Source of the DNA: Rosa chinensis
Taxonomy: Eukaryota > Streptophyta > Magnoliopsida > Rosales > Rosaceae
Direction: 5' to 3'
Assembly: GCF_002994745.2 (NCBI RefSeq)
Contig: NC_037089.1
Span: 81,120,347-81,184,346 of the forward strand
Length of the DNA stretch: 64,000 nucleotides
Shown: piece after piece, positions 1 to 64,000 of the stretch
Layout of the letters: every line of letters begins with the position of its first letter
Numbering within the stretch: the stretch's first letter is position 1
Translations under genes and position numbers: made by a program
The notes under the pieces: generated by a model
The model's input: the letters and a program-made list of their open reading frames with translations, nothing else
The model's database searches: none
What the model was told of the DNA's origin: nothing

Positions 1-751
1 TTCATTTGATAGAATCCCCGATTGCTCGTTGTAATAGCACAAGATGGGAGGGACTTCAATTCTTTTCCAAGACTTGGTTCTCAACGAGAAGATGTCAGCC
101 TTGGTTCCCTTGATAGTGTTTGTGGAGCAATCGATATCATTAGCTAAAGCAACATATTTGTAGTCGTCGGTGGCGGAAACATAACCAAAACCACTACTAG
201 CAAAAGCTATCACTCCATCCAGCAAACTTTGTGGTTTCCTCTCCCATACAGGCAATTTGCGGATGAATCCGGTTGAAGGGTTCCAGATACACACGTTTTT
301 ATAATGTCTTTCGTAGGCAGACAATTCACCTAAACATACTAAACCATTGCAAGATCCCAGTTTTTTTTCCTTGAGTGGGGAGGAAAGAAAGGAATTAGGT
401 ACATTGGTCACCAGCCAAGACCTCTAAGGATTGAAATTTTGGATTACTAGTGTAGACTGGTATTTCAAACCATTTTAACGGAAATTTACTTCGCCTGGAA
501 ACACAGAGTAGTGATTGACCAAGACTTCTCTGCTCGGATGCTACTTTGTAGTAGGGTTTGGAGAACTGGGGGTCAAATAATATTAAAGAACGCCATTTTT
601 TTGAAACGCAACTACATTGGATCAAATATTTGAAGGGCAACTTTAACAGAATTTCCACAATAATGTCTTCAGGGAGCTTGACAACGCGCTGATCTTCTTC
701 TTGTTCGTCATTGGACACTCGACGTGCTTTTCCTTGTGCCTGAAGCAACAC
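1..751 (-). pseudogene. F-box protein gene, F-box-associated type, frameshifted and cut by the window edge
   Basis: The minus-strand frame from the ATG at 751 encodes an acidic leader and then an F-box (LPEDIIVEILLKLPFKYL, then CVSKKWRSLI), the segment that binds SKP1 in SCF ubiquitin ligases. This frame stops at about 395. Shifting by one base, the reading resumes at once (about 392 down to 1) with SCNGLVCLGE, IWNPSTGFIRKLP and FGYVSATDDYKYVAL, which are hallmarks of the F-box-associated substrate-recognition domain. The two halves follow each other in the normal family order, so one gene has been broken by a single-base indel near 390-398, close to a run of eight T on the plus strand. The C-terminal part lies outside the window. 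It could also be a sequencing error in a living gene. F-box and FBA identity is secure; pseudogene status is moderate. Confidence 0.7.
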
Positions 752-2610
752 CTTCTAGCTCTTTAAACTGAAGATAATGTTAACATGTATGAATCTCTAT
801 ACATATAGATCGTTTAAACCTAATAATACCACAGGAACAATTTAGGAGAGGTTAATCCTATTCAACTAGGAGTACTCCATACATCAAAGCAATACTTTAT
901 TGGGAAAGGAATTATTATACTATATACTAAAGGAGTGTTCGCCTTATGAATAGTGGAATACCGGTTTTACCCTTCTATGTTCAGAAAAATTACACAGTCC
1001 ACCTATTGATCTACGGAGCCACCACCGAATTATCGACTTCTCGCGTCTTCTTTTCTTTGCCGCCGCAAACAGATAGACGCTGAGAGAGGTAGAAAATTGA
1101 TAGAGACAGACAGAGAGGTGTTTGTTTTCGGTTGTTTGCCCGATCTGTGCATAAAGAGTAGATCATTCGGAAGCTTCTGGGAATTGATATGAAGGAGGAA
1201 GAACTCAGTATTAAAACCAATTGATTGAGGTACGAAGCTGTGTTTTTGCTTCCGTTTTACAACTGGATATTTGGTGCATGATAGCCATCGTGTTTCTTAT
1301 TCCTCTGTCTGGTTTTGTTAAAAGGTTGCTTCTGATCGGTGGTTAGTCAGTACTTCGTTTCTTTGTTTAAGATTGGCTTCAATGATTGTTGAGCTTTTTT
1401 GAGTGACATTTTGATTCGTATGAAATGCTTATGGTTTAGAGGAGCTCCATTTTATGGCGTGATCTAAGTTTTGATCATTTTTATTTGACATAATTCTTAG
1501 TATTAAGTTATTAACGACCAGTGTGAGAAGGGAATAATTTCATCTTATTCATAGTCAACGGTCATATTTATGATTTTGAATAGAAAACACTCAATCCATG
1601 AGTTTTTCTCCTCTCCGCTAGCTCCTGTAATAGTTGGCCTTGCTACAGAAACATGGTACTTCTGTTTTTGGAAAGGTAAACGGTTATGGTAGTAGCTCAA
1701 TCGAAACATTACAAAGTTAAAATCAGGTTTAAGTTTTAACCCTTTTTTATTTTACTAATCTGGTCTGTGGTAGTATTTAGTGGTGCCCTTATTGAACTGA
1801 AGCATCACTAATGCAACAGCAGCAACTTCATCTTTAACTGAATCCCAAAACAAGCACTCACATGGTATAAATTCCAGAAAGGACAATACTTCAGCTTTGA
1901 AAATCAAACTTCCATACATTTTATCAAAATCTCTATACATGCTGGTATTAAACAGATATTTTCCCTAAAATTGACTGGCAACTTTTGTGTTGAGGTAAAA
2001 AATGGTTTCAGAACTTAATCATAACTGCCACACTTATATCAAACCAATGTTTACAGTCTTTATTTACATCTATTTACCGTAAACCCTAATCCCTCAACCT
2101 TTATTTAAGTTTTATGTTTCCATTTGTTTTATGATCTTTATTATAAAAAATGATGTCTTCGCTCATTCCCTGCTTTCTCAATTGGCAAATACATTGACCA
2201 TGCTGTTTTTAATAATGAAATATCTTTGATAATGTTTGCAGGTTTCACTCGCTATTACTGTTTGTGCTAGGGGTGGTTTATATCTTAATTGGTTGAAGGC
2301 CATTATTTTTTAGGTTTATTTGACTGATGCTGGTTTGCTATAGCAATTAGGACTGTGTCAGACTAATAGTTAGTTCTACTGACTAATAGAACACTAACCG
2401 TATTAGACCATGACTGTTCAAACAAAAAATTACATGAGTTAGAGAATTCATTACTATAGCTTGGGTGATTGTTATCTCCCTATCTATGAATGTTGGATTG
2501 TGAAGTATATTTATGTCTTTTGATGCATAAATCTATATGTTTCTGAGTTGCACCAAATTTAACAAGGATCATAGCAATCCATACAATTTTTGTGACATTT
2601 TCTGGCGTAA
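752..2610. other. Intergenic or leader region, no coding gene seen
   Basis: AT-rich DNA without a convincing ORF. A pyrimidine-poor stretch at about 1000-1229 ends in a good donor-like site (GAG followed by GTACGA) and could be a 5' untranslated exon on the plus strand, perhaps once serving the PRP31-like relic downstream. This is weak evidence. Confidence 0.3.
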
Positions 2611-2940
2611 TTGCAGGCATCTCTGGCCTATTCATTTTTGCTGACCTTGATGAGCTATCTGACAATGAAGCCAATGTTCCTGTGAGTATTTTATAAAATG
2701 CTTTTGCCCTTTATAAGAATGGTTAGTGAGCTATTGAAAGTTCACATCTGTCTCGATCTTTGAACCAATTCATTATTGATTTTTCAGGTTGAAGGTGATG
2801 CTGGTGTTGCAAGCATGGAGCAAGATGTCAATGGTGACTTGGCAAACTTAAAGACACTTAACTTATGATGATTAGTGTTTCAAAATTGCAAAAATCACAA
2901 AGATTTGGCGATATAATGCAGCTGTGTTTCAAAATGACTC
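2611..2940 (+). pseudogene. PRP31 (U4/U6 snRNP splicing factor) 5' fragment, decayed
   Basis: Two exon-like pieces match the N-terminus of plant PRP31, the NOP-domain protein of the U4/U6.U5 tri-snRNP. The first (2611-2681) reads FADLDELSDNEANVP and ends at a GTGAGT donor. The second (from about 2788, after TTTTTCAG) reads ...DLANLKTLN, then stops in the TATGATGATTAG stretch. After a frame change it continues VSKLQKSQRFGDIMQ, again PRP31-like. The expected start codon is replaced (GCAGGCATCT where ATGGCATCT is expected) and a base is missing in the first exon, so at least three lesions are visible. The retained intron-like gap shows it came from genomic duplication, not from a processed transcript. 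The rest of PRP31 was not found downstream. The open frame on the opposite strand here is an antisense shadow. Confidence 0.65.
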
Positions 2941-3527
2941 TTTTACTTATTCTTGGCAGATGTTTTGGTCTCCAAAAATTTTAAGTCTCTATATGTCTGA
3001 AAAATCTATCCTTTCACTGTTTATTTATCATTTGTTTCTTATGCTACGTAGTTGTTTGAATGTTTCTTGAGTTAAATTGTATCTTCACTAAATAGGATAA
3101 TCCTTTGATTTAATCAAAGAAGAGAGAAGCAGGGGAGGAATCAAAGATATCTTTTATGAGAGTCATGAGCACAAAAGTGCGAGAATAGATTAAATAAGCT
3201 AAAAAAAACAATTTAAACTTTGAATAGATTTAGTTATTTGTATTGGCTCCTCCATATGCTTCCTAATATCAAAATGAAAATATTAATTAGAATTATTTGT
3301 TAGTTTGTCATTCATTACCAGTTGATCTCCCTGCCGTTTCGTCTATTTCTATTTTATTTAGGTAATGAGAGTATGGTGTTTAAATTGCAGAAAGTGAACA
3401 TCCGCCTACTTTTGACGTACGTTTATATCTTTTACTGTTTGTGAATTGAGGTACATTGGGTTTTAGTCATGCATGTATATATTTAGGGCTTTCTTTATTT
3501 TCCAGTAATTTATAACAATGTGCCAGG

Positions 3528-3722
3528 ATTAGTGGACATGGTATCCATGGCTTTAGGCTTTTGGTTATTTATATTGATTGCAGTTCAATTCAATTTGCAA
3601 TATGCTTGCACAAGGTTGTTTCAGTATTAGTGGACATGGTATCCACGGCTTTAGGCTTTTGGTTATTTGTATTGATTGCAGTTCAATTCAATTTGCAATA
3701 TGCTTGCACAGGGTTGTTTCAG
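3528..3722. repeat. 98-bp tandem duplication
   Basis: Two adjacent copies (3528-3625 and 3626-3722) begin ATTAGTGGACATGGTATCCA and end in GGTTGTTTCAG. They differ at only a few positions, so this is a fairly recent local duplication. Confidence 0.85.
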
Positions 3723-3953
3723 TACTCCTACTAGCATTGATATGATGTTCAGAACTTGAAACAACTAAATGTGGTTATTAGTATTTCTATTCAGCAGATT
3801 CTCATTTTAGAGCTGTCTATTGTGTTGCAAAAGCTCTTGGTGCATAATCTTACGGATAATAAACGCAAAAGCATCTCAACCTGTTCAGTGATACAAAGAT
3901 AGTTTTACTGAAATCACCTCAATGTGTTTGCTAATTCAGTCTATTTCATTCAG

Positions 3954-4177
3954 GTGCTTCAGATTTTCTACCAATAAAGAAAATCAAGATTTTCTGTAGT
4001 CTTGGAGAGGAACATGCAACTCATGCTCACCACTCCGACCGCAATATCCAAGAAAATCTGGTAGCCAAGCTCCTAAAATATGTTGAGTGGGCAACATGGG
4101 ATTGTGGTTGTTATAACATAGGTAATATCAGGGAAGGGCTGATTTGTGACAGGATAGGGATTGGCTTACATTGCTGA
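3954..4177 (+). other. Open 74-codon stretch after an acceptor-like site, unrecognised
   Basis: After TTTCATTCAG at 3944-3953 a frame runs open to TGA at 4175-4177. It reads GASDFLPIKKIKIFCSLGE and later LLKYVEWATWDCGCYNIGNI, which is compositionally protein-like. No start codon or upstream exon could be assigned, although a short acceptor/donor-flanked piece lies at about 3391-3418. It may be the last exon of a decayed gene. I do not recognise the family. Confidence 0.25.
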
Positions 4178-5291
4178 TGTACGTAGTGTGCAACATCTGA
4201 ATAACAAATTTTGCCAATGCTTGAATCTGTATGTTGTAGTATCTCTTATGAGGCAAAATGTCCACAATGACAACTTCAAATGTCAGTAAGCCTGCAATTT
4301 GGTGTTAACAAGATGTAAAATAAAAATGACTTCATGAATTAGTGTGCAACAATTATCATTTCTTCGTTATGCAATCGCTATAGTTCAATCAATAATACAT
4401 ATTAATAGAAAGACCCGGAAGCGCGGGATAACTATCTAGTCCGAAAGTATTGACTCACCAATTGTTTGCCACATAATCGTTTCGACTTTTTTCTTTTGGG
4501 AATAGTTCGAGTACATTTGTTTTGAAAAACAAAATAATGAATTAAAGATGGAGGTGAATCCTACCGAAGAGGAGAGGTTAGTGCATTCATAACTTGGTTT
4601 CCTTCGTGATATCTGACAAAAACAAATCTTCTGCAACACTCAAAACTACCAATGAACTAACAAGGGAGAGTAGAGAAAGTCGAGCACAAGAGATCAATCT
4701 TCCCCCAACCAAACAAATTTTCTAATGCAGTTGCCAAGATAATTAACTCGGTCGCCTTAGTTTAACATGAACACACATACAAAGAAGTATATAGAAGAAT
4801 CGAACCGGCGCAAAAGTACATGTGTATAACTTTAAAATGATGCAACTTTCTAGCCTATCCAAATTCAGTTCTAAAGTATTTTCGAATTAGTATAAATTTA
4901 TATAAAAAAAAATAACATGTTTTGATTAACATCATGACCATGAAAAACACATGAACCTTAAAAAATTATCATTAATATTTGTAAGTCATTGAATTTACAC
5001 TAATTTATAATTTTTCAAAAAATACTCTATGTTCAAGTAAATCCAGAATATGTGTCTGACACAAACTCTAGGTTATTTGACATAGTTGTAATACAGTTTT
5101 GAATTAGAGATATTCTCGGAGATATTCATAGATATCTGATTAATTGTACGATTATCTTTCCTTGTACAACTCTGATTCTATGTCTTATAATCCTCTATAT
5201 AAATAGGCCCCTATTATCAATGAAAGTATGATTCAATTATCTCCCAATTCAGTTTTCCTTAAACACTTTTGCATTTATTTTTTATAGTGGC
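4178..5291. other. Intergenic, no gene seen
   Basis: AT-rich spacer. The short ORFs here have no recognisable motif and no exon structure. Confidence 0.4.
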
Positions 5292-5462
5292 GTTCACCTG
5301 GTCAGTTGCTTGACTCAAGAATTTATGCTCAACAACCCTTAGATTTACATCCAAGAGTGGAAAACAAAACACCTTAACTTAATAATAATTCTCTCTGCCC
5401 TTAGATTTACATCTAAATGTGGTTGAGCATTATTTTCTTAGTCAATAACTGACCTTGTGAAC
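5292..5462. mobile_element. MITE with GTTCAC termini, copy 1
   Basis: A 171-bp element begins GTTCACCTGGTCAGTT and ends with the near inverse AACTGACCTTGTGAAC. The interior carries two related CCCTTAGATTTACATC blocks. A second copy with the same ends lies at 40019-40188, which shows it is a dispersed element. No coding capacity. The target duplication is unclear, so the superfamily is not assigned. Confidence 0.75.
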
Positions 5463-5709
5463 ATTTTCGTATTTTTTATCACACTAAGAACTAGTCTTCA
5501 TGAGTCGACCCACAACCTCCGAACTTACTGAAAAAAAACCTTACACAACTAAAAACCAACGGTCCGTTTCATATGCTTCTAAAAATATGCCAAAAAAATA
5601 ATAATAAAAAATTGCTAATGGACTGAAAATTGACTTGTGGGTCCCAACACTGATCATTATTCCTTGAATTTAGCCACGTAGCTTGGCCGTTTCTGTAAAA
5701 TCTAACAAT

Positions 5710-5737
5710 TTCGCGATGCTTCGCCGAGCTTCCCAAA
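5710..5737 (+). promoter_or_regulatory. Heat-shock-element-like array upstream of ClpB3
   Basis: Trinucleotides at exact 5-bp spacing read TTC, GAT, TTC, CGA, TTC, AAA. This is the alternating nTTCnnGAAn pattern bound by heat-shock factor trimers, with the three TTC units perfect and the GAA units degenerate. It lies about 350 bp before the ClpB3 start. Plant ClpB3 genes are known to be heat-inducible, so the placement makes sense, but factor binding is inferred. Confidence 0.5.
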
Positions 5738-6062
5738 TCGTTACTGGAACCCTACGGAATCACACACACACTATTCTTCTTCTTCTCCCTTTTTTTGTGG
5801 GCATGAGATGACAGCAACAAAATCAAAATCACCATAAAAATAAAAAATAAAAATAAATATATTTTTATAAGTTTCGACTTTCGAATTTTGAGCTCTTGCT
5901 AATCGCCTTCACTCCTACTCAAACCTTCTTCTTCACCCAAGAACAGAAGAACTTCTCTCTCTCTCAACAATCTCAAATCTTTTTCTCATTCCCACGCAAA
6001 GCTCCCATCTTTCTCTTCTCGCCGGAAAACCCACTTCGCCGTTAACGCTATAAGCCCCGGCG

Positions 6063-9000
6063 ATGACCTCGTCGACCACCTCGTTCGCTGCTTCCGGCGT
6101 CGGCCTTCGTCTTCCCCAGTCTGTTTCCACCAAGTGTTGCAGTAAAGCTTCTCTCTTTCCTCGCCCAACTCTCTCCCTCACCTTCCACGCCAGACCCCAA
6201 TTCTTCCGGGGACTAGCGTCCCGGCAATTCAACCCGAACGGTGCGTTTGGGACCGGGTCGGGCCGACTGGGCCGGGCTCCGAACCCGTTTGTTGTGCGCT
6301 CCGAGGCTTCTTCAACCGGAAGGGTATGTTGTACTGCTAATTTTGGATAGTGAAATTAGTGAGAGTTTTAATCTTTATGTAGAAATTTGAATGTGTGACT
6401 TGGTTTTGGTGGTGGTGAAGGGACAGATTACACAGCAGGAATTCACTGAAATGGCGTGGCAGGCGGTGGTTTCGTCGCCGGAAGTGGCCAAGGAGAACAA
6501 GCATCAGATAGTGGAGACTGAGCATTTGATGAAGGCATTGCTTGAGCAGAAGAATGGGCTTGCTCGTCGGATTTTCGCTAAGGCTGGGGTGGATAATAGT
6601 AGGCTTCTTGAGGCCACTGATAAGTATATTCAGCGCCAACCTAAGGTAGTATGCACATCAAGTTTACTTGTTTATGACTTCGGCATTGCTCGTTTGTAGT
6701 CTTGACTTCATTGAATGTATTTGATGAATGTTTTAAACTATAGTAGATTAATGGCTGAGGATAGCTGTGAGTTGCAGGTGCCTTACGTATTCGTGTACTT
6801 GCAAAATGTTTAGGCTAGTAATTGATGTTCAATAATTTGACATAGAACTACGGAATTTGGATGCCTTTAAAGCACATGATAGAGGTAGAGGGTGGCTTTA
6901 GTCATAATTCTTAGACGGCCAAGAATTTTATTGTGTAGTTCAATGTATTTATGCTATGACCTTAGTTAACTTATGTTGATCTCTGTTTTACTGCATTAGG
7001 TTCTTGGTGACTCTGCGGGATCGATGTTAGGACGTGATTTGGAAGCCTTGCTTCAGAGAGCCAGGGATTACAAGAAGGAATATGGGGACTCGTTTGTGTC
7101 TGTGGAGCATTTGGTTCTTGGTTTCATTCAAGATCAACGATTTGGGAAGCAAATATTTAAGGATTTTCAAATCTCCAAGCAGTCTTTGAAGTCGGCTATA
7201 GAATCCATAAGGGGACGGCAATCAGTTATTGACCAAGGTTGCAATGTGTTTCATTTCTTCACTGTACAAGGGGTTGTGTGTGTCCCTCTGTCTGTGTAAT
7301 GCTTTGTGCAAAACACACAGGGTGGGGAAAATAAAAGCAGGATTTTGCAGTGTTTTGTATTCCAGTCTTCTCGTGTGCCTTAGATAGCAATTTCAATATG
7401 TTGTTTGCAGCGCTGAGTGCTGACTTCTTTTAATTTCCGATTGTATGAAAGTATGACTCTCTTTTGATGCTGCAGATCCTGAGGGGAAATATGAGTCCCT
7501 TGAAAAGTATGGAAAAGATCTGACAGCCATGGCAAAAGAAGGAAAGCTTGACCCGGTAATAGGAAGAGATGATGAAATACGCAGGTGCATCCAGATTCTC
7601 TCAAGAAGAACAAAGAATAACCCAGTGCTGATTGGTGAACCAGGTGTTGGGAAAACTGCGATTTCAGAAGGGTAAGTACCTTATTATTTTTTAATTTTAA
7701 TTTTTCTATGGTAACTAAGTAGCATGTGAAAATGAGGGTTATGTCAAAAAAAGAAAAAGAAAAAAAGAATGTGAGGATTTTAATTAGAGATGTTTTTAGG
7801 CTCAATATGTTTCCCTCATAAACAGCTTATTTTTTAATTTTAATTTTTCTATGGTAACTAAGTAGCATGTGAAAATGAGGGTTATGTCAAAAAAAGAAAA
7901 AGAAAAAAAGAATGTGAGGATTTTATTAGAGATGTTTTTAGGCTCAATAGGTTTCCCTCATAAACAGCTTGCCCAGTTCCTGACTTATCCTGTATGTAAT
8001 TTCACTTGTTTGTGTTGTTTCTGCAAGCCAAAGTGAACTGTTAAAGCTGTTAAAACCATTGAATCCAGCTCTTCAGATGCATAACATAATTAAAATTTTC
8101 AAACATACGGTTCTTCAGTATCAGCAAATACCCTAACACTGATGCTTCTGTACATGGGTTTTATCCTTTACTGACAACTTTAGGTTGATGTAGGTTGATC
8201 TATTTTTCACTTGTTTGGATGATGATTACTTTTTCTGCTTTATTTTTTAGTAAATCTAACCCTATCTCTTCAACAGGCTTGCTCAGCGAATTGTGCAAGG
8301 GGATGTCCCACAAGCTTTAATGAATCGTAAGGTGTGTTCTATATTTTGAATTTGAAGACAGCTTCTACTAGGAACCTGTGCCCCTCTCTTCGTTTTTTTC
8401 TCAATTAATGTATGTAAATGACATTCTTCTCTTTACAGCTAATATCTCTTGACATGGGTGCACTAATTGCTGGAGCAAAATATCGGGGAGAGTTTGAGGA
8501 TAGGCTGAAGGCTGTACTCAAGGAAGTAACAGAATCAGAGGGCCAGATTGTCCTTTTTATTGATGAGATCCACACAGTTGTCGGGGCAGGTATTAAACTT
8601 ATTGAATTTTAGTTCTCATAATTGTTGGTGGATCGAACTTTTACTTGTCATTTATAGGTGGAAGGGCTTTCCTTTTTTGTCTACTCTATTTTTGTTTTGG
8701 GTTAAATGACAATATTTTAATTTTAGAATAGTTCTTTTATGTCCAAATCACTTTGAGTTTGAATCGGTGGTCTACTGTTATTTGTTTCAGGTGCTACAAA
8801 TGGTGCAATGGATGCTGGCAATCTTTTAAAACCCATGCTTGGTCGGGGAGAGTTGCGGTGTATAGGTGCAACAACACTGGATGAATATCGCAAATATATT
8901 GAGAAAGATCCAGCATTGGAGCGTCGTTTTCAGCAAGTTTATGTTGATCAACCTACTGTTGAGGATACAATTTCGATACTCCGGGGATTGCGTGAAAGAT

Positions 9001-11572
9001 ATGAGTTGCATCACGGGGTCCGCATTTCTGATGGTGCACTTGTGGAAGCTGCAATTCTCTCAGACCGTTACATCAGTGGGAGATTTTTACCTGACAAAGG
9101 TAATTTCCTTCACAAAATACATAGAAAATGTATAATCTATGATCGTGTGAATGTGTATGCTGGACAAAACGAAAGATGCAATATTTAATCCTTCGCACTT
9201 TTCTGTGGTTTTTTCCTTCTATTCATCACACACGCACACATGTATGTATAAATGGGCATGATGAAAAATTGACATGACAGGCTTTAAGAAATAAACTTAG
9301 CTGAAGCTTTGAATCATCTTAGTGTTTTATCATTAGATAACTGCGATAGTCATATGAAGTACTTATTCTTGGAGCAAACCAACAGATGTATGTTTTAGCA
9401 ATATCACGTAGCTCTCTTTATATATCTGAAGACAAACTGGAACATGAATTTCATGGCACTTGTCTGGTCTCCCAAAGTGGCGTTTGTAGTATAAATCTTG
9501 GAAGAGATGAGGTAGGGTATTTGAAATGTGAAAATATATGCTTCTTAGATATCATGGTTCCTGTTTTTATCGGCAGATTTGTAAGGCTGTCAGAATGTCT
9601 GTCCAGCTGATTAGTGTGCACTTAACACTGAAGAACTTTTGTGCAATTCATTTCTTAGCTTTCACATTTTACATGGAATATCTTTTATGTCCTTGAATTG
9701 CAGCTATTGACTTAGTTGATGAAGCTGCTGCTAAATTGAAAATGGAAATTACATCAAAGCCCACAGCCCTAGATGAGATCAATCGTTCAGTATTGAAACT
9801 TGAAATGGAAAGACTGTCACTTACAAATGACACTGACAAAGCGTCCAAAGAGAGATTGAACCGCCTTGAGGCAGAGTTGTCCATCTTAAAAGAGAAACAA
9901 TCTCAGCTGTCTGAGCAGTGGGAACATGAGAAGTCTGTCATGACTCGCATTCAGTCAATCAAGGAAGAGGTAGGCACCTTGAAGTTCTGTTCTTTATACT
10001 GTTATGATTTTCTGTTTCAGCTTGTGTGAGAGCAATTATTTTTAATCCAACTTTGAAAGAACAGAAAAACTGTACTCCTCATTTTGATCCAAATTTGAAA
10101 CAGTGGTGATTCAATTGGGATGAAATATTAATCATGTTGCTGAAATTTAAAATGTGGTAAATTTGAAGTACTTGGTTGTTGAGAAACAAGTGTTTGTGTT
10201 ATAACAGGTTGACAGGGTAAATCTGGAGATCCAGCAGGCTGAACGAGAGTATGATCTTAACCGTGCTGCTGAGCTGAAGTATGGAAGTCTGAATTCCTTA
10301 CAGCGCCAACTCCTTGGTGCTGAAAAGGAGCTCGATGAGTATATCAGGTCTGGGAAATCAATGCTGAGGGAGGAAGTTACGGGAAATGACATTTCTGAAA
10401 TTGTCAGCAAGTGGACTGGTATTCCTGTTTCCAAGCTTCTACAGTCAGAGAGGGAAAAGCTCTTGCATTTGGAGGAAGAGCTGCATAAACGTGTTGTAGG
10501 ACAGGATCCTGCAGTGAAATCAGTAGCTGAAGCTATTCAGCGGTCTCGAGCAGGTCTCTCAGATCCACATCGCCCGATCGCTAGTTTCATGTTCATGGGC
10601 CCCACCGGTGTAGGGAAGACAGAACTAGCCAAGACCCTTGCTTCCTACATGTTCAACACTGAAGAAGCTCTTGTTAGAATTGATATGAGTGAGTACATGG
10701 AAAAGCATGCTGTCTCAAGACTGATAGGAGCTCCACCTGGCTATGTGGGGTATGAGGAGGGAGGACAGCTGACGGAGGTTGTTCGCCGGAGGCCATATTC
10801 AGTTATCCTATTTGACGAGATTGAAAAGGCGCATTCTGATGTGTTCAATGTTTTCCTTCAAATTTTAGATGATGGGAGAGTAACTGACTCACAGGGCCGC
10901 ACTGTGAGTTTCACCAACACCGTGATCATTATGACCTCAAATGTTGGTTCACAGTACATACTTAATGGAGATGATGAAGTATCGCCAAAGGAGTTAGGTT
11001 ATGAAACTATAAAGCAGCGGGTCATGGAGGCTGCAAGGTCCATATTTCGCCCTGAGTTCATGAATCGGGTTGATGAGTACATAGTTTTCCAGCCCTTGGA
11101 CCGTGATCAGATAAACAACATTGTCAAGATACAGGTAATTTGCTCTTCAAAAATGTTTACTATCTTGAAAACTTTGCTGATAGACATTTAAAATAAATCT
11201 CCTTCTCTGATTACTCATGGTTTTCGCTTTTTTTTACAACAGTTGCAACGAGTCCAAAAGAGAATTGCAGACCGCAAGATGAAGATCCAAGTGAGCGAGG
11301 CAGCTGTGCAGCTTCTTGGAAATCTCGGCTACGATCCAAACTATGGTGCTAGGCCAGTCAAGCGAGTGATTCAGCAATATGTGGAAAATGAGCTTGCCAA
11401 GGGCATCTTGAGGGGAGAGTTTAAAGAAGAAGACATCATTTTGGTCGACACAGAGGTCACGGCGTTTGCCAATGGCCAGCTACCCCAGCAAAAGCTAGTC
11501 TTCAAGACGGTTGAAACTGGTTCAGAATCTCCTGCAGCGGAGAACAAAGAAGCTTTGTCAGGGGCCGTTTAA
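6063..11572 (+). CDS. CLPB3: Chloroplast ClpB-type protein disaggregase (Hsp100), ClpB3
   Basis: An AAA+ unfoldase that, with Hsp70, rescues aggregated proteins in the plastid stroma; it is needed for chloroplast development and heat recovery. Ten exons join in frame: 6063-6323, 6421-6645, 7000-7237, 7476-7671, 8277-8331, 8439-8589, 8791-9099, 9704-9969, 10208-11134, 11243-11572, giving 985 aa. Residues 1 to about 80 form a Ser/Arg-rich transit peptide. A Clp N-domain double repeat follows. NBD1 has Walker A GEPGVGKT (about 295-302), pore-loop YRGEF (about 340) and Walker B VLFIDE (about 363-368). The ClpB-specific coiled-coil middle domain is in exons 8-9. NBD2 has Walker A GPTGVGKT (about 698-705), pore-loop GYVGYEEGG and Walker B VILFDE (about 766-771). 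The tail is ClpB-like, and no IGF-type loop for ClpP docking is seen. All introns are GT-AG. The length is slightly above the Arabidopsis protein. The gene looks intact. Confidence 0.95.
7684..7970. repeat. 143-bp tandem duplication inside ClpB3 intron 4
   Basis: Two adjacent copies (7684-7826 and 7827-7970) contain the same purine tract AAAAAAAGAAAAAGAAAAAA and the block CTATGGTAACTAAGTAGCAT. They differ by about two changes, so the event is recent. It does not touch splice sites. Confidence 0.85.
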
Positions 11573-12286
11573 GGCTTTTGTATCGGCACACTAGTATAGT
11601 TTTTCAACAAGTTTAAATCATAGTCTGGAGATTTCTCCTGTATATGACATTTTCCTGTAGAAAGTACAAGCTTCAAAGTATGTTTTAATCTTTGGTTAAT
11701 ATAAATTCGCCGTTTTGGCATGTCAATATACTATCACCACTTTTTAGTCATACATGAAGCTTCGAGAAATAGAATACCCCATTTCTGCTTGAATTACGAA
11801 TAAGTCAGCATCCGACAATAACATACTTTTAGGTTCTATGAATACGTTCCTATTCGCTCTTTTATGCATTGGTTCGGAGAGGTCATGTAGTTTTGGTCAT
11901 GTTTTCGTTAAAATGGAACAAGTTTATGTAAATTATTCATAGATACAAGACATGTATTATTCTGAAAAACTCACTATGTCCTATCGAATTTTCCGTCGTT
12001 AAAAATAAATTTAGATATAAGTTTTTGTTGGTACACGAAAATATACTGACGAAATAATTTCATTTGTAAAAGAGAAATAATTCAAAATATATTTCTTTGT
12101 CTTATTGAATAATCCTCCTTTTTTTTTTTTGAATAGATAAACCTCGTTTTTATCTTCTCAAAAAAAAGAAAAGAAAAAAAAAAGGACAGAAAATAAATAT
12201 TACGAAGTAGTCTTAGACCTGTAAATGCCCTCTGGCCTTTGCCGCCAACTCTTTCAGTCTCTCCACTCTCCTCTGTGCAGAAGCAA

Positions 12287-13755
12287 ATGGGTAAGTCTCT
12301 CTTGTCAAGCTAACATCTTTTCTATATATTCCTATTTGGGTAGTTCTCCACCAAAATCCCTGAGAACAAATTGGTAATTTTTGGGTTTTCATATTTTTAT
12401 ACTCTGGTAAATTTGTGTGGCAGATGAAGGTGGTGAAGCGGAGTCAAAAGTAGGGGAGGTAATGGAAGGAGTGGCTTCAATAGCATTGCTACCATGTGGG
12501 TCTATATCAGGCCATTTCATCATAGTGAATGATTCCACTAACATTTGCTATGGTCTTCATGGAACTGGTAATTTCTTTTTCTTAATTTGTTTAGGAATTT
12601 GGATGTTAAATTTAGTCGTGACTTTTTTGTGTCATTTTGGTAGAGTTGGCTTGTGAAAAGGAGTGTAGCAGGGGAGAAGATTATCGTCTGATCAAGCTTG
12701 CAATCATAGACTACAATGTATGAATGATTCTTCTTTTTCGTAAAAGTTGGTGATATGTGATTCTCTGTATTGGTTCGTTTATTGGGTGACGATTATTATT
12801 TGTGACAGAAAAAGAAGGAGAAAGTTGTTGTTGTGGAGTGTAGAGGCCATGATGCTGCGAGGTTATGTAGCGTTGATCATGCTCATGGGTAAGTTCATTT
12901 TAGATTTCTCTTGCTGGTTTTTAGAATGTGTTTGGTGCTTTGCATGTTTGAAATTAGAGATATTCAGCTTTACTTTTTGTCAAGAGGCCATGCCTTTATA
13001 GAACCTTAACATGATCAATTGTTCATACATGATGAAATGATATTGCTTTTTCCTTGAACAAACTTTCCTCGGTCCATTTTATCGAGTAGTTTCATTTCTG
13101 AAGTTCTTGCATTTTGTACAAATTGTCCTTTCGGGAGTGATAGCTGCATGTAGTTTAACATGTTTTGTCTCTTCTTTGCATTCAACGGTAGGCAGTTGGG
13201 AGAAGGATGTCGTAGATATGGTTGATGAACAGCATGGGAAGGACAAGATTGTGGTTTCGTTCAACTGTGAGACACTGAAATCTGACAAAGCAGCAGAAGA
13301 TCATATCAGCAAGTTTTTGACCAAACTAGCTGGCCTAGATGCTGTTGTGTAAACCCTCTTTTTTCCCTTTCTGAAAACTTATATGGATACGAAGTTTTGT
13401 TGAAAGTACAAAGTTGTCACATCTTTCTAGCTATAGTTTTGCAGTTGCATATGCAAAAGTTAGCAAATTTACTAATGCTAGAGTCGTCAGGCTTTTGAAA
13501 AACATAAGTTTCCACTTTTTTACAGTATTATGGTTTGCATGATCATCTTTTGGACAAGCCAGAGAAAATTTAACTTGTCTACTTTGCTTTGCTCTAGCTG
13601 TCCCGGGTTACTTCTGTATTCTTCCACATGTTTCTTATATGTCAAATGTTCTTTCACCTTCATATGCCTTGTACAAACTTAACTGGGGACATAAATTTTG
13701 CAGCAACATTGGTAAGATGAGCATTGCCGGCTTGGACTTCGAAGCAGAGGAATAG
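12287..13755 (+). CDS. Conserved protein of unknown function, copy 1 (168 aa, six exons)
   Basis: Six exons join in frame: 12287-12290, 12424-12567, 12644-12717, 12809-12888, 13196-13348, 13704-13755. The first exon carries only ATG plus one base, so the protein starts MDEGGEAESKVGEV. All junctions are GT-AG. It is a small, soluble, acidic protein without signal peptide or membrane segment. Striking internal motifs are IALLPCGSISGHFI, CYGLHGTELACEKECSRGEDYRL, VVVECRGHDAARL, DHAHGWEKDVV and NIGKMSIAGLDFEA. I do not recognise a named family; two intact copies with preserved exon structure argue for a real gene. The downstream copy at 18457-19963 is about 95% alike at the protein level by eye. 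The gene lies about 0.7 kb downstream of ClpB3 in the same orientation. Confidence 0.8.
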
Positions 13756-15028
13756 GCAGAATATGTAACCTGATGTGTAATACTTTTCATAGATACATAT
13801 ATCTGTAACAATATGTTTCAATGCATGTGTTAGACTCTGTATTTGCCAATTTTAGTCATTTTGATTCCATCGTATTAGTACTAAAATTGGTAGATGAGCA
13901 TTGCCAGGTGAACTTTTTAGCAAAGGAACAAGCACAATATATAACTGACAGTATAAACTAATGTCTGATTTTACTTTTTTTTCTTTGGTCCCCTTCGTGT
14001 ATGCATAACTTGGTTGTAATGTGCAACACTTTGAGAACAAGTTCAATGCATTTGTTTCACTTTAATCTGTCTTTACCAATCAGTGCTTTTGATGCCACAG
14101 TTGTATCAAGCTGCCTCATCTGTTTGGTATGCCTAAGTTGAGTTGTGCAGACGCCATTAATATAGGGAATATCAATGTGTTTAATCAAGAGGATATCAAT
14201 TTGTTTACTAACAATTACCAATCGACACAATGTTGTAGACTATGCCTTTGGCAGTGAGGATATAAAGACTTAAAAGGTTGCATAAAGTTGATTCAATAGA
14301 TCCCCATACACAGGAATTTAAAGGTGGACTGAAGCAACTTATAACAAAATTGATCGATCATGGTGAACAAGTGTGTAACCTTATCGCACAACCCAATATT
14401 TGATCCACATACATATTTTAGAGCATGCATGAATGTACAATATATTACATGGTTAACGGTAACATAATTTCATGGAAAGGGCAATTGGAAAACAAATGGT
14501 CAGCAACAGCTTCTAACACCTCCATTGTAAAAAAAACATCAGAGCAGGGCAGAATGCTCGAACACTTGATATGATTGTTAATGGTTCATTTCAGCTCGAG
14601 CTCCCTAATATGTCCAGCCTCGACAACTTTACGGTTGCAGAATGGCAAGGACCCTGCCTAAGAGAAAAGAAGGAAGAAATGTTATCTCAACAGAAATAAA
14701 ACGATTTTAGCCGAAATAAAGGACGGTTCCTTTGGAGAACTGGTCAAATTTCGTTGACCTTAAACCAAATACTTGAAGATATGCTCCTGGGGTTTCTTTT
14801 CTTTAATGAATGAATGCCACACGGACTGGAAAGTTAACATATTGGTACACTAATTTTGTGATATCTGACATTGAAATGGTTGCTGTTTTTGAACTTCTAT
14901 TTAAGTATTGCTTCCATGCCATATCATATAGGAAATCGTTAACGAATCTCTGCATAGATATAACCTGGTTTCGAGAAAAAAAAAAAAGAAGAAGAAGAAG
15001 AAGAAAGGAACTCTATAACATCTAGGTG
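13756..15028. other. Spacer of duplication unit 1, no gene seen
   Basis: This stretch is collinear with 19964-21180 in unit 2 and contains the 3' flank of the unknown gene and of the EID1-like F-box gene. Both copies keep similar sequence with small indels. It includes a GAAGAAGAAG microsatellite near 14985-15005. Confidence 0.5.
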
Positions 15029-15177
15029 CAGGACCCCTCTTTTAATCAACATCAACATCTTCCGGACCTTTGACTTTGAGAACGACTAGAAAATTCCCCC
15101 ACATCTCCCTCTTCTCTTTGGTCAAGATATTCACACGGGTCAGAGACATACAATACATCTGTTCTGCATTGTGGCAA
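15029..15177 (-). pseudogene. Remnant of EID1-like F-box gene (duplication unit 1)
   Basis: About 150 bp match the middle of the intact gene at 21207-21953, around GACATACAATACATCTGTTC, but with internal deletions and a loss of frame. The 5' side is replaced at about 15177 by copia gag sequence, with GCAA shared at the junction. The F-box, most of the coding region and the C-terminus are gone, so this copy is dead. Confidence 0.75.
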
Positions 15178-16526
15178 TTTTCCAGTTCTTCTTCATCTTT
15201 TGTTTTCCCTTTTCTGAATTAGAACTAGATGGCTCATCATTTTTCTGATTTGAGCTAAGACTCAGTGTTTGAAAAGCTTTCTCAGATGGTTCATCATTAA
15301 CCTCTAATCAAAAGCCTTAAGTGTCCCCATCACATCTTGAACACCAAGAGTTTCCATATCCCTAGTCTCCTCTATAATACAGATTATAGCATCATATTTT
15401 CTATTTAGACTCATAAGGATCTTCTGGACAACTCTCTTCTCCGTAACAGGTTCACCATAGGTTTTTATTTGATTTACAATATCAGTCAGTCTAGTACTGT
15501 AATCATTTAGCAGCTCAGTTTCATTCATTCTAGTATACTCAAAATCTCTTCTCAAAGATTGAAGTTTAACAGCTCTAACCTTTTCTGAGCCTTTGAACTC
15601 AAGCAGCAGAACATCCCAAGCTGCTTTGGCTGTTTCTTCATTTGTGATTCTTGGAAAGATCTCATCTGAGACTGAGTTTTGTAGTATTCCTAGAACTTTT
15701 GCATCTTTCTTTATGTTTGTCTTCAGCTCCACTCTCTGAGCATTAGACATATTTTCAATTTCTGGAACTGTATAGCCTTCATCCACATAACTCCATAGTT
15801 CATGTGAGATGAACATGGTTCTCATCTTGATCATCCAGAAGTCAAAATTCTCTCCACTGAAGATTGGAACTCTGATTTCTGATGAGTTGCTTAAACTAGC
15901 CATATTAGATCAGTACCTTGTGTTTGTTTTTTTGTTTTTTTATCCAACAGTTGATACGACCATGTTGAATATATTTGTAAAATTTTGATTGCTTCTACTT
16001 TGTATTTGAACAAAATATAATCGAAACCACAACTTGTTGATTTGATTAATTTGCAGTAGCAAATGAAGCATGAATAGATCAACTTAACCCAGCAAACTTG
16101 TGTACTTGAGTTTCTGAATTTGTTCACTCTTTTACATCAACCAAGACTTCCCTTATATAGGGGTACAAGATTAACCTACAAAATATCTAAGATGAAATCA
16201 TATTAAACTAGATCAAAAGTACTTTAGATACAAAATATCTACCTTAATTTGAGTGGAGCAAACAGTAATGCAAGTGGCTATAAAATATCTTTCACCGCAG
16301 CTAAGACTTTCACAGCAGCATGTTTCGCAACAGCGAACAGACTCAACATTCGCGAACAAACTTAGTTATTCAGCGAACACTACTTCTCAGCGAACTTACT
16401 CACGACTTACTTTTCCCTACAGTGACATTATCTCGCGAACGTACTTTTAGCGAACATTCACGACGAAGTTACTTCGCGAACTTTTCTCTGCGGTGACTTT
16501 ATCTCACGAACGCACTTTAGCAAACA
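15177..16526 (-). mobile_element. Truncated Ty1/copia retrotransposon: one LTR plus 5' gag
   Basis: On the minus strand an LTR-like segment (about 16526 down to 15963, ends TGTTTG...TCAACA) is followed by a TGGT-cgTATCA primer-site-like sequence, then gag from ATG at 15903. Gag has the DUF4219/UBN2 signature (FSGENFDFWMIKMRTMF, LWSYVDEGY). Its main frame stops at 15304 and, after a frame change, continues as SEKAFQTLSLSSNQKNDEPS to about 15177, where the element is cut off. Zinc knuckle, protease, integrase, RT, RNase H and the second LTR are missing. A TATATAAG box lies in the LTR near 16153-16160. The LTR boundaries are my estimate from TG/CA ends. Confidence 0.75.
15304..15903 (-). pseudogene. 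Copia gag polyprotein fragment (DUF4219/UBN2 type)
   Basis: A 199-aa frame starts MASLSNSSEIRVPIFSGENF, typical of copia capsid precursors, which package element RNA into virus-like particles. A TAG ends it just after GTLKAFD, where active relatives continue toward the zinc knuckle. The missing tail and missing pol make it non-functional by itself. It sits inside the broken EID1-like F-box copy. Confidence 0.8.
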
Positions 16527-16568
16527 TTCGCAGATGGAGCAGGAAAGCATTAATTCTATCAAGGATAC

Positions 16569-17695
16569 AAGTATTTTGCTCCTTAAAAAATGCTTTCTGG
16601 CTTGAAAACTTTGCTTATAGACATTTAAATAAACTATAATCTCATTCTCCGATTGCTCATGGTTTTTGCATTTTTACAACAGTTGGAACGAGTCCAGAAG
16701 AGAACTACAGACCGCAAGATGAAAATCCAAGTGAGTGATGCAATTGTGCAGTTTCTTGGAAGTCTTGGCTACGATCCAAACTACGGTGCTAGGCCAGTGA
16801 AGCGAGTGATTCAGCAATATGTAGAAAATAAGCTTGCCAAGGGCATCTTGAGGGGAGAGTTCAAAGAAGAAGACACCATTTTGGTCGACACAGAGGTCAC
16901 AGCGTTTGCCAATGGCCAACTACCCCAGCAAAAGCTAGTCTTCAAGACGCATTCTGACGTGTTCAATGTTTTCCTTCAAATTTTAGATGATGGGAGAGTA
17001 ACTGACTCACAGGGCCGCACTGTGAGTTTCACCAACACTGTGATCATTATGACCTCAAATGTTGGTTAACAGTACATACTTAACGGAGATGATGAAGTAT
17101 CACCAAAGGAGTTGGGTTACGAAACTATAAAGCAGCGGGTCATGGAGCCTGCAAGGTCCATATTTCGCCCTGAGTTCATAAATCGGGTTGATGAGTACAT
17201 AGTTTTTCATCCCTTGGACCGTGATCAGATAAACAACATTGTCAAGATACAGGTAATTTGCTGCTCAAAAATGCTTACTAGCTTGAAAACTTTGCTGATA
17301 GACATTTAAAATAAATCTCCTTCTCTGATTACTCATGGTTTTCGCCTTTTTTACAACAGTTGCAACGAGTTCAAAAAAGAATTGCAGACCGCAAGATGAA
17401 GATCCGAGTGAGTGAGTCAGCTGTGCAGCTTCTTGGAAATCTCGGCTAACATCCAAACTGCGGGTGCTAGGCTAGTCAAGCAAGTGATTCAGCAATATGT
17501 TGAAAATTAGCTTGCCAAGGGCATCTTGAGGGGAGTGTTCAAAGAAGAAGACACCATTTTGGTCGACACAGAGGTCACGGTGTTTGCCAATGGCCAGCTA
17601 CCCCAACAAAAGCTAGTCTTCAAGATGCTTGAAACTGGTTAATAATCTCCTGCAGCAGAGAACCAAGAAGCTTTGTCAGGGGCAGTCTAAGGCTT
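16569..17695 (+). pseudogene. Rearranged ClpB3 3'-end pseudogene (exon 10 - exon 9 part - exon 10)
   Basis: The segment copies ClpB3 intron 9 and exon 10 (16569-16949), is joined at AAGACG/CATTCTG to the last 303 bp of exon 9 (about 16950-17254), then intron 9 and exon 10 again (17361-17690). So the original order is permuted: a 678-bp unit (10832-11509 in the intact gene) was tandemly duplicated inside the copy. The first junction is in frame and gives a 138-aa chimeric frame (16653-17069). Lesions include TCA to TAA in the MTSNVGSQ motif, a TAA after LLGNLG in the second exon 10, a further frameshift and a later TAG. There are no ATPase domains, so no ClpB function remains. Confidence 0.9.
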
Positions 17696-18456
17696 TTGTA
17701 TTTGCACACCAGTATAGTTTTTTCAACTAGTCTAAATCATAATATGGAGATTTCTCTTGCATGTGACATTTTCTCTTTGTAGAAAGTACAAGCTTCAATG
17801 TATGTTTTTATCTTTAGTTTATGTAAATTCGCCGTTTTGGCATGTCAATATACTACTCTCACCAATTTTTAGTCGCACATGAGGTTTTGAGGGATAGGAT
17901 ACCACATTCTCGCTTGAATTACGAATACGTCAAAAGTGTCAGACAATAACATACTGTTGTTCAGCCATATTGTCTTGCATTTGATCACGCTTACGTTTTA
18001 GGTTCTGTGAAGACGTTCCTATTCGATCTTTTACGTTTTGGTTCGGAGAGGTCATGTAGTTTTGGTCATGTTTTCATTAAAATTGAACCAAGTTTATGCG
18101 AGTTGTTCATAGATAGTTAGATACAAGACACTCATGACTATTTTCAAAAACTCACACGATATGAATTTTTCATCACAGAAAGTAAATTTAAATATGAATT
18201 TTTGTTGGTACACGAAAATATACCGACGAAATTTCATCTTTAAAAGAGAAATGATTCAAAATATATTTCTTTTTCTTATTGAAGAAACCTAGTTTTTTTT
18301 TTTTTTTTTTTTAATAGTTAAACCTCGTTTTTATCTTCTCAAAAAAAAAAAAAAAAAAAAAAGGACACCGTAATAGTAGTCTTGGACCTATAAATGCGGT
18401 CTGGCCTTTGCCACCAACTCTTTTCAGTCTCTCCACTCTCCTCTGTGCAGAAGCAA

Positions 18457-19963
18457 ATGGGTAAGTCTCTCTTGTCAAGTTAACTTCTTTTCTATATATT
18501 TCTATTTGGGTAATCCTCCACCAAAATCCCCAAGAACAAATTGGTAATTGTTGGGTTTTCATATTTTTATACTCTGGTGAATTTTTTTTTGGCAGATGAA
18601 GGTGGCGAAGTGGAGTCAAAATTAGGGGAGGTAATGGAAGGAATAGCTTCAATAGCATTGTTACCATGTGGGTCTATATCAGGCCATTTCATCAAAGTGA
18701 ATGATTCCACCAACATTTGCTATGGTCTTCATGGAACTGGTAATTTTCTTTTTCTTAATTTGTTTAGGAATTTGGATGTTAAATTTAGTCATGAATTTTT
18801 TGTGTCATTTTGGTAGAGTTGGCTTGTGAAAAGGAGTGTAGCAGGGGAGAAGATTATCGTCTGATCAAGCTTGCAATCATAGATTACAATGTATGAATGA
18901 TTGTTCTTTTTCGTAAAAGTTGGTGATTTGTAGATTATCTGTATTGGTTCCTTTATTGGGTTTCGATTATGATTTGTGACAGAAAAAGAAGGAGAAAGTT
19001 GTTGTTGTGGAGTGTAGAGGACATGATGCTGCTAGGTTGAATAGCGTCGATCATGCTCATGGGTAAGTCCATTTTGGATTTCTCTTTGCTGGTTCTTAGA
19101 GTGTGGTAGATTTCTTGGGAATGTTGTATCTTTGGTGCTTTGCATTTTTGAAATTAGAGATATTCAGCTTTGCTTTTCGTCAAAAGGCTATTCCCTTAAT
19201 ACAACCTTAACATGATCAATTGTTGATACATGATGAAATGATATTGCTTTTGCCAAAAACAAACTTTCCTTGGTGCATTTTACCGAGTAGTTTCATTTCT
19301 GAAGTTCTTGCTTTTTGTACAAATTGTCCTTTCGGGAGTGATAGCTGCATGTAGTTTAACATGTTTTGGCTCTTCTATGCATTCAACGGTAGGCAGTTGG
19401 GAGAAGGATGTCGTAGATATGGTTGATGAACTGCATGGGAAGGACAAGATTCTGGTTTCGTTCAACTGTGAGACACTGAAATCTGACAAAGCAGCAGAAG
19501 ATCATATCAGCAAGTTTTTGCCCAAACTTTCTGGCCTAGATGCTGTTGTGTAAGGCCTCTTTTTCCCCTTTCTGATAACTTGTATGGACATGAAGTTTTG
19601 TTGAACATACGAAGTTGTCACATCTTTCTAGCTATAGTTCTGCAGTTGCATATGCAAAAGTTAGCAAATTTACTAATGCTAGAGTTGTAAGGCTTTTGAG
19701 AAACATAAATTTCCACCTTTTTACAGTATTATGGTTTGCATAATCATCTTTTGGACAAGCCAGAAAATTTAACTAGTCTACTTTGCTTTGCTCTAGCTTT
19801 CCTGGGGTACTTCTGTATTCTTCCACATGTTTCTTATCTGGTAAATGTTTTTTCACCTTCATATGCCTTGTTCAAACTTAACTGGGAACATAAATTTTGC
19901 AGCAACATTGGTAAGATGAGCATTGCCGGCTTGGACTTCGAAGCAGATAAGCAGAATATGTAA
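18457..19963 (+). CDS. Conserved protein of unknown function, copy 2 (171 aa, six exons)
   Basis: A paralogue of the gene at 12287-13755 with the same six-exon structure: 18457-18460, 18596-18739, 18817-18890, 18983-19062, 19397-19549, 19903-19963. All exons except the last have the same lengths as in copy 1, and all splice sites are kept, so both copies look expressible. Substitutions are few and mostly mild (for example V/L in SK(V/L)GEV, I/K after GHFI, C/N in ARL(C/N)SVDHAHG). The C-terminus differs: copy 1 ends LDFEAEE, this copy LDFEADKQNM, because of a small indel near the stop. Function not recognised. Upstream about 60 bp carry poly-T/poly-A tracts in both copies. Confidence 0.8.
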
Positions 19964-21180
19964 CCTGATGTGTAATACTTTTCATATATAGTTATATACA
20001 TATATCTGTAACAATACGTTTCAATGCATGTGTTAGACTCTGTAATTGCCAATTTTAGTCATTTTGATTGCATCGTATTAGTACTGAATTGGTAATATGA
20101 GCATTGCCGGGTGAACTTTTAAGCAGAGGAACAAGCACAATATATAACTGACGGTGTAAACTGTTGTCTGATTCTAATTTTTTTTTCTTCGGCCCCCTTC
20201 GTGTATACATAACTTGTGTTGTAATGTGCAGCACTTGAGACCAAGTCCAATGCATTTGTTTCACTTTAATCTGTCTTTACCAATCAGTGCTTTTGATGCC
20301 ACAATTGTATTAAGCTGCCTCATCTGTTTGGTACGCCTAAGTTGAGTTGTGCAGACGCCATTAATCAAGGGGATATCAATGTGTTTACTACTCGCAATTA
20401 CCAATCAACACATTGTTGTAGACTATGCCTTTGGCAGTGAGGATATAAAGACTTAAAAGGTTGCATAAGTTGATTCAACAGATCCTTATACACAGGAATT
20501 TAAAGGTGGACTGAAGCAACTTATAAGATCATGGTGAGCGTGTAACCTTATTGCACAACCCAATATTTGATCCACATACATATTTAGAGCATACATGAAT
20601 GTACATTGGATTACATGGTTCACGGTAACTACATTTTATGGAAAGGGCAATTGGAAAACAAATGGTTAGCAACAGCTTCTAACACGTCCATTGTAAAACA
20701 ACATCAGAGCAGGGCAGAATGCTCGAACACTTGATGTGATTGTTAATGGTTCATTTCAGCTCGAGCCCCCAAATATGTTCAGCCTCGACAACTTTATGCT
20801 TACAAAATGGCAAGGAACCTGCCTAAGAGAAGAGGAGGAAGAAATGTTATCTCAACAGAAATAAAACAATTTTAGCAGAAATAAAGGACGGTTCCTTTGG
20901 AGAACTGATCAAATATGACCTCAAAGCAAATACTTGAAGATATGCTCCTGGGGTTTCTTTTCTTTAATGAATGAATGCCACATGGACTGGAAACTTAACA
21001 TATTGGTACACTAATTTTGTTATATCTGACATTGAAATGGTTGCCGTTTTTGAACTTCTATGTAAGTATTGCTTCCATGCCATATCATATAGAAAATCAT
21101 TACCAAATCTCTGCATAGATATAAACTGGTTATGGAGAAAAAAAGAAGAAGAAAGAAACTCTATAACATCTAGGTGCAGG
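19964..21180. other. Spacer of duplication unit 2, no gene seen
   Basis: Collinear with 13756-15028. It holds the 3' flanks of the convergent unknown gene (plus strand) and EID1-like F-box gene (minus strand). No coding signal. Confidence 0.5.
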
Positions 21181-21206
21181 AGCGTACCTCTTTTTTGTTT
21201 CAACTT

Positions 21207-21953
21207 TCACTCCAACTCCGATGCCTCTTCTGAATCAGATAAAGGTAACAGAGTACAGATACCGAGCAAATGTCCATTGAGGCAAACAAAATACTCAATG
21301 CAATCCTCATAAGCGCCCAATCTGCAGCTGGCACTTTGAGGTATCATTTTGGCTTGCAACATGCTCCACAACTTGGCCTTACAGTAAGGGCACACCTCTG
21401 TTGGATGAAATTGGGCCTCTCTTTTAATCAACATCTTCCGGACCTTTGACATTGAGAACGACTTGAAAATTCCCCGGAAGAAACCCACATCTCCCTCTTC
21501 TCCTTGGTCAAGATGTTCACACGGGTCAGAGACATACAATACATCTGTTCTGCATTGTGGCAAAAGGAAGCTCTTCCCCGATGTCCTAGAAAACCTGGTC
21601 CTATAGACAAAGTGACCAGGGATATGAACGGTATTAAAGAGGCCGCCCTTCTTACTTCCTGAACAGTAAATAAGCAGTTTTCCAAGTGCCCTCCAGTTTC
21701 CATCTACACTGTGACTCCCACTAGATTGCAAATCAATCATCATCTTTGGTGCTCTTGTTTTACAAAACTCCTTCCACAGTACACGTTTGGCAAGATCATC
21801 AAACCATTTGCAGACACAGGAAAGTGTTGCTATTAACTTAGGATTCCAATTCAATTGTTGAAATACAAGGAATATAGCATCTTCACTTAGATGCCCTTTT
21901 GTGCATTGACAGCTTGCAGAATGTATACATCGATACTGCTTCGTGAGAATCAT
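21207..21953 (-). CDS. EID1-like F-box protein
   Basis: An F-box subunit of an SCF ubiquitin ligase; relatives of EID1 act in phytochrome light signalling and, for the EID1-like branch, in ABA and flowering responses. The 248-aa frame is intronless, as is usual here. Residues 20-70 hold a divergent F-box (LSEDAIFLVFQQLNWNPKLIATLSCVCKWF). The C-terminal half has the family signature VCPYCKAKLWSMLQAKMIP, RLGAYEDCIEYFVCLNGH and CTLLPLSDSEEA, including a CxxC pair. A 5'-UTR intron is likely: acceptor AG just before GTGGACAAATG (intron about 21962-22908) and donor GAG/GTGAGA at 22908. The gene is the intact partner of the remnant at 15029-15177. The exact Arabidopsis orthologue (EDL1, 2 or 3) is not resolved by reading. 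Confidence 0.85.
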   Translation of the reverse strand: MILTKQYRCIHSASCQCTKGHLSEDAIFLVFQQLNWNPKLIATLSCVCKWFDDLAKRVLWKEFCKTRAPKMMIDLQSSGSHSVDGNWRALGKLLIYCSGSKKGGLFNTVHIPGHFVYRTRFSRTSGKSFLLPQCRTDVLYVSDPCEHLDQGEEGDVGFFRGIFKSFSMSKVRKMLIKREAQFHPTEVCPYCKAKLWSMLQAKMIPQSASCRLGAYEDCIEYFVCLNGHLLGICTLLPLSDSEEASELE

Positions 21954-21961
21954 TTGTCCAC

Positions 21962-22908
21962 CTAAGGTTCAAATAAAACAACATTTACTCCCTCTAATTC
22001 TTGTGACTGGAAAAATAAAACACGCACATTGAAACAATAGTTTATCAGCCAGATAGGACACCAAACATTGAAGTATTTCCAAGAAAGAAGCACTAACCCA
22101 CTTTAAGGACCATCTTACAGAATCATTTCCTCTAACTATTAAGATTGAAAAAAGTGATACTCTCAAAATCCCTATAATTCATTACTGTACCTATAACATC
22201 TGCAACCTAAACTATAGTCTGTCAGCAAGAAAGGAGAACAGACATTAGATATCATTAAATGTTAGAATCTAAAAACCCTAGGGGAGAATGATTTAATTCA
22301 AAGTTTACACAATCATCTTAACCACCTAGTAATTCCCTATGTCGCACTAAGTTGCAAAAATGACATCCTTTTTAGAACATGATTAACACATCCATGATTC
22401 CTTCTATGCACATAAGGAGTTCGGCTGGAACCACCTCAGACATACTCAAACTGCATATATTTTACCAATTACAACCATAGGAAGATCAAAAACCGCTTAT
22501 ACTCAAACTGGATCAGCTCTGCATTTCCACTAAACTCGAAAATAGACAATGCAAAAACCAACATTTCCACTTCTACAGCACTCACTATAAAACCCATATC
22601 AATCCCAAAGTGTTTCTCATTTTCAAGTATTGCAACATTTTCACATAACAAATAACACACTACTCCAACATTTTCTTTAGATCCACAACCCCCTCCACAT
22701 AAAAATCCAAGCTTTATAAACAAAACCCCCACCACCTCTAAAGCAACTCAATCTAGATGAAACCCACATTGATTCAGTACCCAATTACACGAATTTGAGC
22801 AAAAAGACGAAGAATTTACAAAACCCAAGTCCATATCAAAACCCCACCAAAGCATGCTCAAAGTGAAACAGATCGTAATTATGAAGAAATGGGAACCCAA
22901 AATCTCAC
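21962..22908 (-). other. Probable 5'-UTR intron of the EID1-like F-box gene
   Basis: Minus-strand donor GAG/GTGAGATT at about 22908 and acceptor CCTTAG/GTGGACAA at about 21962 frame a 947-bp stretch without coding signal. The leader exon would lie at about 22909-23100. Inferred from splice signals only. Confidence 0.5.
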
Positions 22909-23886
22909 CTCAGCTGTAATCTAATGCCTGGATTGGACACACCAAGCTTCAGAGAAGATATCCAAAACCCTAGAAAACCCAACTCTTCAAAAATTGGGTA
23001 GAGATTAGGGTTTTCTCAAGCAAAAAAGAGAAAAAGAGATGGAAAAGCCAGGAATAATTTACAGTTTACATGCAAAGGAAGCAAAGGGGAATAGGGGATT
23101 TCGGCGGGGGCAAAAGTGTCAAGAGGAAAATAGAGTGACAGAGAGGTACAGGTGCTGAAAGCAAAACGCAGAAGGTAGGGGTAATCTGGTGGAGAAGGAA
23201 AGGCCCTGGCTTTAGAAGATTGGAACTACAAGGAAAATATTAAGGTTACCTGTTAGTTCTCTATGTGTTGAAACAACCAATTGTGTTGTGCCACGAGTTG
23301 GAGGCAAAAGTGGCGGCCCCTGTAGATTTTGTCTTCCCCGTCATTATTATGGGCTCCTTCCAACTTTTTTCATTTTTTGTTTGAGGAGATGATATCTCTC
23401 TACGGTTTGAGTTCGGCTCGTTTCGCAATGTGTTTCGAGTTTAATTTTTTAAAAAAAGGAGCCAAGTTTGCTGTTAAAATGAGCTTGATGAAAATTAGGA
23501 GCTCGTGTATCCGGTTCATGAGTTATTGTATAAGAAATTTATGTATTTTTGTGGAAGAGTTAGAATATGGTTTTTACTTGTCTCGTTTGAAAATATTAGC
23601 AATAAATTTTTTGTTGATATTTGAATCTCTTTTTTTTATATTGAAAATCATTTCTTTGTTTGAAAAATTTTATCAAACAAAGAATTAGAATATGCTAGTC
23701 TTTGTTTGAACAAAAAAATCACATTTATTTCCCTTGAAATTCAAGCCCCTTCACAAACTAAGTCAAACTTAGAGTCTAATTAAGAAAGATCATTAGCCGA
23801 TCCGAACTTTAGCTTTAAAAACATTAGTCAAATTTGAGTCAAATTTAAGCTCAACAGTACTTGATCACCTTCGTAAGTTTGCCTAA

Positions 23887-24125
23887 GAGCAACTTCACCC
23901 GTTGAGATCACTGGGTCAATACTATTAACTGATTTTTGCCTTTCATTTCAACCATCTAAGTCACTGGGTCAGATACTGTTCACAAAAGGTCACTGCATGT
24001 CAGTTTGTATAGGTCACGAAATTGACCCAGAGTGACATTTTGTGAACAGTATTCAACCCAGTGGCCTAGATGGTGAAAATGAAAGGCAAAAAGCAATTAA
24101 TAGTATTGACCCAGTGAACTTGCTC
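23887..24125. mobile_element. Foldback MITE, PIF/Harbinger (Tourist)-like
   Basis: A 239-bp element that is almost wholly one inverted repeat. The left arm contains CACTGGGTCAATACTATTAA and TTGCCTTTCATTTC; the right arm carries their inverse. Ends are GAGCAAC/GTTGCTC-like, and TAA flanks both sides (23884-23886 and 24126-24128), the 3-bp duplication of PIF/Harbinger elements. The homologous duplicated DNA near 31120-31140 lacks the element, an apparent empty site. Confidence 0.75.
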
Positions 24126-24128
24126 TAA

Positions 24129-24610
24129 GTTCTGTTACACTGTCATGCTTGCTTATCCGTCCGACCTGTCAATCAAGTGCTTGCTAAGTAGCGAGAGCAA
24201 TTTGGGTTATCGAACATCCCATATTGCCATAGGGCATGACCACCACACCAATATTTTCCCCTCATTCTCCTACGAAAAAGAGAAAGGAATACCCATTCTT
24301 GTCCCTTTTGTTTCTTTACAAAAGATAAGTCAATGGAGAAAACCCAAGACACCAGCCCAAGGCCCATAAAACTCCAATCCAAACTCTTCGATAGGAAGTT
24401 TGAGCCCACTTAGAGGAAATATCGTAAGTTAGCGAACCAAGAAGCAAAAAGCAAGATTTAGTGCAGGAGTAGATTTCAGAGGAATGACTTACGAAATGTG
24501 TGAATTGTTATGGATTCGGCATATGCCGAAGGATTTAGGTTTTAAGTCACAAGACCTATGAACTTGCCACTGTGATAATCAGATAGCTGTAGAGATTGCA
24601 TACAACCCAG
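24129..24610. other. Intergenic spacer, duplicated with 31140-31330
   Basis: About 200 bp (24140-24330) match 31140-31330 (shared GGCATGACCA... and ATTTTCC/TTTTCCTCAT blocks), part of the F-box duplication. No gene seen. Confidence 0.5.
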
Positions 24611-24624
24611 TATAACATGGTAAC

Positions 24625-25020
24625 ATGTGGAACTGGAACAACAGTCGACAGTTATTAAAGAGAATTTGGACAAGAATGTCACTCAATTTTTGTTCGTTTA
24701 GTCAGAAGATTAGCTTGCTCACCAAAGTAGTATCAAAAAAGGTATTTAACATTTTAACAGCTCACTTAACAAGTGGGGCACGATTGACATCGCACCAACT
24801 TGATGGGAAATGTCAGTACGAACTCGGTGATTCTATTAATTATAGAGATTATGTTTCCTATGAAATCAGTAAACTATTAGACATTCATTATGTATTTATT
24901 AGTTTCCTAAATGTAGAAGGTTGTATGAGTATATAAGCCTCCACAAGATATTCTCTCAGAATTATTGTAAAGTTGTAATTGAATATCGTTTCTTCACGGC
25001 CTATTGTTCTTTATAGGGTT
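24625..25020 (+). mobile_element. Copia 3'-end remnant (RNase H tail plus LTR) upstream of F-box gene
   Basis: The frame reads VIKENLDKNVTQFLFV then SED-LA--TKVVS, the C-terminal tail of copia RNase H that normally precedes the 3' LTR, here with stops. LTR-like sequence follows, with GAGTATATAAGCC at about 24927-24939, a TATA box set about 160 bp before the F-box ATG. A similar remnant lies upstream of the second F-box copy. The F-box leader could therefore start within old LTR sequence. Confidence 0.55.
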
Positions 25021-25094
25021 AATTAGGGTTCTACATATCTTCACCATTATATCTTTTTTTTCTTCCCGGGACGCGCTTGTTGTAACCTGCGGTT

Positions 25095-26219
25095 ATGGAG
25101 ATGCCGACGGCCGCAATGAGTACATCAAAGTTGATGGAGCTTCCTCATGATATCCTCCTCAACATCTTTTCGAGACTGCCGGCGGCATCGCTTTTGCAGT
25201 TCCAATGCGTCTCTAAGAGCTCACGTGACCTAGTTAACGATCCAGCTCTTACTGCCATGCACGTGGCAGCTACCAATGAACACGTCGACGTAGAAGCTAG
25301 GGTTCTTTCTGATTCTCTTTTCCAGTATCATTTTCAGTTTGTTTCTTGCGGTTTGCTTGGCTTTAGATGTCATGATTCTGATGGAAAACTTGGTTTATAC
25401 AATCCCTTAAGAGGAGAATATCTTGAGCTCCCACTACCTGAAGATGGATACAGTAACTGCTATGGTATGGGATTCGATAGCGTTACTAGCACCCACAAGA
25501 TTGTCCATTTTTTCTCTCGGTTACATGATGTGAATCACACTAGGGTGGGTAATGTTCATGTTTTGGGCACAAGCTCGTGGAGAAGAATACCCTCGGTTCC
25601 TCGTTTTTGTCTCATAAGTAGCGAAAGTGCATATGCATATGGAAACATGCATTGGTTGGTAGAGGGAAACCGGATAATCTCTTTTGACTTCGAAAAAGAG
25701 GAGTTCGGATGGACTAATCCACCCCATCTCAATTTTCCAAGCGAATCCCAGATTTTTTTGATTAATCTGAGGGGATCTATCGCGCTTGTTGATGTTTCTG
25801 ATGAAAATATCGAAGTTGAGATATGGGTGTACAAAGAAAAGAAGTACTGGGCAAAAGATTACAGCCTGAATTTCTGTTGTCCCCGTGAATATAGATACTC
25901 TGTGGGCGCTTGGGAGCATGGCATATACATATTAATTCCATATGCTAACAAGGCTCCACTGTACTTTACTGTGGTCTATTATGATCTAAGATGTGATAGC
26001 GTGAGAGGTACTGTACCCAATGAATATTGGCGACAGCGAGAGGAAATCCATATGTTTAGTTATACTGGAAGCCTGATTTCTCTAAAAAAGTATGATAACT
26101 TGAGAACGAATAACAAGAAGGAGAATGTTGAAAATGAAAGACAAATAATGAAGAAAATGAAAGACAACTATTTGTGGAATGTTTCTGCTATTACTTCATA
26201 TGATGTTTCTGTATATTGA
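25095..26219 (+). CDS. F-box/F-box-associated protein, 3' end replaced by copia LTR
   Basis: A substrate adaptor of SCF ubiquitin ligases. The frame opens MEMPTAAMSTSKLMELPHDI; residues about 15-55 are the F-box (LPHDILLNIFSRLPAASLLQFQCVSKSSRDLV). The rest is an F-box-associated domain with LYNPLRGEYLELPLP, GMGFDSVTSTHKIVHF, HVLGTSSWRRIPSVP, YAYGNMHWLV and WVYKEKKYWAKDYSLN. A copia element inserted after base 26125 (codon 344); the frame now runs into the LTR and ends after about 30 LTR-coded residues, 374 aa in total. Before insertion the frame would have continued at 30212 and stopped at 30293 (about 370 aa), so the lost piece is only about 27 residues. The protein may still fold. A pseudogene copy lies at 33934. 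Confidence 0.85.
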   Translation: MEMPTAAMSTSKLMELPHDILLNIFSRLPAASLLQFQCVSKSSRDLVNDPALTAMHVAATNEHVDVEARVLSDSLFQYHFQFVSCGLLGFRCHDSDGKLGLYNPLRGEYLELPLPEDGYSNCYGMGFDSVTSTHKIVHFFSRLHDVNHTRVGNVHVLGTSSWRRIPSVPRFCLISSESAYAYGNMHWLVEGNRIISFDFEKEEFGWTNPPHLNFPSESQIFLINLRGSIALVDVSDENIEVEIWVYKEKKYWAKDYSLNFCCPREYRYSVGAWEHGIYILIPYANKAPLYFTVVYYDLRCDSVRGTVPNEYWRQREEIHMFSYTGSLISLKKYDNLRTNNKKENVENERQIMKKMKDNYLWNVSAITSYDVSVY

Positions 26220-26424
26220 TCTCATAGAACGAGTACATGGTCCTATAAATGGAGGAAGACAAAACAGAATTAAAGAACAACTAGACAAGGAAAAACAAGG
26301 AAAAGGAGAAAGCCACAAAACAAGGAAAAAGAGAAAGCCACAAAACAATGAAAAGGAACCGTAAAACAAGGACCTATAATACCTATAATAAGACAAGACA
26401 AGGAGTTAATAACTATTTCCAATA
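26126..26424 (-). repeat. 3' LTR of the copia element
   Basis: 299 bp, appears identical to 29908-30206. Minus-strand ends are TATTGGAAAT...TTTCAACA, so the usual TG start is TA in both copies. It supplies the last about 30 codons and stop of the interrupted F-box gene on the opposite strand. Confidence 0.95.
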
Positions 26425-26431
26425 CTCCCCC

Positions 26432-29400
26432 TCAAGCTGGATCAAGGGGATTCATTGAGCCAAGCTTGCCAAGAATTCGATGGAACTGAGCAGTGGAGAG
26501 AGATTTGGTGAAAATATCAGCCAGCTGGTCATGACTTCGAGTGTAATGAGTATCAATAATTTTGGATTGAACTTGAGCTCGAATATAATGGCAATCAACC
26601 TCGATGTGCTTGGTTCTTTCATGAAAGACTGGATTAGAAGCAATGTGCATTGCAGCTTGATTGTCACAGAAAAGGGACATTGGTTGACTAGTAGGGAACC
26701 CCAAATCAGAGAGGAGACCTTTTAGCCAAATAAGCTCACAAGCAGTGGAGGCCATAGCTCGGTATTCAGCTTCTGCACTAGAACGAGCAACAACAGTTTG
26801 CTTCTTGCTCTTCCAAGTAACCAGGTTACCACCAACAAATGTGCAGAAGCCAGTAGTGGATTTACGATCAAGGGAGTTACCTGCCCAATCAGCATCAGTG
26901 TATCCCATTATGTGAGTGTCTCCATTGTTTTTCATCAAAATGCCTCTACCAACGGAACCTTTGAGATAACGAAGGATTCTCTTTACAATGTGAAGATGAG
27001 CCAAAGTTGGAGCATGCATGAATTGGCTGACAATGCTTACAGCGTAAGCAATGTCAGGTCGAGTGATCGTGAGATAAATAAGCTTACCAACTAATCTTTG
27101 ATAGGCAGCTAGATTACAAGGAGACTTACTTGATACATCAAGTTGCAACTTACTGTCAAGGGGAGTGCGAGCTGGTTTGCAATCCTTCATATCTGCATCT
27201 TGCAGCAAATCAAGAACATACTTTCTTTGGTTAAGAAATAGGCCTTTATGAGAAGTAGCCATTTCAATACCAAGAAAATATTTAAGAATCCCCAAATCTT
27301 TGATAGCAAACCTGTTTCGAAGCGATTGTTTGAGCAACTCAATCTCTTCAGCATTGTCACCTGTTATGATTAAATCATCAACATAGATAAGCACCAGAAG
27401 TTTGCTGGTTGAGCCAATGCGAATGAACAATGAAGAATCTGCATTACTTCTGTGAAAACCGACTTCTTCAAGTACTGAACTAAGTTTGGCATACCATGCA
27501 CGTGGAGATTGTTTTAAGCCATAGATGGCTTTGTGAAGCTTGCACACTATATCAGGATCATGAGATTGAGAATGACCGGGAGGTAACCTCATATAGACTT
27601 CCTCTTCAAGATCACCATGTAAGAAAGCATTTTTGACATCCATTTGGTAGAGAGGCCATGCATGATTAATTGCAACTGATAACAAAACTCTTACTGTGTT
27701 CATTTTAGCAACAGGAGCAAAAGTTTCCTTGTAATCTACCCCATATGTTTGAGTAAAACCACGAGCCACTAAACGAGCTTTATGTCTCTCCACCGTGCCA
27801 TCAGTGTGAAACTTGGTCTTATAAACCCATCTGCAACCTACAGCTTTCTTTCCTTTAGGAATTCGAACAATACTCCAAGTATTATTATCATTGAGAGCTT
27901 GAAGTTCATCTGTCATAGCCTGCTTCCATTCAGCAAGATGATTGGCTTCCTCAAAACTTTGAGGTTCATGAGTATTATCAAGGGCACTCAGAAATGCAGA
28001 ATGAGCAGATGAAAATTTATTATAAGAGATGAAGTGTGTCATTGGATACCTTGCATTGTAGGTTACATAATCATTGAGCTTTGATGGAGGACCTCGTTCT
28101 CGTGGAGGGTTTCTACGAAGAACAACTGCAGATGGAGAAGTGGGCTCATCAACAGATTGCATATCAATCTCTGGATCAGAAAGGACAGCTGGAACTTCTT
28201 GAACTGGAACAGCAGGATTGATAGACGGATTGCAATCCTCAACAATAGGGAGAGCTGGAGCTTCTTGAACTGGAACAGCAGGATTTATAGAAGGATTGCA
28301 ATCCTCAACAATAGGGATATTGGGACTTGGGAACATATCAGATAGGAACTCCCCCTGTCCAGTATCACATGATTTCCTTGTGAAATAAGGAGTAACTTCA
28401 TCAAATCTTACATCCCTGGAGACAATGAGTTTCCTAGTAGCATGATTGTAGCATTTATAACCTTTTTGAGTAGATGAATATCCTAGGAAAACACATTTAT
28501 CAGCTCTAGGATCAAGTTTATCACGTTGATGAGCTTGAATATGAACGAAACATGTGCAGCCAAAGACTTTCAAGTGAGACAGATCAATCTTTCTGCCTTT
28601 CAACACTTCAAGAGGAGATTTGAAACCAAGCACTCTGCTAGGTAATCTATTGATGAGATATGTGGCAGTGAGAACACCTTGAGACCAAAATTTTTTGGGA
28701 ACATTCATTTGAAACATAAGAGCTCTGGTTTTTTCAAGAATGTCTCGATTTTTCCTCTCGGCAATCCCATTCTGTTGAGGAGTACCAACACAGCTAGTTT
28801 GATGCACAATGCCTTGTGAGCTCAAGTATTGTGACATGTTATTGGACATATACTCAGAACCATTATCAGATCGTAAAATATGAACAGATGATGAAAATTG
28901 AGTGATGATAAGTTTATGAAAATCCTTAAAAACATCCACAACTTCACTTTTTAGTTTCAAAAGATACAACCAAGTAATCCTCGTAAAATCATCTACAAAT
29001 GTTACAAAATACTTAAATCCATCATAGGACTCAAGAACTGGACCCCAAATGTCTGAATGCACAATTTCGAAAGGGTTACTAGCCCTAGACAGAGAAGAAG
29101 TAAATGGTAATCTAGAGGATTTTGACAAATGGCAGACATCACATTGATTAACTGCCTTGTGCATATTAGGGAACAAAAAAGACAACACATTCTCAGATGG
29201 ATGAGCCAAACGCTGATGCCAAAGATGATGATCTTTAGCTAAACTAGTTTGAAAAACCTTGGAGGTAAAGGAGTTTTTTGACAGGTAATAAAGTCCATTC
29301 AAGAAGAAACCTTCACCAATGGTCTTCTTGGTAATGAGATCCTGAAATATAACCTTATGAGGAGAGAAAATGACAAGACATTGCAAGGTATGTATAATTC

Positions 29401-29854
29401 TTAAAACAGATAGAAGTTGAAAAGGAAAGGAAGGAACATAAAGAGCAATTGAATCAATGAGACTGGAAAGTAATTTTAGTTTTCCTTTCCCTAAAACAGA
29501 AACACTTTGGCCATTTGCTACTGATACTTTAGTAGGGGTGGACAATTTTTCAAAATCATGCAAGTTTTTAAGCTTATTTGTCATGTGATCCGAAGCTCCT
29601 GAGTCTATAATCCAATAATCATCCACAGCACAAACATTTAGAGCAGTTGAGAAGGATTTTAGAATACCTGAAGCTTCTTCATGTGGGACACAATCAGTTT
29701 CTGCAAGAAAGCCAGCAAATTTTCCAAGGAGTGGAGTGTGGCTTTCACTCCCAGTTATAGCTGATTCTTTTTTTTCACCATGCATCTGCCTCTTGTTGAG
29801 ATAGGCAGCAAATTCATTCATCAAAGCAGCGGGATTGGAGGTGAAGTTCATCAT
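26432..29854 (-). CDS. Copia pol polyprotein (protease, integrase, RT, RNase H), gag missing
   Basis: A single intact 1,140-aa frame. Order of domains: aspartic protease DSGASDHM (about 84-91); GAG-pre-integrase zinc motif HQRLAHP...CDVCHLSKS; integrase core with DIWGP, SDNGSEY and the final catalytic Glu in PQQNGIAERKNR; reverse transcriptase with the YVDD active site (LVLIYVDDLIITGD); RNase H with YTDADWAGN, SSAEAEYRAMA and the CDNQAA motif. This order (integrase before RT) defines Ty1/copia. The capsid and the CCHC zinc knuckle that normally fill the first about 250 codons are absent; only the stretch just after the knuckle (LMNEFAAYLNKRQ) remains. Packaging must have come from another element. 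No stop or frameshift seen. Confidence 0.95.
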   Translation of the reverse strand: MMNFTSNPAALMNEFAAYLNKRQMHGEKKESAITGSESHTPLLGKFAGFLAETDCVPHEEASGILKSFSTALNVCAVDDYWIIDSGASDHMTNKLKNLHDFEKLSTPTKVSVANGQSVSVLGKGKLKLLSSLIDSIALYVPSFPFQLLSVLRIIHTLQCLVIFSPHKVIFQDLITKKTIGEGFFLNGLYYLSKNSFTSKVFQTSLAKDHHLWHQRLAHPSENVLSFLFPNMHKAVNQCDVCHLSKSSRLPFTSSLSRASNPFEIVHSDIWGPVLESYDGFKYFVTFVDDFTRITWLYLLKLKSEVVDVFKDFHKLIITQFSSSVHILRSDNGSEYMSNNMSQYLSSQGIVHQTSCVGTPQQNGIAERKNRDILEKTRALMFQMNVPKKFWSQGVLTATYLINRLPSRVLGFKSPLEVLKGRKIDLSHLKVFGCTCFVHIQAHQRDKLDPRADKCVFLGYSSTQKGYKCYNHATRKLIVSRDVRFDEVTPYFTRKSCDTGQGEFLSDMFPSPNIPIVEDCNPSINPAVPVQEAPALPIVEDCNPSINPAVPVQEVPAVLSDPEIDMQSVDEPTSPSAVVLRRNPPRERGPPSKLNDYVTYNARYPMTHFISYNKFSSAHSAFLSALDNTHEPQSFEEANHLAEWKQAMTDELQALNDNNTWSIVRIPKGKKAVGCRWVYKTKFHTDGTVERHKARLVARGFTQTYGVDYKETFAPVAKMNTVRVLLSVAINHAWPLYQMDVKNAFLHGDLEEEVYMRLPPGHSQSHDPDIVCKLHKAIYGLKQSPRAWYAKLSSVLEEVGFHRSNADSSLFIRIGSTSKLLVLIYVDDLIITGDNAEEIELLKQSLRNRFAIKDLGILKYFLGIEMATSHKGLFLNQRKYVLDLLQDADMKDCKPARTPLDSKLQLDVSSKSPCNLAAYQRLVGKLIYLTITRPDIAYAVSIVSQFMHAPTLAHLHIVKRILRYLKGSVGRGILMKNNGDTHIMGYTDADWAGNSLDRKSTTGFCTFVGGNLVTWKSKKQTVVARSSAEAEYRAMASTACELIWLKGLLSDLGFPTSQPMSLFCDNQAAMHIASNPVFHERTKHIEVDCHYIRAQVQSKIIDTHYTRSHDQLADIFTKSLSTAQFHRILGKLGSMNPLDPA

Positions 29855-29907
29855 ACTCCCAGTAGGAGGAGCATAGAGTCAGGCTTTGAATTCCTGCTCT
29901 GATACCA

Positions 29908-30206
29908 TGTTGAAAATGAAAGACAAATAATGAAGAAAATGAAAGACAACTATTTGTGGAATGTTTCTGCTATTACTTCATATGATGTTTCTGTATATTG
30001 ATCTCATAGAACGAGTACATGGTCCTATAAATGGAGGAAGACAAAACAGAATTAAAGAACAACTAGACAAGGAAAAACAAGGAAAAGGAGAAAGCCACAA
30101 AACAAGGAAAAAGAGAAAGCCACAAAACAATGAAAAGGAACCGTAAAACAAGGACCTATAATACCTATAATAAGACAAGACAAGGAGTTAATAACTATTT
30201 CCAATA
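29908..30206 (-). repeat. 5' LTR of the copia element
   Basis: 299 bp, followed on the minus strand directly by the primer site. Matches the 3' LTR base for base as far as I could compare, including CCTATAAATGGAGG, a TATA-like box on the plus strand. Confidence 0.95.
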
Positions 30207-30293
30207 GAGAAGAATTTTTTTGATGCTGGAAAGTCTGAACTTCCAGAATTTCTTTCTGAGCTGAAAGTACCAAGGGACAAGCTAGCAATTTGA
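30207..30293 (+). pseudogene. Displaced 3' coding end of the interrupted F-box gene
   Basis: After the right target duplication the frame continues NFFDAGKSELPEFLSELK and stops at TGA 30291-30293. The same piece is present at the pseudogene copy (TTTTTGATGCTGGAAA near 34930), confirming it as the original C-terminus now cut off by the copia insertion. Confidence 0.8.
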
Positions 30294-30835
30294 TTTCTGA
30301 AATTTGCTCAGTTTGTAATGCTACTTAGCTTTGATCGATTTGTACATATCTTTATTTCTTTCAGTTTTTGGTTCAAATTCCCCGAATTTGGTATTTTACT
30401 ATTTATAATTGCTGTTGAATCTCTTAACCCTTGAGCAATCAGTTGGAGTATGCTCCCGAAGTTGTAATATTGCCGTTCATTGTGTGCTAAAACTTCAAAA
30501 CAGCTCTTACTCTACCATCTGGTACATTCAGGTATGTGATATTGCACCCAAATTATTTTCTGTACAAGTGTTCTAATTTTTCATAGACCAAAAGAATTAC
30601 GATTTTCATGATTGAGTAGCAGTTCTTCATCCTAGTTTTTCCCTTTGCATCTATGTCCCTTGTTCAAAAACTGAGATATTGGTGTTCAAAAATCACAAGA
30701 AGAAAGAATGTGCCCAAGATTATAACAGAGACATCGATCTATGTCCTCATGCGTTTAAAAGTACTTGTTCCCTAGGTGCTTGTGACCAATTTGACTATTT
30801 TACCTAGTGCTGTTTTATTTTTTTTCCTTTTCCTT

Positions 30836-30935
30836 TATGATCTAATATGCGGTAACATGAGCATCAATTGATGGTATACATCCACCATTACCTTAATTTA
30901 GTTATACTGGAAACCTGATTTCTGTAGGAAAGAGG
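30836..30935 (+). pseudogene. Small relic of another F-box/FBA gene
   Basis: TATGATCTAATATGCGGTAA and TTTAGTTATACTGGAAACCTG match the last FBA strands (YYDLRC..., MFSYTGSLISL) of the F-box genes, but only about 100 bp survive, with an insertion between the two blocks. Related scraps lie near 30645-30700 and 35360-35440. At least one more F-box copy once existed here. Confidence 0.6.
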
Positions 30936-31480
30936 AGTTTTTAAGGATCAAAAATCACATTTGTTTTACTTGAAATTCAAGCGCCATCTACAAACTATGT
31001 CAAACTTAGAGTCTAGCTAGGGAAGATCATCGGCAAATTAAAACTTTGAGCTTAAAAAATATTAGTCAATTTTGAGTTGATCTTAAGCTCAATAGTAGTA
31101 TTTAAGTTAAAATTGATCACCTTCATATGTTTGCTGAATTTCATTAGGCCGTCGCGCTAGCTTATGGTCCGACCCGACAATTAATCTAAGTGCTTATAAA
31201 GTAACGAGAGCAGTTTGGATATAGAATTTCATAATGGATAGTTATGATCGAACATGCCATATTGCCACGGGCATGACCAACACCATTATTTTTTCCTCAT
31301 CCTCCTACCGAGAAGATAAAAAGACACCAATTTTTCGGGCGGGGCTCTAATGATCGAAGACCATTAAAATAAAGACTTTCTGGTCAACAGTAGTGAGACT
31401 CACTTTTCGATTATATTTTAGTAAATCAACCATTAGATATTTAGATATTTATGAATAGATCATTTATGTAAATTTTCAAG

Positions 31481-33305
31481 TAAATTGAAAATCGGAGCTA
31501 CTATGGTCCTTTTGTGAAAACCCTAAGGCAGCGCTCCGTGTGCAACTGCCTAACCCTAACAAACTGAGCGACGTACGTCACACCTCCTTCGATCTCATCA
31601 ATACCGCCAACATGTCCAACATTGACGCAGTCACCTCTTCCTTTGCTGCATCGCTTGCACTTGCTAGCAGCGATGTGGTTGATGTTTCCCATGCCTCCGC
31701 GAGAATCCAACGACAGGCCAAGTAGTCCTTTCTGTTGGCACTTCCTCTTGTGAAGAAGCCGGCCTCCTAGAACGATCTGAAACACTTTCTCATGTGAGTA
31801 TGGGTCCTGGAAAAAGATTTTAAGATTCAAGAAAGGGCATCAAATCGTTTCGTCTTGACCTTCGATCTGAGAAATGATCGAAATAAGGTTTTAAAGGGCA
31901 GACCATGGAGATTAAATCAAGCTCCGATCGTATTGCAGGAATATGATGGTGTTACACCTATTGAGAAAGTCGCAATGACCATACTCTTCTTCTGGGTTTG
32001 CATCAACAACATTCCGCCGCTGTTTGAGGAGCTGGATATAATCAGAAAAATTGCCTTGTTAGCTGGTAAGTTCCTTGAATTGGATGATACGCTATTTGCA
32101 AATCAAGGCAAGGTTAGGGTTCATGTGGCTCATGATATCTCAAACCATTTTTTCCTCAAGAAAACCCTAAAACTTACATCAGGGGTTGAAGCTGAATAAA
32201 TTTCATATTTTTTTTTAGAACTTGGTGGGAAAGTGTGATCATTGCAATTTGATTTACCATGAGGATGATCATTGCCCTTTACTTGGGAGCCATGCTATAC
32301 TGAGTTCAGGTGACCAAAGGAAAGAAATTGTTGGTCCTTCGTTAGGGTTTGCTGCTAACAAGTTTGTTGATGAAACCTTCCGTTTTTAGGGTGTGCAAAC
32401 ACTGATTCTACCAACTATTTGCATGTCACTCTTCCAATCCAAGGAAGCAAGCAAACCACACAAGCCTATTATACTACGTGAAAGAGACCTTACTCTCTCA
32501 GAGACAGAAGAGGAAGTGCATGAACCTTGGGCCCTGGCAGTGATTGTAGCACCGACCACTGCGGTACCAAACCCTGAACCAAAAGCTATGGAGCTTGAGC
32601 AGGGGTTACCATCTAAACCGGCAGATAACACTCAAAGCCCAAAAGCTCCTAAAGACACAGGTACATCTGCAATGGTGGAAGCAGTGACAAAGGAGAATAG
32701 GGGTGACAAACCCGCCTACTACCTCCCTCTCCTACAAAATCTCCCCAAAAACTCAAGATCCTGCTGCTGAAGCTGTTCAAGCCGCTCCTCCTTGAGGTTC
32801 AAGCAAAGAAACAAAAAATGCCAATGTTCACCAGTAAGGTCTCTGCTAGTCCCTGGGCATGATTGAAGCTCCTGGAGATATTCTAGTACCAAAAGTGATG
32901 GTGTCTGCAAACTTTGAAACAAAAAAGAAAAAAGGAAGGCCGCTGGGGGCAAAAAACAAAAATCCTCCAAAGTCAAAGAAGGTGGCTGACTCACAAGAGA
33001 CTTGTTTTGCTTATCTCTCTAAACCTCCTAGCCCAACCGTTAAGGGCAAGGAGAAAATTTGATTTTGTTTTTTTCTTTCTAAACTATGCCTAATTACTAT
33101 GTTTAGTTTTCATAGTTGTTAGGCTCGCTTTTGAATAAGCGAGCACTGGTTGTCTAAAGGATGATGCTAGTATTTCACGTCCTAAACTTGTCTTAGGTAT
33201 GGCAAGGGAAGGTATGTATCTATGCCATTCTGGCTTGAGTTGAATGAAATAATTGATTTGGTTATAAAAAAATAAAATAAAATAAAATAACTAAATTGAA
33301 AATCG
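31481..33305 (+). mobile_element. LINE-derived retroposon with ORF1-type protein only
   Basis: The 14-bp sequence TAAATTGAAAATCG flanks the element on both sides (31481-31494 and 33292-33305), a target duplication of the length made by non-LTR retrotransposition. The element (31495-33291) ends in an (AAAAT)n tail. Inside lies a DUF4283/zinc-knuckle protein frame, broken. There is no endonuclease or reverse transcriptase, and no space for one. So this is a non-autonomous ORF1-only derivative or an internally deleted LINE. Confidence 0.8.
31612..33062 (+). pseudogene. Broken LINE ORF1-like protein (DUF4283 + CCHC knuckle + basic tail)
   Basis: From ATG at 31612 a frame runs MSNIDAVTSSFAASLALASS and stops at 31723. 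After a frame change (31855-32199) comes the DUF4283 region, VLKGRPWRLNQAPIVLQEYD and FFWVCINNIPPLFEELDIIRKIA. Next is a zinc knuckle reading KCDHCNLIYHEDDHCPLL (about 32228-32290), then an acidic, Pro-rich linker (32393-32770) and a basic tail KKKGRPLGAKNKNPPKSKK (about 32915-32975) with an AT-hook-like core, ending at 33062. This is the layout of plant L1-type ORF1 nucleic-acid-binding proteins. At least three frame breaks make it non-coding now. Confidence 0.7.
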
Positions 33306-33454
33306 TTAATGCATTCAAAATGGTGATTTATCATTTATGAACATAAAATATTCATATTTTATAAATTTAGTTCGTCCATTGATTTGATCTAATTTGGTAC
33401 CTTAACAAATAACAAGTAATAATTTATTAAAAAAAAAATCAAAAGTGATATCAA

Positions 33455-33880
33455 ACAACTGTAAAGATTGCACACCTCAACAGAACATGATCGTATGGAA
33501 CATGTGAAAGTGGACTAACACTTCATTAAAGAGAATCTGGACAAGTAGACGGAAGGAAGATTCGATTATTCCCATTCATTCAGTCAGTAGATAAGCATGC
33601 AAATATTCTCACCAAAGCAACAATTTGAAGGGTAATGTTGGCATGAGTTGTGTGATTCTGTAATTGATTAGGATTATGTTTTCTAATGAAATTGTATGAA
33701 TATATAAGCCCTCCCCGAGAGAGAAGAAGAATAAAATCATCTCTATTTTTTTTTTTTGAGACAAATTTGTAAACTCCTATTAATGGACCCGACTTAATAT
33801 TTGAGGGATAATGTGGTAAATTATCATTTTATTCACGTGCCTATTCTTCTATTCAGGGCTAGGTTCTATTTATATATCTT
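33455..33880 (+). mobile_element. Copia 3'-end remnant upstream of second F-box copy
   Basis: The stretch with CTTCATTAAAGAGAATCTGG and GCAAATATTCTCACCAAAGC reads as the RNase H tail (HFIKENLDK ... DKHANI-TKAT) followed by GGGTAA and an LTR-like start TGTTGGCATGAG. A TATATAAGCC box lies at about 33701-33710. It parallels the remnant at 24625-25020, so it was present before the F-box duplication or joined both copies. Confidence 0.55.
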
Positions 33881-33933
33881 CACCATTCCATCTATTTTTT
33901 CTTCCCGGGACGCGCTTGTTGCAACCTGCGGTT

Positions 33934-34920
33934 ATGGAGATGTCGACGGCGGCAATCAGAACCTCAAAGTTGATGGAGCTCCCTCATGATATCCTCCTCA
34001 ACATCTTTTCGAGACTGCCGGTGACATCGTTCCGATGCATCTCTAAGAGCTCACTTACCCTAGTCAACGATCCAGCTCTTGCTGCCATCCACTTGGCAGC
34101 TACCAATGAACACATCGACGTAGAAGTTAGGGTTCTTTCTCCTTAGGGTTACAACTTACAAGTACCTTTTGCAGTTTGTTTCTTGCGGTTTGCTTGGCTT
34201 TGAATTTTTTGGTCCTTATGGAATATTTGGTACAATCCTTTAAGAGGAGAATATCTACGGCTTCCACAACCTGAAGTTAGATACGATTGCGATATCAAGT
34301 GTGAGCGGTACGGTATGGGATTCGATAGTGTTACTAGCACCCACAAGACAGTCCATTTTTTCCGCCTGTACGATGATGGCTCTAATCACTCTATGGTGGC
34401 TCGTGTTCATGTTTTGGGCACAAGCTCGTGGAGAAGAACACCCTCGGTTCCTCCTCGTTGCATTTTCGTAAGTGTGAAAAATGCATATGCATATGGAAAC
34501 ATGCATTAGCTGGTAGAGGGAAACCGAATAATCTCTTTTGCCTTCGAAAAAGAGGACTAATCCTCCCCATTTCAATTTTCCAAGCGAATCACCACTTTTT
34601 TTTATTAATCTGAGAAGATCTATCGCTCTTGTTGATGTTTATTTAGAAAACAAAGTTGAGATATGGGTGTACAAAGAAAAGAAGTATTGGGCGAAAGACT
34701 ACAGCTTGAATTTGGCTCCAGGTCGTTCCGGTGGATATACTTCTTCTGTAGGCGCTTGGGAGCATGGCTATACATAATAGATTCATATGCTAACATCTAT
34801 TATGATCTAAGATGTGGTAACATGAGAGGTGTACCCGATGAATATTGTCAAAAGCAGCTGATCCATATGTTTAGTTATTCCGGAAGCCTGATTTCTCTGA
34901 AAAAAATATGATAACTCGAG
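33934..34920 (+). pseudogene. F-box/FBA pseudogene, paralogue of the 25095 gene
   Basis: The start region MEMSTAAIRTSKLMELPHDI and F-box are kept, with a small deletion at PVTSFRCISKSS. A TAG at about 34144 ends the first frame. Later pieces in different frames match the paralogue: YGMGFDSVTSTHKTVHFF, HVLGTSSWRRTPSVP, NAYAYGNMH followed by TAG in place of Trp, and YKEKKYWAKDYSLN. Several deletions have removed parts of the FBA domain. The 5' flank CCCGGGACGCGCTTGTTG is shared with the intact gene, showing a common duplication. Confidence 0.9.
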
Positions 34921-35449
34921 AATGAATAATTTTTGATGCTGGAAACTCTTAATTTCCTGAATATCTTTCTGAGCTGAAAATATGATAAACCGATCTTTTT
35001 TTTTTTGTTTTTCCTTAAGAATAAGCTATCATGTTTTGATCGATCATTTGTATATATGTGGCTTTATTTCATTCAATTTCTGGTGTAAATTCCCCAAGGT
35101 TGGTGTTTTACTATTTATAAATGCTGTTGAATCTCTTCGCCCTTCAGCAATCATTTACAGTACTGGTGGCATTATTTTTCCATTATAACGACGACTTGGA
35201 GTTAGTTGTAAGAGTCCTGCCCATTGTGTGATTAACACAACTCCTACTTTACCGTATCGTGGTATGTGATTGCACCCAAAATATTTTCTTCGATAGGCCA
35301 AAAGAAATACGATTTCCATGATTGACTAGCAGTCCTAGTCAAAATAGGAAAAGGATCTTTCCATTCGCTTGATTGATCTAAGAAGATCTATGTCCCTTGT
35401 TGACATTACTTCAATGTCAACGAAGAACACTCAGATATCAAGACTTAAA

Positions 35450-36120
35450 GTAGCTTCATACGGTCTTACTGCCACCCACAGGCTGTTTGTAATTTTTCTG
35501 TTTCTGGTTTGGTTATGTAATTTTATTACTGTTGTTACACTAGGTATTAAGCAAATCCTGCAAACTTTAATTTACAAAGTATTAAGATCTCTGATGGTAC
35601 ACTAGGCTTCTGCTAAAGGTTTTCCGATAGCAATTTGTATATAATTTTCTGCATCGGACTCTCTTTGCTCCAATGCACGTTTCCAACCTCATTTCACTAA
35701 TGAATCTCATAGATGTGAAATGAAAATTTGCTAAGGTTAAATTACAAGCAGAGATAGACAAAGGCAGAGCTTCTACAAGTTCATACTTCAATTCGTATAT
35801 GTAACATCTCAAAAACAAAACCACAAAAAAAAAAAAAAAAAAACCAGATTTACAGTCATTAATTGAGAGAGTATCAGGAAGTTCCTACACACTTTCCATA
35901 TACAAACTATTGAGTATAATTGTTTTATTCAAAAGATAAGAAACTAAAAATCAATCATATCTGGTATGAAATTCGGGATACTGTTAGAATCTGTGCTCGC
36001 AAGACTCCCATTCAAATCTACGACAGCTGAAGCAATCTACCTAGACATATTTCCAATGCCATTAGCTTGTAAACCTCAAATTCACACATTACAAGCTTGG
36101 CTTTATTACCAACTGATATG
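35450..36120. other. Intergenic, no gene seen
   Basis: AT-rich spacer between the F-box cluster and the calmodulin-binding gene, including a poly-A run at 35823-35843. It probably includes the 3' UTR of the minus-strand gene that ends at 36129. Confidence 0.4.
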
Positions 36121-36128
36121 CTTCCAAC

Positions 36129-37814
36129 TCAAGAAACCGAATTTGCAGAAGGTTTGCACTCTTGAAGTGAGATCACTGTTTCAAAAGCACCAACTAAGGC
36201 CTTGACCTTACTCTTCCGGGTTTCAACCAGTTTACTTGCAGTTTCTTCAATTACATTATTAAACAACCCCTTCTCATCTTTCTTCCCCTGAACATCTTGA
36301 TGTCTCAAAACAACCTTTTCTGCACCAGGTTTGGTACCAATTGCATCGCCATCAACACCTTCTCTCTTCTTATATCTTCGCCTTTGGGCATCAGCCTTGA
36401 CATTTTCGCTCTCTCCCAACACTTTTCCTCGCCTAAATTTGAGTCTCCTTGGTCTATTATTCTGAAATTGCATGTCAACCACCTTTCCCCTCCTAAACTT
36501 TAAAGGATGGCTATCCACATCTTCAGAACAAACCATCCCAGACTTTCTGGGCTTCCCTTTGTAATCCTCATCTAGGGTCTCTGCATTTTCTTCGTTGTCA
36601 ACTTCATCGTCTTCTGAGAAAGACTCCTCTTCTGTTTCTGTCACTGTATATTCAGACTCTTGATCTTCTCCTTCAAGGGGTGAAAGGGACATGCTGTTTG
36701 GGAGGGACAAAGATTTGGGCGATGATGAGGAGGATGAAGGTGGTGGACCTTCACAATTTTTGTTTTGATCAGATTCCAGAGGTTTGTTCTCTGTCTCAAT
36801 CTTAATGACATACAAGGTCTTCTCCGGAGTCTCATCATTGTTGAGTTGCTTAGCTATAACTTCTGCGATCTTGTTCTGATTCTTAAGAGGAGTAACTTTC
36901 ACATTTCTGTCCTGTGCTTTTAAGCTTGCAACTCTCCTGAGAGAAGGTTTTGGGGACAATGATCCTGTTGGGGGCACCAATACTTTCTTTAAAGCAACAA
37001 AGGACGTTCCTGCCCTCTTGCCTATCTTCGCCTCACTTTTTCCATCTCCATTTAAGCCTCCTGAAGAGTCAAGAGAAGAAATTTGCTTCGCAGCCAAAGA
37101 TTTTGGCTTCAGAGTGGTGACTGTCCTCTGGCCTACCTTTGAATTACTGTTTCTTATCCCCTCTGAACCTCCTGAAGTATCAGGAGATGACGATTCCTTC
37201 GTGGTCAGAGATTTTGGCTTCGAAGAAGTGACATGTTTTGTAGACAAGTCTTTCTCCTTAAGTTTTGTCCAACCTTTCTTTGAAGAGAATTTCCGCTTTT
37301 CAGGAGATGATGAAACTTCCTGCTTCACAGTTTTGGGCACAGCAGATACAGGAGGTTTTGCATTGGATGACGTTTTGAACTTCACCAATGATGGCTTCTT
37401 CCTCTCAGCAAGAAGCTCACTCCCAACAGCAGTTTTTCTGTCAGCTGACCTTTTTGGCAGTTGCTGCTTAGCCTGCTTGGCGATGGTACATGTATCAGGT
37501 GAGAGGATTTTGGACTCGGGTGAATGATTGAGCTTGATCACTGATATATTCTTGATCTCTGGCAAAACTACACTTTCTGCTGAGTTTTGGCTACCAAGTG
37601 ATTTGGTTGAGAGTCTTCTTGGTACAACCCGTATGGGGCATCTTTCCTTCTCTTCAAATGCATCTTTCCTCCCATATTTACAAAAATCATGACAGGAACC
37701 AGTGGAAGCCCTGAGATAATGAGGAACTTTTTCTCCACTGATTGACGATAATATCTTTCCTGTAGAATTTCGTCTCGATTTAGCCTCATCTGTTGGTACA
37801 CTGATACTTGCCAT
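36129..37814 (-). CDS. Plant calmodulin-binding-domain protein (CaM_binding, PICBP-like group)
   Basis: A 561-aa protein if started at MASISVPTDEAKS (37814), which I prefer over the ATG nine codons upstream (37841) because it begins the conserved part. It is hydrophilic, Ser/Lys-rich and mostly disordered. Early motifs VPHYLRASTGSCHDFCKYG and the C-terminal block EETASKLVETRKSKVKALVGAFETVISLQ mark the plant CaM-binding domain; the last segment is the predicted amphipathic calmodulin-binding helix. An acidic stretch (EYTVTETEEESFSEDDEVDNEE) and two LKFRRGKV repeats precede it. Two internal repeats (SSPDTSGGSEG..., SSLDSSGGLNG...) lie mid-protein. Related proteins link calcium signals to stress or pathogen responses. 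A 5'-UTR intron is likely, with acceptor TTTTCAG at about 37860. Confidence 0.85.
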   Translation of the reverse strand: MASISVPTDEAKSRRNSTGKILSSISGEKVPHYLRASTGSCHDFCKYGRKDAFEEKERCPIRVVPRRLSTKSLGSQNSAESVVLPEIKNISVIKLNHSPESKILSPDTCTIAKQAKQQLPKRSADRKTAVGSELLAERKKPSLVKFKTSSNAKPPVSAVPKTVKQEVSSSPEKRKFSSKKGWTKLKEKDLSTKHVTSSKPKSLTTKESSSPDTSGGSEGIRNSNSKVGQRTVTTLKPKSLAAKQISSLDSSGGLNGDGKSEAKIGKRAGTSFVALKKVLVPPTGSLSPKPSLRRVASLKAQDRNVKVTPLKNQNKIAEVIAKQLNNDETPEKTLYVIKIETENKPLESDQNKNCEGPPPSSSSSSPKSLSLPNSMSLSPLEGEDQESEYTVTETEEESFSEDDEVDNEENAETLDEDYKGKPRKSGMVCSEDVDSHPLKFRRGKVVDMQFQNNRPRRLKFRRGKVLGESENVKADAQRRRYKKREGVDGDAIGTKPGAEKVVLRHQDVQGKKDEKGLFNNVIEETASKLVETRKSKVKALVGAFETVISLQECKPSANSVS

Positions 37815-37861
37815 CAGAAAGGAGTGAGATATTTCGAACAAAATTTAGAACAGATAATCCT

Positions 37862-39600
37862 GAAAACAGCAAAAGCAAAATTATTATGGTGCAAATGAGA
37901 AAAAGAAAGGGAAAAAATAGATCCAAGAAGCATAATTCACTAGAAAAATGAAAACAATGATGATATAGAAATCTATGAAAGCATTAGCACCATGCGTTGG
38001 TCTAACTAAGGGTTTAGAGTCACAAAACAATGGCTAAATGAACAATGTGACAGTCCACTACTAGCTCACAATTCCACCAAATACAGAGGATGTGAAAGAT
38101 GGTAAGCATGCTATTTATAAACTACCCTGCAGCATTTCATTTGGAATTCCATTCAATAAATTCTTTAATACAATTACAACAAGCTCCAAGCAGGAAGGAA
38201 GCAGGAGAAAACTGAAATTAAGGATATATACTAGTTGAAACAACAGAAAGCTCATGCATAAAACTGGAGAGAGGTTGGGTACCAAAATATATAAGGGGAA
38301 AAATTAAGAGAATCTGCAGTGATTCAAGCTTCCACAACTCTGGGTTCAAGAGAATTTGAAAGGAAACTAATTAACGCCAGAACTGGCATCGAATATGGGG
38401 AAAGAAACAATAACCTACACCGCAATAAGGTAAAAGCAAGAAGAAACCAGAGTATCAGACATTTGTTGAATTCAAAACAAACTTTACCATCTTATTACTT
38501 TAACCTGCAACAACATAATCACTTCCTTTATATAATGAGGTAGACTCGAGTTAAATGTGCTGGCAACACTTAATTACAACCTACACCAATATAATCACTT
38601 TCTTTGTATAATGAAGTAGGAAGCGGACTCAACTAGTTGACCCTATAAGCAACACACTAAGAAACAGGACAAATCAGCTAATAAAATCAGTCGGCAACTT
38701 AGGAAAAAAGGAAACAGCAGCACCAAAACTCTCAAACAATCCCACAACGTTATAAACTGATACCAAATCGATCAATCATAATCTTACAGTCTAAACTCCC
38801 CACAACCAACTCATATTCTAAATCTTTTACAGGGTGAGAGTGAGATAAACTAGACGTCAAAAAGCAGCCACCCCTACTTGCATTTATAGAGCAAAACAAG
38901 TTTAAAGATTTACCAAACCTCCCAAACCAAGTAAAAACCATATGTAAACATTGAGGAACGCCCCTATGACATCTACAACTAACCCGAAAAAATCAAGCCT
39001 AGATAGCACAAATCACTCATCCAAGATTGTAACTTTACACAAACCAATCACACTAGGATACAATTTCACAGCACAACTTGCAAAACCAGAATCATCTTAT
39101 CAGTAAACGAAAAGAAAATCTAAACGCCATAACCAGCAATCAAACAACAAAACGACGACGCACCCTTAATAGCAGAGCACCCTGAGAACCCAAAGACGGA
39201 AACTTTCTTTCATTACAGCAAAAACCCATAACCGAAATCACAGTATTGATCGAACCCAGTTGAGATTTGTATGAGAAAACCAAAACCCATGTTGCAAAAT
39301 GTGCCAAAAGGGACATAAATAGTGTCTCAAAGATTCAGAAACGCGTAGAGAAAAGAAAAGGAAAAAAAAAAACGGACCTTTTAATTCTGTGCTAAAGGCT
39401 CTGCTTAACCAGAAAGCGAACAAGAAAAGAAACCGAAGATGATGTGAATGAAGACACGAGAGTAAAGGCCACTCCTTTTTGGGTATTGTGAGATTCTTCT
39501 TTGCTTTCAGAGATCGTGCAAGCAACTGTATCTAGTTTTGTTTGCTTTGCTTTGCTTTCAGGTCCGGTGGGGTTATCTCTGGCGTCCGTTACAGGAAAGA
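37862..39600 (-). other. Probable 5'-UTR intron and leader of the calmodulin-binding gene
   Basis: TGCTGTTTTCAG/GATTATC just before the start region is a good acceptor on the minus strand. A donor-like AAAAG/GTCCGT lies at about 39376, with a leader exon beyond it. No coding signal is seen in between. Inferred from splice signals only. Confidence 0.35.
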
Positions 39601-40018
39601 TTATAGAAGAGGGAAACAAACATAGTGTGTAGGGAATTTGGTTTTTCGGGTCCCTCACTCAAAAACTGAATAAATGCGTTTTCTCTTTTTCGTTGAAACG
39701 ACAATATCTGTTTGGGAATTCCAACTTTTTTTTTTCTTTTTTCTTTTATGAATACCAAAATCTCTCTTGCTATATTAAAATCTTGGACATATATTTCTCT
39801 TTTTGGTATGAGAGTATTGCTATATAAAGAGGACGTGGGCCCTGTTTGGAATGAAAATATGCAAAATATTTGGCGCATTTACTAACTTTCTCAAAATTTC
39901 AATATTGAATATAATGATAAGAAAATTTAGATGTGAGATTCCATTTAAATAAACGAAGTTGAGAGATTATGACAACGTTTATAAAAAAGAGTATGAAATA
40001 ATTAGGCATACCAGTGGT

Positions 40019-40188
40019 GTTCACCTGGTCAGTTGCTAACCAAAGAATTTATGTTCAATAACCCTTAGATTTACATCAAATGGTGGAAAACAAAACACCT
40101 CAACTTAATAATAATTTTCTCTGCCATTTAATTTACATCCAAGGATGATTGAGCATTATTTTCTTGGTCAATAACTGACCAAGTGAAC
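40019..40188. mobile_element. MITE with GTTCAC termini, copy 2
   Basis: 170 bp, same ends and interior as the copy at 5292-5462 (GTTCACCTGGTCAGTTG ... AACTGACCAAGTGAAC). The two copies align over their full length with scattered changes. Confidence 0.75.
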
Positions 40189-41574
40189 ATTTTCCTTAGT
40201 CATACATATTGAGGAAGACGTAATTTTTAACTCATTTTGTAATGTAATGTATTTTAATGACTCAAACAGCGAAACCAATAGTCATTAATCACATGGAATT
40301 CTTTAAAGATTTTTTTTTTAAATGAATAAGAAAATTCTTTGACGGATATGATTTATAGAGATGAGGAATGCTATAATGAGTAAATCAAGGAAACGTGCAA
40401 ACTTATGTACATTCTTTTTTTTTTTTTGGTCTTGGATGCTAATTTGCATATGGAAATTGCTTTCATAATCAATACTCAATGCAACGAAGAAAATGTTGTT
40501 TGGGGTTGGTAGGTAGAGCACGGAATTTGTTGAACTCATAGTCAATTTATGGTTGGCCAAATTAAAAAGAAAAATTAACAAGTTAACCTATCATTTAACC
40601 AATATGTTAAATCGTATTCTGAAACAAGGAAAAAACAAATCATTGGCTTATGAGCTACTAATCTACTATTATGTATCAACAAAACAAATAAATGTACTTG
40701 AAAATATAATATTTTATACATTACTTGCAGTAGATGAATTTTCCTAAACTCGAAAAGAGTTGTCTCCCACCATAAAACACAGAAATGCAACTTCCACAAC
40801 AAATGCATTATTGGCACCACGTCTACTCAGTTCTCTGGATTTATATAAGAAAGTCATGAAATGGGATAACTCAGTCTATTGTTTCATTTGCTTAAGCTAG
40901 CTGAATCCAGTTTGCTTTGCATGAATCGACACACAGAGAAATCTATATGTCAAAGAGAGAATTCCAGGTCTAAATTGGCATATCATATTTGGTTTAATCG
41001 AATTTGGGACGATTGAATCAAAGTTTGGAAAATATCCTTTTAAGTACTGTAATTAGCTTGAAGGAATTATTCCTAAACTCAGTTAATATTATAATTTCAT
41101 ATTAGAGAAATTGTTAGCGGAGGCTTCTGATAACATTATCTTTGTTTTCAATAGTATAAGGATAGGATGTTAACAACGTGAGAGCATCTCTCTTATGAAG
41201 AAAAAGAAAGGGAAAGGGAAATTTTATATCAATTGTTACGTTACCTTGGAATAGATTTCTTAATAGAATTTGACTATTTAAAATAAAAAGGTCGGTTCCT
41301 CTTTAACAAAACGAAATGACGTCGGTTGCTTTAGTTGTGATTCTTCTCTGACTTGTTAATGGCCGACCTTGGGTTTCTTCAGCAAATACTGGGTTTTATA
41401 CTTAACAACAAGCTTTATTAAACACCGAAAAGCTAACAGTAAGTTGATCGGATCTACCATTTCTCAGGTAAGAAACTATTACAAGCATTGTAGTTAGATC
41501 ACGTTGGTGATGCTTCGGCAACGTTTATAGTCGCGCACGCGAAATCTATGCCAGCTTAGCACATTGCTCATGTA
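40189..41574. other. Intergenic, no supported gene
   Basis: Mostly AT-rich. A short ATG frame MADLGFLQQILGFILNNKLY lies at about 41359 but stops after 20 codons; I could not connect it by splicing to the frame at 41575. Confidence 0.35.
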
Positions 41575-41883
41575 GTGCTTACTTTAGCCTACTTTGTATT
41601 GTGGGAAACCTACGTGGGAGCGACTTTCCTCTCTGGGGTTCCCCACCGTAGAAGAAAGTTTGCTGAGTGGTTCAAGTACATGATCTCTCACAAACTTGGA
41701 GGAAGGCCATGTGAGTTTTTCCAACGTGACACTTTGTTCCCTTTTGAAGGGGTAAAAGTCATGCCCTTTCATCATTCAGCAAAGCATGGAGAACGAAAAA
41801 ACCAAAGGTGGTTGGCTCAATTTATGAAGGCATGCACTAAAGCTTTGCAAAAAGTTGTGGCCAATGGTGCAAAGATAGCTTAA
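41575..41883 (+). CDS. Hypothetical protein or decayed exon (about 102 aa), unrecognised
   Basis: A frame open to TAA at 41881 reads LAYFVLWETYVGATFLSGVP, RRRKFAEWFKYMISHKLGG and FMKACTKALQKVVANGAKIA. It is compositionally protein-like, but the start is a weak non-ATG position and no domain is recognised. It could be a gene fragment or the last exon of a small gene. Low confidence. Confidence 0.3.
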   Translation: MLTLAYFVLWETYVGATFLSGVPHRRRKFAEWFKYMISHKLGGRPCEFFQRDTLFPFEGVKVMPFHHSAKHGERKNQRWLAQFMKACTKALQKVVANGAKIA

Positions 41884-43027
41884 AGATGTAAAAGGTCCCC
41901 TAGGATTCTCACTAGCCTCTAGACTTTTCGAAATTCAGATCTAGACAATGCAATTATCAAAGGAAAAGACCATTTTTTAAATTTATTTATATCAAACTAA
42001 TTTTTTTTTTTTTTGGTTACATATATCAAACTAATTTTGTGGTTAAAAATCTACTATAAACAACACATCAATCAATCAACATTGTATGGTGTTTTCCAGA
42101 AACTACATATGCAGTCGGTGTAGCAGAATTAGTTGGGGAGTTGACCTTCCAACGACTAAATCGACGTTTTCATGTGTAGGCTCCGTATCAATGTTTAATC
42201 CCAATTTATGATTCTCCTTCAAACACATAAATTGGTCATTAGGTCACGCATTAGACAACAAAATTTCCAGTTTTCAGCTATCTGCTAGCGGATACCTGCT
42301 TTGATTCCTTTAGAGCTTTCACCAACCTGAGTGAAATCCCATGAATTGACGAAACGGCTTGGGCATCTATGGCTACCTAACTTTCACTATCCCTAATTAG
42401 TAGTGAATGAGGAAGGGCACCTAATTAGGCTCTAGTTTCAGCATCATCTTGATGAATTCCAAAAATGCCAATTATTGCAGAGTAAATGAGGGACAGGTCC
42501 TTGACAAGACTCTTTCATGAGGCAAGTTTGATCCCCTAATTTGATCACAACCTTTGCAAATGCATGCATTAACAAAGCTCATATCCAGTCCCAACAGAAA
42601 TACTTGTACATTCTGATAAACTCCTTTGAACTTTCACAAGTAATTGGTGATCACAAACCTCCATAACACAAGGTGTGTTTTGTTTTTGACATTCTTTACA
42701 TGATTATGTATTCAGTAGATAAAACTAATAAAAGCTAGGACACCCAGCAACTACCTGTATGCTTTGCCTAGTTTCTCCAACCACCAACTACCAAGACGAC
42801 AAGGCTTACAGAGAAGAAATTCATTTCCAAGCAAAGCACCCTAGAATGGTATGGTCTATATCAACTGCAATTTTTATTATTATCATGCATATTCTACTAT
42901 AGTACATTTTCTGGAAGTTAAATTGCAAAATCATGGTGGGTCGGAACAATTTTACCTTTGTTGGACAAAACCTTTGTACTTTACACGAGTATGTAATTCA
43001 ACAGGTGGAATTCCTATCCATTTTGTG
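41884..43027. other. Intergenic, no gene seen
   Basis: AT-rich DNA with short repeats of TATATCAAACTAATTTT near 41990-42040. It includes the 3' flank of the DUF4336 gene. Confidence 0.4.
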
Positions 43028-45433
43028 TCATCTTTTCCGACCTGAGACGGTCTTTTTCACAGCTCCTACTGAGACCAAAAACTGATCAAGAGAAGATAAA
43101 GTCTTCATGTCATCGGGAGGGAAGTAACTAGCCGCCTTTCCCATTAGGGATGTGAAAAGAAGAGAGAGTGAAGGCCGAGTCACATAACGTTCATCCAAAA
43201 GATCATCCAGAAAGGCAAACGCAGCTAGGAAGTCAGACCTGCTTGCATTAACTGGTGCGGCAAAATGAGCAGGGATTATTCTCCTGAACCTCCAGTCCCG
43301 TGAAATTCTATCGATCCAATCCCTGACCTGAATAGTTAAGATGAAAAATTATTATATTTTGATACACTAATAGTTGCAAACTCGCAATCCTAAAATTTCA
43401 TTTCAATTGCTGTAGCTTTTTGTGAGCACATGCAACATATCAATCCAAGGAGCATCGTCGGCCTATGAGATAGTTTTAGTTAGGCATGCCATTTTTGGTT
43501 GTTTTACTAATTAACTCGTATACCAAAAGGCAACTCCAACTGAATACAAAAGATGTACAAGGTCAGCAAAGAAATTTGCATCTAAAATGGTTAAACTACC
43601 TTTTCCGGAACTTTGCTGAAGACAAGAGTCTTCACAATGGGTGAAACAATCAGCTTTTGTGACATCTGTGCAAAGCTAGCCTTAGGTTCCAACAGGTTTG
43701 ATGGACCGAGAAACAAAATTTGCAGAACCATTCTTTCCCATCCTACACAGAGAATTAATTTTATTCAGTACACTTCCACAAAGCATGCATGACCACTTCA
43801 CTAAAGAACAGAATGTTTTTATTCAAATGTAAGATAAAGATTCAACCTTTTTGACGGTTCATCTTGTTGTCTATTACTGGTTCTTCAGAGACTTTTTTTC
43901 CTTTACTCAAAAGTTTCACTGCCAAACCATTTTTTGCAGATGCCAGCAATGATTCTTTGCTAATACAATCAGGTGGCTGTCTTGGCACAAAAATTACTGC
44001 ATCTGTTACCAGTAGAGTTCTCGAAGGCTTATGATAGAATGCTACCTCCACATAGGGTCCAATACCTGAAAGTTTACCAGCAAATGAGTTTGTACTTCAT
44101 AAAACTGAAGTCTCAGATATTACTTTTGCACATCATATTACCAACTTCTGGAGAACTTAGAACTTTCTGCTCAATCTCATTAGCCCATGGGGTGGACAAA
44201 TCTTCATCTCGTAAGGTTTTAGCACGAAAGATCCCAAAAAACTCCAGTGGCAGATTCAAAGGCCAACTCCACTGCCTTGGTGCCACCCATACCTGAGCTC
44301 GAGGGAACTCTCTAGAAAATGGACCAACAAATATTTTGTGCTCGTAAGCAAATGTAGGCAGCACTATGTATTCTACAGGTGCCCCTAACTCTTTCAGAAG
44401 CTGGAAAGAGACATGGACACTCGTAAGAAAAGCATAACTGGTTATCAATAAAGTTATGATTGCTAGAATGGTAACCGAAATCTAACCTGAATGCACTCCT
44501 TGGTTGGAGCAATGGGTGCATGGACCCATAATCCTCCAGATTTAAGTTTCACTACTGTCATTCTAATGTTTGTTGACACACTGCTGAAGCCTAATGCTTG
44601 CTCTTGCTCAAATAACCATATGGAGCCTTTCACGGCCTAAAACCAATGACCAAATGAGAGAGAGAGTCAGTGTGCTACCAAATGAGTAAGTTGGTAGCTG
44701 CAGTGATTTGCTATTCAGAATTTCAGATTACACTATCTGCACATAACTTGTTTAAGAAATGAGTCATAAAAAAGAATATCTGCACCCATTTTTTTGATAA
44801 CCTTCAGAATCTCAATATGCTTTAGCAGAGTAACCTAAACACAGTTAAAATAAAGTTGTAGCACTTGCAGAAATGTGCACATCAAGTACCAGTCTACAAG
44901 ATTTACTCGAGTAATTAACTTTCCAAGTGTCTCACTTTAATGATCACAATCTGATAAACTGTTATAAACACTGCTTCTACCAAGTGAGTAGCAAGCAAGA
45001 CATGAAATTGAAAACATGGGAAATATAAAGAAAGAAGCTTGTCATGCCACAAATCACAGTTACCAAAATGTTAAGCATTCCTAACTGAAACAAATACAGA
45101 TATGTTCAATTTTTAAAATGAAAAAGCATAGAAGAAGCTGACCTCAGTCCTGGTAGTGCTCCTATTGAGAAAAGGGCCCAGAGGAAAAGGAAAACCAGTG
45201 AAGTTTATGTAAAACCGGTCTCCTCCTGACCTAGTGCTACTGATTCTTTGTGTGGTGGTCGGTTTTGCTGAAGCAACCACCAACTTGGTGGCATCTTTGT
45301 TCTTGTTTCTGGGTTTCAATTGCAAACAAAGACCCTTTAAGGAACCACCAAGAAAGCTATAACTGGGTTCTCTGTGAGAGATTGGGTTCTGCCAAATGGT
45401 GGATTTTGGTGAAGAAACAGTCATGGTTGCCAT
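43028..45433 (-). CDS. DUF4336 family protein, predicted plastid-targeted
   Basis: Six exons on the minus strand join in frame: 45433-45143, 44636-44487, 44400-44142, 44065-43847, 43742-43600, 43327-43028, giving 453 aa. The N-terminus MATMTVSSPKSTIWQNPISH is Ser/Thr/Lys-rich without acids, like a chloroplast transit peptide. The ATG at 45487 would add 18 residues; I prefer 45433. The core has LWVHAPIAPTKECIQLLKEL, YIVLPTFAYEHKIFVGPFSR, AQVWVAPRQWSWPLNLPLEF and PAHFAAPVNASRSDF, the conserved blocks of DUF4336 (metallo-hydrolase-like fold suggested for the family). Function is unknown; land-plant members are plastid proteins. All introns are GT-AG and no lesion is seen. Confidence 0.85.
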
Positions 45434-45499
45434 TGCTTCTGCCTTCTGGAAACTGTCAGTATTTTGCCATATACGAACTAAACCCATTCAGAGTGGAGT

Positions 45500-46300
45500 G
45501 GTGGTGCATAACTCAAAAGTCATGGGTTGCAATTCCAGGCTATGCTTTTGACACGTGGAGGATCTAGTATGACATGGATTTTTCTGAATTTTAAGATTTT
45601 GTTGTGGATGGTGGGAAACAATAGTAGGAGAAGGCCGAGAAGCTTTTGAATCATTTTTCCTTTGCCAGGTGAAAAGAAATTATGTCGAGGGTTTATAAAA
45701 GAAAAGGAAGGCTCCTCAAAGAACTAGGGAATAACCTACATCAGTTTCATCCATTGCATTCCTCTGATAGAACTTGGAACACACGTAAACAAAACTGGGG
45801 CTCTGGTGCCTCAAGATTCAAGTGTTTACCAACGAATTACAGTTTACGAACCAAGGCATGGAGAGACAAACAAGCACAATTGGTATTTATACGTAATATG
45901 ACATGTCCAACCATACTTAATATTTTCCTTCAAAACCCAGTTCCAGCACTAGAGCCAGGTTAAACTGCAGGCATAGAACTATAAATTATATTTAATTGAT
46001 ACAAAGTCTCCATACACACATGAACCTTGTACGAACTGATTACCTATTTGACTGTAATCTACCAAAAGCATTGAACATCCATGAAGCTGACTATCTGTTG
46101 GCAGATCATGGTAGTGCATCTACATCTTGAACAAAACTGGAGAAGCTGAAATGATTCCAACAAGATAAGAGCAGCGGTAACTGAGCATCTTGGAAATTGG
46201 TAAGTCGTCGAATTGCATAGTAAACACAGGGATAAGAGGCACCTTCATGTAGAAGCAAACTTGTATTCATGGTGCTTCAAAACAAGAAGCCAAGAACAGC
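45500..46300. other. Intergenic between two minus-strand genes
   Basis: Contains the promoter side of the DUF4336 gene and the 3' side of the RING gene. The short plus-strand ORFs show no motif. Confidence 0.4.
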
Positions 46301-47101
46301 TCAGGTGATGATTTCTCTCACAAGCCAATCCAAACTAGGATATGCAAAGTACAAGATAAGAAACGACGGGAGAGCAAACAGCACCGTGATAAGTACGTAC
46401 AAGGCCAATATGGCTGCACTGGCAGGTATTGCATATAAGATGATCAGAAGAAATATGACAACCAGAGGGAACTTTGCTGTCAAATGAACGAAGAAAAACA
46501 GTGACTTCCGAAGGGAAGAATGCAATCGCTCCATACTAAGGTAATTATTGACAACGCCATGATTATGATTTGTCCCTGGTGGCTCGGGATGGCGAATATA
46601 TTGTCCCCTCCTATGGTTCAGTTGACTTCCTGCGGATACATTTCCGTTTACCGGCCAGGCTGGTTGATTATCACCAGAGCAGGTAGAATGAGACTTCACT
46701 CTATCACCATTCATGCTTTCAACCATCCACAAAAGAAAGTAGTTCTTGCGAGGAAATTTGAGATTTCCCCTGTAAACCAGCCGGAAGGATAACAGATTGC
46801 ACCATGGGCAGGAGATAAATAGCGGGAGCTGAATTGGTAGGGTGGGGAACTTGACAACAGCCCATTGCAGACCCAGAATGCAATTTTTACAGAGGGTATG
46901 ACCACACCATAAAACATAGGGCACATTTTCAACAATATTGAAAGATTCCCAGCATATGGGGCACTCTAGTCCTTCCTCTCTGCCGACACCAGAAGAACCC
47001 TCATCATCGGAGCAGCATTCAGAAGTATCTTGTGTTGGCCTTAGAAAGTCATTTTTCACTCCAACATTTCCAGCTATACAACTGGATGCAAAATTCCACA
47101 T
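46301..47101 (-). CDS. RING-type E3 ubiquitin ligase with C-terminal membrane segments
   Basis: A 266-aa protein if started at MWNFASSCIAGNVGV; an in-frame ATG at 47131 would add ten residues. The RING finger is C3HC4 type: LECPICWESFNIVENVPYVLWCGHTLCKNC, then SCPWC after a long loop. RING domains recruit an E2 enzyme to ubiquitinate targets. The C-terminus has two or three strongly hydrophobic stretches (LVVIFLLIILYAIPASAAIL and VLITVLFALPSFLILYF), so it is probably membrane-anchored. The coding part is one exon; the leader seems to be spliced (acceptor TTCTTCAG near 47238, donor ATGA/GTAAGA near 47785) and carries a short upstream ORF beginning MAPSNE. No lesion seen. Confidence 0.85.
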   Translation of the reverse strand: MWNFASSCIAGNVGVKNDFLRPTQDTSECCSDDEGSSGVGREEGLECPICWESFNIVENVPYVLWCGHTLCKNCILGLQWAVVKFPTLPIQLPLFISCPWCNLLSFRLVYRGNLKFPRKNYFLLWMVESMNGDRVKSHSTCSGDNQPAWPVNGNVSAGSQLNHRRGQYIRHPEPPGTNHNHGVVNNYLSMERLHSSLRKSLFFFVHLTAKFPLVVIFLLIILYAIPASAAILALYVLITVLFALPSFLILYFAYPSLDWLVREIIT

Positions 47102-48849
47102 TTTGACCACAACAGGTGGGTTCACTAACACATTACCACTAGCTTAAAATTGTGCACTATGATGATTGACCGAGGCACTGAAGGTATCATATCGCCAAAT
47201 AACGACAGCCAAGAGCATGCATTTCTAAAATGCAAACCTGAAGAAGAATACACATGGTAGTAAGTTTAACACGCAAACAAACTAATCACGTTATCATCTA
47301 TTCCGAGTTCATTTTCGCATATATAGTTACATCTATGACTTCAAATAACAAACCACACATACAAATGCCAAAATGGACCAAAACTGAGCAACGTCACTGC
47401 ACCTCCTCAGTAATTACATGACTAGACTATGCATATATATGAACAAAAACACACATTCAAATAGAAAATTACAACATTAATAAATTTCCAATATGCAAAA
47501 CCCAAGTATACACCAAAATGCACAAAAGTCTAGCTTGCAGGTTCATACAGAGCATTACCCAATTCATCATGTGACCTAAACTCAACACTGATTGAAACCC
47601 AATAACCAATTAACCAAGCAAACAATTAACATCCCATAATCTCATATGCCACATAGGAAAAGAAACCTAATTTACATAAACATGAAGAAAGATCAAAACT
47701 TTAGCGCACAAAAGCAAACCCAATTCGAATTTTGGGGCAAAAGTCTGTAAATGAAGGCGAAACAATGAAGGAGAGGCGATCTTACTCATTGCTGGGAGCC
47801 ATTTCGCGGCGAAATTCACATGGGAGAGAGTTCACAAAACCCTCAATCTCTCTCAATCTCAATTTCGCTGTGAACAGAAATTGAAGTTGAAATTGAAATG
47901 AAGGGCTTCTCTATTTGATTTGGGGGAAATTGAATTGAATTGAGAGTAACCGAAAGATGGAGCGGCGTGGGTCACCACTCCGATCCCCGTATGTGATCCA
48001 AGTGGCTCTGCTTAAAGTGGAGGATTGCGACGTCAAAAGTTAACGTCGGCAATTAGACCAATTCTATTACTATTTGAGTTTGGGCTTGGGCCTTTTCTGT
48101 TGGGCTCAAGATGGCAGTTGCCCGTCCATTGAGGCCCATTTACTAGTTTTGCCCAAATGTCCAAAGTTTCAAGGGCTTTGATTGAGTTTGCTTGTGATAC
48201 AATTCATCGATTGCGATTGCTCACCTTAAAGATCGTGTACGAAACTTCCTCATATTTCTCGACATAGGATCAAGGCAACTTGTCCTCTTAGTAAAGAAAG
48301 TTAATGCAAAGGGAGATTTTTCTCTTCTCTCTCGCCAAAGTTAATTCAAAATATCTCTAGTGTCCAGGAGTAGTCAATATATTTGCTTCCAATGGTTGAG
48401 CTATCGTCTGATATTCTCAAACTGCAAAAACTTCATCGAAAATAATTATGAGGTTTATATTTTTCTGGAACCATTATATTGGGAACTCATGCAACTTATG
48501 CTAAAACCTACCGACACTTATTGCTGTATCATTTTGCAGTCTGTTGGGGGACATGGGTCCGTATGTTTGATCTTAGTTTTTGAATGTTTAGGAAGATCGT
48601 CGACATATAACTTGACTGCTGTTGCTGCAACTTTTCTGTTAAAGGCCAACGTAACACATATATGTATTTTCGACCAGGAAAAGATCGATTATAAGCCCTT
48701 GATGACTTTCCCTTATTAGAAATCGATTGTGCCCTTTGCCTAGGTCTAATTAGGTATATAAATACAAGACGTACCAGACGTCCAGACGTCCAGACCACAT
48801 TAGATATATTTCTTTACAAGTTAATCAAGTCAGCGGTTCGTATTATATG
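47102..48849. other. Leader of the RING gene and intergenic DNA
   Basis: 47102-47950 hold the probable spliced 5' leader and promoter of the RING gene. From about 48000 to 48849 I see no gene; the plus-strand 119-codon frame at 48360 has no recognisable motif. Confidence 0.4.
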
Positions 48850-49170
48850 CAAGGTTCTAAAAAACGCTAGGCGCTAGTCGAGCGGTGACCCAGAGACTAG
48901 CGCCTAGGGGCCTAGGCGGGGACTAGGCGGTTTTTTTTTTTTTTTTTAATTATTTTTATGACATATAATAATATAAATAACAATATTTAAAGTCTAAAAA
49001 TTAATTATAAATATAAAAATAGTCAAAATATAGAATAAATTAGGGTTTACGACAACCTAGCCTACCTAGTCCCCGCCTAGGCGACCACCTAGTAGCCCAG
49101 CGCCTAAGGGAAACGCCTAGGCCAAAATCGAAGTTGTTCCTTGCCGCCCAGGCCGTTTTTTAGAACATTG
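48850..49170. mobile_element. hAT-type MITE
   Basis: 321 bp flanked by the 8-bp duplication ATTATATG (48842-48849 and 49171-49178). Terminal inverted repeats are CAAGGTTCTAAAAAACG and CAATGTTCTAAAAAACG, 16 of 17 matching. Inside are further inverted GC-rich blocks around CTAGGCGGGGACTAGG and CCTAGTCCCCGCCTAGG, giving a foldback structure. No coding capacity. The 8-bp duplication fits the hAT superfamily. Confidence 0.9.
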
Positions 49171-50098
49171 ATTATATGGGATGTGAGCTGAACGCTCTCG
49201 CTGAAGTAACATATTCTAATAACTGGGGAAATTAGAAGTTAGGTACTTGGCCATTCCATATCTAATACAAATATCTTTCTTTTTTAACTTTTTGTGATCA
49301 AAGTTATTGGTTTATTTCTTCATTAATCATGCGCATCGATCAGCATGGATTATATGTGTAGCTAACCGGAATATTGATCTTTTTCAACCTCCAAATAAAA
49401 TTCCAAAAATGAAAGGGACCCAGATGTGAGATTGTGTTGTCAAGCACATGATCGATGTATAGGCTCACCTCTCTGTATGTGAATGATTGAATCGTTAAGA
49501 ATAAGACGCATCCTTGTTTATCACTTAAATTAACACCTTTGTATGTGAATGATTGCTTCGTTTATTTTCTGTTCTAGGGTACGTTAACTTCTAGGTGAAA
49601 AGCATAACCATGTACGATATTTCACCTTTACACTTTTCCGAAGAAAAAAGACATAGATAAAAAGGAAAGAGAAGCTATAAGGTTTATGATTAACACCTTT
49701 ATATCTAATTTTTGCTTTTTATCACCTAACACCTTCCGTTTAGTTTCTGTTCTGGGGTTAATAGCATAAGCATGTAAAATATCTTACCTTTATTTTTTTC
49801 TGAAAAAAAAAAAAAAACAGAGAAAAAGCCCCTGGTTGTTGCTTGTTTATCAAAGCATGCAATGCTTTTTATCTATTTCCTTTCTGGAAAGAAAAAAGAA
49901 ACCCTATTTTGATCGTCCCCGTCCGGCCGGTTTGATCCACAACTTGCGTTTATGTGTGGACGTCCGATCGATTTGCAGAAGACAATATATATTAATACAT
50001 GTGGTCCTCAATTAAGGCCTATCCGCCTATATATACAGTTACGTCATTTCTCTATATATGCGTGTGGCAGATATTCAAAACCGAAAAACAATACAACC
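49171..50098. other. Intergenic, no gene seen
   Basis: AT-rich DNA with a loose internal repetition (AACACCTTT..., GTTCTAGGGT / GTTCTGGGGT). No coding signal. Confidence 0.4.
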
Positions 50099-50467
50099 TT
50101 AGTTTATGTGTTTCCCCACTAATTAGTTTTGGAAGGTTATTCATAATTTCGCGTCTAGAAGATGTTTAACGACGAACAGTTAGTTTCTGTGTTTCTGCAC
50201 TCATTAGTTTTGGAAGTTTATTCATAATTTCAAGTCTAGGAGATGTTTAAGGGCGAACAGTTAGTTTCTGCACTCATTAGTTTTGGCAGATTATTCATAT
50301 ATAATTTCGCGTCTTAAAGATGTTTAAGGACGAACAGTTAGTTTCTGCACTCATTAGTTTTGGAAGGTTATTCATAATTTCTAGACGAACGGTTAGTTTC
50401 TGCACTCATTAGTTTTGGAAGCTTATTCATAATTTCGCGTCTAGAAGATGTTTAAGGACGAACAGTG
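50099..50467. repeat. Minisatellite of about 75-80 bp, five copies
   Basis: Repeated units contain TTAGTTTCTGCACTCATTAG, TTTTGGAAGGTTATTCATAA, TTTCGCGTCTAGAAGATG and TTTAAGGACGAACAG. Five units are visible, one shortened (about 50345-50395). Length varies by small indels. Confidence 0.85.
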
Positions 50468-50820
50468 TTGATGGAACTAAGGAAGTTTCAAGTACAGGAA
50501 GACCCGACTGCTTCTTTCTGAGAATTTGAGATCGAAGCATCACATGAAGAACATGATCGATCATTGGGCGGAACTGTGTTCGGGTCCGACGGGTCCGGCC
50601 CCCCTCCCCCAAAGTTTTTGACAGTTCGCTCAACACGGTGTTGCCCCCAGTGATAAGAGTTTTAAAAAATCATTTTATTCCCAATATATGGATCCCCCGC
50701 CAATCCGCTATCTCTTCTTCCTTCCCCCACCCAATTCCACACTACCACGTGCCACTTGATAGGTAAGACCGTAAGTAGGGATGGCAATAATCCTCATAGG
50801 GTAGGGTACCCATCGGGTAT

Positions 50821-52845
50821 TGAAGCGCTCAAAGCAAGCGCGCAATTTAACCCTGAAAATATCGTTAGTAGTATAAGTAAGTAGGGATCGTTCTATTCCG
50901 GGGATTGAGGGTACACTTGTAATTGTGAAACAAATAAAGAAAAGTATTATTTACAAAAATAAAATAAAGAATATAAATATATACAATTGTATAAACAAAT
51001 AAAGAATTAAAATAATAAAGTATTATTTACAAAAATAAAATAAAGAATAGAAATATATACAAGTAACAAAATAAAAAGGGAGGGGGGGTTTAAGAATTAT
51101 AGAATTGAAAATTAAGATAAATAAAATAAAGAAAATGTAAAAACACATATACAAGAATGAAACATAAGAAACAAACATTAAACCCAAGTTTATCATTGAA
51201 TTCGAATTAACCCTACATTGTTCTTCCAAGTCATGTGAGAGGAGTTGATCATGTGAAACATTCGAAAGCAAATGATTTCCCATATTTTACTTTTCAATGC
51301 TAATTAACCTAAGCGAAAGCACCTAGATTAATCCTATCAAACATGCAATCAAGCCCTAGAAAGCTAGTCAATCATGACATGTTCAACGCATTAGACATAG
51401 AGAAAGGCTATCAACTCAAGTGTACAACTTAGTATGAATAAGTTCACCTAATTGCAATCCTCTTCAATTGAATTCGATTTTTGTCCAAAACCTTTACTAC
51501 TTTGATTCAAGTTTACACAAAACGAAAAGTCGATTTCATGTTCTTAAACCTAGCACCAATTACATGCAAATCCTATAAGTGTCGACCCAAATAAGATAAA
51601 CATATAAAAGTTTTCTATCAAGCAAATTCAATCGAACAATCACACATAAGCAACTTTGGAATCACAACATAAGAATCGAAATTCTTTATTCAATCATAAA
51701 ATTTCAGAATATAAACCTTGTTCAAACATAAATGTTAACTAAAAACAATTCTCACGAAACTAAGCAAGATTACAAAGAAAGAGGTTGAATTACACCGTGA
51801 GATGGAGATGGGGATGAAGGATGAAACGTTATGGATTCTTGAATCTCGAAAGCAAGCTTCAAGGTGGAGGATGGATGATGATGCTCACGGCTCCTTCTTC
51901 TTCTTCTTCTCCCTTGCTTGAAACGTTGAATGCACTAGAGGATGGAGAGAAAATGGAAAGGAAATGGAGAGACAAAGAAGATGAGATGGATGAAGGAAGA
52001 TGTTTTGAGAGTGAGAGGAGAATGTGTTTAAATAGGGAAGAAAAAGAAGAGTGAAATGATGAGATGAAGAAAAATAATGAAAGTGGAGTATGAGAGTGGT
52101 TTGTAAAATATGTAAAAGATGAGGTAATGATGAAAGCAAAGCATGAAGGTGAAGAAATGTGGAAGTGATGATGATCTTTTAGAGTAGAAAAATGTATCCA
52201 AGGAAAAAGAAATGCTTTCTTCATATGGGTGGGAAACATGAATATGTGGTGTTGAGCTGTTTTCAAATCAGTTTCTGCCCCTTTATTCCTTCAATTATTT
52301 CTCCAACAAGACTTCATTATATGCATTTGACTTCTTCATATGAAATGTTCCACTATGAGTGTAGATCATCCTGACAAATTTTCAGAGCTTTCATCCATGT
52401 GGTTGGGCCGGAAATGCTGCTGGACCTCTTACAGGTCCAGTTTTCCTGTTTTGCTTCTGTAGAAAATTGGGCTGATTGTTTGAAGGCCTTCCACTCATAT
52501 TTTTCTCTGGCACTCTTCATAAGAAATGATCCTTTGGGTGTCTAGAATGGATCTGGAAGGTTTCAGCTCATTTGAAGTTCATTTGGTCAGGCGGCCGCTC
52601 CTTCTTCTTTGCTTGGCTTGGTTTCTCCTAGCCGGAGTAGGAATATGTGTAAAATTGATCTTTTAGTACATTTCCATTTTTCTCCATCATTTCCAGGTAA
52701 TTATGAACCTAACGCTCATTTCACCTTCATCTACTCCAATGTACCTAAAAGTAGAAATTGAGTTAAAAATTGATTCGTTAAGGAATTAACTAAGCAAAAT
52801 GTGAGGAATTAACTATTAAAATACCGCATTAAAATGCTCCTATCA
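50821..52845 (-). repeat. 3' LTR of the WUS-carrying retroelement
   Basis: 2,025 bp, nearly identical to the LTR at 57895. Differences noted: TGAAGCGCTCAAAGC against TGATGCGCTCAAGGC at the edge, GATTTTTGTCC against GATTTTGTCC, and GATGTTTTGAG against GATGTTTTTGAG. The frames inside it (for example His/Phe-rich minus frames near 51859-52266) recur in both LTRs and have no known domain. Confidence 0.9.
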
Positions 52846-54867
52846 AATTCCCCCACACTTAGCTTTTGCTAGTCCCTTAGCAAAACAAAACAAAAAAAAT
52901 CCAAAACAGAACAAAGACTTGACAAAAAGCAAGTAAATGACTCTATTGCTCCTAACTGTTGTCTCAGAGACTCCAAACTCATGGCTTTCACGTTAAACAC
53001 TTAATCAAAATCACAAAGATAATTCCATGGTTAATAAACCTGTGACATTCATATGACTAAGCAAGATATGGAGAACTTAAGTTATACAGTGAATGATATG
53101 TTTCGAACAAGTCCAATCCAAACTCACAGGGCATACTCTCGATTTTTCTCTCAGAAATGGCTATGCTTAAAAGCTTCACACTCAAGTATATGCAAGAGAA
53201 CAAATTGTAAGGCAACAAACAGCTTGCATATTTCATCAATAAACACATTTTGTGAAGAATTTTTAAAGACCTCATGAAATGACTAAGTGCACAAATGGAC
53301 CTAAACCATAAGCTCGACTGCGTAACTGACTCCACTAACCAAAAACTGCCCATCTCAAGGATCAAGTCAGCACTTAAAACAGGTTGTAATGGGGCTAAGC
53401 TAGGGTTTTCGAAATGAAGATTAAGGATACAAAAATCCTAAGGACCTAGCAGAGCATATAAGGACCACCTTATGTCATCATTTTTGTAGACCAAATATCA
53501 TTGTTTTGGGCCAAACCTTCACTCTAACCAACATGGGAATGGACAAAGGCATAATTTTCAACTTTGAGCCTTATACAAATTTGCAAGTCCAAAACCACAC
53601 TTCAACATTTTCCCAAGAGTTTTCTTTTCAATTTTTCTTCTCTTTTGCCGCTTTTCTTTCTTTCTTTCTCTTTTTTTTTTTCAAGGCAAAATTTTTTTTT
53701 TTCTTGGATTTTTCCCACCCCATAATTGTCTTTCATCGTCACCCCTACATACTATGTCATGCTCTACTAAGTCCTTAAGACAAGGGTAGAGATATCCTGT
53801 ACTAAGCTCATGGTAGGGTAGTGAGGGTGATGAAACAAAGGTTTTCAACGTAGGCTCAAAGGGTTCATTCTAAGGAGTCCCACGACGGGCACAATTGGGG
53901 ACACATGCTTGTTTGGCTTTGGTGGTTACCCTAATGCCTTCTATCCTATCCAGGATCAGTGCATATTATGGCATACAAGTTTTGACAGTCACAACAGCCG
54001 AGTTCTAGTACTCTCTAGTCCATTAAAATCTATGGCACATGATCATTGGATTTTCAAAGAAAGATGAGGTTTTGCAAATACAGCCATGAAATTCTGAAAT
54101 TATCAGTAAGCACTCAAAAAGAAAGTATTTTAGCTCAACAGCTCACTTGGGTCAAATGAATCAGACTTAATCCTAGCATGCTTAATGAACCAAGTTACAA
54201 TCCTATCTCAAATCTTCATACAAGCATCACAATGTCGATTAACCACAGAATTCAATTATGTCCTATTTTGATTGTGAAAACCTTCAGCCATGAATTCGGA
54301 GACATGTTCATCCTAGACGTTAGGAGCATCCTAAGACTCAAACACACAAACAAAAACACTCTAAAACCAACAATTTTTTTTTTTTTTTTTACAATTTAAT
54401 TTAATTTCAACACTTAGGTACGGGAACAGGGAGTCTCGATGTGCAATGGGACTGAAACAGCTACCCTTTTTCAAGACTATGTTTAATCCAATATACCTTA
54501 GTGTATCACAACATCAACTAAAAACACAATAAAAACACAATCCAACATCAACTATTTTTCATTTTTTTTTTTATATACTAACTACTAAAAACACAATAAA
54601 GCAATAACCCTTCCCCCATACTTAATTCATGCATTGTCCTCAATGTACAAACAAATATAAATCATGCAAAGCATAAATCAAGCATAGAAGAGAAAGTTAA
54701 CACAACGAAACCTAAAACAACTTAAAATTCATGAAAATAAAATAGAAGGAAGAGTTCAAGAAAGCAAATCTGCGTTTGATGGCTCCTCCACAGATACGGT
54801 TGAAATGGGTTGCCTCCCATGCAGCGCTTAATGTTTAAAGTCTTTCAGCCTAGACTTGTACCTCCAT

Positions 54868-55398
54868 TTACTCCTTTGGAGGAGCGGTATGCGGGCGAGT
54901 GGCAGCCCTCTTGCTGGTTTCAGCCTCCTGAGGAGGGTTCTCATGTTGTGATGCAGTAGCGTCCTTGCGAGGAAACCCAGGAGGATAACTCTGCAAGTTA
55001 TTGACTTCCTGAGCAAGCTTGTTTATTGCAGTGTGACAGCGGATCAAAGAGCAGTTCATCTCAGAGATGTAATCGATCATGCAATTGACTCTCCAATCTG
55101 TCACCATAATACCATCGCGGAGAGAGGAACGCAAATCATCAATCGAATCCGATAAGCTTTCCAGGGTGGCCATAGGCCGAGGAGCACGAGCAGCTGGTGA
55201 GGAAGAAGACTCTCCGGGATGCAGTCTGGGAGAGCGACGAGGCAGAGGAGGGGGACTGCGGGTACGCTCACGGATAGGACGATGGTCCCATGGACGAGTA
55301 AGTCCAGCTCTAGTGGCCGCTTGACGACCTTCTTCTTCCAAAGAGAGAACACGGCGTTGATTGACGCCCCTGCGAGGGGTAACCTTGGTTCGAGCCAT
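54868..55398 (-). CDS. Retroelement-internal ORF of unknown function (176 aa)
   Basis: Starts MARTKVTPRRGVNQRR at 55398. The N-terminal third is very basic and Pro/Arg/Ser-rich (PPPLPRRSPRLHPGESSSSP); the middle (SLSDSIDDLRSSLRDGIMV ... CMIDYISEMNCSLIRCHTAI) looks helical, perhaps a coiled coil. The tail is Pro/Thr-rich. No zinc knuckle or capsid motif is visible, so it is not an evident gag; it could be a degenerate or lineage-specific accessory protein. It is followed at once by the GCGCTGCATGGGAGGCAACCC-type block (54809-54829) seen near the ends of coding regions in related elements. It is transcribed away from the homeobox gene, from a shared upstream region. Confidence 0.55.
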   Translation of the reverse strand: MARTKVTPRRGVNQRRVLSLEEEGRQAATRAGLTRPWDHRPIRERTRSPPPLPRRSPRLHPGESSSSPAARAPRPMATLESLSDSIDDLRSSLRDGIMVTDWRVNCMIDYISEMNCSLIRCHTAINKLAQEVNNLQSYPPGFPRKDATASQHENPPQEAETSKRAATRPHTAPPKE

Positions 55399-55614
55399 GA
55401 GGAAGTAGAAGGAATTTGAAACTGCACGTTTAGACAAACCTTAGTAAAATCTGGAGGAGACAAAAAAGGATGTATATATGAAGCACAAAATAGGGTAGAA
55501 ATCTCAACAAGCACAGGGTTTTAACAAAGCTTCTCCGGGAAGGAGAAGACTTATGACAGTTCACGGCCCAAGAAACACGTATGCACATGAAAAACTCCCC
55601 CACGCGTAAATATT

Positions 55615-55802
55615 CCTTTCTTTTCCGTGATTTACGGCAATTAGGTCTGCTTTCGGCTGTAGCTTGTCTGTCACAACTCCTCGAGAACCGTTTGGTTCCC
55701 CCACACGTCCTTTCTTTTCCTTAATTTACGGCAATTAGGTCTGCTTTCGGCTGTAGCTTGTCTGTCACAACTCCTCGAGAACCGTTTGGTTCCCCCACGT
55801 GT
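55615..55802. repeat. 94-bp direct repeat in the promoter of the WUS-like gene
   Basis: Two adjacent copies (55615-55708 and 55709-55802) share CCTTTCTTTTCC, TTTACGGCAATTAGGTCTGC and CCTCGAGAACCGTTTGGTTC and differ at a few bases. The second copy ends in a perfect CACGTG G-box (55796-55801), which the first lacks (CACACGTC). Confidence 0.9.
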
Positions 55803-55909
55803 CCTTCACGAGCCAACAGCTTTTCCGTGTTTTCGGGTGACTTTAATCCAACGCGTAGATTTAATCTCAGAGATCGTCGATCCAACGGTGGAGATCTGCT
55901 CACTCATTC

Positions 55910-55918
55910 TATAAATAG
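55910..55918 (+). promoter_or_regulatory. TATA box of the WUS-like gene
   Basis: TATAAATAG, 110 bp before the ATG at 56028, with a CT-rich leader (TCTTTCTCTCTCAACC) between. A plausible start would be near 55940. This promoter lies in the interior of the retroelement, not in its LTR. Confidence 0.6.
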
Positions 55919-56027
55919 GTGCATTCTGAGTGACTGTTCACTCCAAAAGAAAATTCTTCCGAGTTCCAGTCTTTCTCTCTCAACCCTTCAGCCTTTCTTT
56001 CGAAACTCAAATCCTTTCTTCATCAAC

Positions 56028-56678
56028 ATGGAACCACAAACTCTGCAACTAATGGAGCAACAGACCCAGCAACAAATCGAGGATGGAGGAAACAACCAAG
56101 CAGCCGGGACTAATAACCGGTGGGCTCCCACACCGCCTCAACTAAGAATCCTCAAGGGCCTTTACTATGATAAGGGTTTTAAGTACCCAACTCCAGAGCA
56201 GATTCAAGAGATCTGCCTCCATCTGAAACAGTATGGGCAGATCGAGGACAAAAACGTCTTCTTTTGGTTCCAGAACCTCAAGGCTCGTGAGAGGCAGAAG
56301 TTGAAGGAATTTCGGAACGTTCCGGTTGGTGGATCTCTCGATCTCAATTTTGGATCCACTAGTTCTACTGATGATGGTAGATCCATTGATCTAAACTTTG
56401 GGTCACGTGTCGGCTATGGTGTTGACCCATATTCCTCCTCACCCTTCAACACTAATACCAGTACTACCTCCTTTGGCACAACAGGAGGACAATCTTTCAT
56501 GGAACAACGAGGAGGAGATCACCAGGAGATTGAAACCCTTCCACTATTCCCCATGCATGGTGAGGACATCTTTGGCAACATGAAGACTACTTCCGAGGGA
56601 GGTAGCGGCTATAGCGGTGACTCTCGCATTTCCCTTGAGCTCAGCCTCAACTCCTACGGAGATGCAGACATGGTTTAG
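56028..56678 (+). CDS. WUSCHEL-clade homeobox protein inside an LTR retroelement
   Basis: 216 aa, intronless. I chose MEPQTLQLMEQQTQQ (56028) over an ATG 90 codons upstream, since that stretch overlaps the TATA box and repeat. Residues about 38-103 form a WOX homeodomain: NRWAPTPPQLRILKGLYYD, then YPTPEQIQEICLHLKQYGQ, then recognition helix NVFFWFQNLKARERQK. The nearly invariant QNHKARERQK has Leu in place of His. Near the C-terminus ETLPLFPMHGED is the WUS-box that recruits TOPLESS-type co-repressors, and SLELSLNSYG is an EAR-like repression motif; both define the WUS branch. Two LDLNFGS repeats (about 106 and 121) are unusual. Family members keep shoot stem cells undifferentiated. Shorter than WUS itself (about 290 aa). 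Family WUS genes usually contain introns, so a captured cDNA is likely. Confidence 0.9.
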   Translation: MEPQTLQLMEQQTQQQIEDGGNNQAAGTNNRWAPTPPQLRILKGLYYDKGFKYPTPEQIQEICLHLKQYGQIEDKNVFFWFQNLKARERQKLKEFRNVPVGGSLDLNFGSTSSTDDGRSIDLNFGSRVGYGVDPYSSSPFNTNTSTTSFGTTGGQSFMEQRGGDHQEIETLPLFPMHGEDIFGNMKTTSEGGSGYSGDSRISLELSLNSYGDADMV

Positions 56679-57871
56679 TATAGAGTATTTTTATTATTAT
56701 ATTTTTTTTTTTTTTTTAATTTTTTTTTTTTTTTTTTTTTTGTAAATAGCTGAATTTAATAAGACTGAATGAATACAGTTTTTTTTTTTTTTTTTTTTTA
56801 TATATATAAAGGACTCAAAAAATAAAAGACAAATATAAATATATATTGGACTCAAAATGAAAGACAAAAATATAAATCTCTTCCCCCACACTTAAATATT
56901 GCATTATCTTCAATGTAATCAATTAAAAGCATGCAATGAAATAAGTAAGCATATAGGGATGAAATTTACGAAAATAACAACTAAAACAAATAAGCAAAAA
57001 CGAAAAATAAAAGATAAGGATAAAGAAAGCAAATCTGATTTGCATGGGTTGCCTCCCAAGTAGCGCTTGTATTTTACGTCTTGCAGCCAGACGGTACCTA
57101 CATTAAATAAAGTTAGTAACTATAATTAACAAAGAAATACAAAATAAAAACAAGTATAACTATTAATTACAAACTACAAGTAAAATTAACAAGTATATTG
57201 TACAAAAGACACAAGTTAAGTACAAGTGAGTATAAAACGTGAAAAGTATTTTTACAAGTATTAAAGTGTGAAACAACAAAATAATTTACACGTATAGAGT
57301 ATTCACAAGTATTTCTTTTATTATAAACATTATTGATATCGAATCAAATTCCAAGCGGTAAATCAAGTGGACGTGCGGCCCAAGTATAGTCGCCTAGACA
57401 CAAACTCCCTTTCAAATCTTTTGGGCAACCTTACTGAAATGGCCAGGTGGGGGAGGACGAACACGAGAGGAAAAATCCATTTTGGCATGAGCTACTCCCA
57501 CATTGTGGTTTATGCCCATTTGCAAGCACTTCTGGATTCAAAAACCCGTCATGAACGTTGTCCCCTTCCTAGACACCATTTCACATAGGCTTTCTTACTA
57601 AGATGAGAAAGGTCATAAGTGTGAAGACAGTTCAACAAGTGTTAATAAAGGCCGCCCTCAACCTTAAGAGACCTGAACTAGGTACTAATAAGGGGTTTAG
57701 GCCAATATTAACAAAAGAGACTTCACCTATTCCTCTCAATTTACAACCTACAATTAAAATTCGTGTTCAATAATATAAATAACATCCTAGTTAATTTAAA
57801 CTAAGTTTCAAACAATTTTTAAACAACAAATATATACAATAAATGACACAATTTAACAAGTGATTTTTCAA

Positions 57872-57889
57872 TCCCCGGCAACGGCGCCA
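57872..57889 (-). other. Primer binding site, tRNA-Asp type
   Basis: Minus strand TGGCGCCGTTGCCGGGGA, five bases inside the 5' LTR edge, complementary to the 3' end of plant tRNA-Asp. It fixes the orientation of the element. Confidence 0.85.
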
Positions 57890-57894
57890 AAAAT

Positions 57895-59919
57895 TGATGC
57901 GCTCAAGGCAAGCGCGCAATTTAACCCTGAAAATATCGTTAGTAGTATAAGTAAGTAGGGATCGTTCTATTCCGGGGATTGAGGGTACACTTGTAATTGT
58001 GAAACAAATAAAGAAAAGTATTATTTACAAAAATAAAATAAAGAATATAAATATATACAATTGTATAAACAAATAAAGAATTAAAATAATAAAGTATTAT
58101 TTACAAAAATAAAATAAAGAATAGAAATATATACAAGTAACAAAATAAAAAGGGAGGGGGGGTTTAAGAATTATAGAATTGAAAATTAAGATAAATAAAA
58201 TAAAGAAAATGTAAAAACACATATACAAGAATGAAACATAAGAAACAAACATTAAACCCAAGTTTATCATTGAATTCGAATTAACCCTACATTGTTCTTC
58301 CAAGTCATGTGAGAGGAGTTGATCATGTGAAACATTCGAAAGCAAATGATTTCCCATATTTTACTTTTCAATGCTAATTAACCTAAGCGAAAGCACCTAG
58401 ATTAATCCTATCAAACATGCAATCAAGCCCTAGAAAGCTAGTCAATCATGACATGTTCAACGCATTAGACATAGAGAAAGGCTATCAACTCAAGTGTACA
58501 ACTTAGTATGAATAAGTTCACCTAATTGCAATCCTCTTCAATTGAATTCGATTTTGTCCAAAACCTTTACTACTTTGATTCAAGTTTACACAAAACGAAA
58601 AGTCGATTTCATGTTCTTAAACCTAGCACCAATTACATGCAAATCCTATAAGTGTCGACCCAAATAAGATAAACATATAAAAGTTTTCTATCAAGCAAAT
58701 TCAATCGAACAATCACACATAAGCAACTTTGGAATCACAACATAAGAATCGAAATTCTTTATTCAATCATAAAATTTCAGAATATAAACCTTGTTCAAAC
58801 ATAAATGTTAACTAAAAACAATTCTCACGAAACTAAGCAAGATTACAAAGAAAGAGGTTGAATTACACCGTGAGATGGAGATGGGGATGAAGGATGAAAC
58901 GTTATGGATTCTTGAATCTCGAAAGCAAGCTTCAAGGTGGAGGATGGATGATGATGCTCACGGCTCCTTCTTCTTCTTCTTCTCCCTTGCTTGAAACGTT
59001 GAATGCACTAGAGGATGGAGAGAAAATGGAAAGGAAATGGAGAGACAAAGAAGATGAGATGGATGAAGGAAGATGTTTTTGAGAGTGAGAGGAGAATGTG
59101 TTTAAATAGGGAAGAAAAAGAAGAGTGAAATGATGAGATGAAGAAAAATAATGAAAGTGGAGTATGAGAGTGGTTTGTAAAATATGTAAAAGATGAGGTA
59201 ATGATGAAAGCAAAGCATGAAGGTGAAGAAATGTGGAAGTGATGATGATCTTTTAGAGTAGAAAAATGTATCCAAGGAAAAAGAAATGCTTTCTTCATAT
59301 GGGTGGGAAACATGAATATGTGGTGTTGAGCTGTTTTCAAATCAGTTTCTGCCCCTTTATTCCTTCAATTATTTCTCCAACAAGACTTCATTATATGCAT
59401 TTGACTTCTTCATATGAAATGTTCCACTATGAGTGTAGATCATCCTGACAAATTTTCAGAGCTTTCATCCATGTGGTTGGGCCGGAAATGCTGCTGGACC
59501 TCTTACAGGTCCAGTTTTCCTGTTTTGCTTCTGTAGAAAATTGGGCTGATTGTTTGAAGGCCTTCCACTCATATTTTTCTCTGGCACTCTTCATAAGAAA
59601 TGATCCTTTGGGTGTCTAGAATGGATCTGGAAGGTTTCAGCTCATTTGAAGTTCATTTGGTCAGGCGGCCGCTCCTTCTTCTTTGCTTGGCTTGGTTTCT
59701 CCTAGCCGGAGTAGGAATATGTGTAAAATTGATCTTTTAGTACATTTCCATTTTTCTCCATCATTTCCAGGTAATTATGAACCTAACGCTCATTTCACCT
59801 TCATCTACTCCAATGTACCTAAAAGTAGAAATTGAGTTAAAAATTGATTCGTTAAGGAATTAACTAAGCAAAATGTGAGGAATTAACTATTAAAATACCG
59901 CATTAAAATGCTCCTATCA
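57895..59919 (-). repeat. 5' LTR of the WUS-carrying retroelement
   Basis: 2,025 bp partner of 50821-52845, adjacent to the primer binding site. See that entry for the few differences. Confidence 0.9.
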
Positions 59920-60711
59920 GGTATTCAACCCTAATGGGAAGAAATTTGGGGGAAATCGGGTAACCGGGATGGGGATCCCCAGCATTCGAATTCTGAAATC
60001 GGGTACGGGGTGGAGATGATATTTTGATCCCCATCCCCATACCCACCCAATAAGAGTTATCTAAAATATATATATATATATATATATATATTTATTATAT
60101 ATATTTTTGATATTATTTATAAATATATATATCTATGTAAACTTAATCTTTTTGTCAATATTTAAATTCTGTCAATATATTTTTGATAATATTCAATTCA
60201 TCTTGTTCGAGTGAATGAGTAAGTTGTTAGGTTACACTAAGCAGTTGATTGTGGAATTTTTTTGTCGAATGCATACCTTTATTGTTTTTTTTTTAAGTGA
60301 GACTTATATTTGTTTTTGTTTAATTGAAATAAAGAATTTACTTTATGTTGATATTTGAATTTAACTTCATAGTTTACGATCGATAATTATTTGTATGAAT
60401 TTATATATAATAAATTAGTAATATTGTTAACGGGGATTGGGGCGGGTACGGGGACCTAATCCCCAATGGGGACGAGGACGGGGACAGGGAATCCCCAGTT
60501 TCTTATTACGGGGATTGGGCCGGATAAGGGGATGGGGAATGAAGTCGGGTATGGGGACGGTAATTTAATCCCCTTACCCTACCCTCCCCATTGCCATCCC
60601 TAACCGTAAGAGAAAGAAAAATATATGTTACGTGACTACTATTTTATATAATATTTTATTGAATTAAATTGGTTAACTAAAAATAATTAACAATTGGTTA
60701 GAGTAAATTTT

Positions 60712-61982
60712 AGGGGTTTTGTCCATTTACACCATTTTTAGAGATTTTTTTCCCACTTACCCCATTAAGTTTTTTTAATTATCTCTTACCCAAAACACTC
60801 TAAGGAGGTCTTCCCTAATACCCCATTAAGATTTTTTTTTGTTTTTTAATTTTTTTAATACCATTTTACCCTTACCCCTTTGTTACTTAGAGATAGAGAG
60901 AAAATAGAAGAGAGAGAAATCATGGGAGTCTTGGCCGGAGCCCGGTCACCGGCCGCCGGAATCCGGTCACCGGCCGCCGGAATCCGGCCAACTATTGCCC
61001 CACAATAGACGACTATCAGCCATGTATTGCCCCCAATAGACGACCATCAGCCATGTATTGCCCCCCAATAGATGTCTATTGCCCCCAATAGACGTATATT
61101 GCCCTAATAGTCTATGTCAAATAGACGTCTATTGTCCCCTAATAGACGTCTATTGTCCCTCAATAGATGTCTATCAGCCATGTATTGCCCACCAATAGGC
61201 GTCTATTGCCCCCCAATAGATGTCTATCAGACATGTATTGCCCTCCAATAGGCGTCTATTGCCCCCCAATAGAACTGTCAGTAGCTGAAATGGGAACTAA
61301 TATTCCTAAAATTAGACAAATAAAACTTTGATTAAAGAAAAAAACAAAGAGATCATATTAATTTAAAAATGCATATTGCCCCCCAATAGATGTCTACTGC
61401 CCCAATAGACATTCAAAAAAAATTTCCCTTTCTCTCTGCCCCATTACTTAAAAAAAAAAAAAAAAAAAAAAACGGAAGAGAAAAATTGATTTGGCCACCC
61501 AGAGAAATACTCTGGGCACCAAATCGAAGCAAAAACCCAGAAATCCGGCCAGACATCACCGGTGGCCGTGCTTGCTGCTCTCTCCAATCCCCGAAATGCT
61601 AGCAAAATCCTCCTCAGTGAAAACGGCGTCGTTATAGGGGAAGGTCGATCAATCCGGTTTTCTCCTCATCCACGATTGCCAACGATCGTGCAATCGAGGC
61701 TGCAAATGGAGATGTGGTCCTCATCAATCCTAGCCAAAGATGATCAGATCGGCTTTCTCCTCGTTGGCTGAGCGGTTGAAGTGTTAATCGGAGTTGGAGG
61801 CCGAGTTGTTGAGGTTGATGACGATGGCAGCTGAGCGGTCGAGTTCAGAATCGGAATCGTTTGACGGCGACTGCAGACATGCTCGACGGCGGTGAGAGAG
61901 AGTTGGTGACGACACCGTGGTAGGCAGCCCGACTCTGGTAGTAGGCGGAGTTGGCGTCGTGGTTTTGCAGGGCGGGGAGAGG

Positions 61983-62019
<37 letters not shown>

Positions 62020-62228
62020 CAGATCGGAGAATGAGAGAGAGAATCGGTGTCCGGGGGGAGAGAGAGAGAGTGTACAGAGTGGCGCAGTTGTAATTCTTTA
62101 ATTGGGTGGAGGGTAAAATAGTCATTTGGTGTTAAATTGTGTATGTGGGAACAAAAATCTGTTACTGGGGTAAGTGGGATAAGTTTTGCTTATTTTGGTG
62201 CTTTGGGTCAAGGACCCTAAATTTTATC
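60712..62228. mobile_element. Mutator-like non-autonomous element (probable)
   Basis: The left edge AGTAAATTTTAGGGGTTTTGTCC and the inverse of the right edge GGACCCTAAATTTTATC are similar over about 30 bp, including a further ACACC/GGTGCT match. Imperfect 9-bp flanks ATTGGTTAG and ATATGTTAG agree at seven positions. Inside are a palindromic minisatellite, a GC-rich ACCGGCCGCCGGAATCCGG duplication (60949-60985), and (GA)n runs near 61988-62016. No transposase frame is seen; small ORFs have no recognisable motif. The superfamily call is tentative. Confidence 0.5.
60995..61280. repeat. Palindromic minisatellite CAATAGACGTCTATTG-C(4-6)
   Basis: About ten to twelve degenerate units of about 21 bp. 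The core CAATAGACGTCTATTG is a perfect 16-bp palindrome and units are linked by runs of C. Some units are fused to ATCAGCCATGTATTGCC. An isolated further unit lies at 61380-61410. Confidence 0.85.
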
Positions 62229-62536
62229 ATATGTTAGATGCTAGGGTTAATTTGTAGTGGTTTTGAATGAGAAATTTTCTCACAATTTTGTGCCTCTACT
62301 TCACCATTGCGAGTCTGCGACTATAGTGGCATGGAACTAAATTTTTATTTGCAAACTTCTTTCATTCTCGATTAAAAAATGTATGGTTTTATAAGATTTT
62401 GTCCTTTAAAGTATTACTATCTTCACCTTTTACTCAATTATTTTTTCATATGAGTATCGTTTCACTGTTTTCATGATTTGAATAAAATTTTAATAAACTT
62501 ATCAATGAAAAATGATACACAAAAATGGCTATATTT

Positions 62537-63521
62537 AACATATAGTTAACTAAGAGATGCTCTAAGCATTATTTCCACTTAAAAACAATACTTAGGTTAC
62601 TCTCTCTGAGAGGTAGGTGGAGGCCGTTGTCTTATATTGGCGACTCTGCAAATTGGGCTGCAGGAGATGGAATTTCCCTCTCGTCTGATCGCTGGGAGAT
62701 TGAGGGCTGCGGAGTTCCTCTTAGTCGGCATCTCAAATTTAGGGGTGGTGGTGAGTCTGTGTTGCAAAGAGTTTCTCGCGGCGGATATGAGGGATCTGGG
62801 TCATTCATGATTGAGGATGGCTGGATAGGAATGGATCCGGTGAGTGGTGCTGGTCTCGCAGTGGAGAGCCGAGTGGCGATCTTCCTCGTGTGTTCGTGCT
62901 GTGCTGAGTGGCTGGGTGCTGTTGGCGAATGGTGACATAGATGATGATTGCAGCGTTGGGCTAGCAATGGCTCCACCGATCCTTACCGGAGTAAAGCTGG
63001 CTGCTGTTGGGAGCGGCGACGATGGCGGTGGGCGGTGGTGGAAGTCTTCCTCGGCCGGCGCCGTCGAATGGAGGTGAACTGGTACTCCGCCTTGCTGGGT
63101 TTGGGTGTCCATGGGTTTGGGTGGCCTTAGCAAGTCCAGTTGGACTTTGAATTCTGGGCCTAGTGCTAGGGTTTCCCTGTCTTTTGGGCCTCTGTCTGGC
63201 ATATGGAGTAGTTGGGCTGCTGGGCTAGTTTATTTTAATTTCAATTAATTTTATGTAAGAATTCATTCTCCTATGGAGAATGAACTCGTTGCTTCTCTCT
63301 GAGTTTTGTCGCCAAAAATAACCAGGATGTCTTGGCCTTTTGATTCTCTAGGATGTTTGAGGTTAGATTTTGGCAGGGTTTCATGAGCTTTAAAATGTTG
63401 AATTACTTAGGTAATGACTCTTTTGACAGTCTCACAGGGATAGATCATTATGTGTAATTTCGCTGATCAATGCAATAAGTTGACAATTCTCTAAAAAAAA
63501 AAAAAACATATAGTTAACTAA
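62537..63521 (+). mobile_element. Non-LTR retroposon with 17-bp target duplication and poly-A tail
   Basis: AACATATAGTTAACTAA is present at 62537-62553 and again at 63505-63521, right after a run of about 14 A. This is the hallmark of target-primed reverse transcription. The 951-bp body has a GC-rich first half with open frames on both strands but no endonuclease, RT or DUF4283 motif, and a T-rich second half like the 3' end of plant LINEs. It may be a truncated or internally deleted LINE, or a processed copy of an unknown transcript. Confidence 0.75.
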
Positions 63522-64000
63522 AACAAATAATTAAAATTTTAAATATAGTTCCGCCACTGATCATCAATATGATCGATCTCATGCCACTGCAATATTTTCC
63601 TTGGTCCGGAGGAGCACTACGCCGAGCTCAAGTCACCAGTTATCTGTGTTGTAGCTTATCAGTCCTCTGAAGCTCTTATTTAAGGAAACTTCCACATCAT
63701 AGAAAATTAGAGAAAGAACTTTTACGGATGGGAATGAATCAATGCATGGAAAATGCTTTCAAATAACAAACCCGCCATAGCAAATATTACACCTAGGTGG
63801 AGAAACCGGAGAGCTATCTTCCAACGTAGGTACCCTAGTTTTTTTACAATTATGGTAGTAGATCACCCTATTTTCTTGGTTAATTTGATGGGATAATGTA
63901 ATCTCATTAGTAACGGATGGGAGGATTATACATCCAAGTAGCTTTTTGAAGTGGTCTTGATAAAAGTTTTATCATGATGTTTAACTCCTAATCTGATAAG
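63522..64000. other. Intergenic, no gene seen
   Basis: AT-rich DNA up to the window edge without coding signal. Confidence 0.4.

Follow-up and report, generated by a model that had tools for sequence, protein, structure and literature searches.

The best explanation for the data presented here, and in our judgement a probable one, is that a young, non-autonomous LTR element of Rosa carries an antisense gene derived from WUSCHEL, and that this gene was captured, remodelled and then multiplied into the genes annotated as 'WOX' in roses. The copy described below lies in the 64-kb stretch of Rosa chinensis DNA that was analysed, which is referred to as the window. All coordinates are those of the window.

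Anatomy and Orientation of the LTR Element

The features of the element and of its gene are listed below, with the strand and the basis of each assignment.

50816..50820, no strand: target site duplication (TSD), left copy (GGTAT); flank comparison
50821..52845, minus: 3' LTR, 2,025 bp; pairwise LTR alignment
52846..52860, minus: polypurine tract (PPT), AAGTGTGGGGGAATT on the minus strand, adjoining the 3' LTR; sequence
54604..54868, plus: diverged direct repeat, left copy, flanking the segment with the WOX frame and the small ORF; local alignment
54868..55401, minus: small ORF, 177 aa, element-sense; ORF, no Pfam family at E 0.01
55614..55806, plus: 94-bp tandem duplication 5' of the WOX frame; sequence repeat
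55910..55917, plus: TATAAATA TATA box, candidate own promoter, 118 bp 5' of the WOX ATG; sequence match only
56028..56678, plus: homeobox ORF of WUSCHEL origin, 216 aa, in antisense orientation within the element; ORF, Pfam, protein search, tree
56118..56303, plus: homeodomain, residues 31-92; Pfam, AlphaFold2 model
56340..56354, plus: DLNFG motif 1; sequence
56388..56402, plus: DLNFG motif 2; sequence
56535..56558, plus: WUS-box TLPLFPMH; sequence
56631..56651, plus: C-terminal EAR-like motif SLELSLN; sequence
56872..57104, plus: diverged direct repeat, right copy; local alignment
57872..57889, minus: primer binding site (PBS), TGGCGCCGTTGCCGGGGA on the minus strand; sequence
57895..59919, minus: 5' LTR, 2,025 bp; pairwise LTR alignment
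59920..59924, no strand: TSD, right copy (GGTAT); flank comparison

The initial annotation, made from the sequence alone, had placed the frame between two near-identical 2,025-bp LTRs with matching target duplications, and this was borne out. The retroelement spans 9,099 bp (50821-59919) and is defined by paired LTRs, a TSD, a PBS and a PPT. The two LTRs are direct repeats that begin with TG, finish with CA and differ at only four places (two substitutions and two one-base indels over 2,026 alignment columns), and GGTAT is found on either flank. At assumed plant substitution rates of 6.5e-9 to 1.3e-8 per site per year, the LTRs are about 38,000-76,000 years old, and the element is young. The PBS, which we take to be the complement of the end of a plant tRNA-Asp, and the PPT lie at the expected ends and on the minus strand, so that the element is transcribed from right to left. 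The WOX frame, on the plus strand, is thus antisense to the element, a point that the initial annotation missed.

No gag or pol family was detected by the Pfam scan in any of the internal stop-to-stop frames of at least 50 aa (36/36), and the homeodomain was the sole match above the family cut-off; the element is therefore non-autonomous, and the enzymes for its movement would have to be supplied by another element. The scanned internal frames also contained no reverse transcriptase for lineage placement and no TRP28 (PF04195), the Pfam marker of the antisense ORF of Ty3/gypsy Tat/Retand elements. No match was found in NCBIfam for the WOX protein or for P0122. Seven relatives were found for the 177-aa small ORF, and those with organism names (3/7) are all from Rosa; they include an 18-member cluster, 98% identical, with the R. 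chinensis chromosome 2 name Chr2g0158501.

Two diverged copies of an element sequence, in direct orientation, flank the segment that holds the small ORF and the WOX frame. Their local alignment score is 174, whereas none of 200 shuffles exceeded 48, a hint that the insert may have entered by recombination or duplication. Upstream of the frame, the 94-bp tandem duplication precedes the TATAAATA box, which in turn precedes the WOX start codon. As candidate targets for binding of the protein to its own element, TGAA sites are only weakly in excess in the LTR (49 versus 39.5 expected, with 16/300 shuffles as high), and a tandem excess is absent. BLASTN at E 1e-3 revealed no further copies of the LTR or of the internal region elsewhere within the 64-kb window.

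The LTR element itself appears to be nested in another element (50768-60610), presumably of the hAT type, with terminal repeats TAGGGATGGCAAT (50776) and ATTGCCATCCCTA (60590) and the 8-bp duplication ACCGTAAG on either side. In addition, a 71-bp unit is present in five irregular copies at 50110-50466, and TTGCCCCCCAATAGACGTCTA-type repeats were noticed by eye at about 60990-61270.

The Antisense Gene Is Derived from WUSCHEL

The WOX frame is open throughout, from ATG over 216 codons to TAG, and the homeodomain, WUS-box (TLPLFPMHGED) and EAR-like motif (SLELSLN) that had been read from its translation are all present. The homeodomain was recognized by Pfam (PF00046, E 7e-11), and retains the base contacts R38, N90 and R94. 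Its match to 6ry3, the solved structure of the WUSCHEL homeodomain, has an E value of 6e-22. A chance origin of the frame is excluded, since related proteins reach E 3e-127. In the AlphaFold2 model the homeodomain is confident (blocks 31-90, pLDDT 90-96) and the rest is low, with a mean of 59. Structurally, the model is closest to nine WUS-HD chains, some bound to DNA and some free (TM 0.90-0.95, normalised to target length; rmsd 0.6-1.5 A); the top eleven matches also contain two STENOFOLIA chains, at 0.75 and 0.85.

A search with the 216-aa protein gave 298 matches with E values of up to 0.001, and the analysis covered the best 120 of them. Among these best 120 of 298, R. chinensis accounts for 45 clusters with 313 members and R. 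rugosa for 17 clusters with 52 members, member counts that are not equal to strict copy numbers; four further relatives are environmental (P0026, P0043, P0061 and P0063). The remaining 54 come from other plants; they are WUSCHEL or WUSCHEL-like, including some that are unnamed or annotated as hypothetical. The family of mobile copies that the initial annotation had envisaged if the element were multi-copy has a counterpart in a large, multi-copy protein family in roses. The 216-aa ORF belongs to this family, and we infer that other copies would also lie within LTR pairs. No relative was confirmed at the DNA level in viral contigs.

For phylogenetic analysis, an 85-row tree was built with 63 non-WUS rows (59 named Rosa proteins, three environmental ones and the window protein) and 22 non-Rosa rows; the latter were drawn from the 54 listed outside the Rosa and environmental family, and WOX subfamilies other than WUS were left out. 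P0046, P0051, P0061 and P0065, which are Rosa or environmental proteins without the homeodomain, were omitted. A 75-row tree was obtained by removing ten truncated rows (P0035, P0037, P0038, P0039, P0042, P0043, P0050, P0067, P0070 and P0071). In the 85-row tree, all non-WUS rows (63/63) form a single clade with an SH-aLRT support of 95, and this clade joins the WUS proteins of Fragaria and Argentina with a support of 100, apart from the 20 other WUS proteins. In the 75-row tree, the rose clade of 53 rows is supported at 100/94. The placement of the gene in the WUS branch, proposed from its motifs, agrees with the tree. WOX5 and the other WOX genes were set aside as parents because the best non-Rosa matches among those listed are WUS or WUS-like. 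The comparisons support WUSCHEL itself, and not just some WOX gene, as the source.

Rows of R. chinensis and R. rugosa are intermixed in the 85-row tree, which suggests that the family is older than the split of the two species and expanded in both. No native Rosa WUS was identified among the best 120 of 298 matches; in a tree lacking that gene, several captures from it would equally give one clade. We would place the entry of WUSCHEL into the element, on one or more occasions, within the Rosa lineage once this had split from the strawberry and silverweed lineage.

The captured gene appears to have been remodelled, with much of its middle lost, DLNFG-type motifs gained and the homeodomain altered. 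Many rose proteins still show the two ends of the Argentina and Fragaria WUS proteins (PTEDG near the start, HQEIETLPLFPMHGE and SLELSLNSYG), and most lack much of the middle. The homeodomain of the 216-aa protein is identical to those of Argentina and Fragaria WUS at 43/62 positions, whereas these two are identical to each other at 62/62. The DLNFG motif, which we assume to be of the EAR type, is absent from all five native WUS proteins compared (5/5). A DLNFG-type motif is found in 53/67 rows and in none of the five native proteins, which points to a shared origin for most of the family.

The claim that a WOX cDNA had been captured held only in part. The WUSCHEL derivation and the continuous frame agree with it; the cDNA route does not gain support, as no poly(A) trace was seen 3' of the frame, where T-runs are found instead, and the gene is antisense. 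By this reasoning, such an antisense insert would not be the expected outcome of simple mRNA template switching.

A subfamily of WUS-derived proteins with a common CEGKAG tail was also noticed (P0049, P0055, P0056, P0057, P0058, P0060 and P0063). WFVNQRARE is found in the recognition helix of 5/7 of them, altering Q89, and P0057 represents 20 members, so that a second mobile lineage may exist. Separately, P0028 of R. rugosa combines a rugosa-type N-terminal part with a chinensis-type C-terminal part, which by eye suggests recombination among copies.

Relation to the Published Expansion of Rose WOX Genes

According to the published survey of the family (PMC11405225), R. chinensis has 381 WOX genes, 226 of them on chromosome 2, and 364/381 fall into the rose-only clades I-V. 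Totals of 170 for R. multiflora and 105 for R. rugosa were given in the same source, versus 6 to 40 in other Rosaceae and 18 to 33 in Arabidopsis, tobacco, poplar, loquat and soybean (PMC11405225). The 364 genes of clades I-V were published as a gene-family expansion without an explanation (PMC11405225). The motifs reported for clades IV and V (PMC11405225) match the 216-aa protein and its close relatives, which marks them as the same family: YGQIEDKNVFFWFQNLKA, TLPLFPMHGEDILGNMKTTSEGG and SHISLELSLNSYRDADMA occur in the 216-aa protein (P0001) or in P0019, and YGQIEDKNVFFWFQNLKA is identical to a stretch of the former. After its capture and remodelling, the gene would have multiplied into these hundreds of annotated rose 'WOX' genes, and a WUSCHEL-carrying LTR element probably explains why roses are reported to have hundreds of WOX genes and other plants a few dozen at most.

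Two alternatives to a gene that moves with its element bear directly on this expansion. That the LTRs at the locus are coincidental is hardly credible: the survey authors did propose genome duplication, while calling for further evidence, but the same survey reports zero collinear genes inside the R. chinensis genome, with WOX members present on each of the seven chromosomes (PMC11405225), and at the locus itself the complete LTR, TSD, PBS and PPT anatomy contradicts it. It is very improbable that a WOX retrogene fell once into a single LTR element with which it does not move. Only one copy was seen with its flanks, as such a nested insertion would have it, but the relatives number in the hundreds, many in the remodelled DLNFG form, the adjacent small ORF of the element is repeated as well, and rose WOX genes of the same clade are reported to share similar cis-elements in their 2-kb upstream regions (PMC11405225).

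Transposons, retroelements, LTRs, mobile elements and pseudogenes are not mentioned in the main text of PMC11405225, and among the matches listed from the openly readable literature we found no published link between the rose WOX expansion and LTR elements. Term searches of two 2026 reviews gave a similar picture: Rosa, WUS, WOX and homeobox did not occur in one on gene capture by plant transposons (PMC13317346), and retroelements did not occur in one on WUSCHEL, where the only transposon passage concerns insertions near meristem genes (PMC13116129). The reported size of the rose WOX family, with 381 genes in R. chinensis, 170 in R. multiflora and 105 in R. rugosa (PMC11405225), would find a concrete and testable cause in a WUSCHEL-carrying element. 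Such an origin would also mean that studies of rose WOX genes, and their expression counts, may mix developmental genes with transposon genes.

Evidence for Selection on the Protein

Amino-acid changes were counted by parsimony on tip and internal branches, on the 85-row tree unless stated otherwise. In the rose family, changes per site in the homeodomain amount to 1.74 on tips and 2.06 on internal branches, versus 1.98 and 1.89 in the rest of the protein. The corresponding values for native WUS are 0.61 in the homeodomain and 4.15 elsewhere, the latter probably inflated by badly aligned columns. The tip-versus-internal contrast was not significant for the whole homeodomain (p 0.31) or for the motif windows (p 0.90). 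Within the homeodomain, sites invariant in WUS have 1.63 internal changes versus 3.05 at variable sites (p 0.004), and on tips 1.56 versus 2.16 (p 0.11).

A set of 25 functional sites was then defined as the nine DNA contacts named in PMC7203112, W39, TLPLFPMH and SLELSLN; a set of 26 adds R100, the tenth contact named in that source, which is variable in the family. An earlier test with 19 sites (p 4e-6, 0.002 and 1e-4) used sites chosen post hoc from the per-site output, without variable contacts such as Y86, K92 and R96, and our conclusions rest on the 25 and 26 sites. On the 85-row tree, the 25 sites have 0.64 internal changes per site versus 2.08 elsewhere, with 1/20,000 random sets as low; on the 75-row tree, the values are 0.44 versus 1.62, with 2/20,000 as low. 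With 26 sites, they are 0.88 versus 2.05 (85 rows; 23/20,000 random sets as low) and 0.54 versus 1.62 (75 rows; 7/20,000). The functional sites are somewhat spared on the tips too, where 409/20,000 random sets were as low for 25 sites and 867/20,000 for 26 sites on the 85-row tree; on the 75-row tree, the figure for 26 sites was 3,325/20,000. The tip/internal contrast at functional sites is modest and depends on the choice of sites, with p 0.03 (85 rows) and 0.02 (75 rows) for 25 sites and p 0.13 and 0.01, respectively, for 26. Where the rose rows are aligned, R38 is kept in 61/63, N90 in 59/59, R94 in 57/60 and Q89 in 49/58, whereas Y86 is replaced by F in 45/58 and H91 by L in 34/59.

These data must be weighed against the view that WUSCHEL was captured and copied with the element while the protein never mattered, the open frames reflecting recent bursts and prediction bias. 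We judge this to be unlikely, and it is the alternative that survives best. Consistent with it, the homeodomain changes at the same rate as the rest of the protein, the whole-domain and motif-window tests were negative, as was the 26-site contrast on the 85-row tree, frameshifted or truncated copies occur (P0042 and P0035), and the LTRs are only tens of thousands of years old. Expression fits as well: in rooting cuttings, 359/364 rose-only WOX genes were reported as nearly silent, with five expressed (PMC11405225). Against it, three R. rugosa proteins (P0027, P0031 and P0034) differ from the 216-aa protein by 30-36% over aligned columns with frames still open. In a neutral simulation with an assumed indel rate, a frame at 79% protein identity stayed free of stops and frameshifts with a probability of about 0.001, a value to be read in the light of databases listing open frames only. 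The residues for base reading and those of the WUS-box and EAR motif are, moreover, spared on internal branches. We take it as probable that selection acted on the functional core in the source copies, whereas other residues were free to change more loosely and individual copies decayed.

It is improbable that the antisense RNA matters and not the protein, with the WOX transcript pairing with element RNA and feeding or modulating small-RNA silencing. The antisense orientation and the TATA box would suit such a role, a possibility already raised for the antisense frames that plant LTR elements carry (PMC7264820); it would leave unexplained why amino-acid motifs persist when other parts of the protein change.

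If the protein is selected in source copies, the element product could act as an accessory nuclear DNA-binding repressor that combines WUS-type base reading with co-repressor motifs, a reading to which we give somewhat less than even weight. Such a protein would promote expression or transmission of the element, perhaps in those cells of the meristem that give rise to the germ line, and single copies would drift after insertion and usually be silent. In a more specific version, which we regard as doubtful, the retroelement would have domesticated the master stem-cell regulator of its host as an antisense accessory protein: selection on source copies would preserve the WUS type of base reading and the recruitment of co-repressors, additional DLN motifs would have been gained, DNA preference may have shifted, and the element would thereby act on meristem cells en route to the next generation. 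Were the protein active, this would be a retroelement using a stem-cell regulator.

Comparison with Known Elements

LARDs have long LTRs, an intact PBS and PPT and no gag-pol, and are described as non-coding. The rose element resembles them in the first three respects but, unlike them, carries ORFs.

The closest parallels are the additional ORFs in antisense orientation (aORF-3R) of maize Grande (gene23), of rice RIRE2 and of Silene Retand, which, like the rose gene, are antisense and multi-copy (PMC7264820, PMC11963269). A nuclear or DNA-binding type of protein has been proposed for these systems (PMC7264820, PMC11963269), and the candidate promoter of the rose gene recalls the own promoter reported for Grande gene23 (PMC7264820). 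Their antisense ORFs sit between pol and the 3' LTR, whereas the rose gene lies nearer the 5' LTR in an element with no pol. Retand elements mostly carry TRP28 (PMC11963269), whereas the parent of the rose gene is WUSCHEL. As described in a 2020 review, antisense additional ORFs have no similar gene sequences outside the elements and the origin of most is unknown (PMC7264820); with the rose element, one such ORF of a plant LTR element would gain an identifiable host parent. The rose gene is best read as an accessory gene in antisense orientation, with an identified host parent, inside a non-autonomous LTR element; source copies were probably under selection, and inserted copies would mostly be silent.

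Host sequences inside LTR elements are known in other forms. In Phalaenopsis, Ty3/gypsy elements with an ORF for an AlkB m6A demethylase likewise have a host-type domain fixed in an LTR lineage, but those elements are 25 kb long, and the protein they encode is an enzyme that modifies RNA rather than a transcription factor of development (PMC9289625). Transduction by maize Bs1 also placed a host gene inside LTRs (PMC7264820, PMC13317346). Genes transduced in this way are usually in sense orientation and in one or few copies (PMC7264820), whereas the rose gene is antisense and intact, with hundreds of relatives listed.

Other Features of the Window

A long, open Ty1/copia-type polyprotein ORF of 1,140 aa, with integrase and reverse transcriptase, is located at 26432-29854 on the minus strand. 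Gene pieces at 8808-17069, which we take to be from a ClpB-type chaperone, include a repeated segment at the end of 16653-17069, and a copia gag ORF lies between them (15304-15903, minus strand). Finally, and in line with an origin of the window in Rosa, the relatives of another gene in the window carry PF07839 (calmodulin-binding type); they include a protein of R. sericea, the nearest with a name, at 95% identity and Fragaria proteins at 80-85%.
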